From: Sinosporangium siamense
GTDB taxonomy: Bacteria; Actinomycetota; Actinomycetes; Streptosporangiales; Streptosporangiaceae
NCBI RefSeq assembly: GCF_016863435.1
Contig: NZ_BOOW01000007.1
Span: 248,001 to 312,000 of the forward strand
Reading direction: 5' to 3'
Length of the DNA stretch: 64,000 nt
This document shows positions 1-64,000 of the stretch, piece by piece. The notes under the pieces were generated by a model. It ran no database searches. It was given only the letters and a program-made list of their open reading frames with translations, and was not told the origin of the DNA. Position numbers and translations under genes: made by a program. The first letter of the stretch is position 1, and every line of letters starts with the position of its first letter.

Positions 1-192
1 AGGGCACCCGGATCACAGGGCCGGGGCTTTGCGGGCACGCCTGTGGCATGGCCTGCGTGCTTTACGGGCGGTCGATCGCGATGCCGGAAGCCTTTTCGGT
101 GCGCCGCCTGCACGCAGCATAGGCGCCATACCAGCATCAGAGGAGAGTCTGGCTCAGGTTTGCCGGGGATGGGCTTCTCTTATCCTGGAGGG

Positions 193-405
193 GTGCATGA
201 GACCTTCGTCCTTTCCACCGACTACATCGCGCTGTGCGACCTGCTGAAATATTGCGGGGTCACCGATACCGGCGGTGAGGCCAAGCAACTCGTGGCCGCG
301 GGCCTTGTTATGGTGGACGGCGAGGTGGAGCTCCGTAAGGCTCGCAAGATCCGGGCCGGCCAGACCGTCACGGGCGACGGCTTCGAGATCGAGGTCGAGG
401 GTTAA
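193..405 (+). CDS. S4-domain RNA-binding protein (YbcJ-like)
   Basis: A small RNA-binding protein made almost entirely of one S4 domain, about 70 residues. The core ALCDLLKYCGVTDTGGEAK is followed by GLVMVDGEVE and a basic KARKIRAGQ stretch, the same order as in E. coli YbcJ. S4 domains bind structured RNA such as rRNA or tRNA; the target of this subfamily is not settled. I chose GTG at 193 because it gives the usual family length and the domain begins about ten residues later. A GGAGGGG tract abuts that start, closer than ideal, so ATG at 169 remains possible. The frame is open further upstream, but that part does not look like the family. No upstream gene is visible, so operon membership is unknown. 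Confidence 0.8.
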   Translation: MHETFVLSTDYIALCDLLKYCGVTDTGGEAKQLVAAGLVMVDGEVELRKARKIRAGQTVTGDGFEIEVEG

Positions 406-828
406 AGACTTCGAGGTCCGAGGGCTACAAGGCTCCGAGGTTCCAGGCCGGCCATAGGCGTGTGCCGCAGGCGTACGGCGCCCGCGTGTGTCGCGGGCTG
501 TGAACGACCCCGGCCGCCGGGTTTGAACGCCCGATGAACGGCCGCTGAACGCCGTCTCGTCGCGCGGGGCTGCGCGCAGGCTCTTCCATGGGCGTCGGCT
601 GGCCGAGGCAACCGTACGCTGGGCTAAATCTGGCGAGGATAAGCCTTCCGTCTATCTCTCTATGCGGGGCCGGCCGCGTACTCTCTGACACGACCGACCG
701 AAAGACGGCGATCTCGTTGGAGCGGTCGCCAGGATATCCGTTTGGCGACTGAGAGCCTTCCCCTTCCTAGTGACGCCTGAAAAAGGCTCGTCCGTGAGCG
801 CCGATGAGAAATAAAAGCGAGCGGATTG
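406..828. other. Intergenic stretch, no gene seen
   Basis: About 420 bases without a convincing gene. The first 40 bases hold loose repeats of TCGAGGTC-like words that resemble the last codons of the S4 gene, but the match is weak. Short open frames on the minus strand here lack ribosome binding sites and coding character. Confidence 0.5.
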
Positions 829-1875
829 ATGGCCATGCGGATGACAACTCGTCAAGGTGCGCCGTGGACATGGATCGCCGTGTTCACCGCCTGTTTCTCA
901 CTGCTCGTCTCCTACGCTTCCACAGGCACGCCGGAGCGTCAATCGGGAGCGGACTCGTTCACGGCCTTGATCAGCGCGTACGGTGACCCGAAGGATAACG
1001 CGCTGATTCAAAAGGCGGAAAGCACACTCGTCGCCAACTGTATGCGTAGGCGGGGATTCAGATATGTCGCCGGGAGTGTCAAGCCGCGGGACAAGGAGGA
1101 TGTGCAGCGGCAGTTCCGGCCGGCGACGAACGACGACATCGAGACGAGCCGCCGTGAGGGCTACGGCATACACGCCATGCCCGATAAGCAGGCGCAGGCC
1201 GATCCCAACGGCGACTACCTGAAGGCGCTGTCGGCGGATCGGCGCAAGTTGTGGCTGCGTGCGCACCGGGGGACGGGCAAGACGATCAGCGCAGCCGTTC
1301 CCTCGGGCAGCGGTTCGTATGGCACGCCGAGCAGCGGATGCCTCGCGCAGGCGCGTCAGGCGCTTTACGGCAACCTCAATTCCTATGTCACCGCCCAGGC
1401 CGCGATGAAGACCTTCAACGCGCCGGTCACGGCCGCCACTGAAAGCGACCCCGAGGTCGTCAAGGTGATGCGCCAGTGGAGCCGCTGCATGGCCCGCAGG
1501 GGATTCCAGTTCGACGAGTGGGAGGAGGCGCACAAAGCCGCCTCCGAGCTTTACGGGGAGATCAGGCGGCCGCTTCCGGAGCCGGTGCCGCAGGAAATCG
1601 AGATCGCGGTGGCCGACGCGGAGTGCAGCGCCGAGACCGGAAAGTCGGCGGTGGAGCGCACGAGGTATTCCTACCATCAGGCGAAGCTCCTCAAGGAGCA
1701 GGAGGCGCAGATCAACGCCTATCGCAAGATGCGTGAGCGGGCGCTGGCGAAGGCGAAGGACGTGCTCGGAAAGCACGCCGGCCAGAAAAGGCAGCCGAGG
1801 TCGCGGCAATGTGCAGACTGCACCAAGGGAATGCGCTCTAACTCCTCGTGGCGTGACGTTCGAAATGCCAGGTGA
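829..1875 (+). CDS. Exported hypothetical protein with paired Cys motifs
   Basis: A predicted exported protein of 348 residues with no function I can name. The N-terminus has Arg residues and a hydrophobic segment (about residues 12-30). A Cys at residue 22 could be a poor lipobox (FTAC), but this is not canonical. The body has a repeated pattern: NCMRRRGFRY near residue 70 and RCMARRGFQF near residue 220, plus two more Cys (SGCLAQA and AECSAE), suggesting disulfides in an extracytoplasmic fold. Actinomycetes carry many secreted proteins with this C-M-x-x-x-G-F signature and none I know is characterised. ATG at 829 is taken as the start; a TTG precedes it directly. The 3' end overlaps the convergent hydrolase gene by 38 bases, so the last dozen codons are antisense to it. 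Confidence 0.7.
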   Translation: MAMRMTTRQGAPWTWIAVFTACFSLLVSYASTGTPERQSGADSFTALISAYGDPKDNALIQKAESTLVANCMRRRGFRYVAGSVKPRDKEDVQRQFRPATNDDIETSRREGYGIHAMPDKQAQADPNGDYLKALSADRRKLWLRAHRGTGKTISAAVPSGSGSYGTPSSGCLAQARQALYGNLNSYVTAQAAMKTFNAPVTAATESDPEVVKVMRQWSRCMARRGFQFDEWEEAHKAASELYGEIRRPLPEPVPQEIEIAVADAECSAETGKSAVERTRYSYHQAKLLKEQEAQINAYRKMRERALAKAKDVLGKHAGQKRQPRSRQCADCTKGMRSNSSWRDVRNAR

Positions 1876-2488
1876 ACCAGTCGCGGGCGAAGTCGGCGAC
1901 CATGCTCAGCGCGCCTGGCTCCTCGAACAGGTGGGTGGCCTCGGGCACGATCCGCAGTTCGCTCTCGCAGCGCAGCTCCCGCTGCGCCGCGAGGTTGAGG
2001 TCGAGCACCACCTCGTCGCGTCCGCCGACGATCAGCAGGGTCGGGCTGCGCACGGCGCCGAGGCGGTCGGCGGCCAGGTCTGGACGCCCGCCGCGGGACA
2101 CGACGGCGGCGATCTCGACTCCGGGCACGGAGGCCGCCCACAGCGCCGCCGCGGCTCCGGTGCTGGCGCCGAAGTAGCCGATTGGCAGGCCGACCACGTC
2201 TTCCCGGCTCTCCAGCCAGGCCGTCACGCCCACCAGCCGCTCGGCCAGCAGCCCGATGTCGAAGACGTTGTCGCGGTTGAGCTCCTCCTCCACGGTGAGC
2301 AGGTCGAACAGCAGTGTCGCGAGGGCGGCCTCGTTGAGGACGCCGGCGACGTAACGGTTGCGCGGACTGTGCCTGCTGCTCCCGCTGCCGTGCACGAAGG
2401 CCACGACGCCCTCGGCGTTCGGCGGCACCATGAGGTGTCCGCCGAGCCGTACCCCACCCACGTCGATGTGAACTTCCTCGCCCATCAT
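1838..2488 (-). CDS. Dienelactone hydrolase / alpha-beta hydrolase family protein
   Basis: A cytoplasmic alpha/beta hydrolase of 216 residues, close in size to the dienelactone hydrolase family. The oxyanion region is FVHGSGSSRHSPRN (residues 31-44), the nucleophile elbow is GYFGASTGA with Ser109, the acid is Asp158 in GGRDE and the base is His186 in ATHLF. The family hydrolyses esters and lactones; this gene's substrate cannot be read from sequence. The start is the first of two adjacent ATG codons at 2488, preceded by GGGGGA. The frame extends another 39 codons upstream without a recognisable ribosome site. The gene converges with the exported protein at 829 and is divergent from the lipoprotein at 2649. 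Confidence 0.82.
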   Translation of the reverse strand: MMGEEVHIDVGGVRLGGHLMVPPNAEGVVAFVHGSGSSRHSPRNRYVAGVLNEAALATLLFDLLTVEEELNRDNVFDIGLLAERLVGVTAWLESREDVVGLPIGYFGASTGAAAALWAASVPGVEIAAVVSRGGRPDLAADRLGAVRSPTLLIVGGRDEVVLDLNLAAQRELRCESELRIVPEATHLFEEPGALSMVADFARDWFTWHFERHATRS

Positions 2489-2648
2489 GTCCCCCGGTGC
2501 GCCGTCCCCTGTTAGATGAGCCATTTGCCCATCTGCGATGAGCGGTGACACCGGGAAGGGTGGGAAATGGGCCGCACGTGCCGTGCATTTTACGCGTAGG
2601 GTCATCGCTTATGCGTTTTATACATTGCCCCTCATAAGATGACGGGCC

Positions 2649-3344
2649 GTGAATGACAGGAAACATGGAAAAACCAGGTGCTTAGCCGTTATTGCAGGTG
2701 CGTTGCTGGTTTCATCCTGCTCCACGGTGACCACCGCGCGCGGGTGTGTCCCCGCTCCCACGCCCACCACCATCGATCTCACGCTCTTGCGCGCGCAGAT
2801 AGGCGACTATGATGCCGCGCACTCGCCCCAGGAACTGGTGAAGAAGTTCGATCATCGGGCGATCGTGCTGGGCGAGGTCGAAGCATATGCCCAAGGACAT
2901 GACGTTCACGAGTTGGAGGGTGCCGAGCCTTCCCGGCATGTGGTCATGCGAGTCCGTGTAATCGACGCGATCCGTCCCGGGGGATTTGTAACCGATGGCA
3001 GGGTCTATGTGGATTTCTGGCAAGGAGGAATGCAGGGATCGACAGGCCTGCCTCGATCCCCCCTCGAACGGTGGCGGGCCGGCATCCCCGCAGGCACCAA
3101 GATCATGCTGTTCCTCCACGAGGATCTCGCCGCCGGACGCGGACGGGTGAAGAACCCGAGGGCGGGACTGCCCCCGGGCGCCAAGCTCGCGGCGGTGGGG
3201 GCGCAGGGCGTCTTCTTCGAAACCGCCGGCGGGGTCGTCGGCGGTATGGACGACCTTTACGGCGACGGCTGGAACTGCCTGAAATCCCTGGACGAACTGC
3301 GAACCGCGGTGAAGCGGGCTATCGCCAGTGCGCCGGGCGGCTGA
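2649..3344 (+). CDS. Putative lipoprotein of unknown function
   Basis: A probable lipoprotein of 231 residues. The N-terminus MNDRKHGKTR is followed by a hydrophobic stretch and the lipobox LLVSSC with acceptor Cys24, so the mature protein should be anchored to the outer face of the membrane. I recognise no domain in the rest; it contains beta-like stretches such as HVVMRVRVIDAI and GRVYVDFWQGG. Translation starts at GTG 2649. Leu12 is encoded by the rare codon TTA, so in an organism with a bldA-type tRNA its translation could depend on development. Its end overlaps the convergent pentapeptide gene by 26 bases. Confidence 0.7.
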   Translation: MNDRKHGKTRCLAVIAGALLVSSCSTVTTARGCVPAPTPTTIDLTLLRAQIGDYDAAHSPQELVKKFDHRAIVLGEVEAYAQGHDVHELEGAEPSRHVVMRVRVIDAIRPGGFVTDGRVYVDFWQGGMQGSTGLPRSPLERWRAGIPAGTKIMLFLHEDLAAGRGRVKNPRAGLPPGAKLAAVGAQGVFFETAGGVVGGMDDLYGDGWNCLKSLDELRTAVKRAIASAPGG

Positions 3345-4155
3345 GCGCCGGAGGGATCTTCGTGTTCGCGTCACCCCGCGCCGCGTCAAGCTGAGCCTGG
3401 ACGAGGAAGATGCTCCCGGTGAGATCGGCGCCCCGCAGATCGGCCCCGCGGAAGTCGGCCCCGATCAGGTCGGCCTTTCGCAGATCCGCGCCCCGGAGGT
3501 CGGCCCCGATCAGATAGGCGCTGCGCAGATCGGCCCCCCGCAGGTCCGCCTTCCGCAGCTTCGCGCCGATGAGGTCGGCCCCCCGGCGCTCCTTGCCCCG
3601 GCGCGGCACCCCCGCCCGCACCAGCTCACTGACCCGCCGCAACACCTCCCCGGTGGTACGGCGAAGCCCCGCAACGTCCACCTCCAGCACGGCGGCCGGC
3701 GCCCCGCGGGTGAGCCCGTCGATCGTGGTCAGCAGCTCCTCGACCTCGCCGTGCACCTCGCGGGCCGGGCGCAGGCTCAGGGCCTCGGTGAGATACCGGA
3801 GAAGCTCGTGGAGGTGCCGCATGACCGCGAACACGTCGAACATCTGCTGTGCCGTACCCGGCTCCCGCCGCCAGTCGCGCCCGCCGTAGGTGATCTGCGA
3901 GACCTTCTGGCCCGCGCCGAGGCAGTCGAAGACCGTGCACCCGGTGAACCCCCGCTTCCCGAGGTCGCTGTGGATGCCGCACCGGAAGTCGGACCGGAGG
4001 TTCGGGCAGGCGCGTCCCGCGGGTTTGTCGATCGCGAAGTCCGCCGACGCCTTGAAAGCGGGGGCGACGCAGCACAGGGCGAAACAACGCTCGCAGTCGG
4101 CCCGCAGATCGCGGGCGTCGGGCGGTGCTGGGGCGGGTTTGTGCTGGTCGGACAA
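3319..4155 (-). CDS. Pentapeptide-repeat protein with N-terminal Cys-rich domain
   Basis: A 278-residue soluble protein. The C-terminal part, about residues 195-262, is a run of roughly a dozen pentapeptides of the A(D/N)LxG kind (GADLIGAKLRKADLRGADLR), which should fold as a right-handed beta helix. The N-terminus carries DCERCFALCC (Cys21, 24, 28, 29) and further Cys in RACPN, FRCGIH, TGCTVFDC. This resembles the CxxCxxxCC putative zinc- or iron-chelating family. The middle is helical. Pentapeptide proteins can mimic DNA or act as scaffolds, but no activity is predictable here. The apparent start is a TTG at 4155 with AGGAGA about ten bases upstream. The end overlaps the lipoprotein gene. 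Confidence 0.82.
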   Translation of the reverse strand: MSDQHKPAPAPPDARDLRADCERCFALCCVAPAFKASADFAIDKPAGRACPNLRSDFRCGIHSDLGKRGFTGCTVFDCLGAGQKVSQITYGGRDWRREPGTAQQMFDVFAVMRHLHELLRYLTEALSLRPAREVHGEVEELLTTIDGLTRGAPAAVLEVDVAGLRRTTGEVLRRVSELVRAGVPRRGKERRGADLIGAKLRKADLRGADLRSAYLIGADLRGADLRKADLIGADFRGADLRGADLTGSIFLVQAQLDAARGDANTKIPPALSRPAHWR

Positions 4156-4300
4156 CGTTCGTGATCTCCTGCGACGTGAGAGCGGCCTGCCACACCACCG
4201 GGCTTAAGCGGGCACAGTGCCATATCGGGCTTGTCAGCCGCACTCCAATTTCGCCGCGGGCCGGCCCGGCCGTCTCCTTGAGGCTAGCCGAGTGCCGCCG

Positions 4301-5890
4301 TCACTTCTTGCAGATGTTTTGCGTGGCCGTGCGGGCCGTGGCCGTGGTCGTGGGAGCCGCGGTGGCCTTGGCGGCGGGCGCGGTGGAAGGGGGCGGAGTC
4401 CCGGTGACGGTGACCTTCTTCACCGCCGGCTGGTCACGGCCCACGATGACCTCGATGCCGTCGATCTCGACCTCGCGGAGCTCCGATCCGGGCAGGGCGG
4501 CGGCCACGGTGCGGGCGGCGTCGAGCTGGCCCGTGCCGTACCGGACGACGGTCTGTGTGTGGTCGCGCCTGGAGGTGTCGCCGGGTTTGTCGGGGATGAG
4601 GAAACCGGCCCCCACAAGGGCGGTCTTGGTGCGGGCGCCGAGCCCGACGATCGCGGTGCCGTTGAGCACACGCAGGGTGACGCGGCCGGGCGGCACAGTC
4701 AGGGCGGGCGGGCTGGGCGCCGGCGTGGGGGAGGCGGAGGGTGAGCCGGAGGCCGGCGGTTTGGGCGAGGCGGACGAACCGGGGGCGGCGAGTGGCTGGT
4801 CGGCGTCGATGCTCTGGAAGAGGGCACGGGCCGCCGCCTTGTCCAAGAGCACGGCGGACTCGCCGGTGGGGGTGCGGAAGTCGCTGTCGGCGATGGGCAC
4901 CGTGGCGAACGAGACGTCGTCGGTGGAGATGCCCTTGAGCTGGTTGGCCAGCCCGAGCAGGTCGGCGCTGAGCTCGGCGTCGACGGTGAGGGTGTTGAGG
5001 GTGGTGGTGATGAAACCGGTGAGCTTGGCGGGGCTCGTGAGCGTGTCACCGCTGAGCGCCTGCTTGAGCAACGCGGACATGAACTGCTGCTGCCGGTCGA
5101 TGCGGTCGAAGTCGGACCGCGCGGTCACGCGGGTGCGGGCGAAGGCGAGGGCCTTGACGCCGTCCAGCTCATAGGTGCCGGGTTGGAGGTTGAGCGCGGT
5201 CTTCGGGTCGTCGATGGGGACCGGGGTGCACACCGAGACGCCGCCGATGGCGTCGACGACCTTGATGAAGCCGAGCACGTCGACCTCGACATAGTGGTTG
5301 ACGGTCAGACCGGTGAGGCTCTGCACGGCTTTGACGGTGAGCTTGGGGCCGCCCAGCTGATAGGCGGCGTTGATCTTGTGGTCACCCTTGCCGTCGGGGA
5401 GGGTTGTCCAGGTGTCGCGGGGGATGCTGACGACCGTCACCTTGGAGTGGTCTTCGGAGAGATGGACAAGCATCATCGTGTCCGTGCGCCGGCCCGTGTC
5501 GCGGCCGAGCTTGAGCTGGTTTTGCTCCCTGCGGGTGAGATTGTCGCGCCTGTCCACTCCGACCAGCAGGATGTTCATCGCGCCCCGGCTCGCCGAACCC
5601 GCGACCCCCGCGTCCACCGAGTCGATCTGACTCGCCGCGTAATTGGGCAACGCCCACAGCACCGCCGACCCCATCAGCACGACGCTCGACATCGCCCCCG
5701 CGAGCACTAGGTTGCGCCGGCGAGTCCGGGCCCCCCGCGCGCTCTTGCGCGCCGCCGCCCGCGGCGCGCCGCCCAGGCGGACTCCGCCGTAGGCGTCGCC
5801 CCCCACCCGGACAGCCGCCTCGTCAAGGCCGTCCTCGCGCGACGGGCCGGAGCCGCCCGGAGATCCCTCCGGGCGATGCGAGTCGCGCAT
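4301..5890 (-). CDS. LytR-CpsA-Psr (LCP) family cell-wall ligase with LytR_C domain
   Basis: A 529-residue membrane enzyme of the LCP family, which transfers lipid-linked glycopolymers onto peptidoglycan outside the membrane. A cytoplasmic tail of about 60 residues precedes one transmembrane helix (61-80). The LCP domain follows, with MNILLVGVDRR, RRTDTMMLVHL, SIPRDTW (Arg158, Asp159), HKINAAY, NHYVEVD and DFDRIDRQQ, all family landmarks. After a proline-rich linker (about 370-400) comes a LytR_C domain beginning LRVLNGTAIVGLG. The full length and intact phosphate-binding arginines suggest an active enzyme. It sits at the edge of a glycosyltransferase cluster and is divergent from the GT2 gene at 6004, consistent with attaching the polymer made there. 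Confidence 0.93.
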   Translation of the reverse strand: MRDSHRPEGSPGGSGPSREDGLDEAAVRVGGDAYGGVRLGGAPRAAARKSARGARTRRRNLVLAGAMSSVVLMGSAVLWALPNYAASQIDSVDAGVAGSASRGAMNILLVGVDRRDNLTRREQNQLKLGRDTGRRTDTMMLVHLSEDHSKVTVVSIPRDTWTTLPDGKGDHKINAAYQLGGPKLTVKAVQSLTGLTVNHYVEVDVLGFIKVVDAIGGVSVCTPVPIDDPKTALNLQPGTYELDGVKALAFARTRVTARSDFDRIDRQQQFMSALLKQALSGDTLTSPAKLTGFITTTLNTLTVDAELSADLLGLANQLKGISTDDVSFATVPIADSDFRTPTGESAVLLDKAAARALFQSIDADQPLAAPGSSASPKPPASGSPSASPTPAPSPPALTVPPGRVTLRVLNGTAIVGLGARTKTALVGAGFLIPDKPGDTSRRDHTQTVVRYGTGQLDAARTVAAALPGSELREVEIDGIEVIVGRDQPAVKKVTVTGTPPPSTAPAAKATAAPTTTATARTATQNICKK

Positions 5891-6003
5891 CTGGTGACCC
5901 CCTCACCGTGAGACTCATGGGGAGACGCCGGCCCGCGTCGCCTATGTCGCCGACGTCTTCGGTTGCTATCCCCACCCGCTCGTACAGTAGCGTGAGCGGA
6001 GCC

Positions 6004-7023
6004 ATGAAGCAGTTCCCCGACTCGCCCATGCCGAGCCCGTCCGCCAAGACGCGCGTCTGGCCGCCCATCTCCGTCGTCATGCCGGTCCTCAACGAGGAAC
6101 GACACCTGCGCGAGGCCGTCCGCCAAGTGCTCTCGCAACACTACGACGGCCCGATGGAGGTCGTGCTGGCCATCGGGCCCAGCCACGACCGCACGCAAGA
6201 GGTCGCCGACGCTCTCGCGGCCGAGGACCCCCGCGTGATCGTCGTGCCCAATCCCACCGGCCGCACACCCAACGCCCTCAACGCCGCGATCGGGGCGTCG
6301 AGCAACGCCGTCATCGCCCGCGTCGACGGGCACGCGATGCTCCCGCCCGACTATCTGCGCGTCGCGGTCGAGACACTTGAGGAGACCGGGGCCGACAACG
6401 TCGGCGGCATCATGGCGGCCGAAGGCATCACCCCCTTCGAGCAGGCGGTCGCGCGGGCGATGACCTCCAAGATCGGTGTGGGCAACGCCCGCTTCCACAC
6501 CGGCGGCGAGGCCGGCCCGGCCGACACCGTCTACCTCGGGGTGTTCCGCCGCGAGGCGCTCCATCGCGTCGGCGGCTACGACGAGCACTTCCAGCGGGCC
6601 CAGGACTGGGAGATGAACCACCGCATCCGCCAGACCGGCGGCCTCGTGTGGTTCCAGCCGCGCATGCGGGTCACCTATCGGCCGCGGCCCAGCGTGAAGG
6701 CTCTGGCCAAGCAATATTTCCACTACGGGCGCTGGCGGCGGGTCGTGGCCCGCACGCACGAGGGCACCATCAACATGCGCTACCTCGCGCCGCCCCTGGC
6801 CGTGCTCGCGATTCTCGCCGGGCTTGTGGCCGCCCCCTTCTTCTGGCCCGCCGTCCTGGTGCCCGGGGGCTACGCCGCCGCCGTGCTCGCCGGCACGGTC
6901 CTCACCGGCCGCGGCCTGCCCGCGGCGGCGCTTATGCGGCTCCCGCTGGTCTACATGACGATGCACATGTCATGGGGCTGGGGCTTCCTGACGAGTCCTC
7001 CCGCTTTGAGCCGCACCCGCTGA
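6004..7023 (+). CDS. Glycosyltransferase family 2, ExoA-like, membrane-anchored
   Basis: A family 2 glycosyltransferase of 339 residues. The GT-A fold starts at ISVVMPVLNEERHL (22-35). The metal-binding motif is ARVDGH with Asp108, and the acceptor region reads FQRAQDWEMNHRIRQ. Two or three hydrophobic helices follow (about 260-320), so the protein is bound to the inner membrane face like succinoglycan ExoA. It should transfer one sugar from a nucleotide sugar to a lipid-linked acceptor; the sugar is unknown. ATG at 6004 follows a GGAG two bases away; ATG 6028 and an open upstream frame to 5908 are alternatives. It converges with the cytidylyltransferase gene at 7044. Confidence 0.88.
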   Translation: MKQFPDSPMPSPSAKTRVWPPISVVMPVLNEERHLREAVRQVLSQHYDGPMEVVLAIGPSHDRTQEVADALAAEDPRVIVVPNPTGRTPNALNAAIGASSNAVIARVDGHAMLPPDYLRVAVETLEETGADNVGGIMAAEGITPFEQAVARAMTSKIGVGNARFHTGGEAGPADTVYLGVFRREALHRVGGYDEHFQRAQDWEMNHRIRQTGGLVWFQPRMRVTYRPRPSVKALAKQYFHYGRWRRVVARTHEGTINMRYLAPPLAVLAILAGLVAAPFFWPAVLVPGGYAAAVLAGTVLTGRGLPAAALMRLPLVYMTMHMSWGWGFLTSPPALSRTR

Positions 7024-7043
7024 CCCCGGCCCGGCCCTGTTCG

Positions 7044-7814
7044 TTAGGTGCCGGGTTTGGGGAAGTTATCGGGACTTTGGGAGGCGGCGAGCTGTAACAA
7101 CTTCTCCGCGATCGCGATGTCGATGGGGTGGGTCACTTTGATGTTCTGCTCGCTACCCGGCACGATGTGGATCGGCACGTCCGGCATGTAATGCAGCACG
7201 ACTCCACAGTCGTCGGTCGGTGCGCGCCCCGCGAAACCGGGATCGGCGAAGGCGCGCTCATATGCCTCCCTGATGACCGAGAGGCGAAATCCCTGCGGCG
7301 TCTGCACCCGGCGCAGCCGCGCCCGCGCCGGGATGTCCTTCACGACCTCTCCGCCGGGCCCCGGCTCCACCACCATGATCGTGTCCGAGGTCGGGACCGC
7401 CACGTCGATCGCCGAGTGCACTTGAAGCGCCTCGACGCACGCGGTGACGACCTCGGCCGGCAGCAACGGCCGTGCCCCGTCGTGCAGGAGCACGTTGCAC
7501 TCCTGCTCGCCGAGGGCTTGAAGCGCCCGCCACGTCGTCTCGGTACGGCTCGCGCCTCCTTCGAGGACACGGCTCACCTTGCGGTAGCCGTTCCGCTCGA
7601 CCATCGCCTCGGCCTCGGCGGTGAACCCCGGGGCCATCAGCACGAGGATCTCGTCCACCTCCGGCGCGGCCTCGAAAACCGCGATCGTATGTTCAAGAAT
7701 TGTCCGACCGGCGATTCTTATGAGCTGTTTCGGGGTATTCAATCCCACCCGTTGTCCCACTCCGCCGGCCAAGATTGCTCCAACGGTGCGCAGACGCTGC
7801 ATAGGTACGGCCAA
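7044..7814 (-). CDS. IspD/TarI family cytidylyltransferase
   Basis: A 256-residue CTP-dependent nucleotidyltransferase. It has the glycine-rich loop AILAGGVGQRVGLNTPKQ (13-30, Lys29), the central HDGARP, the RVQTPQGFR and TDDCG motifs, and the GSEQNIKVTHPIDI ending. These fit both IspD (CDP-methylerythritol) and TarI (CDP-ribitol). Chromosomal ispD normally sits beside ispF; here the partners are CDP-alcohol phosphatidyltransferases and glycosyltransferases, so I favour activation of a polyol phosphate for a surface polymer. TTG at 7814 has GAGGA six bases upstream; ATG 7802 is the alternative. It is divergent from the gene at 7978 and shares its promoter region. Confidence 0.85.
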   Translation of the reverse strand: MAVPMQRLRTVGAILAGGVGQRVGLNTPKQLIRIAGRTILEHTIAVFEAAPEVDEILVLMAPGFTAEAEAMVERNGYRKVSRVLEGGASRTETTWRALQALGEQECNVLLHDGARPLLPAEVVTACVEALQVHSAIDVAVPTSDTIMVVEPGPGGEVVKDIPARARLRRVQTPQGFRLSVIREAYERAFADPGFAGRAPTDDCGVVLHYMPDVPIHIVPGSEQNIKVTHPIDIAIAEKLLQLAASQSPDNFPKPGT

Positions 7815-7977
7815 GGTGAGTCCTCATGGAGTTCGATGGTCGTGTCGGATGACTATCCGATCACGCGTGAAACGTCACCGCACACCCGTGATATCAGGTC
7901 AACATATCGCTACGCTGGGTGCGCACAGCTCCCCAGTCCGGACGGTTACCCCGTCGGAGCACAAGGAGAAGAGCGAC

Positions 7978-9450
7978 GTGCCTGAGTCCCCGAGCAGTGA
8001 CACTCAGACGACCGCGGCAGTCGTGCTCGCGACAACCCCCGGAGCGGGGTTGACGTGCGGCGACGGCACACTTCTGCAACGCGTGACCGATCAGTTGGCC
8101 ACCATGCCGGTGCGGGCGGTGCATGTGGTGGCCCGCGCTCCCGCGGGGGGCGACTCGTGGTCACCAAGTCTGGCCGACGACCTACGGAGCGTGGCCGACA
8201 CGGCCAAGAGCGCGACGGGTCCGGTCTTGATCGTCGCTGGCGACGTGGTCGCTCACGACGAGGCCCTGTCCGCGCTCGTGCGGCATCCCGCGAGGGGCAC
8301 GAGCGCGCTCGTCGCGCTCGACACCCTGGGGCCGGGTCCGCTGCGTCCGCCGGTGCGGGTGGAGCGCGGGCACGTCGTGTCTGCGGGCAGTTCGTTCCAC
8401 CGGGTCGCGTCGGCCAACGGCACGTTCCGGGGGGTGCTCCAGGTCGGCGTGGCCGATCTTGGAGGGCTCGCCGCGACGGCGACGGAGCTCGCCGAATACA
8501 TCGAGGGCGGCCGCCTCGGGCCGGTGAGCGGCTCGGAGGTAGCCGATCTGCTGCTGGCCGGGCTGGTGCGCGCCGGGATGGCGGTGCGGGCCGCGCCGCT
8601 CGGGCAACTCCACGCCGACCGGGTCATCGGCCAGCCGAGCGCCGACCGGGCGCTGCGGCAGCTCGCCGAGGTGGACGAGCGCAAGGTGCGCCTGGCGGCT
8701 GCGGTCAAGACCAACGACGGCCTCTTCGCGACATACGGCGTGAGCACCTGGTCCAAGCACCTCGTCATGGTGGCCGCGAGACTCGGGCTGACGCCCAACG
8801 CGATCACGGGGTTCTCGGTGGGGCTGGCCTTCCTGGCCGCGATCTGGTTCTCCTCGGGCTCCCGCGCCGCGATGGTCGCCGGCGGATTGCTGATGCTCGC
8901 GTCTTTTGTGCTCGACTGTGTGGACGGCCAGCTAGCTCGCTACACGCGGGCCTTCTCCCCGCTCGGCGCGTGGCTCGACGCGACGTTCGACCGGGTGAAG
9001 GAATATGTCGCCTATGTAGGGCTCGCCATTGGATATGCAGGTGTCTCCTTTGACTCGCCGAACAGCGGCGTCTGGACACTCGCGGTGGCGGCGCTTGTGC
9101 TCCAGATGCTCCGGCACATGATCGACTTCTCCTACGCAGGGGCCGTGGCCGACGCGCGTTCGTGGGCCCGCCCGCCGATCTCGCTGCTCGTGCCCGAGGA
9201 CGGCCCCGTGGTGGAGCCCGACCGCGCGGGCGGCAACACAGTGGTGCGCCTGGCCGACAAGATGCAGGGCGACACCGTCACCCGCTGGCTGAAGAAGGTC
9301 ATCGTGCTTCCCATCGGCGAGCGCATGGTGCTCATCGCCGTGACGGCGGCCTTCTTCGACGCCCGCGTCACCTTCCTGGCCCTGCTCGTCTGGGGCGGCG
9401 TGGCCGCCCTCTACAGCCTCACCGGGCGGATAGCGAGGTCGTTGGCGTGA
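7978..9450 (+). CDS. Two-domain protein: nucleotidyltransferase-like + CDP-alcohol phosphatidyltransferase
   Basis: A 490-residue protein with two parts. Residues 12-240 resemble a nucleotidyltransferase fold (AAVVLATTPG, then GPVLIVAGDVVAHDEAL), but the usual AAGxGxR loop is replaced by ATTPGAGLTCGDG, so catalysis by this half is doubtful. From about residue 250 a membrane CDP-alcohol phosphatidyltransferase follows, with the full signature: DCVDGQLAR (Asp313, Asp316, Arg321), Gly330, Asp334 and Asp338. Such enzymes move a phospho-alcohol from a CDP-alcohol to another alcohol, releasing CMP. The architecture recalls the fused IPCT/DIPPS enzymes that make di-myo-inositol phosphate. The GTG start at 7978 has AAGGAGA eight bases upstream. 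The 3' end is duplicated just downstream. Confidence 0.88.
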   Translation: MPESPSSDTQTTAAVVLATTPGAGLTCGDGTLLQRVTDQLATMPVRAVHVVARAPAGGDSWSPSLADDLRSVADTAKSATGPVLIVAGDVVAHDEALSALVRHPARGTSALVALDTLGPGPLRPPVRVERGHVVSAGSSFHRVASANGTFRGVLQVGVADLGGLAATATELAEYIEGGRLGPVSGSEVADLLLAGLVRAGMAVRAAPLGQLHADRVIGQPSADRALRQLAEVDERKVRLAAAVKTNDGLFATYGVSTWSKHLVMVAARLGLTPNAITGFSVGLAFLAAIWFSSGSRAAMVAGGLLMLASFVLDCVDGQLARYTRAFSPLGAWLDATFDRVKEYVAYVGLAIGYAGVSFDSPNSGVWTLAVAALVLQMLRHMIDFSYAGAVADARSWARPPISLLVPEDGPVVEPDRAGGNTVVRLADKMQGDTVTRWLKKVIVLPIGERMVLIAVTAAFFDARVTFLALLVWGGVAALYSLTGRIARSLA

Positions 9451-9569
9451 GGCCGGCGCGTGTGTGCCCGGTGCCCCCCTCGTGGGCGCCGGGCCGGCAT
9501 CTGCTCGTCCCGGGCGGCGTGGCCGCCCTCCACAGTCCCACTGGGCGGATAGCGAGGTCGTCGGCGTGA
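9382..9569 (+). repeat. Direct duplication of the 3' end of the CDP-alcohol phosphatidyltransferase gene
   Basis: Bases 9382-9450, the last 69 bases of the gene including its TGA, recur at 9501-9569 with 7 mismatches by hand alignment. The copies are 119 bases apart. In the second copy the final GTGA can serve as the GTG start of the next gene, as it would in a stop-start overlap. Confidence 0.85.
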
Positions 9570-10189
9570 TCTCCGTGCACATGACCCCCGTCCCGCGTGG
9601 TTCCGTAGTCGCCTACCGCGACGACGGTGCCCTGTCTCAGGCCATGGGCTCGCTGGTCGCCGGTCAGCTGCCGCCGTTGCCCCCCGCCCTGGCGGGGGCG
9701 TTCGTGACCGGCATCCTGCTCGCCATCGGGGTGGCGGGGACCGACGGGCTCGCGGTCTTCGCCCCGGCGGTGGCGCTGCTTCTCGCCGGGCCGGGGAGTT
9801 CGCACCGGCATGACGGGCGGCTCGACTGGCTGGTGCCGCCGATCCTGCGGCTCACCGAATACGGCTTCATCGCCTCGGTGGGGTTCGCCCACGAGGTGCC
9901 GCCGCTCATCCTCTTCCTCCTGCTGGGCGCGATGGCCTTCCACCACTACGACACCGTCTACCGGGTGCGCCAGCGTGTCTACGCTCCCTCCTGGCTCGCC
10001 ACGCTCGGTCTCGGCTGGGAGGGGCGCATGCTGCTCGTCTCGCTGGGAGCGCTGGCCGGCGGGGTGACGGTCGTGTTCCTGTTGCTGGCGATCTATCTCT
10101 GGTGCCTGTTCGGCTGGGAGAGCGCGACGTGCTGGCTCGCGGCTCCCAGGTCGGGGGTGGACGCGGTGGATTTGGGAGCGCACGATTAG
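9566..10189 (+). CDS. DUF5941-like membrane protein
   Basis: A polytopic membrane protein of about 207 residues with roughly five hydrophobic segments: GAFVTGILLAIGVAG, FAPAVALLLAGP, PPLILFLLLGAMAF, MLLVSLGALAG and VTVVFLLLAIYLW. A conserved-looking loop HHYDTVYRVRQR sits in the middle. From its position beside CDP-alcohol enzymes I assign it to the DUF5941 group; no activity is known. The start is uncertain. GTG 9566 overlaps the stop of the duplicated tail and has GCGAGG eight bases upstream, while ATG 9581 is a second option. Placement between a CDP-alcohol transferase and the nucleotidyltransferase at 10331 suggests a role in the same membrane pathway. Confidence 0.75.
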   Translation: MISVHMTPVPRGSVVAYRDDGALSQAMGSLVAGQLPPLPPALAGAFVTGILLAIGVAGTDGLAVFAPAVALLLAGPGSSHRHDGRLDWLVPPILRLTEYGFIASVGFAHEVPPLILFLLLGAMAFHHYDTVYRVRQRVYAPSWLATLGLGWEGRMLLVSLGALAGGVTVVFLLLAIYLWCLFGWESATCWLAAPRSGVDAVDLGAHD

Positions 10190-10330
10190 TGCACCTTCCA
10201 GGAAATATCGTCCTATGCAAGGCTCCTAGGGCGGGCATCCATACGGGGTGACGGAGAGTGCGTGACACGATGTGCACTCAAAGACAACTAACCTTTGGGG
10301 CCTGAACATCACTCGGATGAGGAGTGCACC

Positions 10331-11065
10331 TTGCTGGGAATGGTGCTGGCCGCCGGAGCCGGACGACGCCTTCGGCCCTACACCGACACGCTGCCAAAAG
10401 CGCTCGTGCCGGTCGACGGGGACACCACGATCATGGACATCTCGCTGCGCAACCTCGCGGCGGTCGATCTGCGGGAGATCGTGGTGATCGTCGGCTACGC
10501 GGCGCAAGCCGTACACGAGCGTCAGGCGGATCTGGAGCGTCGCCACGGCGTCAAGCTCACGCTGGTGCACAACGACAAGGCCGAGGAGTGGAACAACGCC
10601 TACTCCCTCTGGTGCGCACGCGACCACTTCGCCGAGGGCGCGCTGCTCGTCAACGGTGACACCGTGCACCCGGTGTCGGTCGAGGAGACCCTGCTCTCCG
10701 CCCCGGTGACCTCCGACGTGCTGCTCGCGGTCGACGACGTCAAGTCGCTGGCCGACGAGGAGATGAAGGTGACGCTCAGCCCGGAGGGCCACCTGGCCCG
10801 CATCACCAAGCTGATGGACCCCGCAGACGCCGCGGGTGAATACATCGGCGCGACCCTCATCAGGCCCGGCGCGGCCGAGCGGCTCGCCGACGCGCTCAAG
10901 GCGACCTTCGAGCGCGACCCGCAGCTCTATTACGAGGACGGCTACGCCGAGATGGTGGCCCGCGGAGAGAAGATCTCGGTGGCGCCCATCGGCAAGGTCG
11001 ACTGGGTCGAGGTGGACAACCACGACGACCTCGCCAAGGCCAGGGAGATCGCGTGCCGCTACTAG
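10331..11065 (+). CDS. LicC-like NTP transferase (phosphocholine cytidylyltransferase family)
   Basis: A 244-residue sugar-nucleotidyltransferase-fold enzyme. The signature MVLAAGAGRRLRPYT (4-18) and PKALVPVDG (22-30, Lys23) bind the nucleotide. VNGDT with Asp110 and VEVDNHDDL near the end supply metal-binding aspartates. Relatives such as LicC make CDP-choline, and others make CDP-glycerol or CDP-inositol. The next gene makes glycerol-1-phosphate and the one after uses a CDP-alcohol, so CTP plus glycerol-1-phosphate to CDP-glycerol is a reasonable inference. The start is TTG at 10331 with GAGGAG six bases upstream; earlier in-frame codons lack a ribosome site. It begins a tight run with the two following genes. 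Confidence 0.87.
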   Translation: MLGMVLAAGAGRRLRPYTDTLPKALVPVDGDTTIMDISLRNLAAVDLREIVVIVGYAAQAVHERQADLERRHGVKLTLVHNDKAEEWNNAYSLWCARDHFAEGALLVNGDTVHPVSVEETLLSAPVTSDVLLAVDDVKSLADEEMKVTLSPEGHLARITKLMDPADAAGEYIGATLIRPGAAERLADALKATFERDPQLYYEDGYAEMVARGEKISVAPIGKVDWVEVDNHDDLAKAREIACRY

Positions 11066-11111
11066 CGGAACCGCAGCCCACGAAGGGAACCTGGCCGCTC
11101 ATGGAGGTCGA

Positions 11112-12170
11112 GTGCCGATTCTAGCGAGGATGTTGCCGGCGCCCTTGATGATGGAGGTGAGACGGGGAGCCATCGCCCAGATCGGATCACTGCTGGCCGA
11201 CAGCAGGGTCGTCACCTCCGGGCGGGTGGCCGTGGCGGTCGGCACCGGGCAGGGTGATCACATCGCCAAGGTGATCGCGCCCTCGCTCGGTGAGGCGCAG
11301 GTGTTCCGGGTGTGCGACGGGTCCGTCGACGCCGCGGTCTCGCTCGGCGCCGACCTGCGCAAGGGAGCCTTCGAGGCGGTCGTCGGCATCGGCGGCGGCA
11401 AGACCATCGACGCGACCAAATACGCCGCGTCGCTGGCCGGCATCCCGATGGTCGCGGTCGCCACCAACCTGTCCCACGACGGCATCTGCTCACCTGTCGC
11501 CTCGCTCACCCACGAGGGGGGCAAGGGGTCCTTCGGCGTGCCGATGCCGCTCGCCATCATGGTCGACCTCGACTTCGTGCACGACGCGCCGAAGGCCTTG
11601 GTGCGTTCCGGAGTCGGCGACGTGGTGAGCAACCTGTCGGCCATCGAGGACTGGCAACTCGGCGCGGCCGAGCGCGGGGAGCCGATCGACGGGCTCGCCT
11701 GCTCGATGGCGCGCACCGCGGCGGAGGCGGTCATCGGACGAACCGATTCCATCGAATCAGATGCGTTTTTGACCGTTCTGGCGGAATCGTTGATCCTTTC
11801 CGGCATGTCGATGGTCGTCGCGGGCTCTTCGCGTCCCGCCAGTGGTGGCGACCATGAGATCCTTCATGCCGTGGATCAGCTTTATCCCGGCACCTCCAAT
11901 CACGGCGAGCTGGCCGGCATCGGCGCGGCCTTCTGCTTCTTCCTGCGGGGAGACCAGCGCCGCCTCACCCAGGTGGTCGACTGCCTGCGCGGCCACTCCC
12001 TCCCGGTCACGCCGGGCGACGTGGGCCTGACGACCGAGCAGTTCACCGCCGCCGTCAAGCTGGCGCCGGCGACCCGCCCCGGCCGCTACACGATCCTTGA
12101 TCACAAGCGGATGTCGGAGTCCGAGGCACGCGATCGGGTTGAGGAATATGTCGGCACCGTCGGTCGCTGA
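11112..12170 (+). CDS. sn-glycerol-1-phosphate dehydrogenase (EgsA/AraM-like)
   Basis: A 352-residue member of the iron-containing alcohol dehydrogenase superfamily, closest by motif to sn-glycerol-1-phosphate dehydrogenases. The NAD(P)-binding loop is GIGGGKTID (92-100). Metal ligands are visible as Asp170 in GVGDVVSN, His248 in RPASGGDHEILH and His264 in SNHGELAGIG; the RPASG...H...HGE pattern is the hallmark of archaeal G1PDH and Bacillus AraM. It should reduce dihydroxyacetone phosphate to sn-glycerol-1-phosphate, the enantiomer of normal bacterial glycerol phosphate. GTG 11112 has GGAGG four bases upstream. The 3' end overlaps the next gene by 23 bases, so the two are almost surely co-translated. 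Confidence 0.88.
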   Translation: MPILARMLPAPLMMEVRRGAIAQIGSLLADSRVVTSGRVAVAVGTGQGDHIAKVIAPSLGEAQVFRVCDGSVDAAVSLGADLRKGAFEAVVGIGGGKTIDATKYAASLAGIPMVAVATNLSHDGICSPVASLTHEGGKGSFGVPMPLAIMVDLDFVHDAPKALVRSGVGDVVSNLSAIEDWQLGAAERGEPIDGLACSMARTAAEAVIGRTDSIESDAFLTVLAESLILSGMSMVVAGSSRPASGGDHEILHAVDQLYPGTSNHGELAGIGAAFCFFLRGDQRRLTQVVDCLRGHSLPVTPGDVGLTTEQFTAAVKLAPATRPGRYTILDHKRMSESEARDRVEEYVGTVGR

Positions 12171-12915
12171 GATCCGCGCGGTCGCCCAGCCGCATTCGAC
12201 GATGGACCGCAAGAGCGGTGAACACTGGGCGGGCCTGCTCTACATGCGCAGGTTGTCCATCTACGTGACGTGGGCGCTGGCCCGCACGCCGATCACGCCC
12301 AATCAGGCCACCGGCCTGATGATCGTGACCGGTGTGCTGGCCGGGGTCGTGCTGGCGCTGCCCGGTTTCTGGGCGGCGCTCGGCGCGGCTCTGCTCGTGC
12401 AGCTCTATCTGCTGCTCGACTGCTCCGACGGCGAGCTCGCGAGGTGGACCGGCCGCACCTCCATCACCGGTGTCTACCTCGACCGGGTCGGGCACTACTT
12501 CGCGGAGGCGGCGCTGCTGATCGGGCTCGGCTTCCGGGCCTCTGAGACCCTCCCCGACTGGTACACCGTGCTCGGCTTCGCCGCCGCGCTCGGGGCGATC
12601 CTCATCAAGGCCGAGACCGACCTGGTCGACGTCGCCCGGGCCCGCTCGGGTCTGATCGCGGCGACCGAGTCGTCGGCCGAGCAGTTCCAGTCGCGGGGGC
12701 TCGGCACCGCGCGCAAGATTGCGGCGGCGTTCCGGTTCCACCGGGTCGTGCAGGCCGTGGAGTTATCGCTACTGGTAGTGATCGCCGCCGTATGGGACCT
12801 GCTCAGCGGGGGACTCGCCGCCACGCGGGTGCTCACGGTGGTGTGCGCGATCGTCGCGGGACTTCAGCTCATCCTTCATCTCGTGAGCATCTTGGCGTCG
12901 CGGCGGCTCAAGTGA
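12148..12915 (+). CDS. CDP-alcohol phosphatidyltransferase family protein, variant active site
   Basis: A 255-residue membrane enzyme of the CDP-alcohol phosphatidyltransferase family. The signature is DCSDGELAR (Asp91, Asp94, Arg99), Gly108 and Asp112, but the last catalytic Asp is His116 (YLDRVGHYF). About five to six hydrophobic helices surround it. It should transfer a phospho-alcohol from a CDP-alcohol, plausibly CDP-glycerol made from the product of the two genes before it. ATG 12148 lies inside the preceding gene, with GAGG just upstream. Leu206 is encoded by TTA, a rare codon in such genomes that could make expression depend on a bldA-type tRNA. Confidence 0.85.
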   Translation: MSAPSVAEIRAVAQPHSTMDRKSGEHWAGLLYMRRLSIYVTWALARTPITPNQATGLMIVTGVLAGVVLALPGFWAALGAALLVQLYLLLDCSDGELARWTGRTSITGVYLDRVGHYFAEAALLIGLGFRASETLPDWYTVLGFAAALGAILIKAETDLVDVARARSGLIAATESSAEQFQSRGLGTARKIAAAFRFHRVVQAVELSLLVVIAAVWDLLSGGLAATRVLTVVCAIVAGLQLILHLVSILASRRLK

Positions 12916-12926
12916 CATGTACGCTA

Positions 12927-12976
12927 ATCACCGAGAAAACAGTCTCGGAATTGCCATATCAAGCAGACTCGGTGAT
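12927..12976 (+). promoter_or_regulatory. Mutually exclusive hairpins between CDP-alcohol transferase and GT2 genes
   Basis: ATCACCGAG at 12927-12935 pairs perfectly with CTCGGTGAT at 12968-12976. The inner CCGAGA (12931-12936) can instead pair with TCTCGG (12943-12948). The two folds share bases and cannot form together, as in an attenuator. No T-run follows, so the mechanism is open. Confidence 0.4.
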
Positions 12977-13026
12977 CATGGAAGTATGCGCTGCACGGTC
13001 TCTCAACGCGTCAGGGCGATGACACG

Positions 13027-13908
13027 TTGAAGATTTCGTGCGTCATCCTCACCATGGGCAACCGAGTGGCCGAGCTGGACCGGGCCGTCGCGTCGGTGCT
13101 CGACCAGATCGACGGAGACGTCGAGGTCGTGGTCGTCGGCAACGGCGCGGACGTGCCGGAAATTACCGCCATGCCCGGTCCGGGCAATTCCGCCACGATC
13201 AAGGTTGTGCGTCTGCCGCACAATAGCGGCATCCCCGCCGGTCGCAACCGCGGCGTCGAGGAGTGCTCGGGCGACGTCATCCTCTTCCTCGACGACGACG
13301 GGTGGTATGCCAACCCCAGGGTCGCCGCCCACGTGCGCGACCGGTTCGCCACGGAGCCCGACCTCGCCGTCGTCTCCTTCCGGGTCATGGACCCCGACGG
13401 CGGCAACGGGCAACGCCGGCATGTGCCCCGCCTGCGCGCCGGCAACCCGGAGCGGTCCTCGCCGGTCACCACGTTCCTCGGCGGCGCGTGCGCGATCCGG
13501 CGCTCCGCCTACCTCCAGGTGGGCGGTCAGCCAGAGGCGTTCTTCTACGCCCACGAGGAGACCGACCTCGCCTGGCGCCTGCTGGGTCAGGGTTACCGCA
13601 TCGAATACGACGCCGACACCGTGATGTACCACCCGCAGGTGCCCCCGACCAGGCACGCGCAGTTCTACCGGCTCAACGCGCGCAACCGCGTCTGGCTGGC
13701 CCGCCGCAACCTGCCGTGGCCTCTCGCGTTCGTCTACCTCTTCGACTGGATCGTCCTCACGCTTGTCCGCGAACGTTCCGCGACCTCGCTGAAGGCGTGG
13801 TTCCGCGGCTTCTTCGAGGGGCTCCGCGAGCCCGCGGGGGAGCGCCGGCCGATGTCCTGGGGCACCGCCTGGCGCATGGCCAAACTCGGCCGGCCGCCGA
13901 TCGTGTGA
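13027..13908 (+). CDS. Glycosyltransferase family 2 (rhamnosyltransferase-like)
   Basis: A 293-residue GT-A enzyme. It begins ISCVILTMGNRVAELDRA, carries HNSGIPAGRNRGVEE (65-79), the metal motif FLDDDGWY (Asp89-91), and the acceptor-side YAHEETDLAWRLLGQG. This pattern is typical of family 2 enzymes that add rhamnose, galactofuranose or similar sugars to surface glycans; the donor is not identifiable. The protein is soluble or peripheral. A TTG at 13027 is the only plausible start and its ribosome site is weak. It follows the CDP-alcohol cassette in the same direction after 111 bases that hold the alternative hairpins, so it may be the last gene of that unit. Confidence 0.88.
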   Translation: MKISCVILTMGNRVAELDRAVASVLDQIDGDVEVVVVGNGADVPEITAMPGPGNSATIKVVRLPHNSGIPAGRNRGVEECSGDVILFLDDDGWYANPRVAAHVRDRFATEPDLAVVSFRVMDPDGGNGQRRHVPRLRAGNPERSSPVTTFLGGACAIRRSAYLQVGGQPEAFFYAHEETDLAWRLLGQGYRIEYDADTVMYHPQVPPTRHAQFYRLNARNRVWLARRNLPWPLAFVYLFDWIVLTLVRERSATSLKAWFRGFFEGLREPAGERRPMSWGTAWRMAKLGRPPIV

Positions 13909-14296
13909 CGCGATTCTCCCTTATGTGATCTTTCACACGGTGCCTGCGCCCGGGGAAAACTGTTTCTCCAGTGGACGTCAGGGGTACGAGCGCCCAATGT
14001 CCAGATTTTGCCAGAGTAGCGCACTTGCATGGGCTACTGTGGAGATCTTGACTCTCGCGGTCGGCTGGGGCGCGGCCGCGAACTCGTTTGAGATACATGA
14101 CCGAGTGGTTAAACGCTCGAAAATATGGTCGGGTTGTTCGCTGAATTCACTGAGCCGGCCGATCGGCCTGGTTGATCGAACCCATCGATCTCACCGGTTG
14201 ATTGTGCTGGCTCACTCAGCGGCGACTCGGCCTAAGTCTGTCAAGGGTTTCGCCATTGGATAGACATACAAGTCGATGACTAAACGGTGATTCACT
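13909..14296. other. Long intergenic region of lower GC
   Basis: About 390 bases with no convincing gene and visibly lower GC than the neighbours. It holds an inverted repeat TGTGA-TCTT-TCACA at 13924-13937 and a 12-base palindrome GGCCGATCGGCC near 14157-14168. Promoters for the acyltransferase gene at 14297 should lie here, but I cannot place them. Confidence 0.5.
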
Positions 14297-15529
14297 GTGA
14301 CCACATCTCACGTCGCCACAAAAAAGCCGCCCCATCCCGACAGGGGCGCGGTTCGGCTTGGGTGGCTGGACGCCCTCCGCGGGGTCGCCGCCCTCGCTGT
14401 GGCGTTTCATCACGGCACTTACGTCTACACCCCCAACACCCGGGCGGCCGTGCTTGAGTGGTTCAACCCTGGTTTGTGGGGGGTGATGGTCTTCTTCCTG
14501 GTGAGTGGCTACATCATCCCGGCGTCACTGGAGCGCCACGGCAACGTGCGGCGGTTCTGGGTCAGCAGGCTCTTCCGTATCTACCCGCTTTGGGTGGCCG
14601 GGGCGGTGGTGCTCGTTCTGCTGGCGCTTTTCGGTGTGAGCCCGATCCGGGGGGAGCTTTACCGGTTCGACCCGGTCACGGCGACGGTGGCCCACGTGAC
14701 GATGTTCCAAGACCTGCTCACGGTGCCCAACGCGCTCAACGTGTTGTGGACCCTCTCCTATGAGATGGCCTTCTATCTTCTGGTCGTCGGCCTGTTCGCG
14801 CTCCGCCTGCATCGGCGGTCGACGGCTGTCGTCTCCCTGCTCCTCGTCGTGGCGGCGGGTCTGGGTGTGCTGGCCCCGGTCACGTTGCTCACGGACGCTT
14901 TCGGCGCGCCCGCCGTGGTGGCCGCCGCGGCCGTCGGGATGGCGGTCGCGATCGGGGCCGCGTTCGCCGGCCCTCCGTCGCTGCGCATGGCGGGCATGGT
15001 GACCGGTGGTGTGCTCGCGATGGCCTTGGTGGCGCTGAACGGCAGGAACGCGCCCTGGCTCGGAGTGTCGATCGTGGCGATCATGTTCACGGGCACGGTG
15101 ATCTATCGGGCCGAGCGCGGTGAGGCGAGCCGGTGGACGGCCTGGCTCGTCTGCGGGGTCGTGCTCGCCGCGACGGTGGCACAGGGATGGTGGCATCCGG
15201 GGCACGTCGAAGGCGGTGCCGTCGCGTGGACAACGACCCTCGTGCTCGCCGCGGTCGCGTTCGCGGTGGGCCTCGCCACCGCCAAACGCAGGACACCCAC
15301 GTGGCTGACGATGCTGGGCACGATGAGCTTCTCCGTCTATCTCCTGCACCCGCTGCTGCTGAAGGTCTCCGACGCGACGCTGGGGCGCTGGAAGGAATAC
15401 GACAACTATCTGCCGCTGGTCGTCTTCCTCCTGATCCTGCTCCCGATCTCCTGGGCCGCTTACACCTGGGTGGAAAAACCCATGCAGATCAAGGGTGCCG
15501 CCCTCGGCAGGCGGATGAAGAGCCCTTGA
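14297..15529 (+). CDS. Acyltransferase family 3 membrane protein (OafA-like)
   Basis: A 410-residue polytopic protein of the acyltransferase 3 family, which O-acylates surface sugars using acyl-CoA from the cytoplasm. The N-terminal signature LGWLDALRGVAALAVAFHHG includes the conserved Arg and His38-His39. FFLVSGYIIP and RRFWVSRLFRIYPLWV match family blocks two and three, and about ten hydrophobic helices follow. The C-terminus has the typical SFSVYLLHPLLL. It is likely to decorate the polymer made by nearby glycosyltransferases. GTG 14297 is the apparent start, with no strong ribosome site. It stands alone between two repeat-rich or low-GC gaps. Confidence 0.88.
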   Translation: MTTSHVATKKPPHPDRGAVRLGWLDALRGVAALAVAFHHGTYVYTPNTRAAVLEWFNPGLWGVMVFFLVSGYIIPASLERHGNVRRFWVSRLFRIYPLWVAGAVVLVLLALFGVSPIRGELYRFDPVTATVAHVTMFQDLLTVPNALNVLWTLSYEMAFYLLVVGLFALRLHRRSTAVVSLLLVVAAGLGVLAPVTLLTDAFGAPAVVAAAAVGMAVAIGAAFAGPPSLRMAGMVTGGVLAMALVALNGRNAPWLGVSIVAIMFTGTVIYRAERGEASRWTAWLVCGVVLAATVAQGWWHPGHVEGGAVAWTTTLVLAAVAFAVGLATAKRRTPTWLTMLGTMSFSVYLLHPLLLKVSDATLGRWKEYDNYLPLVVFLLILLPISWAAYTWVEKPMQIKGAALGRRMKSP

Positions 15530-15633
15530 CCCCAGTGGGCGCCGCGATGCGCGTGGTGGGCTTCACGGCGGGGCATGCATACGCAATATGACACCTGCCT
15601 AGGCGATGTGACATGCCTGCGGCACCGGCCGGG

Positions 15634-15734
15634 CACTGTTGGACGAACGCTGTTGGATAAGCAAGGTCGGACAGGCAGTGTCAGACAAGCGGTGTTGGAA
15701 ACGCAGTGTTGGACAAGCACTGTTGGCCGGGCAC
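15634..15734. repeat. Degenerate 14-16 base tandem repeats
   Basis: About seven head-to-tail copies of a unit close to GTGTTGGACAAGCA lie between the acyltransferase and the M20 peptidase genes. Copies differ at several positions. No gene is evident across them, so the array is intergenic. Confidence 0.75.
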
Positions 15735-15770
15735 GGTTCGTGAGGACACGCGGATGATGGGGCAACGGGA

Positions 15771-16868
15771 GTGGAGTCCTTCCTGACGTCGGTTGAGAAG
15801 CTGCTGATGGTGCGATCGACCGCCGAACGGCCGGCCGAACTGCGCCGCGCCCTGGAGATCGTGCTCGAATCCGTGGGACCGGGATTCACCGTGGAGCACT
15901 TTGAATCCGGCGGTAAACCCAGCGCGCTCGTCTACGCCGCGAAATCCCGCCCCGACCGTTTCCGCGTCATTCTCAACGGCCACCTCGATGTCGTGCCCGC
16001 CCCGGCCGAACAGTTCAAACCACGCCGCATCGGGGCCCGCCTCTACGCCAGAGGCGCCCAGGACATGAAGGTCTCGGTGCTGGCACTCGCCCACGTCTTC
16101 CGGGAGTCGGCCGCCGACCTGCCCTATCCGCTCGCGCTGCAGCTCGTGACCGACGAGGAGGTTGGGGGATACAACGGCACGGCCCACCAGATCGACCAGG
16201 GTGTGGCCGGCGACTTCGTCGTCATCGGCGAGCAGAGCGGCCTGCGCATCGTGACCGACTCCAAGGGGATGGCGATCGTCGACCTGCGCGCCGAAGGCCG
16301 CAGCGCCCACAGCGCCTATCAATGGCAGGGCGACAACGCCCTCGTCAAACTCTGGCGCACGCTGGAAAACCTCACGACCGCATATCCCGTGGCCGCAGAG
16401 GAGGTGTGGCGCACCACGGTCACCCTGTCCCGCGTCACCACGCCGAACCCCGCCCGCAATCAGGTGCCGGACAGCGCCGAGGCGTGGCTCGACATCCGCT
16501 ACATTCCCGAGGACGCCGATTTCAGCGGACGCACCCCCGAGCAGATCGCCGCGCACATCGCGACCTACTGCGAACCCGGGGTCACCCCCGTGGTCCTGCG
16601 CGCCGATCCGCCGCACCATGCCGACCCGGCGAGCCCCGACGTGCGCAGCCTGCAAAGGGCGGCGCGCGGGCAGGGATATCCCGCCGACTTTCTGCGCAAG
16701 CACGGTGCGGCGGACGGCCGCTTCTACTACCAGCGCGGCATCGAGGCGGTCATCTTCGGGGTCGGCGGCGAAGGACAGCACGGCCCCGAGGAATATGTGG
16801 ACATCACGACGATCGCGCCCTACTGCCGAGCCCTGATGGACTTCCTGCGGAACCTGTCACCGCGATAG
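15771..16868 (+). CDS. M20 family metallopeptidase / deacylase
   Basis: A 365-residue cytoplasmic zinc hydrolase of the M20 (ArgE/DapE/CPG2) family. Metal and catalytic residues are in place: GHLDVVP (His71, Asp73), RGAQDMK (Asp98), TDEEVGG (Glu129-Glu130), an ADGRFY loop and GQHGPEEYV near the end. The dimerisation lid starts around GRSAHSAY. Members remove acyl groups or cleave C-terminal amino acids, and the substrate is not apparent. GTG 15771 is the inferred start with a weak GGGA upstream. The next gene converges with a gap of only 8 bases. Its link to the glycan locus is positional only. Confidence 0.88.
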   Translation: MESFLTSVEKLLMVRSTAERPAELRRALEIVLESVGPGFTVEHFESGGKPSALVYAAKSRPDRFRVILNGHLDVVPAPAEQFKPRRIGARLYARGAQDMKVSVLALAHVFRESAADLPYPLALQLVTDEEVGGYNGTAHQIDQGVAGDFVVIGEQSGLRIVTDSKGMAIVDLRAEGRSAHSAYQWQGDNALVKLWRTLENLTTAYPVAAEEVWRTTVTLSRVTTPNPARNQVPDSAEAWLDIRYIPEDADFSGRTPEQIAAHIATYCEPGVTPVVLRADPPHHADPASPDVRSLQRAARGQGYPADFLRKHGAADGRFYYQRGIEAVIFGVGGEGQHGPEEYVDITTIAPYCRALMDFLRNLSPR

Positions 16869-16876
16869 CGGGGCCG

Positions 16877-17623
16877 TCACGGAAAGACCCGCGTGGCGTC
16901 CCCGAACTTCATGGACGCGTGGGCGGCGGTCGCCGTGAAAAGCGGGCGGTGCGGCAGGCCGAGTTCGCTGAGCTCCTTGGCGACGGGGTGATTGCCGAGC
17001 CGGATGTGCGCGCCGCCGGGCCGGACCCGCAGCCCGCGCAGGGAGACCGACCAGGGCACACGCCGGGTGACGCCCTCCAGATGGGTGTAGATCGGCAGCG
17101 ACGCCACCGTCACCGGCGCCGGCACGGGAATGCCGGGGCGGGTGAGCAGGTCAAGCACAAGCCGCCCGTCTTTCCGCAAAATACAACGCTTGTACGGCGA
17201 AGCCAGCCGAAGGTTGATATCAGCGATCTCCTTGGGAAAGCCCCAGACGTCCCGGCCCGCCTCCATGGTGAACTTCTGGTCGACCGGTAGCCAGTGCACA
17301 AACGCGCCTGTGCCGTACGCTCGCAGGTCTTCGAGCCCGCCGGTGATCCGGCGCCCGCCCGCCGCCCTCGGCGCCCCGTGGGGGCGCACGGCGAAGCAGA
17401 CGCCGAACTCGCGGTAGGCGCCGAGGTCTCCGTCGGTGTAGTCGACGAACAGGAGGGTGCACAGGGCCTTGCCGGGGAACACCTCGGTGACGTCGAGCCC
17501 TGAATAGGCGATGACGGCCCGCGCCGGATCGGCCCGCACCAGATATGCGGCGCCATAGACGGACGCGGCACGAATGCGGACCGGGGTGGTGATTGTCTGT
17601 CCCTGGATGAGATGCCGTGCCAT
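16877..17623 (-). CDS. Acetoacetate decarboxylase family protein
   Basis: A 248-residue protein resembling the acetoacetate decarboxylase superfamily. The central GRDVWGFPKEIADI carries the lysine (Lys131) in the position of the Schiff-base lysine. Only one Lys is present where classical decarboxylases have two, so the activity may differ, as in the dehydratase/aldolase members of the superfamily. Flanking beta-strand segments (ALCTLLFVDYTD, REFGVCFAVRP) fit the fold. ATG 17623 is preceded by GGGGGG; an in-frame start at 17659 would add 12 residues. It is downstream of the GT4 gene on the same strand, with a gap of about 66 bases. Confidence 0.75.
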   Translation of the reverse strand: MARHLIQGQTITTPVRIRAASVYGAAYLVRADPARAVIAYSGLDVTEVFPGKALCTLLFVDYTDGDLGAYREFGVCFAVRPHGAPRAAGGRRITGGLEDLRAYGTGAFVHWLPVDQKFTMEAGRDVWGFPKEIADINLRLASPYKRCILRKDGRLVLDLLTRPGIPVPAPVTVASLPIYTHLEGVTRRVPWSVSLRGLRVRPGGAHIRLGNHPVAKELSELGLPHRPLFTATAAHASMKFGDATRVFP

Positions 17624-17689
17624 GCCCCCCAGTACATCAAGCATCGGCCACCACGTCATCGCGGCTCCCGCCGCCGGGAGCGGCGGAAG

Positions 17690-18781
17690 TTACGCAGTGA
17701 TGATGCGAGGATGGGTTTTCCTTTGGCCGGTGGCCCATCGGGTGAGGAGCTGGACAAGTCCGGGTTCGTGATCGGTCCACTGGTGGTGGAGCAGGGCTTC
17801 GGCGTGCCCGGCGGCCCCCATGGCGGTCCGGCGCTCCTCGTCCTCCCGCAGCCGGAGGAGGGCACGCACAACCGCGTCCACATCGCCGAACGGCACGACG
17901 ACCCCGCATCCCGACCTTTCCACCACGGCGGCGGACGCGGGCAGCGGAGTGGTGACAACGGGGATGCCGGCCGCCATGTATTCGATGACATGGGTGGGCA
18001 GGGACCGCCGTACCGGCTGGATGTCCTGGGTGAGCGACAGTCCGGCGAGTGAACCGCGGGCCATGCGCAGGGCGTGGGGATTGGCCACGTAGCCATACCA
18101 GTCGAGCACACCTTCGCGCTGCGCGTCGCGCAACAGGGGCCGTACGCCTGGGTCGGCCGGGCCGATCAGGTCGAGCCGGAGGCCGACAGGGGTGAGCCTG
18201 CGGCCGAGTTCGATGAGCTGCACCGCGCCGCGTTCGAGGGACAACCTGCCGATATGCACGACACGCCGGGACTGCGGCGGAGGTGGCGGCGCGGCCGGCA
18301 CCGCCACCGCGTTGGGGACCAGCGGATGAGGCAGGGAGAACCGGTCCTGGCAGGCGGGCTCGGCGAGGATCAGGTGCAGGCGCTGCTCGGCGCGTGTCGC
18401 CGTCCAGCGGTCGAGCCACGTGGGCGCGGGGTTCTCATGCACGTCCCACACGGCCGGCCGGCGCAGCCGGGGCAGACTGCGTAGCAGGTCGGCGTCGTGC
18501 GCGATGATCAGGTCGGCGTCGGCGGCGGCGCGCTTCATCGCGCTGCGGGCGTTGCGCAACGCCCGGCCGCGACGGGAGCCCTCCGCCCTCGGCACGTCCA
18601 CCGCCCGGATGGGCGGCGGCGGGGTGACGTTGCAGTGTGTGAACGGCGCGACATACGTCACCTCGTGCCCGGCGTCGAGAAGAGCCCGGATCTGCCTGTG
18701 CATGATCCGGGTGTCCTCCGGGTGGTGAATGAGCGTACCGATACAAAACCGCACATCGTCGAGACTGCGTCGCCTCCGCAA
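17690..18781 (-). CDS. Glycosyltransferase family 4
   Basis: A GT-B enzyme of up to 363 residues. The N-terminal domain opens CIGTLIHHPEDTRI and contains HEVTYVAPF and DLIIAHDADLL. The C-terminal donor domain has VVHIGRLSLERG, then PTHVIEYMAAGIPVVTTPL with the conserved glutamate of retaining GT4 enzymes. It likely adds a sugar to a lipid-linked acceptor at the cytoplasmic face. The start is uncertain. TTG 18781 gives the longest form; GTG 18754 (at VRFCIG) fits the family better but has GGAGG too far upstream at 18 bases. It is followed by the acetoacetate decarboxylase-like gene. Confidence 0.85.
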   Translation of the reverse strand: MRRRRSLDDVRFCIGTLIHHPEDTRIMHRQIRALLDAGHEVTYVAPFTHCNVTPPPPIRAVDVPRAEGSRRGRALRNARSAMKRAAADADLIIAHDADLLRSLPRLRRPAVWDVHENPAPTWLDRWTATRAEQRLHLILAEPACQDRFSLPHPLVPNAVAVPAAPPPPPQSRRVVHIGRLSLERGAVQLIELGRRLTPVGLRLDLIGPADPGVRPLLRDAQREGVLDWYGYVANPHALRMARGSLAGLSLTQDIQPVRRSLPTHVIEYMAAGIPVVTTPLPASAAVVERSGCGVVVPFGDVDAVVRALLRLREDEERRTAMGAAGHAEALLHHQWTDHEPGLVQLLTRWATGQRKTHPRIITA

Positions 18782-18909
18782 CCACTTCGGATGTCAGGCA
18801 TTAACAAGTGGTGAAGCCACGTCGAACTCCTCATGCCGGCGCGTGCGGAAACCTGCTCGCGCACCTGCGGTTTCGCGAGCGGATTCGCACCCGCCGGAGG
18901 CTGCCGTCC

Positions 18910-21630
18910 TTAGCGCGAGGGCCGCCGGTAGAGCCAGACGAGGCGGGGTTCGAGCAGCCACTTGAACAGCGTGCGGGTCTGCGGCAGGCACAGGATGATC
19001 GTGAGCAGCAGCGAGCAGGTGGTGATCGCCACGACACCGAGAGGCCCGTGCAGCCACGGCAGGTCGAGCAGGCCCGTCTCCTTGCCGATCATCACCGGCA
19101 CACCGTGCAGGAGATAGGCATAGAGCGTGCGTGTGCCGAGGTCGGTGTACCACGTCTCACCGCGCGGGGACAGCGCCAGCACCGCGAACGACAGGGCCAT
19201 CGAGGCGATCAGCATGGCCGCGCGCAGGCCCATCCCGAGCAACCAGGTGAGGCCGAGATCCTCGAAGCCGTACTTGAAGTACATCGGCTTGACGGACATA
19301 TGGGGAGCGACGAGAATCGCGACCCCCGCGCCGCCGACCAGCGTCACACCGGCGAGGATCTTGACCCAGCCCCGGTTGAGCAGCTCGAAGTGCTTCGGCT
19401 GAAGCATGAGACCGAGCACGAAGAACGGCAGAAGCCCGAAGAAGCGGTCCATGCTGAAATCGCCGGAGATGGCGGAGAAACCCGCCAGCATATAGATCAC
19501 GACCGAGACCAGGAACGGATGCCGCATCCGCTTCCACACCGGTGTCGAGAGCCGCCATAGGAGCAGGGCGAGGAGATACCAGTTGAGCCAGGCCGGATCC
19601 ATGATGGTCAGGCTCCACTTCTGGCCCGTGGCGAAACGCAACAGGGCATAACCGACTTCCACGATCACGTAGGGGATCAGGAAGGTGTCGACCAGCTTGT
19701 TGGTCTTCGCGTTTGAGTTCCAGAAGTTTCTGCTCAGATAACCACTGATCATGACGAACAGCGGCATGTGAAAGGCGAAAATAAAAATGTAGGCGGATTT
19801 CCCGGAATGCGCGTCCAGCGTCGGCACCAGCGCATGCCCGGCCACCACAAGGGCGATCAGGATGAACTTGACGTTGTCGAGATATGGCTCGCGCTTGCGC
19901 GGCGCACGCGCCGGAGCGGGGGCGGCGGTGGCCGTGCGGGTCCGCGTCCGCGTGTCGGTGACCGCCGCCAGCACCGCACCACCCCGGGGCGGGATGCCCG
20001 CACGGGCGGCCTCGTCGAAGTCCGCCGAATGAGTGCGATCCGGGCGGGGCAGGTCGGTGCGGGTCTGCGCGGTCGCCGTGGCCCGGCCGGCCGCGTGGGG
20101 ATTGGTCTGCTGCGGGCCCGTGGAGTAGAGATCCGCGCCGTGGGGATTTGTCGCGTGGTAGTCGGTGGGGCGCGGCCGGGGAAGGCTCGGCGGGTCGTTC
20201 TCCGCCGCCTGGTCCCCGGGGCCCGGATAGGGCGGGTGTGCACCACTCGCGTGCGCCGGCGAGGTGCCGTCGTGCTGCTGGGGCACCTTGTCCCAGTAGG
20301 ACCCGCCGGTGGAGGGCGGCAACTCCTGCTCCCAGGTCGCCGGGCGATAGTCCGCGGGCCTGGTGTAGGGGCGGTCGTACGGCGAAGCCGGCGGGGACGA
20401 CAACACGTCGTCGGCGTGGCCTGGCGTCTTCGCCCAGTAGGTGCCGCCGGTCGTCGACACCGGGTCACCCAGGATGTCGGCCCCGCCCGTGCCGGTCGTG
20501 CCGGTCGTGCCTGCCGCGTGCGTGTCGGCGGGGAGGGAGTAGGCGCCGGAGGGGAAGCCACCGGGCGTGGCAGCGCTCTGGGGGGAGGCGCTGTGGGAAG
20601 AGGCGCTGTGGGAAGAGGCGCTGTAAGGGGAAGCGTTGTGCGGGGAGTCGCCGGCGCCGGGTGTGGAACCGCCGCGGGGGAAGCCACCGGACGTGGAGGT
20701 GCCCTGGGCGGGAACACCGGGGGTGGAGCCGTAGGGTGCGGCGCTGGGGGATTGCGGTGTGGAGGTGGGGGCGCTCGGATCATATGCCGGGTTGTACGCG
20801 GGATAGCCCCATGCGGTGACCTCGCCGGCGTCTTCGTCGTCCGACAAGAGCGATCCGGTGCCCGATCCCTGCCCGCCAGAGCCCTGTCCCCCGGGGGTCC
20901 TGCCGGGCTGCGTGCCGTATCCGTCGGCGGCGGGCTGCGAACCGTATTCGCTGCCGCTGAAGCGCGAATCGTGACCGGCCTGGGGCTGCGGGCCGGCGTG
21001 AGGGGAGGCCGCGCTCGGACGGTCGGCTCCCGGCCATGAGCTGTGTGTCTCGCCGGTGGCCCCCGGCCATGAACCGTATGTCTCGCCGGCCGTCTGGGGA
21101 GGTGTCGGCTTCGGCCATGAGCCGCGTGTCTCGCCGGCCGTCTGGGGAGGCACCGCTCCCGGCCATGAACCGCCGGACGGGGAGGACGTCTGGCCCGGCC
21201 GGTGGTCCGCGCCCGGCCACGAGCTGTGCCCGCCACCGGCCTGGTGGGAGGTCTCGCCTCGCCCTCGCACGTCGCCCTGCCAGGTGACGTGTGCTTCCCC
21301 GGCGGGCCCGGCGGGGCTCTGGCCCGGCCATGAGCGGTTGGCCTGCCATGTCTGGTCGGAGTGCGTCTCGTCGGAGTGCCACGCCTCGCCCGGCTGCCGG
21401 GGGCCCTGCCCGTGGCGGCCGTCGTCTCCGTGCCGCGCGGGCTCGCCCTGCCAGGTCGGCTCGTCCTGCCAGGTCGGGGTCACGGGGCGGTGACCTGGCA
21501 GCTCCGGCCAGCCGTCCCCTTGCCCGGGGACGGGGTTTTCCTGGGCGGGTGGGGAGGGAGCTGGATCGCCTCCGCCCGCGGAGTCGTCGCGTGGAACCGG
21601 CACGTTGAACGGGGAATGGGTGTCACTCAC
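18910..21630 (-). CDS. Acyltransferase 3 family protein with ~570-residue disordered N-terminus
   Basis: A 906-residue protein. The C-terminal third, about residues 575-895, is an acyltransferase 3 domain: YLDNVKFILIALVVAGHAL, MPLFVMISGYLSRN, and about ten membrane helices, close to fucose 4-O-acetylase-like proteins. The first 570 residues are low-complexity, rich in Pro, Gly, Ser, Thr and Trp. They include 16-residue repeats around GSWPGAVPPQTAGET and a 5-residue repeat ASSHS. Codon positions stay high-GC and the frame is unbroken, so the region looks translated. The GTG start at 21630 lacks an obvious ribosome site, so the true start could be internal. It should acylate surface sugars; the tail is cytoplasmic by topology and its role is unknown. 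Confidence 0.83.
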   Translation of the reverse strand: MSDTHSPFNVPVPRDDSAGGGDPAPSPPAQENPVPGQGDGWPELPGHRPVTPTWQDEPTWQGEPARHGDDGRHGQGPRQPGEAWHSDETHSDQTWQANRSWPGQSPAGPAGEAHVTWQGDVRGRGETSHQAGGGHSSWPGADHRPGQTSSPSGGSWPGAVPPQTAGETRGSWPKPTPPQTAGETYGSWPGATGETHSSWPGADRPSAASPHAGPQPQAGHDSRFSGSEYGSQPAADGYGTQPGRTPGGQGSGGQGSGTGSLLSDDEDAGEVTAWGYPAYNPAYDPSAPTSTPQSPSAAPYGSTPGVPAQGTSTSGGFPRGGSTPGAGDSPHNASPYSASSHSASSHSASPQSAATPGGFPSGAYSLPADTHAAGTTGTTGTGGADILGDPVSTTGGTYWAKTPGHADDVLSSPPASPYDRPYTRPADYRPATWEQELPPSTGGSYWDKVPQQHDGTSPAHASGAHPPYPGPGDQAAENDPPSLPRPRPTDYHATNPHGADLYSTGPQQTNPHAAGRATATAQTRTDLPRPDRTHSADFDEAARAGIPPRGGAVLAAVTDTRTRTRTATAAPAPARAPRKREPYLDNVKFILIALVVAGHALVPTLDAHSGKSAYIFIFAFHMPLFVMISGYLSRNFWNSNAKTNKLVDTFLIPYVIVEVGYALLRFATGQKWSLTIMDPAWLNWYLLALLLWRLSTPVWKRMRHPFLVSVVIYMLAGFSAISGDFSMDRFFGLLPFFVLGLMLQPKHFELLNRGWVKILAGVTLVGGAGVAILVAPHMSVKPMYFKYGFEDLGLTWLLGMGLRAAMLIASMALSFAVLALSPRGETWYTDLGTRTLYAYLLHGVPVMIGKETGLLDLPWLHGPLGVVAITTCSLLLTIILCLPQTRTLFKWLLEPRLVWLYRRPSR
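20581..20640 (-). repeat. 15-base in-frame tandem repeat inside acyltransferase gene
   Basis: Four consecutive 15-base units (20581, 20596, 20611, 20626) close to GGAAGAGGCGCTGTG encode repeated Ser-Ala-Ser-Ser-His in the disordered tail. The central two differ at one base. Confidence 0.85.
21064..21159 (-). repeat. 48-base in-frame tandem repeat encoding Trp-containing motif
   Basis: Two adjacent 48-base units (21064-21111 and 21112-21159) plus partial copies on both sides encode a 16-residue repeat with the core PPQTAGET-GSWP. They lie in the disordered N-terminal part of the acyltransferase. Confidence 0.8.
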
Positions 21631-21989
21631 GGGAGGAACGCTCAGCTATCTGTTCGACGGACGGGAAGACAGGTCGCGCCTGGATGGTGCGTGCGCTGCC
21701 GTGAATCGGAGTGCGACCGGCGAGCCCCGTGCCGCCGACCCGTCAAGATTAACGGCCCTCACGATCGATGTCGCGTCAGAGACACAGGAACACGAAGTTA
21801 CATGGCTAATGTCGGGTTCCCCCGTGGCACGGGGTTAAACGACATGGAGAGCTCGCCGGGGACCTCATGGGCAACGGTTGGTCTGGGCATCGACGGCGTT
21901 CCCATTGAGGTTGTGGAAAGTGGTGAGGCCGGCATGGCCGGGCCCGCCCACGGATGTGGGGGGCCGGCCTGGAGGGTCTGCCGCGGGCC
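21631..21989. other. Intergenic region with degenerate copy of the LCP gene 3' end
   Basis: The 359 bases between two minus-strand genes hold no intact gene. Bases 21863-21910 match 21988-22035, the end of the LCP gene including its stop codon, at 39 of 48 positions by hand. An inverted repeat CCCCGTG-G-CACGGGG lies at 21820-21834 and might act in termination. Confidence 0.65.
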
Positions 21990-24077
21990 TCATTGGCAAG
22001 GGTTCGTCTTGGCGTCGACGACGTCTCCCTTGAGGGCGTCGGGGATGGTGGAGGCGGGCTTCACACCCGTCCAGTCGGCACCGATGACGAGTTGCACGAT
22101 GGGGCTTCCCCGCTTGACCGACTCGCCGGGCGGTGTGGTCGGCGTGGTGGTCGTCTCCGGCGTGAAGGGCGCCAGGTTCGTGCCGGCGACCTTGCCCGCC
22201 GCAGGGGAGAGCTTGGCGTTCTTGTAGAGGAGCACCTTCGAGGCCAGCGGGGCGGCGTAGTCCGGGCCCTCGGTGGCGCGCTGCGCGTAGAGCACCTTCG
22301 TCTTGGAGACGGCGGTGCCGTTCTCCAAGGGCGCGTTGCCCACCTGGGTGACGACGAAGCCGTGCTGGGTGAGCATGTTGGCGACCTCTGTGGCCTTGCC
22401 TGCCACGTTGGTGCCGTTGAGCACTTGCACCCGGATCTGCGAGGGCTTGATCGCCGGCTTGGCCGGGGTCGCCGACTGGGTTGACGGCTTGGGGGTGGGG
22501 GCGGTCACCTGTGTGTCGGTGCGGATCGCGGTGAAGAGCTGCTCGGCCTGGGGCTGCTTCCACTGCACGCGGTTCGTGTCGTTCACGTAGGGCTCCCACG
22601 GCACGGTGATCGCCTTCAGGCCGGTGGCGGTCAGTGCCTGGGCGCTTCCCGCGAGCTCGGCGAGGCGTGGCACGCTGAGCTTGTCGTCCATCTCGACGGT
22701 CTTCGTCGCGGCGCGCAGGAAGTCAAGCAGCCGGCCGGGGTTGGTCAGCAGGTCGGCGCTTGTCGCCTGCTTCACCACCTGGGTGAGGAAGAGCTGCTGG
22801 CGCTTGATGCGGTCGGTGTCGCTGCCGTTGCCGAGGCCCTTGCGCATGCGCACATATGCCAGGGCCTGCTCGCCCTTGACAGTGTGCTTCCCCTTGGGCA
22901 TGACGAACTTGGCTTCCTTGTCGTTCACGTCCTTCGGGAGGCAGATCGGGATGCCGCCGAGCGCGTCGATGATGCCCTTGAACCCGGCGAAGTCCACCTT
23001 CACGTAGTGGTCGATCCGGATCTGGGTGAGCTTCTCGAGCGTGTCGATGGTGCAGACGATGCCGCCGTCGTTGAAGGCGGAGTTGATCTGACGCAGACCG
23101 GCGGGGACCACATGCTTGGTCTTGGGGTGCGTGCAGGCCGGGATCTGCACCATCGAGTCGCGGGGGAAGCTCACGAGGGTGGCCTTGTCCCGGTCGGGTG
23201 ACAGGTGGAGCAGGATGATGGTGTCGGTGCGCTCGCCGTCGGCCTCGGTCGTCGTCGGGCCGTATTTCTTGTTGCCCACCCCGGCACGGGTGTCCGAGCC
23301 GACGAGGAGCACATTGAGCGCGCCGGTCTCCGGCGGGCGGTTCTTGAGCTCGTCCTCGAAGTTCTTGCGGGAGATGTTGCCTTCGAGGTCGAGGTAGATC
23401 GTGTAGGCGGCGAGCGTCGCGGCCACCACCACCACGGTCACGACGATGCTGACCCAGGCCATGACACGCATGCGTTTGCCGCCGGAGCCGCCCTTGTCGT
23501 GGGACCTGCCCGGCGGGGAGTGCGGTGGTCCCCCCGGAGGCGAACCGGGGACGGCGGCCGGCCGGTCGTCTTGTGCCGGGCCCGCGTGACGGGTGCCCCT
23601 GCGACCGCCGCTCCTCGGCGGAGCCGGGGCCTGGTGGGCACCCCCGGCCGGGGTGGCGGCTCTCCGCCCGCCGCTCCTCGGGGCCGCCCCGGCCCTGGCC
23701 GGCTCTCCGCGCGCTCCGCCGGGCCATCCGCCTTCGTCAGCGGGACCTGCGCCGTTGCCGGCGGCACGGCCGCGACCTGCACTCCTCCGGCCGAATCCGT
23801 CGCCGTCGAATCCGCCGCTGCCGAATCCGTCGCTGTCGAATCCGCCGCCGTATCCACCGTTGCCGTAGCCGTCGCCGCCGTGGCCGGGGAAAGCTCCCGC
23901 GTCGTCGTCACGGGGTGGTGCGGCGCGGCGGCCCCGGGAGGGAGCACCGGTGCCGGGCTGCCCCGCATCGCGAGGTGGCACGCCCCTGCGACCAGGGCTT
24001 CCGTTGCCTTCTCCGCTGTATCCGGGCTCCCCGGTCGACCGGGGATTGTTCAGGGCTGCGCGCCGACGCTCGCTCAT
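21990..24077 (-). CDS. LCP family cell-wall ligase with LytR_C domain, long N-terminus
   Basis: A second LCP ligase, 695 residues. The cytoplasmic N-terminal ~200 residues are Gly/Pro/Arg-rich and include a GFDSDGFGSGGFDGDGF run. One transmembrane helix follows (about 205-227, VSIVVTVVVVAATLAAY). The LCP domain reads LNVLLVGSDTR, RTDTIILLHL, SFPRDSMV, NSAFNDGG, DHYVKVDF and RIKRQQLF, so the key arginines are present. A LytR_C domain starts near RVQVLNGTNVAGK. It should transfer a glycopolymer to peptidoglycan; having two LCP genes in one locus suggests two polymers or partial redundancy. ATG 24077 follows a G-rich tract. A degenerate copy of the gene's 3' end lies about 125 bases downstream. 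Confidence 0.93.
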   Translation of the reverse strand: MSERRRAALNNPRSTGEPGYSGEGNGSPGRRGVPPRDAGQPGTGAPSRGRRAAPPRDDDAGAFPGHGGDGYGNGGYGGGFDSDGFGSGGFDGDGFGRRSAGRGRAAGNGAGPADEGGWPGGARGEPARAGAAPRSGGRRAATPAGGAHQAPAPPRSGGRRGTRHAGPAQDDRPAAVPGSPPGGPPHSPPGRSHDKGGSGGKRMRVMAWVSIVVTVVVVAATLAAYTIYLDLEGNISRKNFEDELKNRPPETGALNVLLVGSDTRAGVGNKKYGPTTTEADGERTDTIILLHLSPDRDKATLVSFPRDSMVQIPACTHPKTKHVVPAGLRQINSAFNDGGIVCTIDTLEKLTQIRIDHYVKVDFAGFKGIIDALGGIPICLPKDVNDKEAKFVMPKGKHTVKGEQALAYVRMRKGLGNGSDTDRIKRQQLFLTQVVKQATSADLLTNPGRLLDFLRAATKTVEMDDKLSVPRLAELAGSAQALTATGLKAITVPWEPYVNDTNRVQWKQPQAEQLFTAIRTDTQVTAPTPKPSTQSATPAKPAIKPSQIRVQVLNGTNVAGKATEVANMLTQHGFVVTQVGNAPLENGTAVSKTKVLYAQRATEGPDYAAPLASKVLLYKNAKLSPAAGKVAGTNLAPFTPETTTTPTTPPGESVKRGSPIVQLVIGADWTGVKPASTIPDALKGDVVDAKTNPCQ

Positions 24078-24295
24078 CCCCACCCCCCGCCTATGGTCGG
24101 CGAACCCACCTGGGCACGTGCGCCACATGCGAGTTCGATCGTTCGGTCGTCGCGCCAGAAGACTAGGTCACCGACCTGTGAGCCGGTGCCAGGATCGGCC
24201 GATTCACGCCTTGACCACCTTGACTCCCAGCCCAGGTGATCCGGTGCCTCAGCATACAGAACCGGACATATTGAGGAATGTTGGTTAATCTCTTT

Positions 24296-26041
24296 TTACG
24301 ATCCCTTGGTGGAGGTTCTCGGGGCTTGTACGGCGTTTGCCCTGGTCGGAGAGATGTAGGGATGTGGCCGTGCGCCACGGATGCTGAGAGCCGCAGCCAG
24401 CGTCGCCAGGGGAAGTGCGGGCAAAACGTACCGATAATCGAACTCCGCTACGAATGTCGGAGTAAGCAACAGGATCCACGCGGTGGCCCAGGGGAGCAGG
24501 ACGGCCCCGCCGCCCACTGCTGAGAGGATCCGCCGGGCGCCGGGCGCGAAACCGCGCTTGAAACCCTTTTTTTCGAAACCCTGCTCGAAATCGTGCTTGA
24601 AACCCTTCTCGATACCGTGCCCGTCGCCGGCCGGAGGCGCGTCGCTGCCGGCGGGCATGGGCTGTGACGGCTTTTGCCGTACTCGAAGCCGTGCGCGGAA
24701 CCCGGTGAGAACACGCGCGCCGGAATCCGCGGCGCGCCCGGTGACCGGGCGGTTGGTGAGCAGGCGGGTGGTGAGCAGCGCCGGGGGGACAAGCAGGATC
24801 ACCAGCAGGCCCGCCCCCGGCAGCGACACGAAGTCCTGATAAATCCGCATCCATCCGGCGTAGGGTTCGACGAGGTCCGTCCCGATGGGGCCGCGTTCGT
24901 ACTTCTCGGCGAAGCGTGCGCCGTTGACGGCGGCCTCACGCGTCGGAGGCGGGGGCGGGACGGCGGGGAACTGATAGAGGTCGTAGATCTCCTGATCCGG
25001 ATAGACCGGCCGGTCGACCGTGAACGTGCGTGACAACTCAGTCAGCGCCGACCGCACATAGTCGAGCGGCTGGCTCGTGATCGCCAGGACCGCGAAGCGG
25101 GTCGCCAGCGCGTCGTTCTCGCGGGTGAACGTGATGCCGGGCTGCTTCACCAGCGGCGAGGCGGGATTCCAGAGATATTCCTGAGAGGGCGGGCGCTGCG
25201 CCGGCGGGCGTGGATCGCAGAGCACCGCGAGGTCGGCCGGCGGCTTCATGATCGAGCAGTCGGCGAAGGTCATCGTGCGCGCGTACAGGAACGCGCCGTT
25301 CGCCCCTACCAGCCCGATCCTCTGGTAGGTCGCGTAGAACCACCCGCCGTAGGCGAGAATCGGGACGATCGCCGCCGCCAGCATCACCCCGGTCGCCGCG
25401 AACCTCTTGCGCGCCGACAACCAGGCCGCGAGCACCGCCACCAGCGGCAACCCCACCGTCCTCGTCAGCGACGCCGCCGCCAGGAGCAGACCGGCCGCGC
25501 ACGCCGCGCGCAACGTCATGCGGCCCCGCGACAGGCACAGGCAGACCGCGCCGAGCACCAGGACCGTGAACAACGAGTCGGACACCAGCAGGTGCTCCAG
25601 CTCGATCTGGTAGGCGTCCAGCAGCACCGGGACGGACGCGAGCACCGACGCCCAGCCGGGCGCACCCAGGCGGCGTGCCACCGCGTAGACCAGCACACCG
25701 GCGGTCAGCCCCAGCAAGTGCTGGGCGAACGTGACCACTCCGAAACTATGGAAGGGCTCAAGCAGCTTCAAAAACATTGAATAGCCCGCCGGACGCACCA
25801 GGTCTGGGCGGGGGCGGAGGACGGTCACGATATATGTGTAGGAATCGGGAAACCACAGAGCGGGCCGGTAACCCATCATCGTGACCAGGCGCAACACAAC
25901 ACCGAACCCGAAAACCACCGTGAACCACCGATGGTCGCGCCACACCGCCGCGACCACGGCAGGGCGGCGGGGCCGCTGTCCGGCGTCACGCGTCGCTCCG
26001 GCCACGAAGCCCCCCGCCCGTCCTCGATGATGGCCTGTCAC
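24296..26041 (-). CDS. GT-C membrane glycosyltransferase (PMT/ArnT-like)
   Basis: A 581-residue polytopic protein of the lipid-linked-sugar-dependent GT-C class. About ten hydrophobic helices are visible. The first external loop carries FPDSYTYI with Asp66, the acidic position expected for catalysis, followed by RPAGYSMF. A second soluble segment (about 250-390) precedes the last helices. An unusual insertion near residues 475-500 repeats GF(K/E) units (GFKHDFEQGFEKKGFKRGF) in the loop before a helix. The enzyme should use a polyprenyl-phosphate sugar at the outer membrane face, possibly supplied by the DPM-like enzyme at 28395. GTG 26041 is the inferred start. It is divergent from the gene at 26148. 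Confidence 0.85.
   Translation of the reverse strand: MTGHHRGRAGGFVAGATRDAGQRPRRPAVVAAVWRDHRWFTVVFGFGVVLRLVTMMGYRPALWFPDSYTYIVTVLRPRPDLVRPAGYSMFLKLLEPFHSFGVVTFAQHLLGLTAGVLVYAVARRLGAPGWASVLASVPVLLDAYQIELEHLLVSDSLFTVLVLGAVCLCLSRGRMTLRAACAAGLLLAAASLTRTVGLPLVAVLAAWLSARKRFAATGVMLAAAIVPILAYGGWFYATYQRIGLVGANGAFLYARTMTFADCSIMKPPADLAVLCDPRPPAQRPPSQEYLWNPASPLVKQPGITFTRENDALATRFAVLAITSQPLDYVRSALTELSRTFTVDRPVYPDQEIYDLYQFPAVPPPPPTREAAVNGARFAEKYERGPIGTDLVEPYAGWMRIYQDFVSLPGAGLLVILLVPPALLTTRLLTNRPVTGRAADSGARVLTGFRARLRVRQKPSQPMPAGSDAPPAGDGHGIEKGFKHDFEQGFEKKGFKRGFAPGARRILSAVGGGAVLLPWATAWILLLTPTFVAEFDYRYVLPALPLATLAAALSIRGARPHPYISPTRANAVQAPRTSTKGS
24545..24617 (-). repeat. ~12-base degenerate tandem repeat in GT-C gene
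   Basis: About six units of 12-15 bases around TGCTTGAAACCC / TTCGAAACCC lie inside the glycosyltransferase gene. They encode alternating Gly-Phe and charged residues. All units keep the reading frame. Confidence 0.75.
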
Positions 26042-26147
26042 ACCTGTCTGTCACCAACCTGGTTCGGCTGGCCGTACGTTACCTGCTGGGGCCCCGCCGC
26101 GGCGTCGGCGGCGGGCCCTGCGGGAGTCCTTGAGGGAAGGGGAGCGG

Positions 26148-28313
26148 ATGAGGGTCGATCTCGCGCGGTGGCCGTCGGCCGGCCGGGTGCTCGCCGCGAT
26201 CACGGTGCTGCCCGCCCTGCTGCTCGCCTCCTGGCTGATCGCCGGGGTGCCGCTGCTGCTGAGCGGATGGTTCAGGCCGCTGCCCGCGATCGTGCTGGCC
26301 GCCGTCGTGCTGGCCGCGCTCTGCGCACTCACGCTGCGCCGCCTGCCCGAGGTGATCGAGGCGTCGGCCTGGCAGACCGCCGGGGTCGCCGGGGTCGCCG
26401 CGGCCTCCGCCGTGTTCAACGGGCTGCTGCACAGTGAGGTGCTGGTCGTACGGCGAGACCCCGCGACCTATGCCCAATATGCGATCTGGCTGGCCGAGCA
26501 CGGATCGCTCCCGATCCCCGGGCAGATGGCCGCCTTCGGCGGCGGCGACCTCGCGCTGTGGTTCGCCAGCCCGGGGTTCTTCCTGGTGGGCTCGGACATC
26601 GTGCCGCAGTTCATGCCGGGAGCGCCGCTGATCTACGCGCTCGGGCACTGGCTGGGCGGCGCCGCCGGGATGCTGCTGGTCCCGGCGGTGCTCGGGGCAT
26701 TCGCCGTGCTCACCGTCGCAGGCGTCGTGGCCCGGCTGGCCGGGGCGGCGTGGGCGCCTTTGGCGGGTCTGGTGTTCGGTGTCGCGCTTCCGATCCTTTA
26801 CACCTCGCGTGCGACCTTCAGCGAGATCCCCTCGCTTGTGCTGCTGTTCGGCGGGGTCGTCCTGCTGCTCGACGCTCATGCGCGGGCGGTCGGCCACGGG
26901 ACGCTGCGCCCCGGCCGCGCGGCGCTGGCGCGGCCGGTCGGGGCCGCCTCCGCCCGGGCCGCGGCGGTCGTGGCGGGGCTTGTGTTCGGCTTGGCGCTGG
27001 TGGTGAGGATCGACGGGCTCCGGGATCTGATGCCGGTGCTGGCCTTCGCCGGTCTGCTCATCGCCCTGGGCCGCATCGCACGGAGGGCTCCTTCCACCGG
27101 CGCGCCGGCGCCGCTCGCGCTCTGGGTGGGATGGCCCGGCCTCGGGATTCCGCTGCTCGCCGGGCTGCTCGCCGGGATGGCGCTCGGGGGAAGCACGGGT
27201 TATCTCCTGTCGGAGCCCTATCTCAGGAATCTGTCGGCGTCGCTGGTTCCCCTGCTCGGCATATGCGCCGCCGTGGTGGTGCTGACGGTGGCCGGGGCCT
27301 GGGCCGGGCCGCGGCTTCACACGTGGATCGGGGCCGCGGGCGCCCGGTGGCCGGGGCTCGCCCGCCGCCTGCCGGCGGTGGGCGCCGGGGTGGTGGTGCT
27401 GGTCACCGCGGGCTTCGCCGTACGCCCGTGGGTGTCGACCGTGCGCCGCTTCGCGGTGACGCAGGACGACCAGTTCAACTCCGCCTTCATCGCCCAGGCG
27501 CAGCGGGACAACGGGTTGCCGATCGACTCCACCAGGCTTTACTACGAGGACTCCCTGTATTGGGTGATCTGGTACGTCGGGGTGCCCGTGGTCGTCCTGG
27601 CCACCCTGGCGGGGGCGCTGCTCGTCCGGCGCATGTTGCGCGGCGGAGAGGCGGCCTGGTTGCTGCCGCTCGCGATCATCGGCTGGACGACCGTGGCGAC
27701 CCTGCTCCGCCCGGGGATCACCCCCGACCACCCATGGGCGGCCCGCCGCCTTGTGCCCATCGTGATCCCGGGGCTGGTCATATTGGCCGTCTGGGGGCTC
27801 GGCTGGGTCAAGGACAAGGCCCGCCGCATGGGATACGGCGGGCGCGCTCAGGCCGCCGTCGCCGGCGTCGGCGCGGTGCTCTTGCTGGTCCCCCCGGCCG
27901 TCACCTCCATCGGCACCGCCTTCACCCCCGTCGAGCGGGGGGAGCGCGCCGCCGTCGAGGCCATGTGCCGCAAGATACCGGCCGACGCCTCCGTGCTGAT
28001 GGTCGAACGTGTGACCGGCGATCGCTTCGCCCAGGTCGTCCGGGGCATGTGCGGTGTCCCTGTGGCCCGCGCCAGGTCCGAGCGCGACACCGCCCCGCCG
28101 GAAGAGGTGCGCCGCGTCGTCGACAGGATCCGCGGCGCGGGCCGCCGCCCGGTGCTGCTCGCCGCCGACGCGGACCAGCTCACGCCGTACGGCACGGCCT
28201 TCAAAGCCCTCTCCCTCCATGCCCGGCAGGACGAACGCAGCCTGGTGGAACCGCCGAACGGCACCTGGTCGTTTTCCATGAACGTCTGGATGGTCGTTCT
28301 CGACCGCTCTTGA
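26148..28313 (+). CDS. Large GT-C-like membrane protein
   Basis: A 721-residue protein with 12 or more hydrophobic segments. The first external loop contains VVRRDPATYAQYAIWL with Asp104, the kind of Asp/Tyr motif seen in GT-C glycosyltransferases, followed by a WFASPGFFL segment. The C-terminal ~130 residues are soluble (MCRKIPADASVLMVERV). I cannot name its sugar or acceptor. ATG 26148 has GGGGAG just upstream; a TTG 18 bases earlier is less likely. It is followed in the same direction by the DPM-like glycosyltransferase, so the two may act together: one makes the lipid-linked sugar, the other uses it. Confidence 0.8.
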   Translation: MRVDLARWPSAGRVLAAITVLPALLLASWLIAGVPLLLSGWFRPLPAIVLAAVVLAALCALTLRRLPEVIEASAWQTAGVAGVAAASAVFNGLLHSEVLVVRRDPATYAQYAIWLAEHGSLPIPGQMAAFGGGDLALWFASPGFFLVGSDIVPQFMPGAPLIYALGHWLGGAAGMLLVPAVLGAFAVLTVAGVVARLAGAAWAPLAGLVFGVALPILYTSRATFSEIPSLVLLFGGVVLLLDAHARAVGHGTLRPGRAALARPVGAASARAAAVVAGLVFGLALVVRIDGLRDLMPVLAFAGLLIALGRIARRAPSTGAPAPLALWVGWPGLGIPLLAGLLAGMALGGSTGYLLSEPYLRNLSASLVPLLGICAAVVVLTVAGAWAGPRLHTWIGAAGARWPGLARRLPAVGAGVVVLVTAGFAVRPWVSTVRRFAVTQDDQFNSAFIAQAQRDNGLPIDSTRLYYEDSLYWVIWYVGVPVVVLATLAGALLVRRMLRGGEAAWLLPLAIIGWTTVATLLRPGITPDHPWAARRLVPIVIPGLVILAVWGLGWVKDKARRMGYGGRAQAAVAGVGAVLLLVPPAVTSIGTAFTPVERGERAAVEAMCRKIPADASVLMVERVTGDRFAQVVRGMCGVPVARARSERDTAPPEEVRRVVDRIRGAGRRPVLLAADADQLTPYGTAFKALSLHARQDERSLVEPPNGTWSFSMNVWMVVLDRS

Positions 28314-28394
28314 CCAGCGGAAGTGACACTCCGTAACCGAATCGGGTGCCGTTTTACGCTCGGGGCACAGCTTTGGCGAGTATCCTCGCGGGAC

Positions 28395-29324
28395 GTGAGC
28401 ACGCCCCCGACCTCCCCTGGATCCGCTGTGGACGACAACCCCTATGTCACGATCGTCCTGCCGTGTTACAACGAGCAGGATCACGTCATCCAGGAGATCG
28501 AGCGCATCAGCGCCGCGATGGACTCAAGTGGCTACAGCTATGAGCTGCTCGCCATCGACGACCACTCCGCGGATCAGACGCTGGCCAGACTGCACGAGGC
28601 CGCGCCGTCCTTCCCCAACATGAAGGTCGTGGCGTTCCACCGCAACGGCGGATCGGGCACGGTGCGCCGCATCGGCAGCCAGGAGGCCCGCGGCGAGATC
28701 GTGGTCTGGACCGACGCGGACATGACCTACCCCAATGAGCGCATCCCCGAGCTGGTGCAGATCCTGGAGAAGGATCCGAGCATCGACCAGGTCGTGGGGG
28801 CGCGCACCAGCGAGCAGGGCACGCACAAGATGCTCCGGGTGCCCGCCAAGTGGTTCATCAGGAAGGTCGCCGAGAAGCTCGCGGGGCAGGAGATCCCCGA
28901 CCTCAACTCCGGGTTGCGGGCGTTCCGCAAGTCGGTGGCCAAGCCCTATCTGCGGTTGCTGCCCCCCGGCTTCTCCTGCGTCACGACGATCACGCTGGCG
29001 TTCCTCTCCAACCAGCACGACGTCTACTACCTGCCGATCGGCTATAGCAAGCGGGCGGGCACGTCGAAGTTCAGCTTCGTGTCCGACGCCTATCGCTACA
29101 TCCTGCAGGTGCTCCGCATGATCATGTATTTCAACCCGCTCAAGGTGCTCATGCCGCCGGCGTTGTCGCTGATCGGCATCGCCATCACCAAGGGCCTGGT
29201 GTGGGACATGATCCGCCACCCGTTCTACCTCGCCCAGAACACCGTCATGATGTTCACCACCGGCCTGATCATCGGTTCACTGGCCCTGCTGGCCGACCTC
29301 ATCGTGCGATCCAGGGGCGATTAG
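28395..29324 (+). CDS. Glycosyltransferase family 2, DPM/GtrB-like with C-terminal helices
   Basis: A 309-residue GT-A enzyme resembling dolichol-phosphate mannose synthase and GtrB. Landmarks are VTIVLPCYNEQDH (18-30), AIDDHSADQT (53-62), the metal motif TDADMTYP (Asp107, Asp109), DLNSGLRAF and GYSKRAGTSKFS. Two transmembrane helices lie in the last 60 residues. It should transfer a sugar, plausibly mannose or glucose, from a nucleotide sugar to polyprenyl phosphate, giving the donor for GT-C enzymes on either side. GTG 28395 is the chosen start. The next gene begins at the base after its stop codon. Confidence 0.9.
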   Translation: MSTPPTSPGSAVDDNPYVTIVLPCYNEQDHVIQEIERISAAMDSSGYSYELLAIDDHSADQTLARLHEAAPSFPNMKVVAFHRNGGSGTVRRIGSQEARGEIVVWTDADMTYPNERIPELVQILEKDPSIDQVVGARTSEQGTHKMLRVPAKWFIRKVAEKLAGQEIPDLNSGLRAFRKSVAKPYLRLLPPGFSCVTTITLAFLSNQHDVYYLPIGYSKRAGTSKFSFVSDAYRYILQVLRMIMYFNPLKVLMPPALSLIGIAITKGLVWDMIRHPFYLAQNTVMMFTTGLIIGSLALLADLIVRSRGD

Positions 29325-30395
29325 ATGCGCATCGCCATCGTCGGGCCCACCTACCCCTATAAAGGCGGCGGCGCCCAGCACACCACCGAGCTCGCCCACC
29401 GCCTGGCCGCCCGCGGCCACGACGTGGTCATCGAGTCGTGGCGCGCGCAATACCCGTCGTTCCTCTACCCCGGCCAGCAGACGATCACCGCACCCGAGGG
29501 CACGCCCTTCCCCCACACCAACCGCCGCCTCGACTGGCGCAGCCCCGGCGGCTGGGTGAGCCGCGGCAGGCTGATGCGTGAGGCAGACCTCGTGGTGCTC
29601 ACCGTGCTCAGCCCCGTGCAGGTGCCCCCCTACCTCGGCATTCTGTACGGCATGGGCCACCGTGCCCCGGTCCTCGCCCTCTGCCACAACGTGCTGCCAC
29701 ACGAGCGCAAGCCATACGACAAGCCGCTCATGAAGGCGTTGCTCCGCCGGGTGGACCGGGTGCTCGCCCACTCCGAGGAGCAGGCGCTCATCGCCCGCGA
29801 CCTCACGCCCGCCCCCGTCGCCGTGGCCGGTCTGCCACCGCACCTGCCCGCGCGGGCAGGTGCCGGCCGCGAGGGGTGGTCGGTGCGCAATCATTTGTTG
29901 TTCTTCGGCATGGTCCGGCCTTACAAGGGGCTTGACCTGCTGCTGCGTGCCCTCGCCAAGACCCCGGGCGTCGGGCTGACCGTGGCCGGTGAGTTCTGGG
30001 GCGGGCTCGACGACACCGCGGCTCTGGTCGCCGAGCTCGGGCTCGGCGACCGGGTGGAGCTGCGGCCCGGCTATGTCCCGGCGAGCGACGTGCCCGCCCT
30101 GTTCGAGCGGGCCGACGCGCTGGTGCTGCCCTATCGTTCGGCCACGGCGAGTCAGAACGTCTGGCTGGGACACGAGCACGGCGTCCCGGTGATCGCCACG
30201 GCGGTGGGCGGCCTGGCCGACCACGTCACGGACGGGGTGGACGGCCTGCTGGTCGAGGAGGCCACGACGGAGGCCCTGACCAAGGCCCTGGCCCGCTTCT
30301 ACGAGCCGGGCGAGCCGGAGCGGCTCCGGGCTGGGGTGAAGGCGGTTGACCCGGAGCCCTATTGGACGACTTATGTGGACACGCTGCTGAGCTGA
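29325..30395 (+). CDS. Glycosyltransferase family 4
   Basis: A 356-residue GT-B enzyme. It opens MRIAIVGPTYPYKGGGAQHT, the usual acceptor-domain glycine-rich strand-loop. The donor domain has HLLFFGMVRPYKGLDLLL, then WLGHEHGVPVIATAVGGLAD, where Glu of HEHGVP matches the retaining GT4 glutamate. It is predicted to be a peripheral membrane enzyme adding one sugar to a growing lipid-linked glycan. The ATG directly follows the stop of the DPM-like gene, so the two are transcribed and probably translated together. It converges with the flippase-like gene after 23 bases. Confidence 0.9.
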   Translation: MRIAIVGPTYPYKGGGAQHTTELAHRLAARGHDVVIESWRAQYPSFLYPGQQTITAPEGTPFPHTNRRLDWRSPGGWVSRGRLMREADLVVLTVLSPVQVPPYLGILYGMGHRAPVLALCHNVLPHERKPYDKPLMKALLRRVDRVLAHSEEQALIARDLTPAPVAVAGLPPHLPARAGAGREGWSVRNHLLFFGMVRPYKGLDLLLRALAKTPGVGLTVAGEFWGGLDDTAALVAELGLGDRVELRPGYVPASDVPALFERADALVLPYRSATASQNVWLGHEHGVPVIATAVGGLADHVTDGVDGLLVEEATTEALTKALARFYEPGEPERLRAGVKAVDPEPYWTTYVDTLLS

Positions 30396-30418
30396 CGTCC
30401 GCCGCCTTGCGGCTCGTC

Positions 30419-31378
30419 TTATGAGGACGGCTCGGCCACCGGCTCCGGGGTCCGCTGGGCGGTGGTGCGGGCGCGGCGGCCGAGGAGCCAGCCGATGCCC
30501 GCCCACGACAGGTCGCACAAGGTCACGACGAGCCGGGTGACCACGGCGGCCACCAGGGCGTTGCTCGCGCCGATGAGCGGGGTGAGGGCGAGCAGCATGG
30601 CCCCCTCGCGCACCCCGATGCCCGCCGGGGCGACCACGAACAGCAGCCCGGTCGCCCACCCGATGGCATAGGCGCCCGCGGACACCAGCAGCAGTGTCCA
30701 GTTGTCGGTGCCGGGCGACAGATCCGAGGTGATCAGCCAGACCTGCACGCCGTACAACACCCAGGCGATCATGCTGGTCGCCGCCGCGATGAGAACGGCG
30801 GAGCCGGGGATATCCCGCTCCAGGGGCTCTCGCCGGGCGATGCGCATCGCCAGATTGAGGCCCCAGGCGAGCACCCGGGGGTGCATGCAGATCAGGATGA
30901 CCGGGATCAGCGCCACGAGATACCAGGCTTGGCGGATGAGGTCCTGCGCGGTGAGGGGCAGGGTCGCCGCGGCGAGGGTGAGCGCGCAGCCGAGCGAGAT
31001 CACGAGCGCCAGCGACGTGCCGGCGAACGTGCGCCTCGGCGGGCAGCCGTGATCGCGGCCGAGCTCCATCATCGCCGCGTAGGCCCAGACCGTGCCCGGC
31101 ACATATTTGCCGAGCTGGCCCACGCACATGATGCGCGCGGCCACGCCGTATGGCAGGGGGGAGCCCAGCCCGGACACGGTCGCGCGCCAGGCCACGAGCA
31201 TCAGGCCCTGTCCCAGCATCACCACCGCGAACGATCCGATGATCGACCACCACGACAGCTTGGTGAGGGCCGCCGTGGTCTCGTCCCAGTCTCTGGCCAG
31301 GCCGTATCCGAGGAAGCCCAGTGCGATCAACGCGAGGACAATCCGCAGCAAAGGGCTAGATCGTAGACGGCTGAGCAT
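30419..31378 (-). CDS. Flippase-like (LPG synthase transmembrane domain) protein
   Basis: A 319-residue protein with about eight transmembrane helices, of the family containing the membrane part of MprF (lysylphosphatidylglycerol synthase TM region, also called flippase-like). The diagnostic block is VGQLGKYVPGTVWAYAA followed by ELGRDHG, and the C-terminal half contains VVAPAGIGVREGAML. Standalone members occur in glycan loci and may move lipid-linked sugars or modify their use; direct evidence is limited. I start it at ATG 31378 (MLSRLRSSP), where similarity to the paralog begins. A paralog lies at 32402, with the methyltransferase gene between them. Confidence 0.85.
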   Translation of the reverse strand: MLSRLRSSPLLRIVLALIALGFLGYGLARDWDETTAALTKLSWWSIIGSFAVVMLGQGLMLVAWRATVSGLGSPLPYGVAARIMCVGQLGKYVPGTVWAYAAMMELGRDHGCPPRRTFAGTSLALVISLGCALTLAAATLPLTAQDLIRQAWYLVALIPVILICMHPRVLAWGLNLAMRIARREPLERDIPGSAVLIAAATSMIAWVLYGVQVWLITSDLSPGTDNWTLLLVSAGAYAIGWATGLLFVVAPAGIGVREGAMLLALTPLIGASNALVAAVVTRLVVTLCDLSWAGIGWLLGRRARTTAQRTPEPVAEPSS

Positions 31379-31445
31379 TGGACCAGAGTACGCGTCGGCG
31401 TTACTCGGAGGTAGGCACCACGCGTCGCCGGTACTGTTGGGCGTC

Positions 31446-32405
31446 GTGGGAGTCGCTAAGGAACGTGTCGCGCAACTCGAATACTCCGAGTTCCAGGGCG
31501 CGATGCTCGACGAGGCCAAACGCCGCCGTAAAGCCGCGAAGATCATCGCGGTGCTGGCTCACTTCTTGGGCACCGGGCAGGGCTTGGGAAATAGGCAGGG
31601 CTTGGGAAATGGGCAGGGCTTGGGAACCGGGCAGGGAACGGGGGTTAAGGGTGGCACCGGGCAGGAGCCTGGTGCCGAGCCGGACTCCCCAGCCGGGGTG
31701 CTCGCCGGGCTGACCGTGGCGGATATCGGCTGTTCGGCGGGGTTCATCGCCGATGAGCTGGCCGAGGCCGGGGCGCTGCACACCTTCGGTGTCGACATCG
31801 ACGTGCCGGGCCTGCGCAAGGCGGCGGCCAGGTTCGGCGGGCGGGTGGCGTTCGTGTGCGGCGACGGCACGGCTCTGCCGTTCCCCGACGGGTCGGTTGA
31901 CGTGCTGGTGTTCAACCACATCTACGAGCACGTCGTCGACCCCGACGCGATCATCGCCGAGATGCGGCGCGTGTTGTCCGATCGGGGGGTGCTCTACCTA
32001 GGGCTCGGCAATCGGCTCGGTGTGATGGAGCCGCATTACAAGCTGCCCTTCCTGTCCTACCTCCCGCCGGCGCTCGCCGACCGCTATGTGCGGGCCTTCG
32101 GCCGCGCCGACCATTACTACGAGCGCTATCGCACGCGATGGGGCCTGCGGAAGATGATGCGGGAGTTTCACGTGTGGGACTACACGTTTCCCGTGCTCGC
32201 CACACCTGAGCGGTTCGCCGGGTCGGAGCTTTTCCCCGGCATGATCGGCAAGGTCGCCGGGGCCGTGCTGGCCCGGGTGCCCCGGGCCGCGCTGCGGCTG
32301 CTGCTGCCGGTCGTGCCGACCTACCTGTGGGTCGCGACGAAGAAGCCGATGGTTCCCCGTGGCCCCAGGCTGCCCCGACCTCCCGAGCGGGTCCGTCCCC
32401 TGTGA
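31446..32405 (+). CDS. Class I SAM-dependent methyltransferase with repeat insertion
   Basis: A 319-residue methyltransferase. SAM-binding motif I is VADIGCSAGF (91-100). An acidic residue follows in FGVDID, CGDGTALPF is the next motif, and DVLVFNHIYEHV is motif IV of the UbiE/type 11 kind. Before motif I there is an insertion of about 40 residues rich in Gly and Gln (repeats of QGLGNG), encoded by 18-base tandem repeats. The likely substrate is a sugar or lipid-linked intermediate, inferred only from context. GTG 31446 is the presumed start. The stop overlaps the next start by four bases (GTGA), so the methyltransferase and the flippase-like protein are translationally coupled. Confidence 0.87.
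   Translation: MGVAKERVAQLEYSEFQGAMLDEAKRRRKAAKIIAVLAHFLGTGQGLGNRQGLGNGQGLGTGQGTGVKGGTGQEPGAEPDSPAGVLAGLTVADIGCSAGFIADELAEAGALHTFGVDIDVPGLRKAAARFGGRVAFVCGDGTALPFPDGSVDVLVFNHIYEHVVDPDAIIAEMRRVLSDRGVLYLGLGNRLGVMEPHYKLPFLSYLPPALADRYVRAFGRADHYYERYRTRWGLRKMMREFHVWDYTFPVLATPERFAGSELFPGMIGKVAGAVLARVPRAALRLLLPVVPTYLWVATKKPMVPRGPRLPRPPERVRPL
31575..31646 (+). repeat. 18-base in-frame tandem repeat in methyltransferase gene
   Basis: Three 18-base units (31575, 31593, 31611) of GGGCAGGGCTTGGGAAAT, nearly identical, and a diverged fourth at 31629 encode Gly-Gln-Gly-Leu-Gly-Asn repeats. The unit length keeps the frame whatever the copy number. Confidence 0.88.
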
Positions 32406-33490
32406 ACACCGGCGACCCCCGCGAGAACACCGGGCCCGCCGCGATGGGCTCCGGCTCGGCTGAGGCCGCGTCCCGCGCGCCGGCCTCGCGGGCTCATGCC
32501 GTACCGGCGGGAGATGCTCCCGCGGCGGCGCCGCGGCGCCGGTCCTGGGGGCGGGTGCTCCGGGTCGGGTTCCTCGTGATCGCGCTGGGGTTCGGCGCGT
32601 GGGCGGTGGCGGGGCAGTGGGACGCGGTGGCGGCGGCGTTCGGGCGGCTGTCGTGGGGGGCGCTCGCGATGTCGCTCGTCGCGGTGGTGGGGGCTCTGGG
32701 CTGCGGGATGATGGTCTGGCGGGCGCTCCTCGCCGACCTCGGGTCCCGGCTGCCGCTGCGCCCGGCAGGCAAGATCTTCTTTATTGGCCAGTTGGGGAAA
32801 TACATCCCCGGCTCCATCTGGCCCATGGTCGCCCAGATGGAGATGGGCCGTGACCACGGCGTGCCGAGATCGCGCAGTGCGGCGGCCTTCTTCCTGGCGT
32901 TCCCCGTGCAGCTCGGCAGCGGGTTGCTGATCGCCGCCGTAACCCTGCTCGCCTCGACGCCCCGCTCCATCGGCCCATATGCGTGGGCGCTGCTCCTGAT
33001 CCCGGTGACACTCGTGGCGCTCGAACCCCGGGTGATCAACAAGGTGATCGCCTTCGGGCTGCGCAAGCTGCGGCGCGAGCCGCTTCCCGTTCCTCTCACC
33101 CGCAAAGGCATGCTCACGGCGCTGATGTGGGCCACGATCGGCTGGGTCATGTACGGCGCGCACCTCGCCGCCGTGCTCTCCGAGTTCGTGGCGGGGTTCA
33201 CGCTTGTGCACCTGGCCGTCTTCTCCGTCGGGGCGTTCGCGCTTTCCTGGTGCCTCGGCATCATGACCTTCGTCGTGCCCGCGGGCGCGGGGGTGCGGGA
33301 GGTCGCGATGGTCGCGGTTCTTATGCCCGTGCTGGGGGCGGCGGGTGGTCAGGGCACGGCCATCGCGGTGGCCCTCGTCTCCCGCATGGTGATCGTCATG
33401 GGGGACCTGATCTGCGCCGTCTGCGGTGGTTGGGCGGCCAGGAGAACGGCCGGTTCCGCACAAGGTCATGCTCAGCAAAATGCCCTGTGA
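32402..33490 (+). CDS. Flippase-like (LPG synthase transmembrane domain) protein, second copy
   Basis: A 362-residue paralog of the protein encoded at 30419-31378. It has an N-terminal tail of about 50 polar and Ala-rich residues, then about eight transmembrane helices. The matching block is IGQLGKYIPGSIWPMVA followed by EMGRDHG, and the C-terminal half has FVVPAGAGVREVAMV. Function is as uncertain as for its relative. GTG 32402 overlaps the methyltransferase stop. The pair of paralogs on opposite strands around the methyltransferase suggests an inverted duplication or two substrate-specific versions. Confidence 0.85.
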   Translation: MNTGDPRENTGPAAMGSGSAEAASRAPASRAHAVPAGDAPAAAPRRRSWGRVLRVGFLVIALGFGAWAVAGQWDAVAAAFGRLSWGALAMSLVAVVGALGCGMMVWRALLADLGSRLPLRPAGKIFFIGQLGKYIPGSIWPMVAQMEMGRDHGVPRSRSAAAFFLAFPVQLGSGLLIAAVTLLASTPRSIGPYAWALLLIPVTLVALEPRVINKVIAFGLRKLRREPLPVPLTRKGMLTALMWATIGWVMYGAHLAAVLSEFVAGFTLVHLAVFSVGAFALSWCLGIMTFVVPAGAGVREVAMVAVLMPVLGAAGGQGTAIAVALVSRMVIVMGDLICAVCGGWAARRTAGSAQGHAQQNAL

Positions 33491-33581
33491 TTTAGCCCAC
33501 GTTTCGCCGGGTGCGGTCATAGAGTGAACGGGGGAACGGCGGTCAGAACCGCCGCGCGGATCTTGAGGGGAGAGATCCACT

Positions 33582-34703
33582 GTGACACCTCGGGTGCTTG
33601 TCGACGCCGCTGCTGTGCCTGCGGACCGTGGTGGCTTGATCAGATATGTCGATGGACTCGTGAGGGCCCTCGACCGGGCGGGAGCCGACCTGGTCGTGGT
33701 CTGCCAGCGCTCCGACACCGAGCGATATCGGCGCCTCGCGCCCTCCGCCCGAGTGCTGGCCGGCCCGGTGTCCATCGCCAATCGGGCCACGAGGCTCGCG
33801 TGGGAGCAGAACGCCGTGCCGATCCTCGCCAAGCAGGTCGGCGCCAAGGTGATTCACGCGCCTTACTATTCGATGCCGCTCGGCTCAGGGGTGCCCACGG
33901 TCGCCACAGTCCACGACGTGACGTGGTTCACCGAGCCCGAGCAGCACAGCAGGAAGAAGGCGTCGTTCTTCCGCTGCGCCACCCGCACCGCCGTGCGCCA
34001 CGCCGCCCGTGTGATCGTGCCGTCGAAGGCGACCAGGGATGAGCTGGTCAGGGTGTTGTCGGCCGACTCCACCCGGCTCGACGTCGCCTATCACGGGGTC
34101 GACACGGACTTGTTCCACCGGCCGAGGGTCGACGAGGTGCGCCGGGTGTCGCGCCGGCTGGGGCTGCACGGCCAGCCTTACGTCGCTTTTCTGGGAGCGC
34201 TCGAACCCCGCAAAAACGTGCCAAATCTCATCCGGGGGTTTGTCCGCGCGGTGGAGTCGGTGCCCGAGCGTCCCGCGCTCGTGCTGGCCGGCGGCATCCA
34301 CGACGACGAAGTCGACGCCGCCATTCGTGAGGTGCCGGGGGACGTGCGGGTGATCAGGCCGGGTTACCTCGCCTTCGGCGATCTGCCGGGCTTCCTCGGC
34401 GGGGCTCTCGTCGCGGCGTTCCCGTCGCGGGGCGAGGGCTTCGGGCTCGCCGTGCTGGAGGCCATGGCGTGCGGCGCGCCCGTGCTGACGACGCAGCGTT
34501 CGGCGCTGCCCGAGGTCGGCGGCGACGCGGTCGCCTACACCGAGCCCGACGTCGAGGGCATCGCCCGCAGCCTCACGGCGCTCCTCACCTCCCCCGACCA
34601 GCGCGAAAGGCTCGCCGCCGCGGGCCGGGCACGCGCCGGGGAGTTCACGTGGCGGGCGTCGGCGGAGGCACATCTGGTCTCCTATCAGCGGGCGGTCGAA
34701 TAG
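33582..34703 (+). CDS. Glycosyltransferase family 4 (mannosyltransferase-like)
   Basis: A 373-residue GT-B enzyme of the WbaZ/PimB-like type. Landmarks are ADRGGLIRYVDGLVRAL, HAPYYSMPL, TVHDVTWFTEP, IVPSKATRDEL, YHGVDTDLF, FLGALEPRKNVPNLI and SRGEGFGLAVLEAMACG with the two conserved glutamates. WbaZ-like enzymes mostly add mannose, and a GDP-mannose-type synthase follows immediately, which makes mannose a fair guess. GTG 33582 has GGGGAGAG upstream. It runs in the same direction as the sugar-nucleotide synthase 17 bases later, so the two form an operon. Confidence 0.9.
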   Translation: MTPRVLVDAAAVPADRGGLIRYVDGLVRALDRAGADLVVVCQRSDTERYRRLAPSARVLAGPVSIANRATRLAWEQNAVPILAKQVGAKVIHAPYYSMPLGSGVPTVATVHDVTWFTEPEQHSRKKASFFRCATRTAVRHAARVIVPSKATRDELVRVLSADSTRLDVAYHGVDTDLFHRPRVDEVRRVSRRLGLHGQPYVAFLGALEPRKNVPNLIRGFVRAVESVPERPALVLAGGIHDDEVDAAIREVPGDVRVIRPGYLAFGDLPGFLGGALVAAFPSRGEGFGLAVLEAMACGAPVLTTQRSALPEVGGDAVAYTEPDVEGIARSLTALLTSPDQRERLAAAGRARAGEFTWRASAEAHLVSYQRAVE

Positions 34704-34720
34704 TGCGTTAGCCTCTCCGC

Positions 34721-35842
34721 GTGACGCAGAGCAACGTGCCCCACGCCCCCGGCGGAGTCCCCGCCCCCGACCTTCAGGCGATCTTGCTGGTGGGCGGTCA
34801 GGGCACCCGGCTGCGACCCTTGACGATCAACACTCCCAAACCTCTCCTCCCCACCGCCGGTGTGCCGTTCCTGGCCCACCAGCTCGCCCGGGCCCGCTCG
34901 TTCGGCGTGAGCCGCGTCGTCTTCGCGACGTCCTATCGCGCGGAGATGTTCGAGGAGGTCTTCGGCGACGGCGCCGGCTTCGGGCTCTCCTTGGCATATG
35001 TGACCGAGGAGACCCCGCTCGGCACCGGCGGCGCCATCCGCAACGCCGCCCGCGGCCTGACCTGCGGCCCCGACGCGCCCGTGCTCATCTTCAACGGCGA
35101 CGTCCTGTCCGGCCACGACATCGCCGACCAGGTTCGCATGCACGTCGACCGCGACGCCGCCGTCACGCTCCACCTCGCCGAGGTCGAGGACCCGAGCGCC
35201 TTCGGCTGCGTGCCCACCGACGACGAGGGACGCGTCACCGCCTTCCTGGAGAAGACCCCCGACCCCGTGACCAACCGCATCAACGCCGGGTGTTACATCT
35301 TCAAGCGGTCGGTCATCGACACCATTCCCGAAGGCGAGGTCGTCTCCGTCGAGCGCCAGACCTTCCCCGGCCTCATCGACGCCGGAGCGCTCGTGCTCGG
35401 TTACGCCGACCGGTCCTACTGGCTGGACGTCGGCACCCCCGCCGCCTTCGTCCAGGGTTCCAGCGACCTCGTCCTCGGCCGCCTGGCCTCCCCGGCCCTG
35501 CCCGGCGCGCCCGGAGAGCACCTCGCGCTCGCGGGCAGCGACGTGTCACCCCAGGCCAAGGTCGAGGGCGGCTCCGTCATCGGCGCCCGCGCCACGGTCG
35601 CCGCCGGAGCCTGCGTCAGCGGCAGCGTCCTCGGCGACGACAGCGTCGTCGCGGCCGGCGCCGTCGTGACCGACTCCGTGATCGGCACCGGCGCCCGCAT
35701 CGCCGAAGGCGCCGTCGTGCGCGGCGCCGTCATCGGCGACCACGCCGTCATCGGCCCCCGCAACGAGCTTCCCCCCGGCACCCGCGTGTGGCCGGGGATC
35801 ACCTTGCCCGACTGCGCGATCCGAGTGTCGAGCGAGCTCTGA
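34721..35842 (+). CDS. NDP-sugar synthase (mannose-1-phosphate guanylyltransferase-like)
   Basis: A 373-residue nucleotidyltransferase. The N-terminal catalytic domain has ILLVGGQGTRLRPLT (21-35), TPKPLLP with Lys40, GTGGAIRNA and FNGDVLSG with the metal Asp. The C-terminal ~80 residues form left-handed beta-helix hexapeptide repeats (GSVIGARATVAAGACVSGS). It corresponds by synteny to the mycobacterial gene between wbbL and fbiB, which makes GDP-mannose or a related NDP-sugar. With the phosphomannomutase at 52127 and isomerase at 53668 it completes a route to activated mannose. GTG 34721 is the start. A strong terminator lies about 260 bases downstream. Confidence 0.88.
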   Translation: MTQSNVPHAPGGVPAPDLQAILLVGGQGTRLRPLTINTPKPLLPTAGVPFLAHQLARARSFGVSRVVFATSYRAEMFEEVFGDGAGFGLSLAYVTEETPLGTGGAIRNAARGLTCGPDAPVLIFNGDVLSGHDIADQVRMHVDRDAAVTLHLAEVEDPSAFGCVPTDDEGRVTAFLEKTPDPVTNRINAGCYIFKRSVIDTIPEGEVVSVERQTFPGLIDAGALVLGYADRSYWLDVGTPAAFVQGSSDLVLGRLASPALPGAPGEHLALAGSDVSPQAKVEGGSVIGARATVAAGACVSGSVLGDDSVVAAGAVVTDSVIGTGARIAEGAVVRGAVIGDHAVIGPRNELPPGTRVWPGITLPDCAIRVSSEL

Positions 35843-35860
35843 CCCGCTAGGGGGCACGGC

Positions 35861-36060
35861 GGGTGCCTCGGCGCTTTGGCCGGTCGGCCGGGTCTGTGGG
35901 CGGGGTGCGGCGGGTGCCTCGGCGCTTTGGCCGGTCGGCCGGGTCTGTGGGCGGGGTGCGGCGGGTGCCTCGGCGCTTTGGCCGGTCGGCCGGGTCTGTG
36001 GGCGGGGTACGGCGGGTGCCTCGGCGCTTTGGCCGGTCCTCCGGGTCCGTCAGCGTGGCA
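35861..36060. repeat. 51-base tandem repeat array (minisatellite)
   Basis: Three 51-base units (35861-35911, 35912-35962, 35963-36013) are identical apart from one base in the third. A diverged fourth runs from 36014 and a fragment of a fifth follows at about 36065. The array lies between the NDP-sugar synthase stop and a terminator. Because 51 is a multiple of three, frames stay open through it, but nothing indicates coding. Confidence 0.92.
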
Positions 36061-36104
36061 CGGTGGGAGTCTCGGCGCTTGATCGACGGGGGAAATAGAC
36101 GACG

Positions 36105-36150
36105 TTAAGACCGAGGGGCACCGTACATCTCTGTGTCCCCTCGGCCTTAA
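36105..36150. terminator. Bidirectional terminator hairpin
   Basis: TTAAG-A-CCGAGGGG-CAC at 36105-36121 pairs with GTG-TCCCCTCGG-CCTTAA at 36133-36150, leaving one mismatch and one bulge. It sits between two convergent genes and can end transcripts from both. Confidence 0.8.
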
Positions 36151-36158
36151 GGGGATTT

Positions 36159-36464
36159 CTAGTCCTTCGTTTCGACTCTCACGTGAGTCACCGTGCCAAG
36201 AACGTTGATGGAGGAGTGGTTGCCCACGTAAGCCCACTGGCTTTCCATGACGGCGGGGCCGACCCACGGGTTGACGTGGATGAAGTTGACGACCACCCGG
36301 TGCTGGCCGGTGCCGCCCGCGCATTGGCTGGTCACTCTGTAGCCCTCTTGGGTCCAGCTACAGCCGGCGGGCAAGGCGTGAGCCGCCGAGGCCATACCCA
36401 TGAGGACACCCGCGCTGATCAGGGTGCCGGCGGTGACCATTCCTGCCCACTTCTTGATTTTCAT
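36159..36464 (-). CDS. Small secreted protein, unknown function
   Basis: A 101-residue protein with a clear signal peptide: basic MKIKKW, a hydrophobic core and ASAAHA before a probable cut near residue 30. The mature part of about 70 residues has two Cys (AGCSW and SQCAGG), which can form one disulfide, and beta-rich sequence (HRVVVNFIHVNPWV, THVRVETKD). I recognise no family. The ribosome site GGGAGGT lies about eight bases before ATG 36464. A perfect 8-base-arm palindrome sits 220 bases upstream. The single-gene unit ends at the strong terminator beside it. Confidence 0.8.
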   Translation of the reverse strand: MKIKKWAGMVTAGTLISAGVLMGMASAAHALPAGCSWTQEGYRVTSQCAGGTGQHRVVVNFIHVNPWVGPAVMESQWAYVGNHSSINVLGTVTHVRVETKD

Positions 36465-36683
36465 GCTGCTTTACCTCCCGGTGTTGTCGTGCATGGCGGA
36501 TTGACGTGATGCGGGCGATGCCTGAGCCAGGAAACGGTGAAGGGGTACTTCCTGGATGGCTTCGCGGGAATTCCTGTCGGCTCGTCGCTGACATAAGGCC
36601 GGCGATTGGGGGGAGTGCGTCCGGGGCAAGGCGGGAAGACGATCGGTTGCTCCGGTGCCCAGCCGTTCTCCCGCCGCTTTTGC

Positions 36684-36700
36684 TTAGGAAAGTTTCCTAA
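36684..36700. promoter_or_regulatory. Palindromic operator-like site
   Basis: TTAGGAAAGTTTCCTAA has perfect 8-base arms around a single central base. It stands out in an AT-rich patch of the 383-base gap (36465-36847) between the divergent small secreted protein and AlkA-like genes. It is probably a binding site for a dimeric regulator. I see nothing else in this gap beyond the two ribosome sites. Confidence 0.55.
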
Positions 36701-36847
36701 CCGAAAACCTACCTGGCTGCGAAGATGAGTCAAGTCTCGGCATGTTCGCCGAATGTCCGCCTTGGCGGATCCCCCCTTGGCGGGTGTCCGGAACAGCGAG
36801 GGCGGCGGCCCCGGGAGCCTGAACTAGGCTCACGTTGGAGGTGGGGA

Positions 36848-37759
36848 ATGGAACGTGTGTGGCGGCCGGACGTGGCCCTGAGCGGGGCACTGGACGTGGC
36901 GCTGACCATGTCGCCGCACCGCCGCGGCGGCGGCGACCCCACATGGCGGCAGGAGGCCGGCGGCGCCGTGTGGCGCACGTCGCGCACCCCTTTGGGGCCG
37001 GGCACGCTGCGGGTCACCGTACTCCCCGGGGAGGGAGCGGTGGTCGGCCGTGCCTGGGGGCCGGGTGCGGAGTGGATGCTGGACACGCTTCCTGAGCTGC
37101 TCGGAACACATGACGACAAGTCCGGGTTTGATCCACAGCACGACGTTGTCCGGGACGCCGCCCGCCGCCATGCCGGGCTCCGCATCGGCCGATCCGGACG
37201 CGTCTTCGAGGCCTTGGTGCCCGCAGTCCTCGAACAAAAGGTCGTCGGGCGGGAGGCCTGGCGTGCCTGGCGCTGGTTGTTCGCGCGGTACGGCGAACGC
37301 GCGCCCGGCCCCGGCCCCGAAGGACTCAGGGTGTTCCCTCCGCCGGAGGTGTGGCGGTCCATCCCGAGCTGGGACTGGCATCGCGCCGGCGTCGAGGGTG
37401 TCCGCGCCAAGACGATCGTCAATGCGGCCTGGCACGCGGAGAAGTTCGAGGCCGCGCGTGAGTCGCCTGAGTTGGACCGGCTGCTCAGGCTTCTGCCCGG
37501 GATCGGGGTGTGGACCTCGGCCGAGGTCCGCCAGCGTGCCCTCGGCGACCCGGACGCGGTCTCGGTCGGGGACTACCACCTTCCCTCGGTGGTGGGCTGG
37601 GCGCTGACCGGAGAGAAGACCGATGACGCGGGCATGTTGCGGCTGCTTGAGCCGTATGCCGGGCATCGTTATCGAGTGACCCGGCTACTGGAGTTGAGCG
37701 GGCACCGCCCTCCCGCCCGCGGCCCGCGTATGGCGGTCCGGGACTACCGGTCGTTTTAG
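36848..37759 (+). CDS. AlkA-like DNA-3-methyladenine glycosylase (HhH-GPD)
   Basis: A 303-residue base-excision repair protein. The helix-hairpin-helix is LLPGIGVWTSAEV, followed by ALGDPDAVSVGDYHL, where the Asp of VGDYHL occupies the catalytic position of AlkA. The N-terminal half resembles the TBP-like domain seen in AlkA. It should remove alkylated bases from DNA. ATG 36848 has GGAGGTGGGG close upstream, a good ribosome site. It is a single gene between an operator-like palindrome and a 30-base direct repeat, unrelated in function to the F420 gene that follows. Confidence 0.87.
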   Translation: MERVWRPDVALSGALDVALTMSPHRRGGGDPTWRQEAGGAVWRTSRTPLGPGTLRVTVLPGEGAVVGRAWGPGAEWMLDTLPELLGTHDDKSGFDPQHDVVRDAARRHAGLRIGRSGRVFEALVPAVLEQKVVGREAWRAWRWLFARYGERAPGPGPEGLRVFPPPEVWRSIPSWDWHRAGVEGVRAKTIVNAAWHAEKFEAARESPELDRLLRLLPGIGVWTSAEVRQRALGDPDAVSVGDYHLPSVVGWALTGEKTDDAGMLRLLEPYAGHRYRVTRLLELSGHRPPARGPRMAVRDYRSF

Positions 37760-37784
37760 CGCGGCCCGCCGGTGGATAAGCGCA

Positions 37785-37876
37785 GACAGGTGACCTCGGC
37801 CGGCGAGCCACCCGAGGATCTGCGCGTTCGTGCCGTCGAGCAGGCGGACAGGTGACCTCGGCCGGCGAGCCACCCG
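37785..37876. repeat. 30-base perfect direct repeat
   Basis: Bases 37785-37814 and 37847-37876 are identical over 30 bases and 62 apart. The unit begins GACAGGTGACCTCGG and ends GAGCCACCCG. They occupy the gap between the AlkA-like gene and fbiC. Confidence 0.9.
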
Positions 37877-37927
37877 TAGGAAACACCTGCTGAATGCCTG
37901 ACGAGGCGGGCAACGTAATGTGCGCGT

Positions 37928-40597
37928 ATGAGTGAGCGTCATCCCCAAGTCAGTGATAGCGCTCTGCGTCGCGCCCTAGCCAGGGCGCGCGACGGCAAGG
38001 CGCTCGATGTCAACGAGGCGACCGTACTCCTCCACGCACGCGGCGATCACCTGGAGACCCTGCTTGGCCATGCGGCCAGGGTGAGGGACGCAGGTCTTGA
38101 GGCCGTGGGGCGTGCGGGAATCATCACCTATAGCCGGAAAGTATTCGTCCCGCTCACCCGGTTGTGTCGTAACCGGTGTCACTACTGCACGTTCGCGACC
38201 GCACCCCACAAACTGCCCAGCGAGTTCCTCAGCCCGGACGAGGTGCTCGACATCGCCAGGCGGGGGGCGGCTCTGGGGTGTAAGGAGGCGTTGTTCACGC
38301 TGGGCGACCGGCCGGAGGACCGGTGGCACCAGGCGAAGGAATGGCTTAACGCGCATGGATACGACGACACGTTGTCCTATGTCCGTGCGATGGCGATCCG
38401 GGTGCTGGAGGAGACCGGTCTCCTGCCGCACATCAACCCGGGGGTCATGAGCTGGCGCGACCTTCAGCGGCTTAAGCCGGTGTCGCCCTCGATGGGCATG
38501 ATGCTGGAGACGACCTCGACGAGGTTGTTCACGGAGAAGGGCCAAGCTCACTATGGTTCGCCGGACAAGGACCCGGCGGTGCGACTTCGTGTGCTTGAAG
38601 ATGCCGGGCGGTCGAATGTGCCGTTCACGACCGGCATCCTGATCGGCATCGGGGAGACGATCCGGGATCGGGCGGAGTCACTGTTCGCCATCCGCAAGGT
38701 GGCGAGGGAATACGGCGGCATCCAGGAAGTCATTATTCAGAACTTCCGCGCGAAACCGGACACCGTCATGCAGCGGATGCCGGACGCCGACCTGCACGAG
38801 CTGGCGGCGACCATCGCGGTGGCGCGTCTGGTGTTCGGGCCGAAGATGCGTGTGCAGGCCCCGCCCAACCTCATCGGCGACGAGTTCGAGTTGATGGTGC
38901 GGGCCGGGATCGACGACTGGGGCGGCGTGTCGCCGCTGACGCCCGACCACGTCAACCCGGAGAGTCCCTGGCCGCAGATCGAGCGCCTCACCGCGCTTAC
39001 GGCGGAGGCCGGCTTCACGTTGCGCGAGCGTCTGACCGTCTACCCCGAGTTCATCAAGGCGGGGGAGCCCTGGCTCGACCCTAGGGTGGTGGGGCACGTG
39101 CGTGCGCTCCTCGACCCGGTGACGGGCATGGCCGACGAGTCGGCGCTGGTCGTGGGCCGTCCGTGGCAGGAGCCCGACGGGGGGTTCACGGCGTCGGGGC
39201 GGGTCGACCTGCACGTCGGCGTGGACACCGAGGGCAGGACGAACGACCGGCGTGATGACTTCGACCACGTTTACGGTGACTGGGAGGCACTGCGGGAGCG
39301 CCTCCATGAGAGCGATCCCACGGCGGCCTCCGACGGCACCGGCACCACCGCCCCTGTCAACGCGGTCGGCGGGGTTCTCGTGGGCGACGTCGGCGAGGCG
39401 TTGCGCCAGGCCGAGCGGGACCCCGCGAAGCTGACCGAGGCGCAGGCGCTGACCCTGCTGGAGACGGCCGGCGACCAGCACGGACGCGGGGCCGACGACG
39501 CGGCGCTGGCCGCCCTGTGCGAGATCGCCGACGGGCTGCGCCGGGAGGCGGTGGGCGACGACGTGACCTACGTCGTCAACCGGAACATCAACTTCACCAA
39601 CGTCTGCTACACGGGTTGCCGGTTCTGCGCGTTCGCGCAGCGGCGCTCGGACGCCGACGCCTACACGCTCTCGCTCGACCAGGTGGCCGATCGGGCGCAG
39701 GAGGCGTGGGCGGCGGGCGCGACCGAGGTGTGCATGCAGGGCGGCATCCACCCTGATCTCCCCGGCACGGCATATTTCGACATCGCCAAGGCGGTGAAGG
39801 CCAGATGCCCGGATATGCACGTCCACGCCTTCTCCCCGATGGAGGTGGTCAACGGCGCAAGCCGTACGAACCTCTCCATTGAGGACTGGCTGGTCGGCGC
39901 GAAGGAGGCGGGGGTGGACTCGCTGCCGGGCACGGCGGCCGAGATCCTCGACGACGACGTGCGCTGGGTGCTGACCAAGGGCAAGTTGCCGACGCAGGAG
40001 TGGATCGAGGTCATCACGACAGCCCACCGGGTGGGCATTCCGACCACGTCGACGATGATGTACGGCCATGTCGACAACCATCTGCACTGGGTGCGGCACA
40101 TCAGGCTGATCCGCGAGCTGCAGTCGCGCACGGGAGGCTTCTCGGAGTTTGTGCTCCTGCCGTTCGTGCACCACAGCGCGCCCATCTACCTGGCGGGCAT
40201 CGCCCGGCCCGGCCCGACCTCGCGGGAGAACCTCGCGGTGCACGCGCTGGCCCGGGTGCTCTTGCACGGGTCCATCAAGAACATCCAGTGTTCATGGGTG
40301 AAGCTCCGCGACGGCCTGTGCCGGCAGGTGCTCGCCGCCGGGGTCAACGATCTCGGTGGCACGCTGATGGAGGAGACCATCAGCCGCATGGCGGGCTCGG
40401 AGAACGGCTCCTACAAGACGATCAGTGAGATCGCCGCGATGGTGGCCCCCACCGGCCGCCCGCTGCGGCAGCGCACGACCGAGTACACCGAGCCGAGCGC
40501 CGAGCGCAGGGCCGCGGCGGCGGCCAGTGACGGTGTGTGCGGGAGTGTGCGGCGTACGGCGGTGCCGATCACCTTGACGACCCGCGTGGAGTCGTAG
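37928..40597 (+). CDS. fbiC: FbiC, 7,8-didemethyl-8-hydroxy-5-deazariboflavin (Fo) synthase
   Basis: An 889-residue fusion of the CofG and CofH radical SAM enzymes that builds Fo, the chromophore of coenzyme F420, from tyrosine and a flavin precursor. Two iron-sulfur motifs are intact: CRNRCHYC (Cys80, 84, 87) and CYTGCRFC (Cys560, 564, 567). The N-terminal half also shows [12 protein letters not shown] and ETTSTRLF, and the second half [16 protein letters not shown]. Fusion is normal in actinobacteria, while archaea keep the halves apart. ATG 37928 is the start. It converges with fbiB-fbiA across a strong terminator, so all three F420 genes sit within 5 kb. Confidence 0.97.
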
Positions 40598-40626
40598 CCG
40601 ACCACGCGTGACGGTCAAGTCCGACC

Positions 40627-40657
40627 GTCCGGGTTCCCAGCCTCGGGGAACCCGGAC
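40627..40657. terminator. Bidirectional terminator between fbiC and fbiB
   Basis: GTCCGGGTTCCC at 40627-40638 and its perfect complement at 40646-40657 form a 12-base-pair stem with a 7-base loop, exactly between two convergent genes. Confidence 0.85.
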
Positions 40658-40667
40658 CCAAACAGCC

Positions 40668-41945
40668 CTACCGAACCAGGATGAAGTCGGCGGCGGCGCG
40701 CGGTGCGCGGTCGCGCGGGGGAGCAGCGGGATGGCCGATGGCCACCGCGCCCATGGGATCGTAAGTGGAGGGCAGGTCCAGGACATCGCGTACGGTGTCC
40801 CGGCAGAACATCGTGGACGACACCCAGGCCGAGCCAAGCCCTTCGACGGCCAGTTGCACGAGGAAGTTCTGCACCCCGGCGCCGGTCGCGACGACGAACA
40901 TCTCCCGTTCGGCCTGATTGCGGCGCTCGTCGCGATAGGTGTGCGAGCCGTCCATCACCAGACAGGGCACCGCCAGGTATGGCGCACGCCGCAACACCTC
41001 ACCGCGTTTGACGCGGCGGGCGATCGACTCTTCGCTGAATCCGTCGCCCCGAAGGTCGGCGATCCAGGCCGCGAGCATGGCGTCGAGCAGTTTCTCCCGC
41101 GATTCGGCCGACTCCAGCAGCACGAAACGCCACGGTGTGGTGTGGTGCGGCGCCGGAGCCGCGATGGCGGCGTCCACGGCGCGGCGTACGGCGGCGCCGT
41201 CCACAGGTTCGTCGGAGAAGTCGCGGATGGTGCGCCTGGCGAACACGACGTCGCGCGAGCCGTACGCGAACAGGTCGTCGTCGGCGGTGCGCACGAGAGC
41301 GCGTGCGCCGGGCCCGTCGTCAGGTGTGACGAGGGTTGAGAGGCCGCTCACGACCGCGACCGGCACTCCGGACAGTTTGCCCTTCACCAGCTCGCCCGCC
41401 GCGGCGAGCTCGTCGGCGAGCGCAGTGATCGTGGCGCTCAGCGGGTTGCCGTGTTCGTCGCTCATTCCGCGGAAGTCCGCCATGACGGTGACACCGGCCG
41501 CGCCGATGGCGACGTCGGTGAGGCCCTCGCGCCACGGGCGGCCGAAGGTGTCGGAGACGACGACCCCGACGTTCTTGCCGAGCCGCTCACGGAGACCGGC
41601 GCGGATGGCGCGGGCGGAGGCGTCGGCGTCCTCGGGCAGGAGCAGCACGGTGCCGCGTTCGGTGTTGGAGGCGTCGACGCCGGCCGCCGCCATGACGAGG
41701 CCGTGCCGTGTCTGCGAGATCACCAGGTCGCCGCGGCGGGCGACCACGCGGACGGTCTCGTCGGCGATGGCCTGGGTGCGGTCGTCCGCCCGGCGCACCT
41801 GCCCTTCCGCCTTACTGACGATCTTGGAGGTGACCACCAGGATGTCGCCGTCGGCCAGGTCGGGTACGGCGGAGCCGATGATCGTGGCCAGGTCGTCGCC
41901 GGGGGCGATCTCGGGCAGCCCGGTCACAGGACGGATGGTGATCAT
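40668..41945 (-). CDS. fbiB: FbiB, F420-0:gamma-glutamyl ligase with nitroreductase domain
   Basis: A 425-residue bifunctional enzyme. Residues 1-235 are the CofE-like ligase ([46 protein letters not shown]), which adds glutamates to F420-0. Residues 240-425 form an FMN-binding nitroreductase-fold domain ([36 protein letters not shown]), which in mycobacterial FbiB reduces dehydro-F420-0. ATG 41945 overlaps the fbiA stop by four bases (ATGA), so translation is coupled. The end faces fbiC across a terminator. Confidence 0.96.
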
Positions 41946-42880
41946 TGTGCGAGTTCTCCGGCTAGGTCGAGGGCGGCTTGGGCGAGGGCGGCGGTGGCGG
42001 CGGGGTCGCTCATGAGGACGGGGCGGACCTCGACCCGGACGCCGTCGAGGCGGGTGTCCCGGTCCTCCTCCGCGACGAGCCAGCCGTCGATCAGGGATGC
42101 TCCGTACAGCTCAAGCACGCCCTGCGCGGTGGCCGGCACGCCGACGGCGGCGAGGCAGGCGTCGGCCATGCCCCGCACGGGCGCGCCGCCGATGATGGGG
42201 GAGACGCCGACGACGACCTTGGCCTCCAGGGCCTGCCGGATGCCGGCGATCTGGAGGATCGTGCCGATGCTGACCACTGGGTTGGAGGGCGGCAGGATCA
42301 CGAGGTCGGCGCCGTGGATCGCCTCGAGCACGCCGGGGGCGGGCTTGGCGTCGGCGGCGCCGATCAGCGCGATCTCCTCGGCGGGTGCGGAGGCGCGCAT
42401 CCTCACCCACCACTCCTGGAAGTGGATCGCGCGCCGCCCGTGCTCGTCGGTGACCACCACGTGGGTCTCGGTGCGGTCGTCGCTCATGGGCAGCAGGCGC
42501 ACGCCGGGCTGCCAGCGTGTGCAGAGCGCCTCGGTGACCTGGGAGAGGGGGTAGCCCGCGTTCAGCATCTGGGTGCGCACGATGTGGGTGGCGAAGTCCC
42601 GGTCGCCGAGCCCGAACCACTGCGGCTCCATGCCGTAGGCGGCCAGCTCCTCTTTGACGACGTGGGTCTCCTTGGCGCGGCCCCAACCTTGGTTCTCGTC
42701 GATGCCGCCGCCGAGCGTGTACATGATCGTGTCGAGGTCGGGGCAGACGCGGAGGCCGAAGAGCGTGATGTCGTCACCGGTGTTGCCGATGACCGTGATC
42801 TCGGCGTCGGGGACGGCGGTGAGCAGGCCACGGAGGAAACGTGCGCCGCCGATTCCTCCGGCGAGGGACACAATGCGCAT
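41942..42880 (-). CDS. fbiA: FbiA, 2-phospho-L-lactate (phosphoenolpyruvyl) transferase
   Basis: A 312-residue CofD family enzyme that joins the activated three-carbon acid (from an LPPG/EPPG donor) to Fo, making F420-0 or its dehydro form. It starts [19 protein letters not shown], with the nucleotide-binding glycine loop, followed by [28 protein letters not shown] and [15 protein letters not shown]. Length matches the family. The frame is open for 80 more codons upstream, but similarity begins at ATG 42880. It is the first gene of the fbiA-fbiB operon, with a 355-base divergent region upstream. Confidence 0.96.
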
Positions 42881-43235
42881 GCCGCACAGTCTTCCATCCC
42901 GTCGTGGATCGTCTTCGTGAGGTGTGAGGAGGCGGGCGCTGGGTGTCGCGTTGTGCATGGCTGGCTGCGAAAATGTCGGTGAAATCCGATAAAAAGACGC
43001 ATCAAAGATCGAGCCTGCGCTTGAGCGGTAGGGCTTGATCGACTCTTGATGGCCAGTGCTGGTCATGGACGTCGGCCGAGGGTCGGGGGACTCGGAGCCT
43101 AACGGGGTGCATGCAGGCACTTGTTAGTACTTGGTGGTACTTGCCGGTAATGGTGATGTTCATAGGTGAGCCGACATGCAAGTCGGCTATGTGCTTAACT
43201 CGGCGTCGGCCACACGCAGATACTTGGGGGTTGTT
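42881..43235. promoter_or_regulatory. Divergent promoter region with perfect stem-loop
   Basis: This 355-base gap separates fbiA from the membrane protein gene. AGCCGAC at 43169-43175 and GTCGGCT at 43182-43188 form a perfect 7-base stem with a 6-base loop, 48 bases before the GTG at 43236. Near-repeats TTAGTACTTGG and TGGTACTTGCC lie at about 43123-43145. Promoters for both genes must be here, but I cannot place -10 boxes reliably. Confidence 0.4.
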
Positions 43236-45116
43236 GTGATCAGAGTCGACGCAGGCCGGCTGCGTGAACCGGCAGCGTGGATCACGCTGGCCGCAGCCGC
43301 AGCCCAGATCCTCGTGCACGTCGTGTCCCTGTTCTTCCTCGGGGCCCTGTCGTTCGCCGAACGCAGCGGCCTTTACTTCGGCGGCATCGCCGGACCGGTG
43401 AACACCGCTCTGATCGTGGGCGCAGTGGTCCTCGTGACCAGATTCGGCCCACCCACACCCAAGGGCGGTATGGTCCTCCTCGGCGCCGCGGGCTCGCTCG
43501 CGGCTTCCTTGGTCTTCGGGGCGCTGGCGTTCCTCGCCGGCCTCTTCGCCGGCGACGGGTTCGGCAGCCTCCTGGAGTTCGTTCTCACGCGGGCGCCGCA
43601 GCTCGCGCTGGTCGCGCTGGCCCTTCTCTATGTGCTGCCGATGGCCATGCCGGAGTCTGGCAAGGGCGGGCAGCAGGGCAAGCAGACTCCCTTCCCGGGG
43701 GCCCAGCAGGGTCCCGGCGGAGGCGCGCCCGGGGGGCCCGGTCCCGGTTTCGGCCAGGCCCCTCCGCCGTATGTCACTCCTCAGGGCCCGATTCCCGGGA
43801 CCGGCCACGGGCCGGTGCAGAAGCCGCTGGGCCAGACCGGAGCGAACCCGCCCGCGCCCGGCATGCCCGTGCCGCCGCCGCCCGGCGCACCCACCCCTCC
43901 GCGGCCGGCGCCGGGCGCCCCCGCCGCCGGTGCGCCTGCTCCCGGTGCGCCCGCGCCCGGCGCGCAGGCCGGGTGGCAGCCGCCCGCCGTTCCCGAGCCC
44001 TTCGGCAAGCAGCCGGGCGCCGACGCGCCGCCGTCCGGCGGCCCGTATCACACCGGCGCCCACCTGAGCGACGGCTCCTTCGACCAGCAGGCCGACGCGA
44101 CGCAGAACTACCGCTCGAGCGACGCCGGGCCCTCCGGCTACCGCGGGGGCGACACCGGCCCCGGAGGCCAGGGAACAGGGCCGGGACCGTCTCAGGCCGC
44201 GCCCTCCGGCTCCACTCCCTCGTCGCCGGGTGGAGGCGCCTTCCAGCCCTCCCAGCCGTCCTACGGCCAGTACGAGCCGCCGAAGCCGCTGCCTCCGGTG
44301 ACGCCGGCCAACCCCGACCCCTACGGGCAGCAGCCGACCGGGGTCTATCCGCTGCCGTCGGCCCCGGCCGCGCAGCCCGAGCGCTATTCGCAGGGGAGCG
44401 GGTCCTACCCGGCGCAGGACAGCCGTCCGGACAATCCCTACCCGTCCCCGGACGGCGGGCAGAACAACGCCTACACCCCGCGCGACTCCCGGCCGGACAT
44501 CTTCACGCCGCAGGACAGCCGTCCCGACCTGCCCGCGCCGGTCGACGGTCTCCCGTCGTATCCGTCCTACGGTCAGGGCGACATGTCGACCCCGCCGTTC
44601 GGGCAGGCCGCGCAGCAGACCGGAGGCTACGGTAACCAGCCGGACGTCTTCGACACAGGTCAGGGGCCGTACACCACGCCCTCCGTGTATGACTCCCCGC
44701 AAATCTCGACAAGTCAGCCCATCGCCGGATATCCCGCTCCGGACTACGGTCAGCTGCCGAATCCGTACCACGAGTCCAGCCCGGGGGATCCGCGCACGCA
44801 GCAACTCGCGCAGGCATATCAGCAGGCCGAGACCTATCAGCAGGCTCACGCCGGAACTATGCCTTCGATTCCCTATCCCGGGGATACGCCATCTGACGTG
44901 GGCTATCAGCCGTATAACGATGCGCTTGCCCCGCAACCGGGACAGCATCAGCAGCCTTCAAATCCCTCCACCCCGCAGCACGACTATGCGCAAAGCCAAG
45001 GTCAGCCCGTGCACCCGTCGGCCGAGGCGACGGTGCGGTTCGACCCGAGTGCCTATCGGGGTGACGCACTAAACAATCCTTCCCGTCCTTCGACGAGTCC
45101 GGATCAGTCCGGCTAA
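43236..45116 (+). CDS. Membrane protein with four helices and long Pro/Gly/Gln-rich tail
   Basis: A 626-residue protein with four transmembrane helices in the first 137 residues (WITLAAAAAQILVHVV, GGIAGPVNTALIVGAVVL, GSLAASLVFGALAFLAGLF, LALVALALLYVLPMA). The remaining ~480 residues are low-complexity: PAPGAPAAGAPAPGAP repeats, then Tyr/Gln/Ser/Pro-rich sequence with repeated DSRPD motifs (PAQDSRPDN, PRDSRPDI, PQDSRPDL). The tail could be an interaction platform in the cytoplasm. I do not recognise a family. GTG 43236 with a G-run six bases upstream is the start; the frame is open from 43176. It lies between fbiA and whiB on the whiB strand. Confidence 0.75.
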   Translation: MIRVDAGRLREPAAWITLAAAAAQILVHVVSLFFLGALSFAERSGLYFGGIAGPVNTALIVGAVVLVTRFGPPTPKGGMVLLGAAGSLAASLVFGALAFLAGLFAGDGFGSLLEFVLTRAPQLALVALALLYVLPMAMPESGKGGQQGKQTPFPGAQQGPGGGAPGGPGPGFGQAPPPYVTPQGPIPGTGHGPVQKPLGQTGANPPAPGMPVPPPPGAPTPPRPAPGAPAAGAPAPGAPAPGAQAGWQPPAVPEPFGKQPGADAPPSGGPYHTGAHLSDGSFDQQADATQNYRSSDAGPSGYRGGDTGPGGQGTGPGPSQAAPSGSTPSSPGGGAFQPSQPSYGQYEPPKPLPPVTPANPDPYGQQPTGVYPLPSAPAAQPERYSQGSGSYPAQDSRPDNPYPSPDGGQNNAYTPRDSRPDIFTPQDSRPDLPAPVDGLPSYPSYGQGDMSTPPFGQAAQQTGGYGNQPDVFDTGQGPYTTPSVYDSPQISTSQPIAGYPAPDYGQLPNPYHESSPGDPRTQQLAQAYQQAETYQQAHAGTMPSIPYPGDTPSDVGYQPYNDALAPQPGQHQQPSNPSTPQHDYAQSQGQPVHPSAEATVRFDPSAYRGDALNNPSRPSTSPDQSG

Positions 45117-45376
45117 CGGGACGACACCCCTCGATCCATCGGCGATCCACGCCTCTGACGAACCGCGCCGGTAATGGCCGCGCAATCACAGGGTAGAGAG
45201 AAGGTGTCACCTGGTCAGGCCCAGAACATGGGCTGCTACGTTTCCGTCCGCTGAACCTGCGGAACTCGGCGGGACACCGCTGCGCGTGGGCCGTGCAACC
45301 CGCCCATCGCGAGCACACGGCTTTGAACCGGGGCGAGCTGGTCTTTCCCCGGGATACCGGCATGCCGCTTGACTCC

Positions 45377-45409
45377 ACACGTTGGACACGCGTGTAATTA
45401 CAGACGTGT
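45377..45409 (+). promoter_or_regulatory. Cluster of ACACG half-sites upstream of whiB
   Basis: ACACG occurs at 45377 and 45386 and its complement CGTGT at 45391 and 45405, the middle two forming the palindrome ACACGCGTGT. The cluster also contains GACAC (45385-45389), the word recognised by WhiA in Streptomyces. It is the only notable feature I see in the 372-base gap 45117-45488. Confidence 0.4.
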
Positions 45410-45488
45410 TGTTACGCCTTCCAAAGGGTGGGTATGAGGAGGGCGATCATGGGGGGCTCCATCGCGGGCGGGCGGCAGGGAGGTGTGC

Positions 45489-45746
45489 ATGACCGAACCG
45501 GTCATCGCACAGGCGCTCAGCGCTGAAGATCTGGGCTGGCAGGAGCGTGCCTTGTGCGCGCAGACCGACCCGGAGGCGTTCTTCCCCGAAAAGGGTGGCT
45601 CCACACGAGAGGCCAAGAAGGTCTGTCGATCTTGCGAAGTGCGTGCCGAGTGTCTGGAATACGCGCTTGAGCACGACGAGCGGTTTGGCATCTGGGGTGG
45701 GCTGTCCGAGCGGGAGCGTCGAAGGCTCAAGCGCCAGGCAGGTTAG
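45489..45746 (+). CDS. whiB: WhiB family iron-sulfur regulator (WhiB/WhmD type)
   Basis: An 85-residue Wbl protein. Four cysteines (Cys23, 46, 49, 55) in the C-xn-C-x2-C-x5-C spacing bind a [4Fe-4S] cluster. The FGIWGG turn and the basic ERERRRLKR tail follow. The sequence from WQERALCAQTDPEAFFPEK to the end is nearly the canonical WhiB2/WhmD sequence, and the position between fbiAB and the DUF3499/PMM block matches that orthologue. In Streptomyces this protein works with WhiA to trigger sporulation septation; in mycobacteria it affects division. ATG 45489 has GGGAGGTG five bases upstream. A strong terminator follows the gene. Confidence 0.95.
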   Translation: MTEPVIAQALSAEDLGWQERALCAQTDPEAFFPEKGGSTREAKKVCRSCEVRAECLEYALEHDERFGIWGGLSERERRRLKRQAG

Positions 45747-45836
45747 TAAGCAAGATCATTTAAGAAGATTGATCAAGGAAAATAAGAAATCTCGGACAAC
45801 CGGGATATGACAGATAAGCGGGCATGTTTCTCGCAA

Positions 45837-45875
45837 ACGGCCACACAGTTGTGATCTTCACGGCTGTGTGGCCGT
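45837..45875 (+). terminator. Intrinsic terminator after whiB
   Basis: ACGGCCACACAG at 45837-45848 pairs perfectly with CTGTGTGGCCGT at 45864-45875, and a CTCTTTT tract follows. It closes the whiB transcript about 90 bases after its stop. Confidence 0.88.
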
Positions 45876-45966
45876 CTCTTTTCCGGGCATCCGTGATCGC
45901 TCGCGCCTGGGCTGTATGGTGAGTGCGGCATTCTGCGGAGACTGCGCTACCCCCCGAAAGCAGCCC

Positions 45967-48900
45967 ATGTCGTCCACTGTCTTCTCGTCGTCCTCCCCTG
46001 CTCGGTCGATCTTCGGGATCACGCCCGGTTCTGCTCCCCGCCTCCTGGTCACAGCCATCGTCGTCGCCCACGACGGCGCGCGCTGGCTCGGCGACACGCT
46101 GCGGGCGCTGTCCGCGCAGTCCAGGGCGGTCGACCGCGTCATCGGGATCGACAACGGCAGCCGCGACGGCAGCGGCACCCTGCTCGCCGAGGCGTTCGGC
46201 CCGGCCAGTGTGCTGACCTATCCGCGCTCCACCGGCTTCGGATCCGCCGTGGCGCAGGCGTTGCGCAAGTTGCCCGCGGCGACGGCCGGCCAGGAGTGGA
46301 TCTGGCTGCTGCACGACGACTGCGCCCCCGACCAGCACGCCCTGCGCGAATTGCTGCGCGCGGCGAGCGACGAACCCGGCGCCGCCGTGCTCGGCCCGAA
46401 GCTCCGCGACCACCTCGACCGGGGGCTTCTGCTGGAGGCCGGCGTCACGGTCAACCGCACCGGGCGGCGGGACACCGGGCTCGAACCTCGCGAATACGAT
46501 CAGGGGCAGCACGACGGACTGCGGGACGTGCTCTCGGTGTCCACCGCCGGCATGCTGGTGCGCAGGGATGTTTGGGATGAGATCGGTGGTTTTGATCCGG
46601 GGCTGCCGCTTTTCCGGGACGACCTCGACTTCTGCTGGCGGGTCCGCAACGCGGGCCACCGGGTCATCACCGTCACCGACGCCGTGGCCTGGCACGCCGA
46701 GGCGTCCGCGCGCCGCCGCCGACCGCCGGCGGCCAGCGACCACCACCCCCGGCGGCTCGACCGGCGCAACGCGATGTTCGTGGTCGTGGTCAACCTGCCC
46801 TTCCTCGCGATGTTGCGGGCCCTGGTCCGCAACTCCCTCGGCTCGGTCGTGCGCACCGCGGTGTTCCTGCTGGCCAAGCAGCCCGCGAGTGCCCTCGACG
46901 AGATAAGCGCACTCGGCTCGGTGCTGCTGCACCCCATGCGCATCCGGCGCGGCAGGCGGCGAAGACGCGCCGGCCGCAAGGAGCACTACCCCGAGGTCAA
47001 ACACCTGCTCACCCCGCCCGGAGCGGGATGGCGGCGCTTCGCCGACATGGTCCAAGCCTTCGTTTCCGGCGAGGGACCGGTCGACTCCCCCGGCCGGCAC
47101 CACGCCGGCGCCGTCCGCGCGGTCACGGGGGAGGAGCCCGGCGAGGAGCTGCTCGCCGACTCCGGTGTGTTCCGGCGGACCTTCGCCAGTGCGGGTGTGC
47201 TGCTGACCTTTCTGCTCGTCGCCGTGACGCTGATCGCCGCCCGCCACCTCCTGGGCGGCGGGGCACTCGGCGGCGGGGCACTCGTGCCGGTGGTCGGGAG
47301 CGCCGCCGACCTGTGGCGTGTCTACATCGAGGACCACCACGACATCGGTCTCGGCACCGACGCGTGGGCTCCGCCGTACATCGCGGTGGTGGCAGGGGTG
47401 GCGGCGTTGTTCTTCGGCGAGGTGCAGACGGCGGTCGCGGTTCTCCTGGTGGGATGTGTCCCGCTCGCCGGTGTCTCCGCCTATCTCGCGACACGTGCGC
47501 TGGTGCCCTCGCGTTATGCGAGGTTCTGGCTCGCCGCGACCTACGCGCTGCTGCCGGTCGGCACCGGCGCGGTCGCGGCCGGGCGACTTGGCACGGCTGT
47601 GGTGCTGATCCTGCTGCCGGTTTACGTCGGGCTCGGTCCCGCGTTGCTCGCGAGGGACCGCCGCAGGTCGCGGCGTGCGGCGTGGGGGTTCGGCCTCGCT
47701 CTGGCGGTGGGCACCGCGTTCGTGCCGTTGGTCTACGCGCTGGTCGCGGTGTTGTGTGTGCTCGCCGCGGTGGCGTTCGGCGGGGTGCGTCCGGCGGTGG
47801 GGGAGGCGGTGAGCATTGTGCTGATCGTGCCCGCCGTGCTCCTGCTCCCGTGGCTGATCGACCTTGTCGAGCAGCCGGGGAGATTCCTCCTCGAAGTCGG
47901 CCTGCACCGGGCGGATCTCGTCGCGCCCCGGCTGCCCGCCGAGTCGCTGGTCGGGCTCAGTCCCGGCGGGCCCGGCCTGCCGCCGTGGTGGGTCACCGCC
48001 GGGCTCATCGCATCCGCGTTGGCGGCGCTGCTCATGCGGCGGCAACGGATGATCGTCGCGATCGGGTGGGGCGTGACGCTTTTCGGATTGCTTGTCGCGA
48101 TCCTGGTGAGCCGGGTCAACGTCGTCGGACTGAACGGGGGCGTCCCCGCCCCCGCTTGGCCCGGCGTGCCCCTCGCCCTCGCCGCCATGGGCATGCTCAT
48201 GCTGGCTGCGCTCACCTCCCACCGCATCACCGAACTCCGCAGAGCCGGAAAACTCCGGAAGATCGCCGCGTTCCTCACGGTCGTGGTGGCATATTCCACA
48301 CCTCTGCTCGCCGCGGGATATTGGATGGTCAAGGGGGTGACCGGCCCCTTGCGCAGTGACATGCCCGCCCCCCTCCCGCCGGTCGTCACCTCGGAGGCCG
48401 CGCCCGGCGACCGGGTCCTGATGATCCGCCCCGCGCAGGGGAGCGCCGCCCTGACCTACACCGTGCTCCCTGGACGCGCCCCGCTGCTCGGCGAGCTCGA
48501 CGTGCCCGTGCCCGGACGCGGTGAACACGACCGGTTCCTCTGGGCGGCGAGCGGGTTGCTGGCCGGGAGGGGCGATCACGACATGGCCACGCTGGCGGCC
48601 TTCGGCGTACGTTTCGTGGTGCTCGCGGCGCCGATCGACCCCGCGACGGTCCGCGTCCTCGACGCCCAGCCCACCCTGGTCAGGAAGACCCTGGGGGCGG
48701 ACGCCGCCGTCTGGCGGTCCCTGCTGCAGCCGCACCCGCCGCCCGCCCGGCCCGACGACGGCGGCGGGCCGCACCGCTGGTGGCTCTGGGGGCAGGGCGC
48801 GCTCCTGGTCGTCGCCCTGGTGCTCGCCGCGCCCGGTGCTCGCGGCGAGCGCGAAAGCCTCGTGCCGGGCAGCGAGGCCCCTCACGCGGCGGCGGCCGAT

Positions 48901-48972
48901 GCCGGCCCGCCGCCGCTCCGGGCCGCGGGCAGGAGACGCCGGGCCGGGCGCGCGAAGGCGATCCGCCGGTGA
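45967..48972 (+). CDS. Large membrane glycosyltransferase family 2 protein
   Basis: A protein of about 1001 residues with an N-terminal GT-A domain and a large membrane region. The catalytic part has VTAIVVAHDGARWL, IGIDNGSRDGS, the metal motif LLHDDCAPD, GMLVRRDVWDEIGGFD and FRDDLDFCWRVRNAG. About 12-14 helices follow from residue 390, then a short soluble tail. Similar proteins sit beside whiB in Streptomyces and other actinomycetes; the glycan is unknown. ATG 45967 is chosen, but its ribosome site is weak and ATG 45916 is possible. The stop overlaps the next start (GTGA), so it is coupled to the DUF5719 gene. Confidence 0.88.
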   Translation: MSSTVFSSSSPARSIFGITPGSAPRLLVTAIVVAHDGARWLGDTLRALSAQSRAVDRVIGIDNGSRDGSGTLLAEAFGPASVLTYPRSTGFGSAVAQALRKLPAATAGQEWIWLLHDDCAPDQHALRELLRAASDEPGAAVLGPKLRDHLDRGLLLEAGVTVNRTGRRDTGLEPREYDQGQHDGLRDVLSVSTAGMLVRRDVWDEIGGFDPGLPLFRDDLDFCWRVRNAGHRVITVTDAVAWHAEASARRRRPPAASDHHPRRLDRRNAMFVVVVNLPFLAMLRALVRNSLGSVVRTAVFLLAKQPASALDEISALGSVLLHPMRIRRGRRRRRAGRKEHYPEVKHLLTPPGAGWRRFADMVQAFVSGEGPVDSPGRHHAGAVRAVTGEEPGEELLADSGVFRRTFASAGVLLTFLLVAVTLIAARHLLGGGALGGGALVPVVGSAADLWRVYIEDHHDIGLGTDAWAPPYIAVVAGVAALFFGEVQTAVAVLLVGCVPLAGVSAYLATRALVPSRYARFWLAATYALLPVGTGAVAAGRLGTAVVLILLPVYVGLGPALLARDRRRSRRAAWGFGLALAVGTAFVPLVYALVAVLCVLAAVAFGGVRPAVGEAVSIVLIVPAVLLLPWLIDLVEQPGRFLLEVGLHRADLVAPRLPAESLVGLSPGGPGLPPWWVTAGLIASALAALLMRRQRMIVAIGWGVTLFGLLVAILVSRVNVVGLNGGVPAPAWPGVPLALAAMGMLMLAALTSHRITELRRAGKLRKIAAFLTVVVAYSTPLLAAGYWMVKGVTGPLRSDMPAPLPPVVTSEAAPGDRVLMIRPAQGSAALTYTVLPGRAPLLGELDVPVPGRGEHDRFLWAASGLLAGRGDHDMATLAAFGVRFVVLAAPIDPATVRVLDAQPTLVRKTLGADAAVWRSLLQPHPPPARPDDGGGPHRWWLWGQGALLVVALVLAAPGARGERESLVPGSEAPHAAAADAGPPPLRAAGRRRRAGRAKAIRR

Positions 48973-50444
48973 AGAGTCTCGTCGAAAACCGCTTCGGCCT
49001 CCTCGCACTCGTGCTGGTCGCCCTGCTCGCGATGTACGGCGTCGCCTACGTGACCCGCCCCGCGCACACGGCGGGAGGCGTCGCGGCCCTGCCGCCCTCC
49101 ACACAGGTGCCGGTCGACACGGTCACCACGGTCTGCCCGGCGCCCTCGGGCGAGACGGTCAGCGTGGTCGTGCCCGTGGCGGTCGGCGAGGCCGTGGTGG
49201 GCTCGCCCACCACGATCCCGGCCCAAGGGGTGAGCGGCGTGACCGTCGCCGAGTTCCGCAAGGAAGGCGACCCCCTCGCGATCCTCGACCGGCACGGCCA
49301 GGTGTGGCACGAGGCCGTCGAGACGGACGCCCCCCTCAAGATCTTCGGCACCGGGGAGATGGCCGGACTCGAATCCGCGTACACCTCGATCGAGACGAAG
49401 GGCAAACGCCGCGGCCTGTCCGCCACACGCTGCGCCGACCCCGTGCCCACCACGTGGATGATCGGCCCCGGCCCCGCGGCCGCCGCCGTCACGCTGCACC
49501 TGAGCAACCCCGGCACCACGCCGGTCACCGCCGAGATCCTGGTCTATTCGGGGGAGGGGCCGGTCTACGGCGAGACCGACAATGTCGTCACGCTCCAGCC
49601 CGGCGAGAACCACAGGATCGACGTGGCCGAGTTCGCCCCCTCCGCGCTCGTCCTCGCCCTGGAGGTGCGGGCGAGCGGCGGGCGGGTGGCCGCGATGGCG
49701 GAGGCCGTGCTGCACAAGAACCGCGGGGTGGACTGGATGCCCCACGCCGCCGCGCCCGCGACCCGCGTGGTCGTGCCCGGTGTCCCCGGCGGGGGAGGCG
49801 GGAGGGAACTTCTCGTGGCCGCGCCCGGGCAGAGCGCCACGCAGGTCGAGGTGAAGACCCTCACCGAGGACGGACTCCAGGCCGTCAGCGGCCGTGAGGT
49901 GCTGGATGTGCCCGCAGGGTCGGTGGCGACGATGGAGCTGTCCGGCGGTCTCGGCACCAAACCGGGCGCCGTGGTGATCACCTCGCGGGTCCCGGTCGTG
50001 GCGGGCGTCGTGGCAGCCGGCACGGGGTCGAAGAAGGACACGGCCTTGACGGCGGGAGCCCTCCCCATCGATCTCGGAAGCGTCGTCGCCGACAACCGGA
50101 CCGAGGGGAAGCAGAGTTCTCACCTCGTGCTCTCGGCGCCGCAGACGGAGGGGCGGGTGTTGCTCCAGATGGCGCCGAGGGAAGGGGCTCCCTCCGATCC
50201 GGTCGAGGTCCGGATTCCGGCGGCACGCACCGTGAACATCGAACTCCCGCACGAAAAGGGCGCCTCCAGCCCGTTCGCCGTGGTCGTCACACCCCTGTCC
50301 GGCTCAGGACCGGTCTACGGCGGCCGGATCCTGGAGGACCGGGGCGCAGCCGGCCTCATGTTGTCAGTGCAGCCACTCGCGGCCGCCCGGTCCTGGACCC
50401 TGGTGCCTTCACTCACCGAGTCCACGGCCACGGTCATGCCGTGA
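48969..50444 (+). CDS. DUF5719 family exported protein
   Basis: A 491-residue protein anchored by one N-terminal helix (about residues 9-30, LLALVLVALLAMYGVAYV). The rest is extracytoplasmic and beta-rich, with segments such as VTLHLSNPGTTPVTAEILVY and NHRIDVAEFAP that look like repeated immunoglobulin-like or beta-sandwich units. Two Cys (TTVCPAP and ATRCADP) may form a disulfide. This matches the DUF5719 proteins that accompany the large glycosyltransferase near whiB. The GTG start at 48969 lies inside the stop of the preceding gene. It probably works with that glycosyltransferase outside the cell membrane. Confidence 0.85.
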   Translation: MKSLVENRFGLLALVLVALLAMYGVAYVTRPAHTAGGVAALPPSTQVPVDTVTTVCPAPSGETVSVVVPVAVGEAVVGSPTTIPAQGVSGVTVAEFRKEGDPLAILDRHGQVWHEAVETDAPLKIFGTGEMAGLESAYTSIETKGKRRGLSATRCADPVPTTWMIGPGPAAAAVTLHLSNPGTTPVTAEILVYSGEGPVYGETDNVVTLQPGENHRIDVAEFAPSALVLALEVRASGGRVAAMAEAVLHKNRGVDWMPHAAAPATRVVVPGVPGGGGGRELLVAAPGQSATQVEVKTLTEDGLQAVSGREVLDVPAGSVATMELSGGLGTKPGAVVITSRVPVVAGVVAAGTGSKKDTALTAGALPIDLGSVVADNRTEGKQSSHLVLSAPQTEGRVLLQMAPREGAPSDPVEVRIPAARTVNIELPHEKGASSPFAVVVTPLSGSGPVYGGRILEDRGAAGLMLSVQPLAAARSWTLVPSLTESTATVMP

Positions 50445-50453
50445 GGTGCGTCT

Positions 50454-50480
50454 CCCGCCCGGATATGCCCGGGGGGCGGG
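50454..50480. terminator. Terminator-like hairpin between convergent genes
   Basis: CCCGCCC at 50454-50460 pairs with GGGCGGG at 50474-50480, followed on the plus strand by GAAAAC rather than T residues. It separates the DUF5719 and zincin-like genes. Confidence 0.55.
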
Positions 50481-50511
50481 GAAAACTAACCTGCGGCCCG
50501 CGCCGCGGGCG

Positions 50512-50973
50512 TCAGTGGCGCTCGTCGTAGCCCGGGTCGACCGTCTCGGGAGACAGCCCGAGCAGGCCCGCGACCTGCTCGACGACCGTGTCGTGCACCA
50601 GCGCGCCGAGCGTCTCGCGGTCGCGGGCCCTGGCCTCCAGCGGGCGGCGGTAGACGACGATCACGGCGGGGGTCTTGCCGCGCGCCTCCTGGGCGCGGCC
50701 GAACGGGATCGGGTCGGACCCCGCGCGGGGTCCGTCGCCGAGCTCGCTCAGCGGGGGGACCTCCTCGACGGAGAACTCCACCGCCGAGAGTTCGTTGCCC
50801 CAGCGGGACCTGAGCCGGTCGACCGCGTCGAGCACGAGATCGTCGAAACGCTCGCCCCGCGAGCGGGCGATCGGCACGTGGGAGGGGGCGATCGGCCCGC
50901 GCAGGCCACGGCCATGCCGGTCCCGACGACGGGGGCCATGAGGGCGGGAGGATCCGCCGGGTACCGAACTCAC
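50512..50973 (-). CDS. Zincin-like metallopeptidase family protein, degenerate motif
   Basis: A 153-residue protein of the small zincin-like family (PF06262 type) whose mycobacterial relative sits in the same place after whiB. The fold landmarks are FDDLVLDAVDRLR, VEFSVEEVPPL, IVVYRRPLE and LVHDTVVEQVAGLLGL. In the classical family the last helix carries HExxH; here it reads HDTVVEQ (His127, Asp128, Glu132), so zinc binding is questionable. The N-terminal 40 residues are Arg/Pro-rich. The start is GTG 50973. It faces the DUF5719 gene and is divergent from DUF3499. Confidence 0.8.
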   Translation of the reverse strand: MSSVPGGSSRPHGPRRRDRHGRGLRGPIAPSHVPIARSRGERFDDLVLDAVDRLRSRWGNELSAVEFSVEEVPPLSELGDGPRAGSDPIPFGRAQEARGKTPAVIVVYRRPLEARARDRETLGALVHDTVVEQVAGLLGLSPETVDPGYDERH

Positions 50974-51316
50974 AGCGCAAGTCTAGAAGCGGGGGCGGGG
51001 GCGGGGAGTTCGCACCTGGTGCGAGCCTTGTCCACGGCAGCGCACTATCCGGTTTGATAGCGGTTAATGGGCCTTTTTAACCTCATCCTGTGACTTGCTG
51101 GCAATCCTGCCGCCGGGCGGGCCCGCCGGCCGTACTCCGTGGCCCGGATGCCCTTGTGAGGCGGAAAATGCTTGGCGGGGCCTGTGTGACAGGTGAGAAC
51201 CTGTGGGGATTCGGAGTGCCGGCGAACTAGCGGCAGCATGTCCGAATTGCGATGACACGCTCTTTAAGAGCGCTCAGGTAGTGGCGCCTTGGACGCTTAA
51301 CGGATACGGTCCCTCC
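50974..51316. other. Divergent intergenic region with inverted repeats
   Basis: The 343 bases between the zincin-like and DUF3499 genes hold no gene. TCGCACC-T-GGTGCGA at 51010-51024 is a near-perfect palindrome, and GGTTAA/TTAACC at 51062-51082 forms a second inverted repeat in an AT-rich patch. Either may be an operator. Confidence 0.4.
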
Positions 51317-51685
51317 GTGAGCCCCGTCCGACGCTGTTCCCGCACCGCATGCTCTTCGCCTGCCGTCTTCACGCTCACGTACGTTTACGCCGACTCGACC
51401 GCAGTCCTTGGCCCATTGGCGACGTACGCCGAGCCGCACTGCTACGACCTGTGTGCCGAACATGCCGAAAGACTCACCGCGCCCCGGGGATGGGAGGTCG
51501 TCCGGCTTCCCACCGAGGGTGGCCAGCCCAGCACCGACGACCTTGAGGCCTTGGCCAACGCCGTGCGTGAGGCGGCGCGGCCCGCTCCCGGCTCCGGCAC
51601 CGAGCCGGTCGGGCAGGGAGTCGAGGTCGGCCGGCGCGGCCACCTGCGCGTGCTCCGATCGGCCCAGACACAACCCGAGCGCTGA
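51317..51685 (+). CDS. DUF3499 family protein
   Basis: A 122-residue protein matching the actinobacterial DUF3499 family (mycobacterial Rv3258c type). It begins with a zinc-ribbon-like pair (RRCSRTAC), then FTLTYVYADSTAVLGPLAT, EPHCYDLCAEHAERLTAPRGW, giving four Cys plus His ligands. The last 50 residues are variable and charged. Function is unknown, but the gene is almost always found between whiB and phosphomannomutase. GTG 51317 is chosen because the family starts just before the first Cys; the frame is open from 51203. Confidence 0.88.
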   Translation: MSPVRRCSRTACSSPAVFTLTYVYADSTAVLGPLATYAEPHCYDLCAEHAERLTAPRGWEVVRLPTEGGQPSTDDLEALANAVREAARPAPGSGTEPVGQGVEVGRRGHLRVLRSAQTQPER

Positions 51686-51911
51686 CAACCGTGACCGTCC
51701 GTGCCCGCCGCGAGCGCTTCGGCGACTCGCCGTGACGTCATGACCACCTGCCGCCCCCCGGCGGCCGACCACCGACCGGCCCGACCATGACCACCCGCGG
51801 CCAGCGGGCGCCCCGGCCCACCGGGCGTCCGCCGTAGGCGTGCGCCCCGACCGGGAACGTGCCAATCCCCGCCGAGGGGCACCTGCCCACCACCCCGTAC
51901 GGCAGGAGCCC

Positions 51912-52063
51912 GCTTACCGCGCCCCTCCAAGGAGCGCCTGCCCGCCGCACTCCCCGGGGCGGGCATCTGCTTAAGCAGCCCTTCCGGCGGGCATGTCGCT
52001 TACCAACCCCCCCTTCGGGGCGCGCGGGAGGGCGCGCTGCTTACCGCCCCCTTCGGGAGGCGG
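51912..52063. repeat. Cluster of hairpin cassettes with UUCG loops
   Basis: The word GCTTA recurs at 51912, 51969, 51998 and 52039, each followed by a short C-rich/G-rich hairpin. The last has arms CCGCCCCC (52044-52051) and GGAGGCGG (52056-52063) around TTCG; another is CCCCTTCGGGG near 52010. They fill the end of the 441-base gap 51686-52126 before phosphomannomutase. I see no gene in the rest of that gap. Confidence 0.65.
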
Positions 52064-52126
52064 CAGGGACCCCGCACGCAGTAGGCTCAGGTGACCGATG
52101 GAAAACGACCTGAGGGCGGAGCTGGA

Positions 52127-53485
52127 GTGGGCGATCTCGCCAAGATCTTCAAGGCATACGACATTCGCGGCGTCGTGCCCGACGAGCTTAACGAGAGTCT
52201 CGCCGAGGCGATCGGGACCGCGTTCGTCGAGGTCACGGGGGCCGCGTCAGTGGTCGTCGCCTACGACATGCGCGCCTCGTCGCCCGGGCTCGCCGCCGCC
52301 TTCGCCCGCGGCGCCGGCGCCGCCGGTGCGCATGTGATCGACGCGGGCCTCGGGTCGACCGACCTGCTCTACTATGCGAGCGGCTCGCTAGGGCTGCCCG
52401 GCGCGATGTTCACCGCCAGCCACAACCCCGCGCAATACAACGGGATGAAGCTCTGCCGGGCAAATGCCGTCCCCATCGGCATCGACAGCGGTCTCGCCGA
52501 GATCCGCGACAGGGCGGCCGAGCTGCTCGCGTCCGGGGCCAAGCCGCCGGCCGTGGGGCAGGCCGAGGTGGAGCGGCGCGACCTGCTGCAAGGTTATGCC
52601 GACCACCTGCGCACGCTGGTCGACCTGTCCGGCATGAGGCCGCTCAAGGTGGTCGTCGACGCGGGCAACGGCATGGGCGGCCACACGGTCCCGGTCGTGT
52701 TCGACGGGCTCCCCGTCGAGCTGACCCCGCTCTTCTTCGAGCTCGACGGCACCTTCCCCAACCACGAGGCCAACCCCATCGAGCCGGAGAACCTCCGCGA
52801 CCTGCAGAAGGCGGTCGTGGCGGCGGGGGCCGACCTCGGGCTGGCCTTCGACGGCGACGCCGACCGGTGCTGGGTGATCGACGAGCGCGGTGAGTCGGTC
52901 TCGCCGTCCACGATCACCGCCCTGGTCGCCACGCGCGAGCTGGCCAAGCACCCCGGTGCGACGATCATCCACAACCTGATCACCTCCGCGGCGGTGCCCG
53001 AGATCGTCTCCGAGCAGGGCGGCGAGCCGGTGCGCACCCGCGTCGGCCACTCGTTCATCAAGGCGGAGATGGCCCGCACGGGCGCCGTCTTCGGCGGTGA
53101 GCACTCCGCGCACTACTACTTCAGGGACTTCTGGTTCGCCGACTCGGGCATGCTGGCCGCTCTGCACGTGCTGGCCGCGCTTGGCGAGCAGGAGCGGCCG
53201 CTGTCGGAGCTGCTGGCCGACTTCACCCGCTACAGTGCCTCCGGTGAGATCAACAGCCGGGTCGACGACCAGGCCGCGGCGCTGACCAGGGTGCGTGACG
53301 CCTTTTCGGGGCGCGACGGCGTGACCTTCGACGAGCTCGACGGTCTGACCGTGCGCGGGTCCGGCTGGTGGTTCAACCTGCGCCCCTCCAACACCGAGCC
53401 GCTCTTGCGGCTCAACGCCGAGGCGGCCGACGAGCAGATGACGGCCGGGATCCGCGACGAGGTCCTGGCCGTGGTGAGGAGCTGA
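52127..53485 (+). CDS. manB: Phosphomannomutase/phosphoglucomutase
   Basis: A 452-residue alpha-D-phosphohexomutase that interconverts mannose-6-phosphate and mannose-1-phosphate. All family motifs are present: the phosphoserine loop TASHNP with Ser98, the Mg site DGDADR (Asp242, 244, 246), the sugar-specificity loop [10 protein letters not shown] and the phosphate-binding RPSNTEP. The N-terminus FKAYDIRG is also canonical. GTG 52127 has GGAG upstream; an earlier in-frame start at 52091 would add 12 residues unlike the family. It leads an operon with the Trm112-like and isomerase genes and feeds the sugar-nucleotide synthase at 34721. Confidence 0.95.
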
Positions 53486-53487
53486 GC

Positions 53488-53664
53488 ATGAAGATCGACA
53501 ATTGGCTGCTGGAGATCCTGGCCTGCCCGGCCTGCAAGGCTCCGCTGCGCGCCGAGACCGAGGCGGACGAGCTTGTCTGCACCTCCGATTCATGCGGCCT
53601 GATCTATCCGGTGCGGGATGACATTCCCGTGCTGCTGGTGGACGAGGCGCGCAAGAGCGCCTGA
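53488..53664 (+). CDS. Trm112-like zinc-binding protein
   Basis: A 58-residue protein of the Trm112/YcaR type. Four cysteines (Cys13, 16, 31, 36) form a zinc ribbon, and the [14 protein letters not shown] and [14 protein letters not shown] blocks are typical. Eukaryotic Trm112 activates methyltransferases; bacterial roles are unclear. Its ATG lies three bases after the phosphomannomutase stop, with GAGGAG seven bases upstream, and the next gene begins four bases after its end, so it is in the middle of a tight operon. Confidence 0.92.
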
Positions 53665-53667
53665 TCC

Positions 53668-54783
53668 GTGTCCGCCTTCACTTTCGACGCCGACCTGCTC
53701 GACAACCAGGAGCACCTGGTCTCAGGTGACCCGTCGGGCATGTTGCGCGCGGTCGCCTCGTCGGCCGCGCAGGTGCGCGTGTCCTACCGCGCCTCGGTCG
53801 ACGCGGGGCTGTCCCGTCTGGCCGGCGAGGGCCGGCCGAGGGCCGTCGTCGTGGCGGGCATGGGCGGGTCGGGCATCGCGGGCGACGTGATGGCGGCGGT
53901 CTGCGGCCCGGGCGCCGCGCTCCCGATCGTCACCGTGCGCTCGCACCGCCTGCCCGGCTGGGTGGGCGCCGCCGACCTGGTGATCGCCGTGTCCTGCTCG
54001 GGCCGCACGGAGGAGACTCTGTCGGCCGCCACCGAGGCGGTGCGCCGCGGCTCCCGGCTGCTCGCGGTCGGCGGGGCCAAGTCGCCCCTCGCCGAGGTGG
54101 CGCGGCAGGCGCGGGGCCTGTTCGTGCCGGTCGCCACGACGGGGCAACCGCGGGCCAACCTGTGGGCCTTGTCGGTGCCGCTGGTCGTGGCCGCCGCCGC
54201 CCTCGGGCTGGCCGAGGCGGAGGAGAAGAACTTCGAGGACACCGCGAGGAGCCTGGAGGACATCGCGCACCGGTGCCGGCCGGGAAGCGAGTCGTTCATC
54301 AACCCCGGCAAGACCCTGGCCGCCGAGTTGGCGGGCAGTGTGCCGACGATCTGGGGTTCATCGCCTCTGGCGGCGGTCGCGGCCTACCGCCTGGCCTGCC
54401 AGCTCAACGAGAACGCCAAATATCCAGCCATCTGGGGCGAGATCCCGGAGGCGGGGCACAACCAGGTGATGGCCCTTGAGGGCCCGCTCGCCGGGCGCGA
54501 CATCTTCGCCGACGAGGAGACCGCCGCCCTGCGGGTGCTCGTCTTCCGCGACACCGATGAGCACCCGAGGGTCGCCAAGCAGCGCGAGGCGGCCCTGCGG
54601 CTCGCCCACGACCGGGGCGTGCGCACCAGCGAGATGGTGGCCCAGGGGGTGCACCCGCTGGAGCGGCTCGCCTCGCTGATCGAGGTCAGCGACTACGCGA
54701 GTGTCTACCTCGCCCTCGGATATGGCATCGATCCCACTCCGGTCGCCTCCATCTCCGAGATCAAGGCGCGAATATCTCACTGA
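53668..54783 (+). CDS. SIS-domain phosphoglucose/phosphomannose isomerase
   Basis: A 371-residue isomerase with two SIS domains. The first has VVAGMGGSGIAGDV and VSCSGRTEETLSA, which bind the sugar phosphate; the C-terminal half contains NENAKYPAIWGEIPEAGHNQV with the catalytic Glu/His region. Its relatives interconvert fructose-6-phosphate with glucose-6-phosphate and mannose-6-phosphate, giving the substrate of the preceding mutase. GTG 53668 starts three bases after the stop of the Trm112-like gene. A 9-base-pair hairpin follows the gene. Confidence 0.92.
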   Translation: MSAFTFDADLLDNQEHLVSGDPSGMLRAVASSAAQVRVSYRASVDAGLSRLAGEGRPRAVVVAGMGGSGIAGDVMAAVCGPGAALPIVTVRSHRLPGWVGAADLVIAVSCSGRTEETLSAATEAVRRGSRLLAVGGAKSPLAEVARQARGLFVPVATTGQPRANLWALSVPLVVAAAALGLAEAEEKNFEDTARSLEDIAHRCRPGSESFINPGKTLAAELAGSVPTIWGSSPLAAVAAYRLACQLNENAKYPAIWGEIPEAGHNQVMALEGPLAGRDIFADEETAALRVLVFRDTDEHPRVAKQREAALRLAHDRGVRTSEMVAQGVHPLERLASLIEVSDYASVYLALGYGIDPTPVASISEIKARISH

Positions 54784-54799
54784 TCCCGCGTGACAGGAG

Positions 54800-54831
54800 G
54801 CCGCTCCCCTAAAATCCGTCGAGGGAGCGGC
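54800..54831 (+). terminator. Terminator-like hairpin after isomerase gene
   Basis: GCCGCTCCC at 54800-54808 pairs perfectly with GGGAGCGGC at 54823-54831 around a 14-base AT-rich loop. No T-run follows. It may end the manB operon or act in the leader of the CDF gene. Confidence 0.6.
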
Positions 54832-54886
54832 TCGCGGGTGCCGCACCCGCCAACAGGCCATCTCGGCCCACGAGTGGAGACGTGCG

Positions 54887-55837
54887 ATGAGCGCAGGCGG
54901 CGGCACCAAGGCGATCGTCGCGGCCCTGGCCGCCAACCTCTCCATCGCCGCGGCCAAGTTCGTCGCCTTTGTCTTCACACAGTCCTCGTCCATGCTGGCC
55001 GAGTCCGTGCACTCGGTGGCCGACTCGGGCAACCAGGCGCTGCTGCTCCTCGGGGCCAAACGCGCCAAAAGGGAGCGCACCCCCGAGCACCCCTTCGGCT
55101 ACGGCCGCGAGCGTTACTTCTACGCGTTCGTCGTCGCCGTGGTGCTCTTCACCATCGGCGCGCTCTTCTCGCTCTACGAGGGTGTGCACAAATATCAGCA
55201 CCCCGAGCCGATCAGCTCGCCCATTTGGGCCTTCGGGGTGCTCATCTTCGCGATCATCGCGGAGATCTTCTCCTTCCGCACCGCGATCAAGGAGTCCAAC
55301 CTGGTCAGGGGCGACCAGTCCTGGTGGTCCTTCATCCGCAGGTCCAAGTCGCCCGAGCTGCCCGTCGTCCTGCTTGAGGACCTCGGCGCCCTGCTCGGCC
55401 TCGTCTTCGCCCTTTTCGGCGTCAGCATGGCGGTCGTCACCGGCGACGGCAGGTGGGACGCCGTCGGCACGCTGATGATCGGCGTGCTCCTGGCCGCCAT
55501 CGCGGTCGTCCTGGCCCTTGAGACCAAGTCGCTGCTCATCGGCGAGAGCGCCGGCCCCGACGTCGAGCGCCGCATCGTCGGCGCGCTCACCGGCGGCCCC
55601 GAGGTGCCCCGCGTCATCCACCTGCGCACCCTGCACCTCGGGCCCGAGGAGCTCCTGGTCGCGGCCAAGATCGAGGTGGCCCACGACGATTCGGCGGCCG
55701 AGATCGCCCGCGGCATCGACGCCGCCGAGCGGCGCGTGCGGGCGGCCGTGCCCATCGCCCGCGTGATCTACCTCGAGCCCGACCTTTACCGGGAGGCCGC
55801 GCCGGTCGACGCGACCCCCGACGGCACCCCGGCCTGA
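54887..55837 (+). CDS. Cation diffusion facilitator family transporter
   Basis: A 316-residue metal exporter with six predicted helices. The first metal site is in ESVHSVADSGNQ (His42, Asp46). The matching position in the fifth helix reads LLEDLGALLG, with acidic residues where classical zinc exporters have His and Asp, so the metal may differ (this subgroup is often linked to Mn, Fe or broader specificity). The C-terminal cytoplasmic domain (RVIHLRTLHLGPEELLV) is the usual CDF regulatory fold. ATG 54887 is the start. The gene between the isomerase and sahH is conserved in Streptomyces as well. Confidence 0.9.
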   Translation: MSAGGGTKAIVAALAANLSIAAAKFVAFVFTQSSSMLAESVHSVADSGNQALLLLGAKRAKRERTPEHPFGYGRERYFYAFVVAVVLFTIGALFSLYEGVHKYQHPEPISSPIWAFGVLIFAIIAEIFSFRTAIKESNLVRGDQSWWSFIRRSKSPELPVVLLEDLGALLGLVFALFGVSMAVVTGDGRWDAVGTLMIGVLLAAIAVVLALETKSLLIGESAGPDVERRIVGALTGGPEVPRVIHLRTLHLGPEELLVAAKIEVAHDDSAAEIARGIDAAERRVRAAVPIARVIYLEPDLYREAAPVDATPDGTPA

Positions 55838-55856
55838 CCTCCGGGGGGATAAGGCG

Positions 55857-55882
55857 CGGCGGGCCCTTGACGTTGCCCGCCG
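55857..55882. terminator. Terminator-like hairpin between CDF and MerR genes
   Basis: CGGCGGGC at 55857-55864 pairs perfectly with GCCCGCCG at 55875-55882 around a 10-base loop, between two convergent genes. Confidence 0.65.
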
Positions 55883-55930
55883 GAGGCACAGGCACCGCGA
55901 TTGGCTCATGCCGTACCCCGCCGGCATTGG

Positions 55931-56275
55931 TCAGCGGCGTTCGCCCCGGAGCAGGCGCAGGGCCTTTTCCTTCTCGAAGTCCAGGGCCCGGCGAGGGGCC
56001 TGGAGGCGGCCGATGCGCAGGCCGAGATCGCGCACGGCCTGGCCGACGGCCGGTTCGGCCAGGGCGCGCAGGGCGAAGGCCAGCTCGGCCGGGGAGGCGT
56101 CGAACCGGCGTTCCAGCTCCAGGCCGGCGGCGACGGCGGCGATCTCCTCGTCGCCGAACCGGCGGTGCGCCCCGCGCTCGCGCACCGGTGGCAGCAGACC
56201 CAACTCCTCGCGGTAGCGGAGCATCCTCGGGGACATGCCAAGTCGCTTCGCCGCTTCAGTGATGCGCATTCTCAC
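55931..56275 (-). CDS. MerR family transcriptional regulator
   Basis: A 114-residue regulator. The winged helix-turn-helix is ITEAAKRLGMSPRMLRYREELGLLPP, with a wing ending HRRFGDEEI, then a long helix for dimerisation. It has no cysteines, so it is not a metal or redox sensor of the usual kind, and there is no room for an effector domain. It is divergent from sahH with a 188-base gap, so it may control sahH and itself; this pairing occurs in other actinomycetes. ATG 56275 is assumed; a second Met three codons on is possible. Confidence 0.9.
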   Translation of the reverse strand: MRMRITEAAKRLGMSPRMLRYREELGLLPPVRERGAHRRFGDEEIAAVAAGLELERRFDASPAELAFALRALAEPAVGQAVRDLGLRIGRLQAPRRALDFEKEKALRLLRGERR

Positions 56276-56368
56276 ATTCTTACGTGAGATTTGGCCTCGT
56301 CAATATGCGTGCACCGTGGACCCCCGCCTACACTCCATGGTGACCACTGAGCTTTTGGACCTCCTGGG

Positions 56369-56428
56369 CAGGTGTGCGCGTGAGCCGCGGCCGACGTGGC
56401 GAGGGGTTTCGCCCTGATCACGCACCTG
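56369..56428 (+). promoter_or_regulatory. Structured leader of sahH
   Basis: CAGGTG (56369-56374) and CGTGA (56379-56383), separated by a 4-base bulge, pair with TCACG (56418-56422) and CACCTG (56423-56428), giving 11 base pairs. Inside lies a second hairpin, GGCGA (56398-56402) with TCGCC (56409-56413). The structure ends 35 bases before the sahH ATG. It could be a cis-acting RNA element. I do not recognise the SAH riboswitch consensus in it. Confidence 0.5.
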
Positions 56429-56463
56429 GAGGGAAGCTCGTTTCCGCGATGTAGGGGACTCAC

Positions 56464-57891
56464 ATGGACTTCAAGGTCGCCGACCTTTCCCTTGCGGCCT
56501 TCGGGCGCAAAGAGATCCAGCTCGCCGAGCACGAGATGCCGGGCCTGATGGCGGTGCGCAAGGAATACGCGGCGGTCCAGCCCCTCAGGGGCGCGAAGAT
56601 CATGGGCTCGCTGCACATGACCATCCAGACCGCGGTGCTCATCGAGACGCTGGTCGCGCTCGGTGCCGAGGTGCGCTGGGTGAGCTGCAACATCTTCTCC
56701 ACCCAGGACCACGCCGCCGCCGCGGTCGTCGTCGGCCCGAACGGCACGGTCGACAACCCGCAGGGTGTGCCGGTCTTCGCCTGGAAGGGCGAGACGCTGG
56801 AGGAATACTGGTGGTGCACCGAGCAGGCGCTCATCTGGCCCGGCGACGAGGGTCCCAACATGATCCTCGACGACGGCGGCGACGCCACGCTGCTCGTGCA
56901 CAAGGGCGCCGAATACGAGAAGGCGGGGGCGGTTCCAAGCGCGGGCGAGGGCGACCCCGAGGAGTGGCACGTCATCATCGACCTGCTCAGCCGCACGGTC
57001 GGCCCAGAGAAGCGCTGGTCCAAGATCGCTGAGCGCATCAAGGGCGTCACCGAGGAGACCACGACCGGTGTGCACCGTCTCTACGAGATGCACAAGAACG
57101 GGCAGCTCCTGTTCCCGGCCATCAACGTCAACGACTCGGTCACCAAGTCGAAGTTCGACAACAAATACGGCTGCCGCCACTCCGTCATCGACGGTCTCAA
57201 CCGCGCCACCGACGTGCTGATCGGCGGCAAGGTCGCCGTCGTCGCGGGCTACGGCGACGTGGGCAAGGGGTGCGCCGACGCGCTCCGCGGCCAGGGCGCC
57301 CGCGTCATCGTCACCGAGATCGACCCGATCTGCGCCCTGCAGGCGGCGATGGACGGCTTCCAGGTGACCACGCTCGACGAGGTCGTCGGCATCGCCGACA
57401 TCTTCGTCAGCACGACCGGCAACTTCGACGTCATCACCGCCGACCACATGTCGAAGATGAAGCACCAGGCCATCGTGTCCAACATCGGGCACTTCGACAA
57501 CGAGATCGACATGGCCGGCCTGGCCAAGGTCCCCGGGATCGTGAAGGAAGAGGTCAAGCCGCAGGTTCACACCTGGACCTTCCCCGACGGCCACTCGATC
57601 ATCGTGCTGGCCGAGGGCCGCCTGATGAACCTCGGCTGCGCCACCGGCCACCCGTCGTTCGTCATGTCCAACTCGTTCACCAACCAGGTCATCGCCCAGA
57701 TCGAGCTGTTCACCAAGACCGATGAATACGCGATCGGCGTGCACGTGCTGCCGAAGCACCTGGACGAGAAGGTCGCGCGGCTCCACCTCGACGCGCTGGG
57801 CATCAAGCTGACCACGCTGACCAAGGCTCAGGCCGAATACATCGGTGTGGACGTCGAGGGTCCCTACAAGCCGGATCACTACCGCTACTGA
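56464..57891 (+). CDS. ahcY: Adenosylhomocysteinase (long form)
   Basis: A 475-residue S-adenosylhomocysteine hydrolase, which splits SAH to adenosine and homocysteine and keeps methylation going. Key segments are [56 protein letters not shown], the NAD site [28 protein letters not shown] and the C-terminal KPDHYRY that completes the partner's active site in the tetramer. It includes the ~40-residue insertion typical of bacterial and plant enzymes. ATG 56464 follows a structured leader. A strong terminator lies 72 bases after the stop, before a second, shorter paralog. Confidence 0.97.
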
Positions 57892-57962
57892 GCCGGTCCG
57901 GCTCACCGATCCGCCCGGCGGGTCGTGGGGTGAGACTGGTTCACTGATCCGACAAGCTTCAT

Positions 57963-57992
57963 AAAGCGGGGGCCTGCCATGGCCCCCGCTTT
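57963..57992 (+). terminator. Strong hairpin between the two adenosylhomocysteinase genes
   Basis: AAAGCGGGGGCC at 57963-57974 pairs perfectly with its complement at 57981-57992 around TGCCAT. It ends only 18 bases before the GTG of the next gene, so it lies in that gene's leader as well as closing ahcY. Confidence 0.85.
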
Positions 57993-58010
57993 CAGCACAA
58001 GAGGAGCGAT

Positions 58011-59246
58011 GTGGACATCACGGCGGCGGGGGAGCGTCGAATAGGGTGGGCCGCCAGATCGATGCCGGTCCTGACCGCGCTCGGTGAACGTTTCGGTGTG
58101 GAACGCCCGCTCGAAGGGCTGCGGATCGCCGCCTGCCTGCACGTCACCGCGGAGACCGCCGTGCTCATGGGCACACTCCGGGCGGGCGGCGCCCAGATCT
58201 CCCTCGCGGCCTCCAACCCGCTGTCCACGCAGGACGACGTCGCCGCCGCCCTCCGCGAATACGGCGTCGACGTGCACGCCCGCGCCGGGGTCGACAGGGC
58301 TACCTACTACCGCCACATCGACGAGGCACTCGACATCGGCCCTGACCTGGTGCTCGACGACGGATGCGATCTCGTCAACACGCTGCACACCACCCGCCTC
58401 GACCTACTCGACCAGGTCACCGGCGGGTGTGAGGAGACCACGACCGGCATCATCCGGCTCAGGCAGATGGCGGCCGAGGGGGCGCTCCGCTTCCCGGTGG
58501 TGGCCGTCAACGACACGCGCACCAAGCGGATGTTCGACAATCGGTACGGCACAGGCCAGTCAACCCTGGACGGCATCATGCGGGCCACCAACGCCCTGCT
58601 GGCGGGCCGCACCATCGTCGTCGCGGGATATGGCTATTGCGGGCGGGGCGTCGCTCAACGCGCCAAAGGGCTCGGGGCCAGAGTGATCGTCACCGAAATC
58701 GATCCGGTGAAGGCGCTCGACGCCGCCCTCGAAGGCTACGACGTGCGGCCGATGGCGGACGCCGCGGTCGTCGGCGACGTCTTCATCACGGTCACGGGCA
58801 ACCGCGACGTCATCCGGGCCGAACACCTTGCCGCCATGAAGGACGGCGCGATCCTCGCCAACGCCGGCCACTTCGACGTCGAGATCGATGTGCGGGCCCT
58901 CAGTGAGATGGCGGAAGCCGTAAACCTCGGCATTCGCCCCAACACCGATGAATACGTGCTCCCCGGTGGCAGGCGTCTCCTTCTGCTCGCCGAGGGCCGT
59001 CTCGTCAACCTCACAGCCGCGGAGGGGCATCCGGCGGCCGTGATGGACATGTCGTTCTCCGCTCAGGCCCTCGCCGTGGCCTGGCTCGCCCGCGAGCGGG
59101 GCGATCTGGCGCCCGGTGTGCACGACGTGCCGGAGGAGATCGACGCCGAGGTCGCCATGCTCAAGCTCGCCGCGGCGGGCATCGGGATCGACGACCTGAC
59201 CCGGGAGCAGGAGGAATACCTGCATTCATGGCGCGTGGGCTCCTGA
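58011..59246 (+). CDS. Adenosylhomocysteinase-like protein (short, thermophile/archaeal type)
   Basis: A 411-residue member of the adenosylhomocysteinase family but of the short type known from Thermotoga and archaea. It has CLHVTAETAVLMGTL, NPLSTQDDVAAAL, EETTTGIIRLRQM, VNDTRTKRMFDNRYG, the NAD site GYGYCGRGVAQ, TGNRDVI and NAGHFDVEID. It lacks the long insertion and ends at EEYLHSWRVGS without the KPxHYRY tail. Short forms can hydrolyse SAH, and the methanogen enzyme prefers S-inosylhomocysteine, so the substrate here is open. GTG 58011 has AGAGGAG six bases upstream. The hairpin in front suggests separate control from ahcY. Confidence 0.9.
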   Translation: MDITAAGERRIGWAARSMPVLTALGERFGVERPLEGLRIAACLHVTAETAVLMGTLRAGGAQISLAASNPLSTQDDVAAALREYGVDVHARAGVDRATYYRHIDEALDIGPDLVLDDGCDLVNTLHTTRLDLLDQVTGGCEETTTGIIRLRQMAAEGALRFPVVAVNDTRTKRMFDNRYGTGQSTLDGIMRATNALLAGRTIVVAGYGYCGRGVAQRAKGLGARVIVTEIDPVKALDAALEGYDVRPMADAAVVGDVFITVTGNRDVIRAEHLAAMKDGAILANAGHFDVEIDVRALSEMAEAVNLGIRPNTDEYVLPGGRRLLLLAEGRLVNLTAAEGHPAAVMDMSFSAQALAVAWLARERGDLAPGVHDVPEEIDAEVAMLKLAAAGIGIDDLTREQEEYLHSWRVGS

Positions 59247-59362
59247 CCGTGGCTTCGCCGTACTCCGGCGGCCGGACGATGCCGCTGCAGGGACCTGATC
59301 GTTCATGCTGGGACTATGAGGGGTGTCGGCGAGGCGGCTGAACGAGGGCGGGGTGGACACGG

Positions 59363-60088
59363 ATGCGGCTGTGGTTCAGGCGGTTGAGGGATGGCGAGGC
59401 GCGGGGACGGCGGCTCCCCGTCGACCACTACGTCTCCGAGTTGGAACGTGTGTTGCGCGGTCCCTCACGCATGAGGGCCGACCTGGTGCGCGAGGTTCGT
59501 GACGGCCTGACGGACATGGCCGACGCGCTGGAGGACGACGGCCTGGTGCGGCCTGAGGCGGAGAGGGCGGCGGTGCTTGAGTTTGGCACGGTCGCCGAGG
59601 TGGCGCCCGGCCTTCAGCGTGAGTTGAGCTTCGCTCAGGGCAGGCGCACCGGGTGGCTGTTGTTCGTCGTCGTGGCGCTCCAGATGGCTGCCGCGGAGAT
59701 CGCGTGGCGCAACGACCCACTGGCTGTGGGACCGTCGGTCAGGCTTTCCGAGGGCTACCTGTGTCTCGCCGACCTGATGGACAAGTCGCAATATGTGATC
59801 CTCGCCTTGGGCCTCGCCGCGGTGGCCGCCTTCGGTCCTGCGGGGCGCTGGTTGCCCGCGGGAACGGGCATGGTGCGTGCCGGCGGGCTCTTCGCCATCG
59901 TCGCGGTCGTGTTCAAGAGCATCATCGCCATCCACCTGGTCGCTCTCGTGCCGGGGATGATGGCCCAGCCGCTCACCCTGGGGGGCGCCGCCTACCAGGC
60001 GGCGGTCTTCTTCCTGCCCGTGTGTTTCGTGATGGCCTCCGGGTGGCGTTGTCTCCGCGTCGGCGGGGCACGGCTGCGGACGGCTTGA
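59363..60088 (+). CDS. Permease-prefix (HAAS-type) membrane protein
   Basis: A 241-residue protein. The first ~95 residues are the helical HAAS/permease-prefix type (VDHYVSELERVLRGPSRMRADLVREVRDGL, in two helices, ending VAEVAPGLQRELS). About four to five transmembrane helices follow. Such proteins are usually paired with PadR regulators and thought to signal or regulate at the membrane. A PadR gene does follow, 270 bases later on the same strand, though pairs are more often closer with PadR first. ATG 59363 is the start. No enzymatic motif is visible. Confidence 0.78.
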   Translation: MRLWFRRLRDGEARGRRLPVDHYVSELERVLRGPSRMRADLVREVRDGLTDMADALEDDGLVRPEAERAAVLEFGTVAEVAPGLQRELSFAQGRRTGWLLFVVVALQMAAAEIAWRNDPLAVGPSVRLSEGYLCLADLMDKSQYVILALGLAAVAAFGPAGRWLPAGTGMVRAGGLFAIVAVVFKSIIAIHLVALVPGMMAQPLTLGGAAYQAAVFFLPVCFVMASGWRCLRVGGARLRTA

Positions 60089-60358
60089 GCGATCGGCCCG
60101 CGCGGCTTGTACGGCGGAGCCGGCCTGCCGACGGTGTGCCAGATTGGCGTCGGCCGGGTTTCCATCACAAATCGGATGAGGCATTGCCTCCCCGGATGAT
60201 TTGAGTAATGGTCCCTGGCGTGTAATTCCCGACACGAAAGTCACGCCAGTTATTTCATGCCTTTTCTTTGGCTCTCCGCCGTACTTGGATAAACCGCCAA
60301 TTGCTCGGTGAGCCACGGGGCGCCGGGGTTTTCCGCAGGTGGCATGTAGACTGGCGAC

Positions 60359-60691
60359 ATGAAGCCGGACGAGCTGCGTGGACACCTGGATGCTCTGATC
60401 CTGGCCGTTCTTGAGAAAGAGGCGCTCCACGGTTACGCGATCATGGAGGAGCTGGGCAAGCTGAGCTCCGGCGCCATCGACCTCCCCACCGGCACGCTCT
60501 ACCCCGGCCTGCGCCGCCTCGAGCGGATCGGCTATTTGCGCAGCTCATGGAGCACCGTCGGCGGCCGTCAGCGCCGCACTTACGAGTTGACCAGCGCCGG
60601 GCGGCGCGCGCTCGCCGACGAGCGGAGCGCGTGGCAGCGGTTCACCTCGGTCATCGGCGCGGTGCTCGACCCCTCGGCGACCCACACCTGA
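60359..60691 (+). CDS. PadR family transcriptional regulator
   Basis: A 110-residue PadR-type winged-helix regulator. The helix-turn-helix region is LDALILAVLEKEALHGYAIMEEL, then the diagnostic PTGTLYPGLRRLERIGYL and the wing GGRQRRTYELTSAGRRAL. A short C-terminal helix ends the protein, so this is the small PadR-s2 type. Targets are likely its own promoter and a membrane-protein gene nearby, by analogy. ATG 60359 is the start. A perfect 16-base palindrome 14 bases after the stop probably terminates the transcript. Confidence 0.93.
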   Translation: MKPDELRGHLDALILAVLEKEALHGYAIMEELGKLSSGAIDLPTGTLYPGLRRLERIGYLRSSWSTVGGRQRRTYELTSAGRRALADERSAWQRFTSVIGAVLDPSATHT

Positions 60692-60704
60692 TCCCACACC
60701 TGAG

Positions 60705-60720
60705 GCGGGCCCGGGCCCGC
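60705..60720. terminator. GC-rich palindrome between convergent genes
   Basis: GCGGGCCCGGGCCCGC is a perfect 16-base palindrome between the PadR and DUF305 stops. It could form a terminator hairpin, though no T-run follows. Confidence 0.5.
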
Positions 60721-60777
60721 GGCCGGTGAGCGCAAATCCCGGCTGCGGACGGCATATCGTGCCCCGTGCGCAAACGG

Positions 60778-61449
60778 TTAAGACTCCGCCTGCATGCCGC
60801 GCATACGCCTGATCTCCGCAGATTGAATGGCGATCACGTCGTTCGCCATTTCCTCGACCAGCACGTGTGATCCTTGGGCGAGTGCGATTTCCGCCATGGC
60901 GATCGCCCCCTGGTGGTGGCTGATCATCAACTCCAGGAACAGCCGGTCGAACTCCTTGCCCTGCGCGGCTTTCAGCGCGTCCATTTGCTCCGCGGTGACC
61001 ATGCCCGGCATGTCCTTCTGCAGGGCGTGATCGTGGCCGGGGGCCTTCTGCCCCTGGGACTGGAGCCAGGCCGCCATGCCCTTGATCTCGGGTCCTTGGG
61101 CGTCTTTGATGCGTGAGGCGAGCCCCTTGAGTTTCTCCGATACCGCCCGGGACGGCGCGAGCACGCTCATGTCGAGGGCCTGCCGGTGGTGCATGATCAT
61201 GTCTTGGGCGTAGCGGATGTCGGCCGCGTTGGCGACGGGGGAGGGCACCGCCGTCCGCAGCGCGTCGGGTGACAGGGTCGCCGCGGGCTCGCCGGGTCTT
61301 CCGGGGGCGATGACCGGCACGGTGGGCAGGTCGGACGCCGCGGCCCGAGGCTCGCCCGCGGGCTTCTCCGAGGTGCATCCGGCTGCTAAAAGGCCCGCTC
61401 CGAGGATGGTCGCCGACAGGATGAGGGACCTGCTGCGCGCTTTCGGCAA
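60778..61449 (-). CDS. DUF305 family lipoprotein
   Basis: A 223-residue lipoprotein. The signal LILSATILGAGLLAAGC gives lipid-modified Cys25. A linker of about 50 Ala/Pro-rich residues follows, then a four-helix DUF305 domain with two His-His sites, MIMHHRQALDM and MISHHQGAIAM, and many Met residues (DMPGM, MRGMQ). DUF305 proteins such as cyanobacterial CopM bind copper, and the His/Met content fits that, but no metal is proven here. TTG 61449 has AAGGAGG six bases upstream. It is divergent from the LVIVD-repeat gene, a pairing seen in other actinomycetes, so a shared role is likely. Confidence 0.9.
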   Translation of the reverse strand: MPKARSRSLILSATILGAGLLAAGCTSEKPAGEPRAAASDLPTVPVIAPGRPGEPAATLSPDALRTAVPSPVANAADIRYAQDMIMHHRQALDMSVLAPSRAVSEKLKGLASRIKDAQGPEIKGMAAWLQSQGQKAPGHDHALQKDMPGMVTAEQMDALKAAQGKEFDRLFLELMISHHQGAIAMAEIALAQGSHVLVEEMANDVIAIQSAEIRRMRGMQAES

Positions 61450-61614
61450 CCCGGCCTCCTTGCTTGAGGGTCCTTGCGGGCCGCCACCTTAGCCCGGTAT
61501 CCGAACGTCGTAAAGACGTCAAATCCGCATGAACTCCTGACAAGATGACATCTAGCTGGTTTAGCGGGAACGGTTAAGAATCTCACCATTTACCCCCCAA
61601 ATAGGAGGTCCTCC

Positions 61615-63066
61615 GTGACGTCCGTACGAGGGCGCAGCCGGACCGGCCGCGCGCTTGTGGTCATCGGCGCGGCTATAGCCATGATGGCCGCCACGTTGGC
61701 ACCAATGCTCCCAGCTCAGGCTGCCTCCGCCGACATCCCGGCAGTCGACGAGATCGTTAAGAGTCCCAACATCCAGCACGTGGCGAACCTGCCGAAGCAG
61801 GCGCCCTTCGACACCGTCAACGCCTACGGCACCGACCTGGCCTTCCAGGACGACTACGCCTACGTCGGCAACTACAGCGGTTTCACCATCTACGACATCG
61901 AGCAGCCGAAGCGTCCGCGCCTCGTCAGCCAGGTGCTCTGCCCCGGCTCGCAGAACGACGTCTCGGTCTACGGCAACCTGCTGTTCCTGTCGACCGACTC
62001 GTCCCGCAGCAACGACTCATGCAACAGCGTGGGACAGAGCGCCACGATCAAAGAGTCGTGGGAAGGCATCAAGATCTTCGACGTGAGCGACGTGCGCAAT
62101 CCGCGCTACGTCAAGTCGATCGAGACCGACTGCGGCTCCCACACCCACACCCTGGTTCCCGGCAAGGACCGTAGGACGGTCTATCTTTACATCTCGTCCT
62201 ACAGCCCGAACTCGGCGTTCCCCGACTGTCAGCCTCCGCACGACAAGATCTCCATCATCAAGGTCCCGGTGCGCGCCCCCGACCAGGCGGCCCTCATCGG
62301 CGCCCCGAACATCTTCCCCGACGGCGGCAACCCGGGTGAGCGCCTGCCCTATCCCGAGGGCACCTCGGCCACCACCGGCTGCCACGACATCACCGTCTTC
62401 CCCGAGAAGGATCTCGCGGCCGGCGCCTGCATGGGCGACGGCGTCCTCATCGACATCTCCGACCGTGAGAACCCCCGGGTGACCGCGACGGTGCGCGACG
62501 ACCTCAACTTCGCGTTCTGGCACTCGGCCACCTTCAACAACGAGGGCACCAAGGTCGTCTTCACCGACGAGCTCGGCGGCGGCGGCACCGCGACCTGTGA
62601 CGCCACCATCGGCGATAAGCGCGGCGCCAACGGCATCTACGACATCGTCGACGGCCAGCTGGTGTTCCGCAGCTACTTCAAACTCCCGCGCCACCAGGCC
62701 ACCACTGAGAACTGCGTCGCCCACAACGGCTCGCTGATCCCGGTCAAGGGCAAGGACATCATGGTCCAGGCGTGGTATCAGGGCGGCATCTCGGTGTGGG
62801 ACTTCACCGACTCCGCCAACCCGCACCAGTTCGCCTACTTCGAGCGCGGCCCGCTCAGCGACACCCAGCTCGTCCTCGGCGGTGTCTGGTCGTCGTATTG
62901 GTACAACGGCTACATCTACAACAGCGACATCCAAAAGGGACTCGACGTCCTCCGGCTTAACGACCCGCGCACCAACAAGGCACGTGGCGTCGAGGTGGAC
63001 ATCCTTAACGCCCAGACGCAATACACCTACCCGGAGCGTGGGCACGGCGACGATGACGACGACTGA
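61615..63066 (+). CDS. Secreted LVIVD-repeat protein
   Basis: A 483-residue secreted protein with a signal peptide (about residues 1-37, ending LPAQAASA). The rest is a beta-propeller-like series of LVIVD repeats: DDYAYVGNYSGFTIYDIE, WEGIKIFDVSDVRNPRYV, GDGVLIDISDRENPRV, GGISVWDFTDSANPHQ. Several Cys suggest disulfides. It ends in an acidic tail of six Asp. The family has no proven function; propellers of this kind often bind proteins or carbohydrates. GTG 61615 has AGGAGG seven bases upstream. The divergent neighbour is the DUF305 lipoprotein. Confidence 0.9.
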   Translation: MTSVRGRSRTGRALVVIGAAIAMMAATLAPMLPAQAASADIPAVDEIVKSPNIQHVANLPKQAPFDTVNAYGTDLAFQDDYAYVGNYSGFTIYDIEQPKRPRLVSQVLCPGSQNDVSVYGNLLFLSTDSSRSNDSCNSVGQSATIKESWEGIKIFDVSDVRNPRYVKSIETDCGSHTHTLVPGKDRRTVYLYISSYSPNSAFPDCQPPHDKISIIKVPVRAPDQAALIGAPNIFPDGGNPGERLPYPEGTSATTGCHDITVFPEKDLAAGACMGDGVLIDISDRENPRVTATVRDDLNFAFWHSATFNNEGTKVVFTDELGGGGTATCDATIGDKRGANGIYDIVDGQLVFRSYFKLPRHQATTENCVAHNGSLIPVKGKDIMVQAWYQGGISVWDFTDSANPHQFAYFERGPLSDTQLVLGGVWSSYWYNGYIYNSDIQKGLDVLRLNDPRTNKARGVEVDILNAQTQYTYPERGHGDDDDD

Positions 63067-63119
63067 CCGGATCTAACCGATCCACCCGTGCGGCCACCCT
63101 CGCGGTGACCGTACACCCC

Positions 63120-63154
63120 GGCGGGGGCCGTTCACCGGCTCCCGCCCTTTTTTT
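63120..63154 (+). terminator. Rho-independent terminator after LVIVD gene
   Basis: GGCGGGGGCC (63120-63129) pairs with GGCTCCCGCC (63137-63146) with one mismatch, then C and seven T residues (63148-63154). This is the most classical terminator in the window. Confidence 0.92.
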
Positions 63155-63175
63155 CGCGCATGTGTTCGCGCATGC

Positions 63176-64000
63176 TCAGCTTGGGAGCACGAACCCACCC
63201 GGAGTGGGATCGGAGGCGGACCGCCCCTCAGGCGCCACGGCGCCGGGTACGGCACCGCCGGGCTGACCACTCGCCGCGGACGGGGGAGCCTGCCCATGCC
63301 CGCCGGGGTGCCCCCAGGCGCCGGGCTGGGCCTGGGGCTGCACGGCGCCAGGTTGAGCGTAAGGCTGTGCGGCGGCGCCGGGGTGGGGGTGAGACTGCGC
63401 GGTGCCCGGCACGGCACCGCCGGGGTAGGCGTAATGCTGCGCTGCGTCAGGTTGAGCGTAAGGCTGCACAGCGCCCGGTACGGCACCGCCGGTGTGGGTG
63501 GCCATCGCGGCGTGGCCCGCGTCCGGGTGTCCCCACGGACTCGGGTTCGGGTTCGGGCTCGGCGGAGCGGACTGCCACGGGGCCGCCTGCGGAGCGTGGG
63601 CCTGCTGCCCGGCGCCGGAGAGCCGGCCGGCCAGCCGGGCGTGGTCGCGGTTGCGGCGCTCGGCGAGGACGGCGGACAGGTAGACCCAGGCGGGCACACC
63701 CGGCGGCGGGGGCGGCGACACGACGGCGGCGACCTGGGCGGCGATGCGGTTGCCCATCTCGTGGCCGACGGCGGGGGCCAGGTGGTCGAGCCGGGCCAGA
63801 TATTGCCGTGCCGTACCCGCCAGTTCGACCGACAGGCGCGACAACTCCAGGGTGGCCGCCCATGCGGCCAGGGAGGCGGGGATCTCCAGGGTGGGCTCCT
63901 GGGCCCGCGGGCCGCGCTCCGAGATGACGGCGGTGCCGGAGAAGATGTCCCCGAGCCGTTTCCCCTTGGCCGAGATCAGCGAGGTGATCAGCGCCGGGGC
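63176..64000 (-). CDS. RDD family membrane protein, C-terminal part (runs off the window)
   Basis: The last 274 residues of a protein whose start lies beyond base 64000. At the right edge the frame reads AKGKRLGDIFSGTAVISER, the segment after the last helix in RDD-family proteins. A helical cytoplasmic region follows (ELAGTARQYLARLDHLAP). The last ~120 residues are a low-complexity Pro/Ala/Gln/Gly tail with PYAQP-like repeats. RDD proteins are small membrane proteins of uncertain function, some linked to ion transport. In actinomycetes one often lies near sahH. The gene converges on the LVIVD gene across the strong terminator. Confidence 0.85.
   Translation of the reverse strand, partial: APALITSLISAKGKRLGDIFSGTAVISERGPRAQEPTLEIPASLAAWAATLELSRLSVELAGTARQYLARLDHLAPAVGHEMGNRIAAQVAAVVSPPPPPGVPAWVYLSAVLAERRNRDHARLAGRLSGAGQQAHAPQAAPWQSAPPSPNPNPSPWGHPDAGHAAMATHTGGAVPGAVQPYAQPDAAQHYAYPGGAVPGTAQSHPHPGAAAQPYAQPGAVQPQAQPGAWGHPGGHGQAPPSAASGQPGGAVPGAVAPEGRSASDPTPGGFVLPS

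Follow-up and report, generated by a model that had tools for sequence, protein, structure and literature searches.

The window, a 64,000-nucleotide stretch of the Sinosporangium siamense genome, carries three adjacent genes on its forward strand. The first encodes NTP (10331–11065), a LicC/PntC-like CTP transferase that is predicted to be an sn-glycerol-1-phosphate (G1P) cytidylyltransferase; it matches the Pfam NTP_transferase family, and its closest solved relative by sequence is LicC (1jyk, 2e-12). The second encodes G1PDH (11112–12170), an EgsA/AraM-family G1P dehydrogenase, and the third encodes CDPOH (12148–12915), a membrane protein of the CDP-alcohol phosphotransferase family in which a His replaces the fourth Asp of the family motif. 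Start codons were predicted from ribosome-binding-like sequences together with homology. The best reading for NTP is the TTG at 10331 with AGGAG upstream, G1PDH (352 amino acids) starts at the GTG at 11112 with GGAGG upstream, and CDPOH starts at the ATG at 12148. These ORF coordinates, the Pfam matches and the solved relatives bear out the first-pass annotation, which had described a LicC-like nucleotidyltransferase, a G1P dehydrogenase and a CDP-alcohol transferase side by side, the last two overlapping by 23 bases. The overlap covers 12148–12170 on the forward strand, and its register is kept in relatives: the residue homologous to CDPOH residue 1 lay at register −23 from the G1PDH stop in all 94 measurable loci of 117 tried, residue 1 being set by the alignment and real starts possibly differing in some loci.

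The trio lies within a six-gene block, all on the forward strand, in the order CDPOHbi-DUF5941-NTP-G1PDH-CDPOH-GT2b. CDPOHbi (7978–9450) fuses a degenerate cytidylyltransferase-like domain to a CDP-alcohol phosphotransferase with the full motif, the next gene (9464–10189) encodes a DUF5941 protein (PF19365, 90 bits), and GT2b (13027–13908; PF00535) is a family 2 glycosyltransferase. All 80 Streptosporangiaceae-type loci compared, the 80 best of 120 confirmed, have the block, GT2b included, complete, in order and on a single strand, and it also occurs in most of the deeper actinobacterial regions examined that carry the trio. DUF5941 and CDPOHbi form one gene in S. fungicidicus (L193), which adjoins NTP and is annotated as a 'DUF5941 domain-containing protein'. 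The constant overlap register and block order indicate that the arrangement of the trio is more than chance. Near the block lie GT2a (5908–7023, forward strand; PF00535), another family 2 glycosyltransferase, and LCP1 (4301–5890, reverse strand; PF03816 and PF13399), a LytR-CpsA-Psr protein, each present in 78 of the 80 loci. An acyltransferase gene at 14297–15529 was rejected as a pathway gene because it was present in none of the 80 related loci. An IspD-like gene at 7044–7814 was rejected as a second activating enzyme; at 169.7 bits it is the one strong IspD match of its genome, a second match reaching 34.5 bits, and is thus more likely a housekeeping enzyme. The gene cluster is listed in one Streptomyces synteny paper, the accessible part of which proposes no pathway.

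Sequence comparison supports the grouping of the dehydrogenase with G1P dehydrogenases rather than with GldA. G1PDH scored 241 bits against the NCBIfam G1P dehydrogenase model PRK00843 and 55 bits against the GldA model, although 241 bits is below the PRK00843 cut-off of 413; a homologue (L141) was also under it, with 261 bits. The protein passes Pfam Fe-ADH_2. Solved archaeal G1PDHs matched it at ~1e-40, whereas GldA-type glycerol dehydrogenases matched at ~1e-10 or weaker; the top solved-structure match was 3ce9 (1e-43), which is deposited as a glycerol dehydrogenase. Further evidence comes from individual residues. GIGGGKTID begins at residue 92, D170 aligns with an Asp of solved archaeal G1PDH, and an SSRPASG-type stretch matches the archaeal enzyme as well. 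D170 was conserved in 47 of 48 aligned homologues and the histidines at 248 and 264 in all 48; we take these three residues to be metal ligands. The motif and both histidines sit where the first-pass annotation had placed them, and its EgsA/AraM-type assignment stands. AraM of Bacillus, the bacterial case it named, is not the only one: a Streptomyces member is already present in a 2016 phylogeny (PMC5059525, consulted in part).

NTP and G1PDH form a real co-conserved unit. At thresholds of E<=1e-15 for NTP and E<=1e-40 for G1PDH, both were present together in 38 of 396 genomes of the phylum and each was present alone in four; G1PDH-bearing genomes numbered 42 at this threshold and 82 at 1e-10. 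The Fisher value for the co-occurrence was 8e-44, which, the genomes being related, cannot be read as the chance of independent events. NTP was directly upstream of G1PDH, in the same orientation, in 35 of the 38 genomes. Among the 42 G1PDH genomes, four lacked an NTP at threshold; one of these (G001) has a weak NTP match adjoining G1PDH. In all four NTP-only genomes, NTP and a CDP-alcohol transferase have beside them a gene that matches TIGR03301, the model for 2-aminoethylphosphonate transaminase, at 239–312 bits and thus under the cut-off of 360.8. The pair and CDPOH can also occur apart. In one family (f10), where searches turned up no CDPOH, NTP-G1PDH is accompanied by a type I phosphodiesterase and a DUF4012 gene; conversely, two genomes (G225 and G268) have CDPOH with GT2a and GT2b, while neither G1PDH nor NTP reaches threshold in them, so the donor of CDPOH need not always derive from NTP-G1PDH. 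Plasmid-borne G1PDH homologues of Nitratidesulfovibrio, Cytobacillus and Priestia were set aside because no adjoining cytidylyltransferase was annotated in the stretches seen.

What does NTP activate? By fold its closest relative is PntC, but the AlphaFold model (mean pLDDT 64.9) gave a fold match only and was rejected as too poor for pocket analysis. The catalytic residues of PntC are Arg15, Lys25 and Lys153, and its Glu104 is positioned to touch the amine of 2-aminoethylphosphonate (AEP), according to the part of PMC6697681 consulted. The counterparts of the three catalytic residues in NTP, R13 (placed by the ungapped offset of the NTP-LicC alignment), K23 and K160, were kept without exception in the 36 aligned NTPs. 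This alignment comprised the window, 3 of the 80 Streptosporangiaceae-type loci and later-region rows scoring at least 45, with two duplicates (L118 and L178) dropped; the same residues were invariant in a second alignment of 28 rows (A2). The amine-contact position, Glu104 in Treponema denticola PntC and Asp105 in LicC, corresponds to N108 of NTP. All 36 rows, each drawn from a genome or record that also carries G1PDH, have Asn at this position; the four transaminase-linked NTPs all have Asp. Asn108 was rejected as a marker unique to G1PDH-linked NTPs, because 3 of 8 control NTPs without a G1PDH link (L168, L197 and L203) share it. L168 is also one of the two cases (G225 and G268) of CDPOH without the pair; its LicC-like gene, more distant in sequence and ~6 kb away, has N108 but T89 and V145. 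The substitution pattern, together with the swap of G1PDH for a transaminase-like gene, supports a model in which NTP acts on the product of its neighbouring gene.

Which protein would transfer the activated group is less clear-cut. CDPOH passes Pfam CDP-OH_P_transf (PF01066; 27.5 bits, cut-off 22) and matches AF2299 (5e-11). However, in its motif, DCSDGELARW..GVYLDRVGH in the window, the family pattern D1xxD2G1xxAR...G2xxxD3xxxD4 is incomplete. D4 was replaced in 100 of 100 rows, by His in 68 and by Ala in 32, with two loci counted twice. CDPOH may therefore not be a catalytic transferase. CDPOHbi scored 42.7 bits against PF01066, has the complete motif in the window and kept D4 in 92 of 95 rows (one had Ala and two had no motif match). 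Its AlphaFold2 model (pLDDT 80.6) had IPCT-DIPPS (4mnd) and AF2299 as best PDB matches. The earlier reading of CDPOH as the transferase thus survives as a family assignment but is put in doubt as a function by the missing Asp and by the second, complete enzyme. The real transferase may be CDPOHbi or a TagF-like enzyme, either of which is at least as likely as CDPOH to be the acting one; CDPOH itself may be a partner protein or may work through a changed mechanism.

The presence of TagF, TagGH, LCP and glycosyltransferase genes in relatives supports a surface glycopolymer as the probable product of the pathway. NTP-G1PDH adjoins a TagF-like gene and GDPD in one genome (G121), the six block genes lie with TagF, TagG and TagH within 18 kb in another (G386), and TagGH directly follows GT2b in 6 of 6 regions of one family (f3) and also in S. 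fungicidicus. The TagG and TagF genes of S. siamense itself are located outside the window. Searches for PcrB, TagF and TagD covered 28 genomes, chosen mainly among the strongest matches of the 82 with G1PDH at 1e-10. TagF-like genes were found in 18 of the 28, next to NTP-G1PDH once. TagD (TIGR01518) exceeded its cut-off in none of the 28, with weak matches in 12. PcrB likewise exceeded its cut-off in none of the 28, with two weak matches, while the B. subtilis and archaeal controls were positive; an ether lipid made via PcrB was set aside on this ground. LCP1 is a candidate wall-glycopolymer ligase that may belong to this pathway.

A pathway can be proposed from these observations. G1PDH would reduce dihydroxyacetone phosphate to G1P, and NTP would join G1P and CTP to form CDP-1-glycerol. 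A membrane transferase would then pass glycerol phosphate to a lipid-linked glycan. Export of this glycan would fall to a TagGH-like transporter in loci that have one linked, and LCP proteins would join it to the wall. We infer the substrate, stereochemistry, acceptor and acting transferase of this pathway; what was observed is which genes are present, conserved and found together, the catalytic residues and the Asn of NTP, and the gene neighbourhoods of relatives. That the operon is, over the whole pathway, a supply and transfer line for archaeal-handed glycerol phosphate appears to us rather probable. The co-conserved pair, the NTP residues and the glycopolymer setting partly support the earlier proposal of a CDP-(sn-1)-glycerol operon, and the doubtful catalytic role of CDPOH weakens it.

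The best reading of the proposed pathway is a variant of LicC/PntC logic that supplies CDP-1-glycerol to a wall glycopolymer. As in the tailoring pathways of PntC (phosphonyl) and LicC (phosphocholine), a small phospho- or phosphono-alcohol would be made, activated with CTP by a member of the same cytidylyltransferase superfamily that keeps the catalytic Arg and two Lys, and passed to a surface glycan or lipid. Unlike in those pathways, the substrate-forming enzyme is a G1P dehydrogenase, the amine-contacting Glu or Asp is Asn, and NTP shares its locus with two proteins of the CDP-alcohol transferase family, and in relatives also with TagF and TagGH genes. The wall teichoic acid route (TagD-TagF-TagGH, using CDP-3-glycerol) is similar in that several relatives carry TagF- and TagGH-like genes linked to NTP-G1PDH or to the whole trio and LCP genes are close by, but it differs in its reliance on TagD; here CDP-1-glycerol is predicted, formed from G1P by an unrelated cytidylyltransferase type. 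The Bacillus AraM-PcrB route to heptaprenylglyceryl phosphate also has an EgsA/AraM-family member that makes G1P, as is predicted here. However, the AraM-like sequence (of Priestia) is far from the clade of the window's G1PDH, which is paired with a cytidylyltransferase, and PcrB exceeded its cut-off in none of the 28 genomes searched. The Archaeoglobus IPCT-DIPPS and AF2299 enzymes share with the block a CDP-alcohol donor, a membrane transferase and, judging from the model of CDPOHbi, the same two-domain architecture and fold, but on inspection the CDPOHbi nucleotidyltransferase domain lacks the GxG(T/S)R...PK motif and the genes here lie in a glycan setting.

Other explanations of the same genes have to be weighed. 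It is unlikely, if not negligibly so, that the dehydrogenase has changed its substrate and reduces, for example, a longer phospho-ketose to another phosphorylated polyol, in which case NTP would form another CDP-polyol, though for a similar polymer. The score well under the curated cut-off would fit such a change, and TagF-family enzymes (PF04464) include ribitol-phosphate transferases; the metal-site residues, the SSRPASG-type stretch and, in a few genomes, the linkage of NTP-G1PDH with a TagF-like gene argue against it. Conserved glycosyltransferase and LCP genes around the block, and linked TagGH or TagF genes in relatives, make it quite improbable that the product is a small phosphodiester solute, as in the glycerophosphoinositol and di-inositol phosphate routes of Archaeoglobus, even though IPCT-DIPPS and AF2299 are the best structural matches of CDPOHbi and the part of PMC8262930 consulted cites a G1P-preferring Archaeoglobus cytidylyltransferase activity and a glycerophosphoinositol route.

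G1P might instead enter a membrane lipid, either a PcrB-type ether lipid or an acyl lipid made by PlsY and PlsC, with NTP and CDPOH serving another purpose. Either enantiomer of glycerol phosphate is a substrate for PlsY and PlsC (PMC13400652, seen in part) and the CDPOH superfamily comprises phospholipid-type transferases, but the failure of PcrB to exceed its cut-off in any of the 28 genomes searched and the position of NTP directly before G1PDH in 35 of 38 genomes leave this explanation decidedly improbable. Finally, relatives of NTP are annotated 'phosphocholine cytidylyltransferase family protein', which, with LicC and PntC as its best solved relatives, would be expected if NTP were a phosphocholine or AEP cytidylyltransferase lying near G1PDH incidentally. 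This can hardly be credited given the Asn in place of the amine-contacting acid, the co-conservation and adjacency of NTP and G1PDH, and the transaminase-like gene where G1PDH is absent.

The lipid divide has been framed as G1P in archaea versus G3P in bacteria. A CTP-activated G1P route was thought likely absent from bacteria in one earlier study. Lipoteichoic acid carries G1P units derived from phosphatidylglycerol, as stated in the parts of PMC8262930 and PMC8587909 consulted, so the novelty would lie in the CDP-1-glycerol route and not in the presence of G1P on a bacterial surface polymer. A broader version of the proposal is tentative, and we would not expect all of it to hold: that Streptomyces, Streptosporangiaceae and deeper actinobacteria make a CDP-1-glycerol wall glycopolymer through a dedicated G1PDH, a distinct family of G1P cytidylyltransferases (Asn89, Asn108 and Met145) and a pair of membrane transferases, of which the member without the presumed catalytic Asp acts as a partner or by a different mechanism. 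If the proposed pathway is correct, the 'phosphocholine cytidylyltransferase' label on NTP-type genes needs correcting, and a source of CDP-glycerol is suggested for genomes that have TagF-like genes and no recognisable TagD. It would also give the actinobacterial G1P dehydrogenases a use, in a conserved G1P pathway that serves the surface, not the membrane, in a large group of antibiotic-producing soil bacteria.

NTP, a gene for a predicted LicC/PntC-like CTP transferase (10331-11065), G1PDH, for a predicted EgsA/AraM-type sn-glycerol-1-phosphate (G1P) dehydrogenase (11112-12170), and CDPOH, for a membrane protein of the CDP-alcohol transferase family (12148-12915), are consecutive on the plus strand. 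Upstream of this trio are an LCP gene (4301-5890, minus strand), a family 2 glycosyltransferase gene (GT2a, 5908-7023), an IspD gene (7044-7814, minus strand), CDPOHbi (7978-9450), whose two-domain product includes a CDP-alcohol transferase domain, and a gene for a DUF5941 protein (9464-10189). A second family 2 glycosyltransferase gene (GT2b, 13027-13908) and an acyltransferase gene are located downstream. The coordinates confirm the first-pass annotation in its description of three adjacent genes, the last two sharing 23 bases, and the residues and motifs it named were all found in place. The IspD gene is the sole strong IspD match in the genome (8.86 Mb, 84 contigs) and lies inside this glycan locus.

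Other features of the window include a probable coenzyme F420 gene group at 37928-43120, identified by Pfam, which consists of genes for a radical SAM CofG/CofH-type protein (37928-40597), an F420 ligase and nitroreductase (40668-41945, minus strand), and CofD (41942-43120, minus strand). Two successive genes of the S-adenosylhomocysteine hydrolase family (475 and 411 aa) lie at 56464-59246, and PF05221 scores 504 bits in the longer product versus 187 bits in the shorter one. The 906-aa protein encoded at 18910-21630 has an acyltransferase-3 domain confined to its last third, and no Pfam match was found in the remaining part.

The block CDPOHbi-DUF5941-NTP-G1PDH-CDPOH-GT2b was found complete, in order and on a single strand in 80/80 loci of the searched contig set (the best 80 of 120 confirmed, all from Streptosporangiaceae-type actinomycetes). 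An IspD match is also present in 79 of these loci, and the acyltransferase in none. In all 94 measurable loci, residue 1 of CDPOH lies at register -23 relative to the G1PDH stop. All six genes are also present in L114-L117 and in 6/6 regions of family f3 (L119-L122, L124, L125), where the block leads into TagG-like and TagH-like genes, with hpnC and hpnD beyond them, the same as in an annotated S. fungicidicus record. The order differs in L177, CDPOHbi and DUF5941 are missing from L127, and L113 retains only NTP and G1PDH, with a different CDP-alcohol transferase downstream.

Among 396 genomes sampled across the phylum, G1PDH matched in 82 at 1e-10 and in 42 at 1e-40, NTP in 42 and CDPOH in 22 (both at 1e-15). 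G1PDH (1e-40) was present in 19 of the 22 CDPOH-bearing genomes and co-occurred with NTP in 38 genomes, in 35 of which NTP lies immediately upstream on the same strand. Of the three exceptions, G108 has the two genes on one contig with ~15 kb between them, G003 has them 3.4 kb apart, and G058 has them on separate contigs. In a G1PDH tree whose deep joins are unsure and which has several long branches, the CDPOH-linked sequences formed one 23-row set (support 100/99) that included L113, L126 and L123. Sequences of another region family, f10, grouped separately, and an AraM-like Priestia sequence was distant from the CDPOH-linked set. The G1PDH of Sinosporangium album is 91% identical to that of the window. 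A G1P dehydrogenase in Streptomyces is not new in itself, because a 2016 phylogeny already contains such a sequence (PMC5059525).

What does NTP activate? Four genomes (G005, G025, G169, G320) have NTP and no G1PDH at the thresholds used. In all four, NTP adjoins a CDP-alcohol transferase gene and a gene whose best match is TIGR03301, the 2-aminoethylphosphonate (AEP) transaminase model (312, 239, 257 and 254 bits, respectively, all below the cut-off of 360.8). The substrate-forming enzyme is swapped in these genomes, a transaminase-like gene replacing G1PDH. Treponema denticola PntC requires Arg15, Lys25 and Lys153 for activity, and its Glu104 and Glu196, positioned to touch the AEP amine, correspond to Asp105 and Asp192 of LicC, according to the accessible part of PMC6697681. 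In the window NTP, these five PntC residues align with R13, K23, K160, N108 and E202, R13 being placed by the same alignment offset. R13 and K23 are present in 40/40 aligned NTPs, and K160, N89, N108 and M145 in all 36 from G1PDH-bearing genomes or records. The four transaminase-linked NTPs carry K (one) or N (three) at the K160 site, T at N89, D at N108, and V or I at M145. Eight control NTPs without a linked G1PDH have D or E at the N108 site in five cases; aepX or a class V transaminase gene adjoins NTP in four of these, and aminotransferase-like and LicD-like reading frames were seen in the fifth, from Prevotella. Asn at this site is not exclusive to G1PDH-linked NTPs because the other three controls (L168, L197, L203) also carry it. 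The acid typical of amine substrates was absent from 36/36 NTPs of G1PDH-bearing genomes or records, which supports an amine-free substrate, predicted to be the product of the neighboring dehydrogenase.

The CDP-alcohol transferase family motif has four Asp residues, the last of which is thought to be the base. CDPOH retains the first three, and the fourth is His (68) or Ala (32) in 100/100 rows (score of at least 150, two loci counted twice). CDPOHbi keeps the fourth Asp in 92/95 rows. Because this residue is lost in CDPOH and kept in CDPOHbi, CDPOH may be a partner of CDPOHbi or may work in a different mode. The nearest structures to a CDPOHbi model (pLDDT 80.6) were IPCT-DIPPS and AF2299, with modest TM-scores of 0.38-0.57; the nucleotidyltransferase signature is absent from its first domain. 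Furthermore, the CDPOH donor does not always appear to be the product of the NTP-G1PDH pair, because G225 and G268 have CDPOH, GT2a and GT2b without G1PDH or NTP at thresholds. Both also encode a protein that matches PF04464 weakly (25-26 bits). G193 and G182 have second CDPOH-like genes (L173, L174) in which Ala takes the place of the fourth motif Asp, and no NTP or G1PDH match was seen in the stretches fetched there.

With regard to the fate of the product, neither PcrB nor TagD exceeded its cut-off in any of 28 G1PDH genomes. TagF-like PF04464 was present in 18 of the 28, seven of which had no TagD match of any strength. The window's genome has its better weak TagD match inside a long reading frame whose start resembles a heptose kinase; TagF-like genes of this genome are located outside the window and a TagG-like gene on a different contig. 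PF04464 includes ribitol-phosphate transferases too, and a TagF-like gene is therefore no proof of glycerol. In G121, NTP-G1PDH adjoins a GDPD gene and a TagF-like gene that scores 314 bits on PF04464. G386 has genes for a TagF-GT2 protein, TagG and TagH and the six block genes, all within 18 kb. TagF-like and TagGH-like genes lie near NTP in G108. G334 has a second G1PDH close to obg; genes of the TagF-like and TarS-linker types are found a few kb beyond. In f10, NTP-G1PDH occurs with type I phosphodiesterase and DUF4012 genes in 13/13 regions and with a sugar transferase gene in 12/13; CDPOH was not found in a search of f10 genomes. The NTP-G1PDH/DUF4012/phosphodiesterase set of the f10 regions (L129-L148) may put this activated compound to a different use.

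A Streptomyces cluster of CDP-alcohol transferase, GT2, sugar-phosphate nucleotidyltransferase, tagG, tagH, araM and crtB genes has been tied to teichoic acid, with no enzyme pathway proposed in the accessible text (PMC13118837). PMC8262930, in the part available, judges CDP-1-glycerol likely absent in bacteria and cites an Archaeoglobus activity with a preference for G1P. The G1P units known in lipoteichoic acid are derived from phosphatidylglycerol, as described in accessible parts of PMC8262930 and PMC8587909. A search of mostly open-access literature found no bacterial G1P cytidylyltransferase or CDP-1-glycerol pathway. The first-pass annotation had proposed that the trio makes CDP-1-glycerol and transfers its phosphoglycerol to a lipid or glycan. 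This interpretation is supported in part and sharpened. Taken as a whole, a CDP-1-glycerol route into a surface glycopolymer appears moderately probable.
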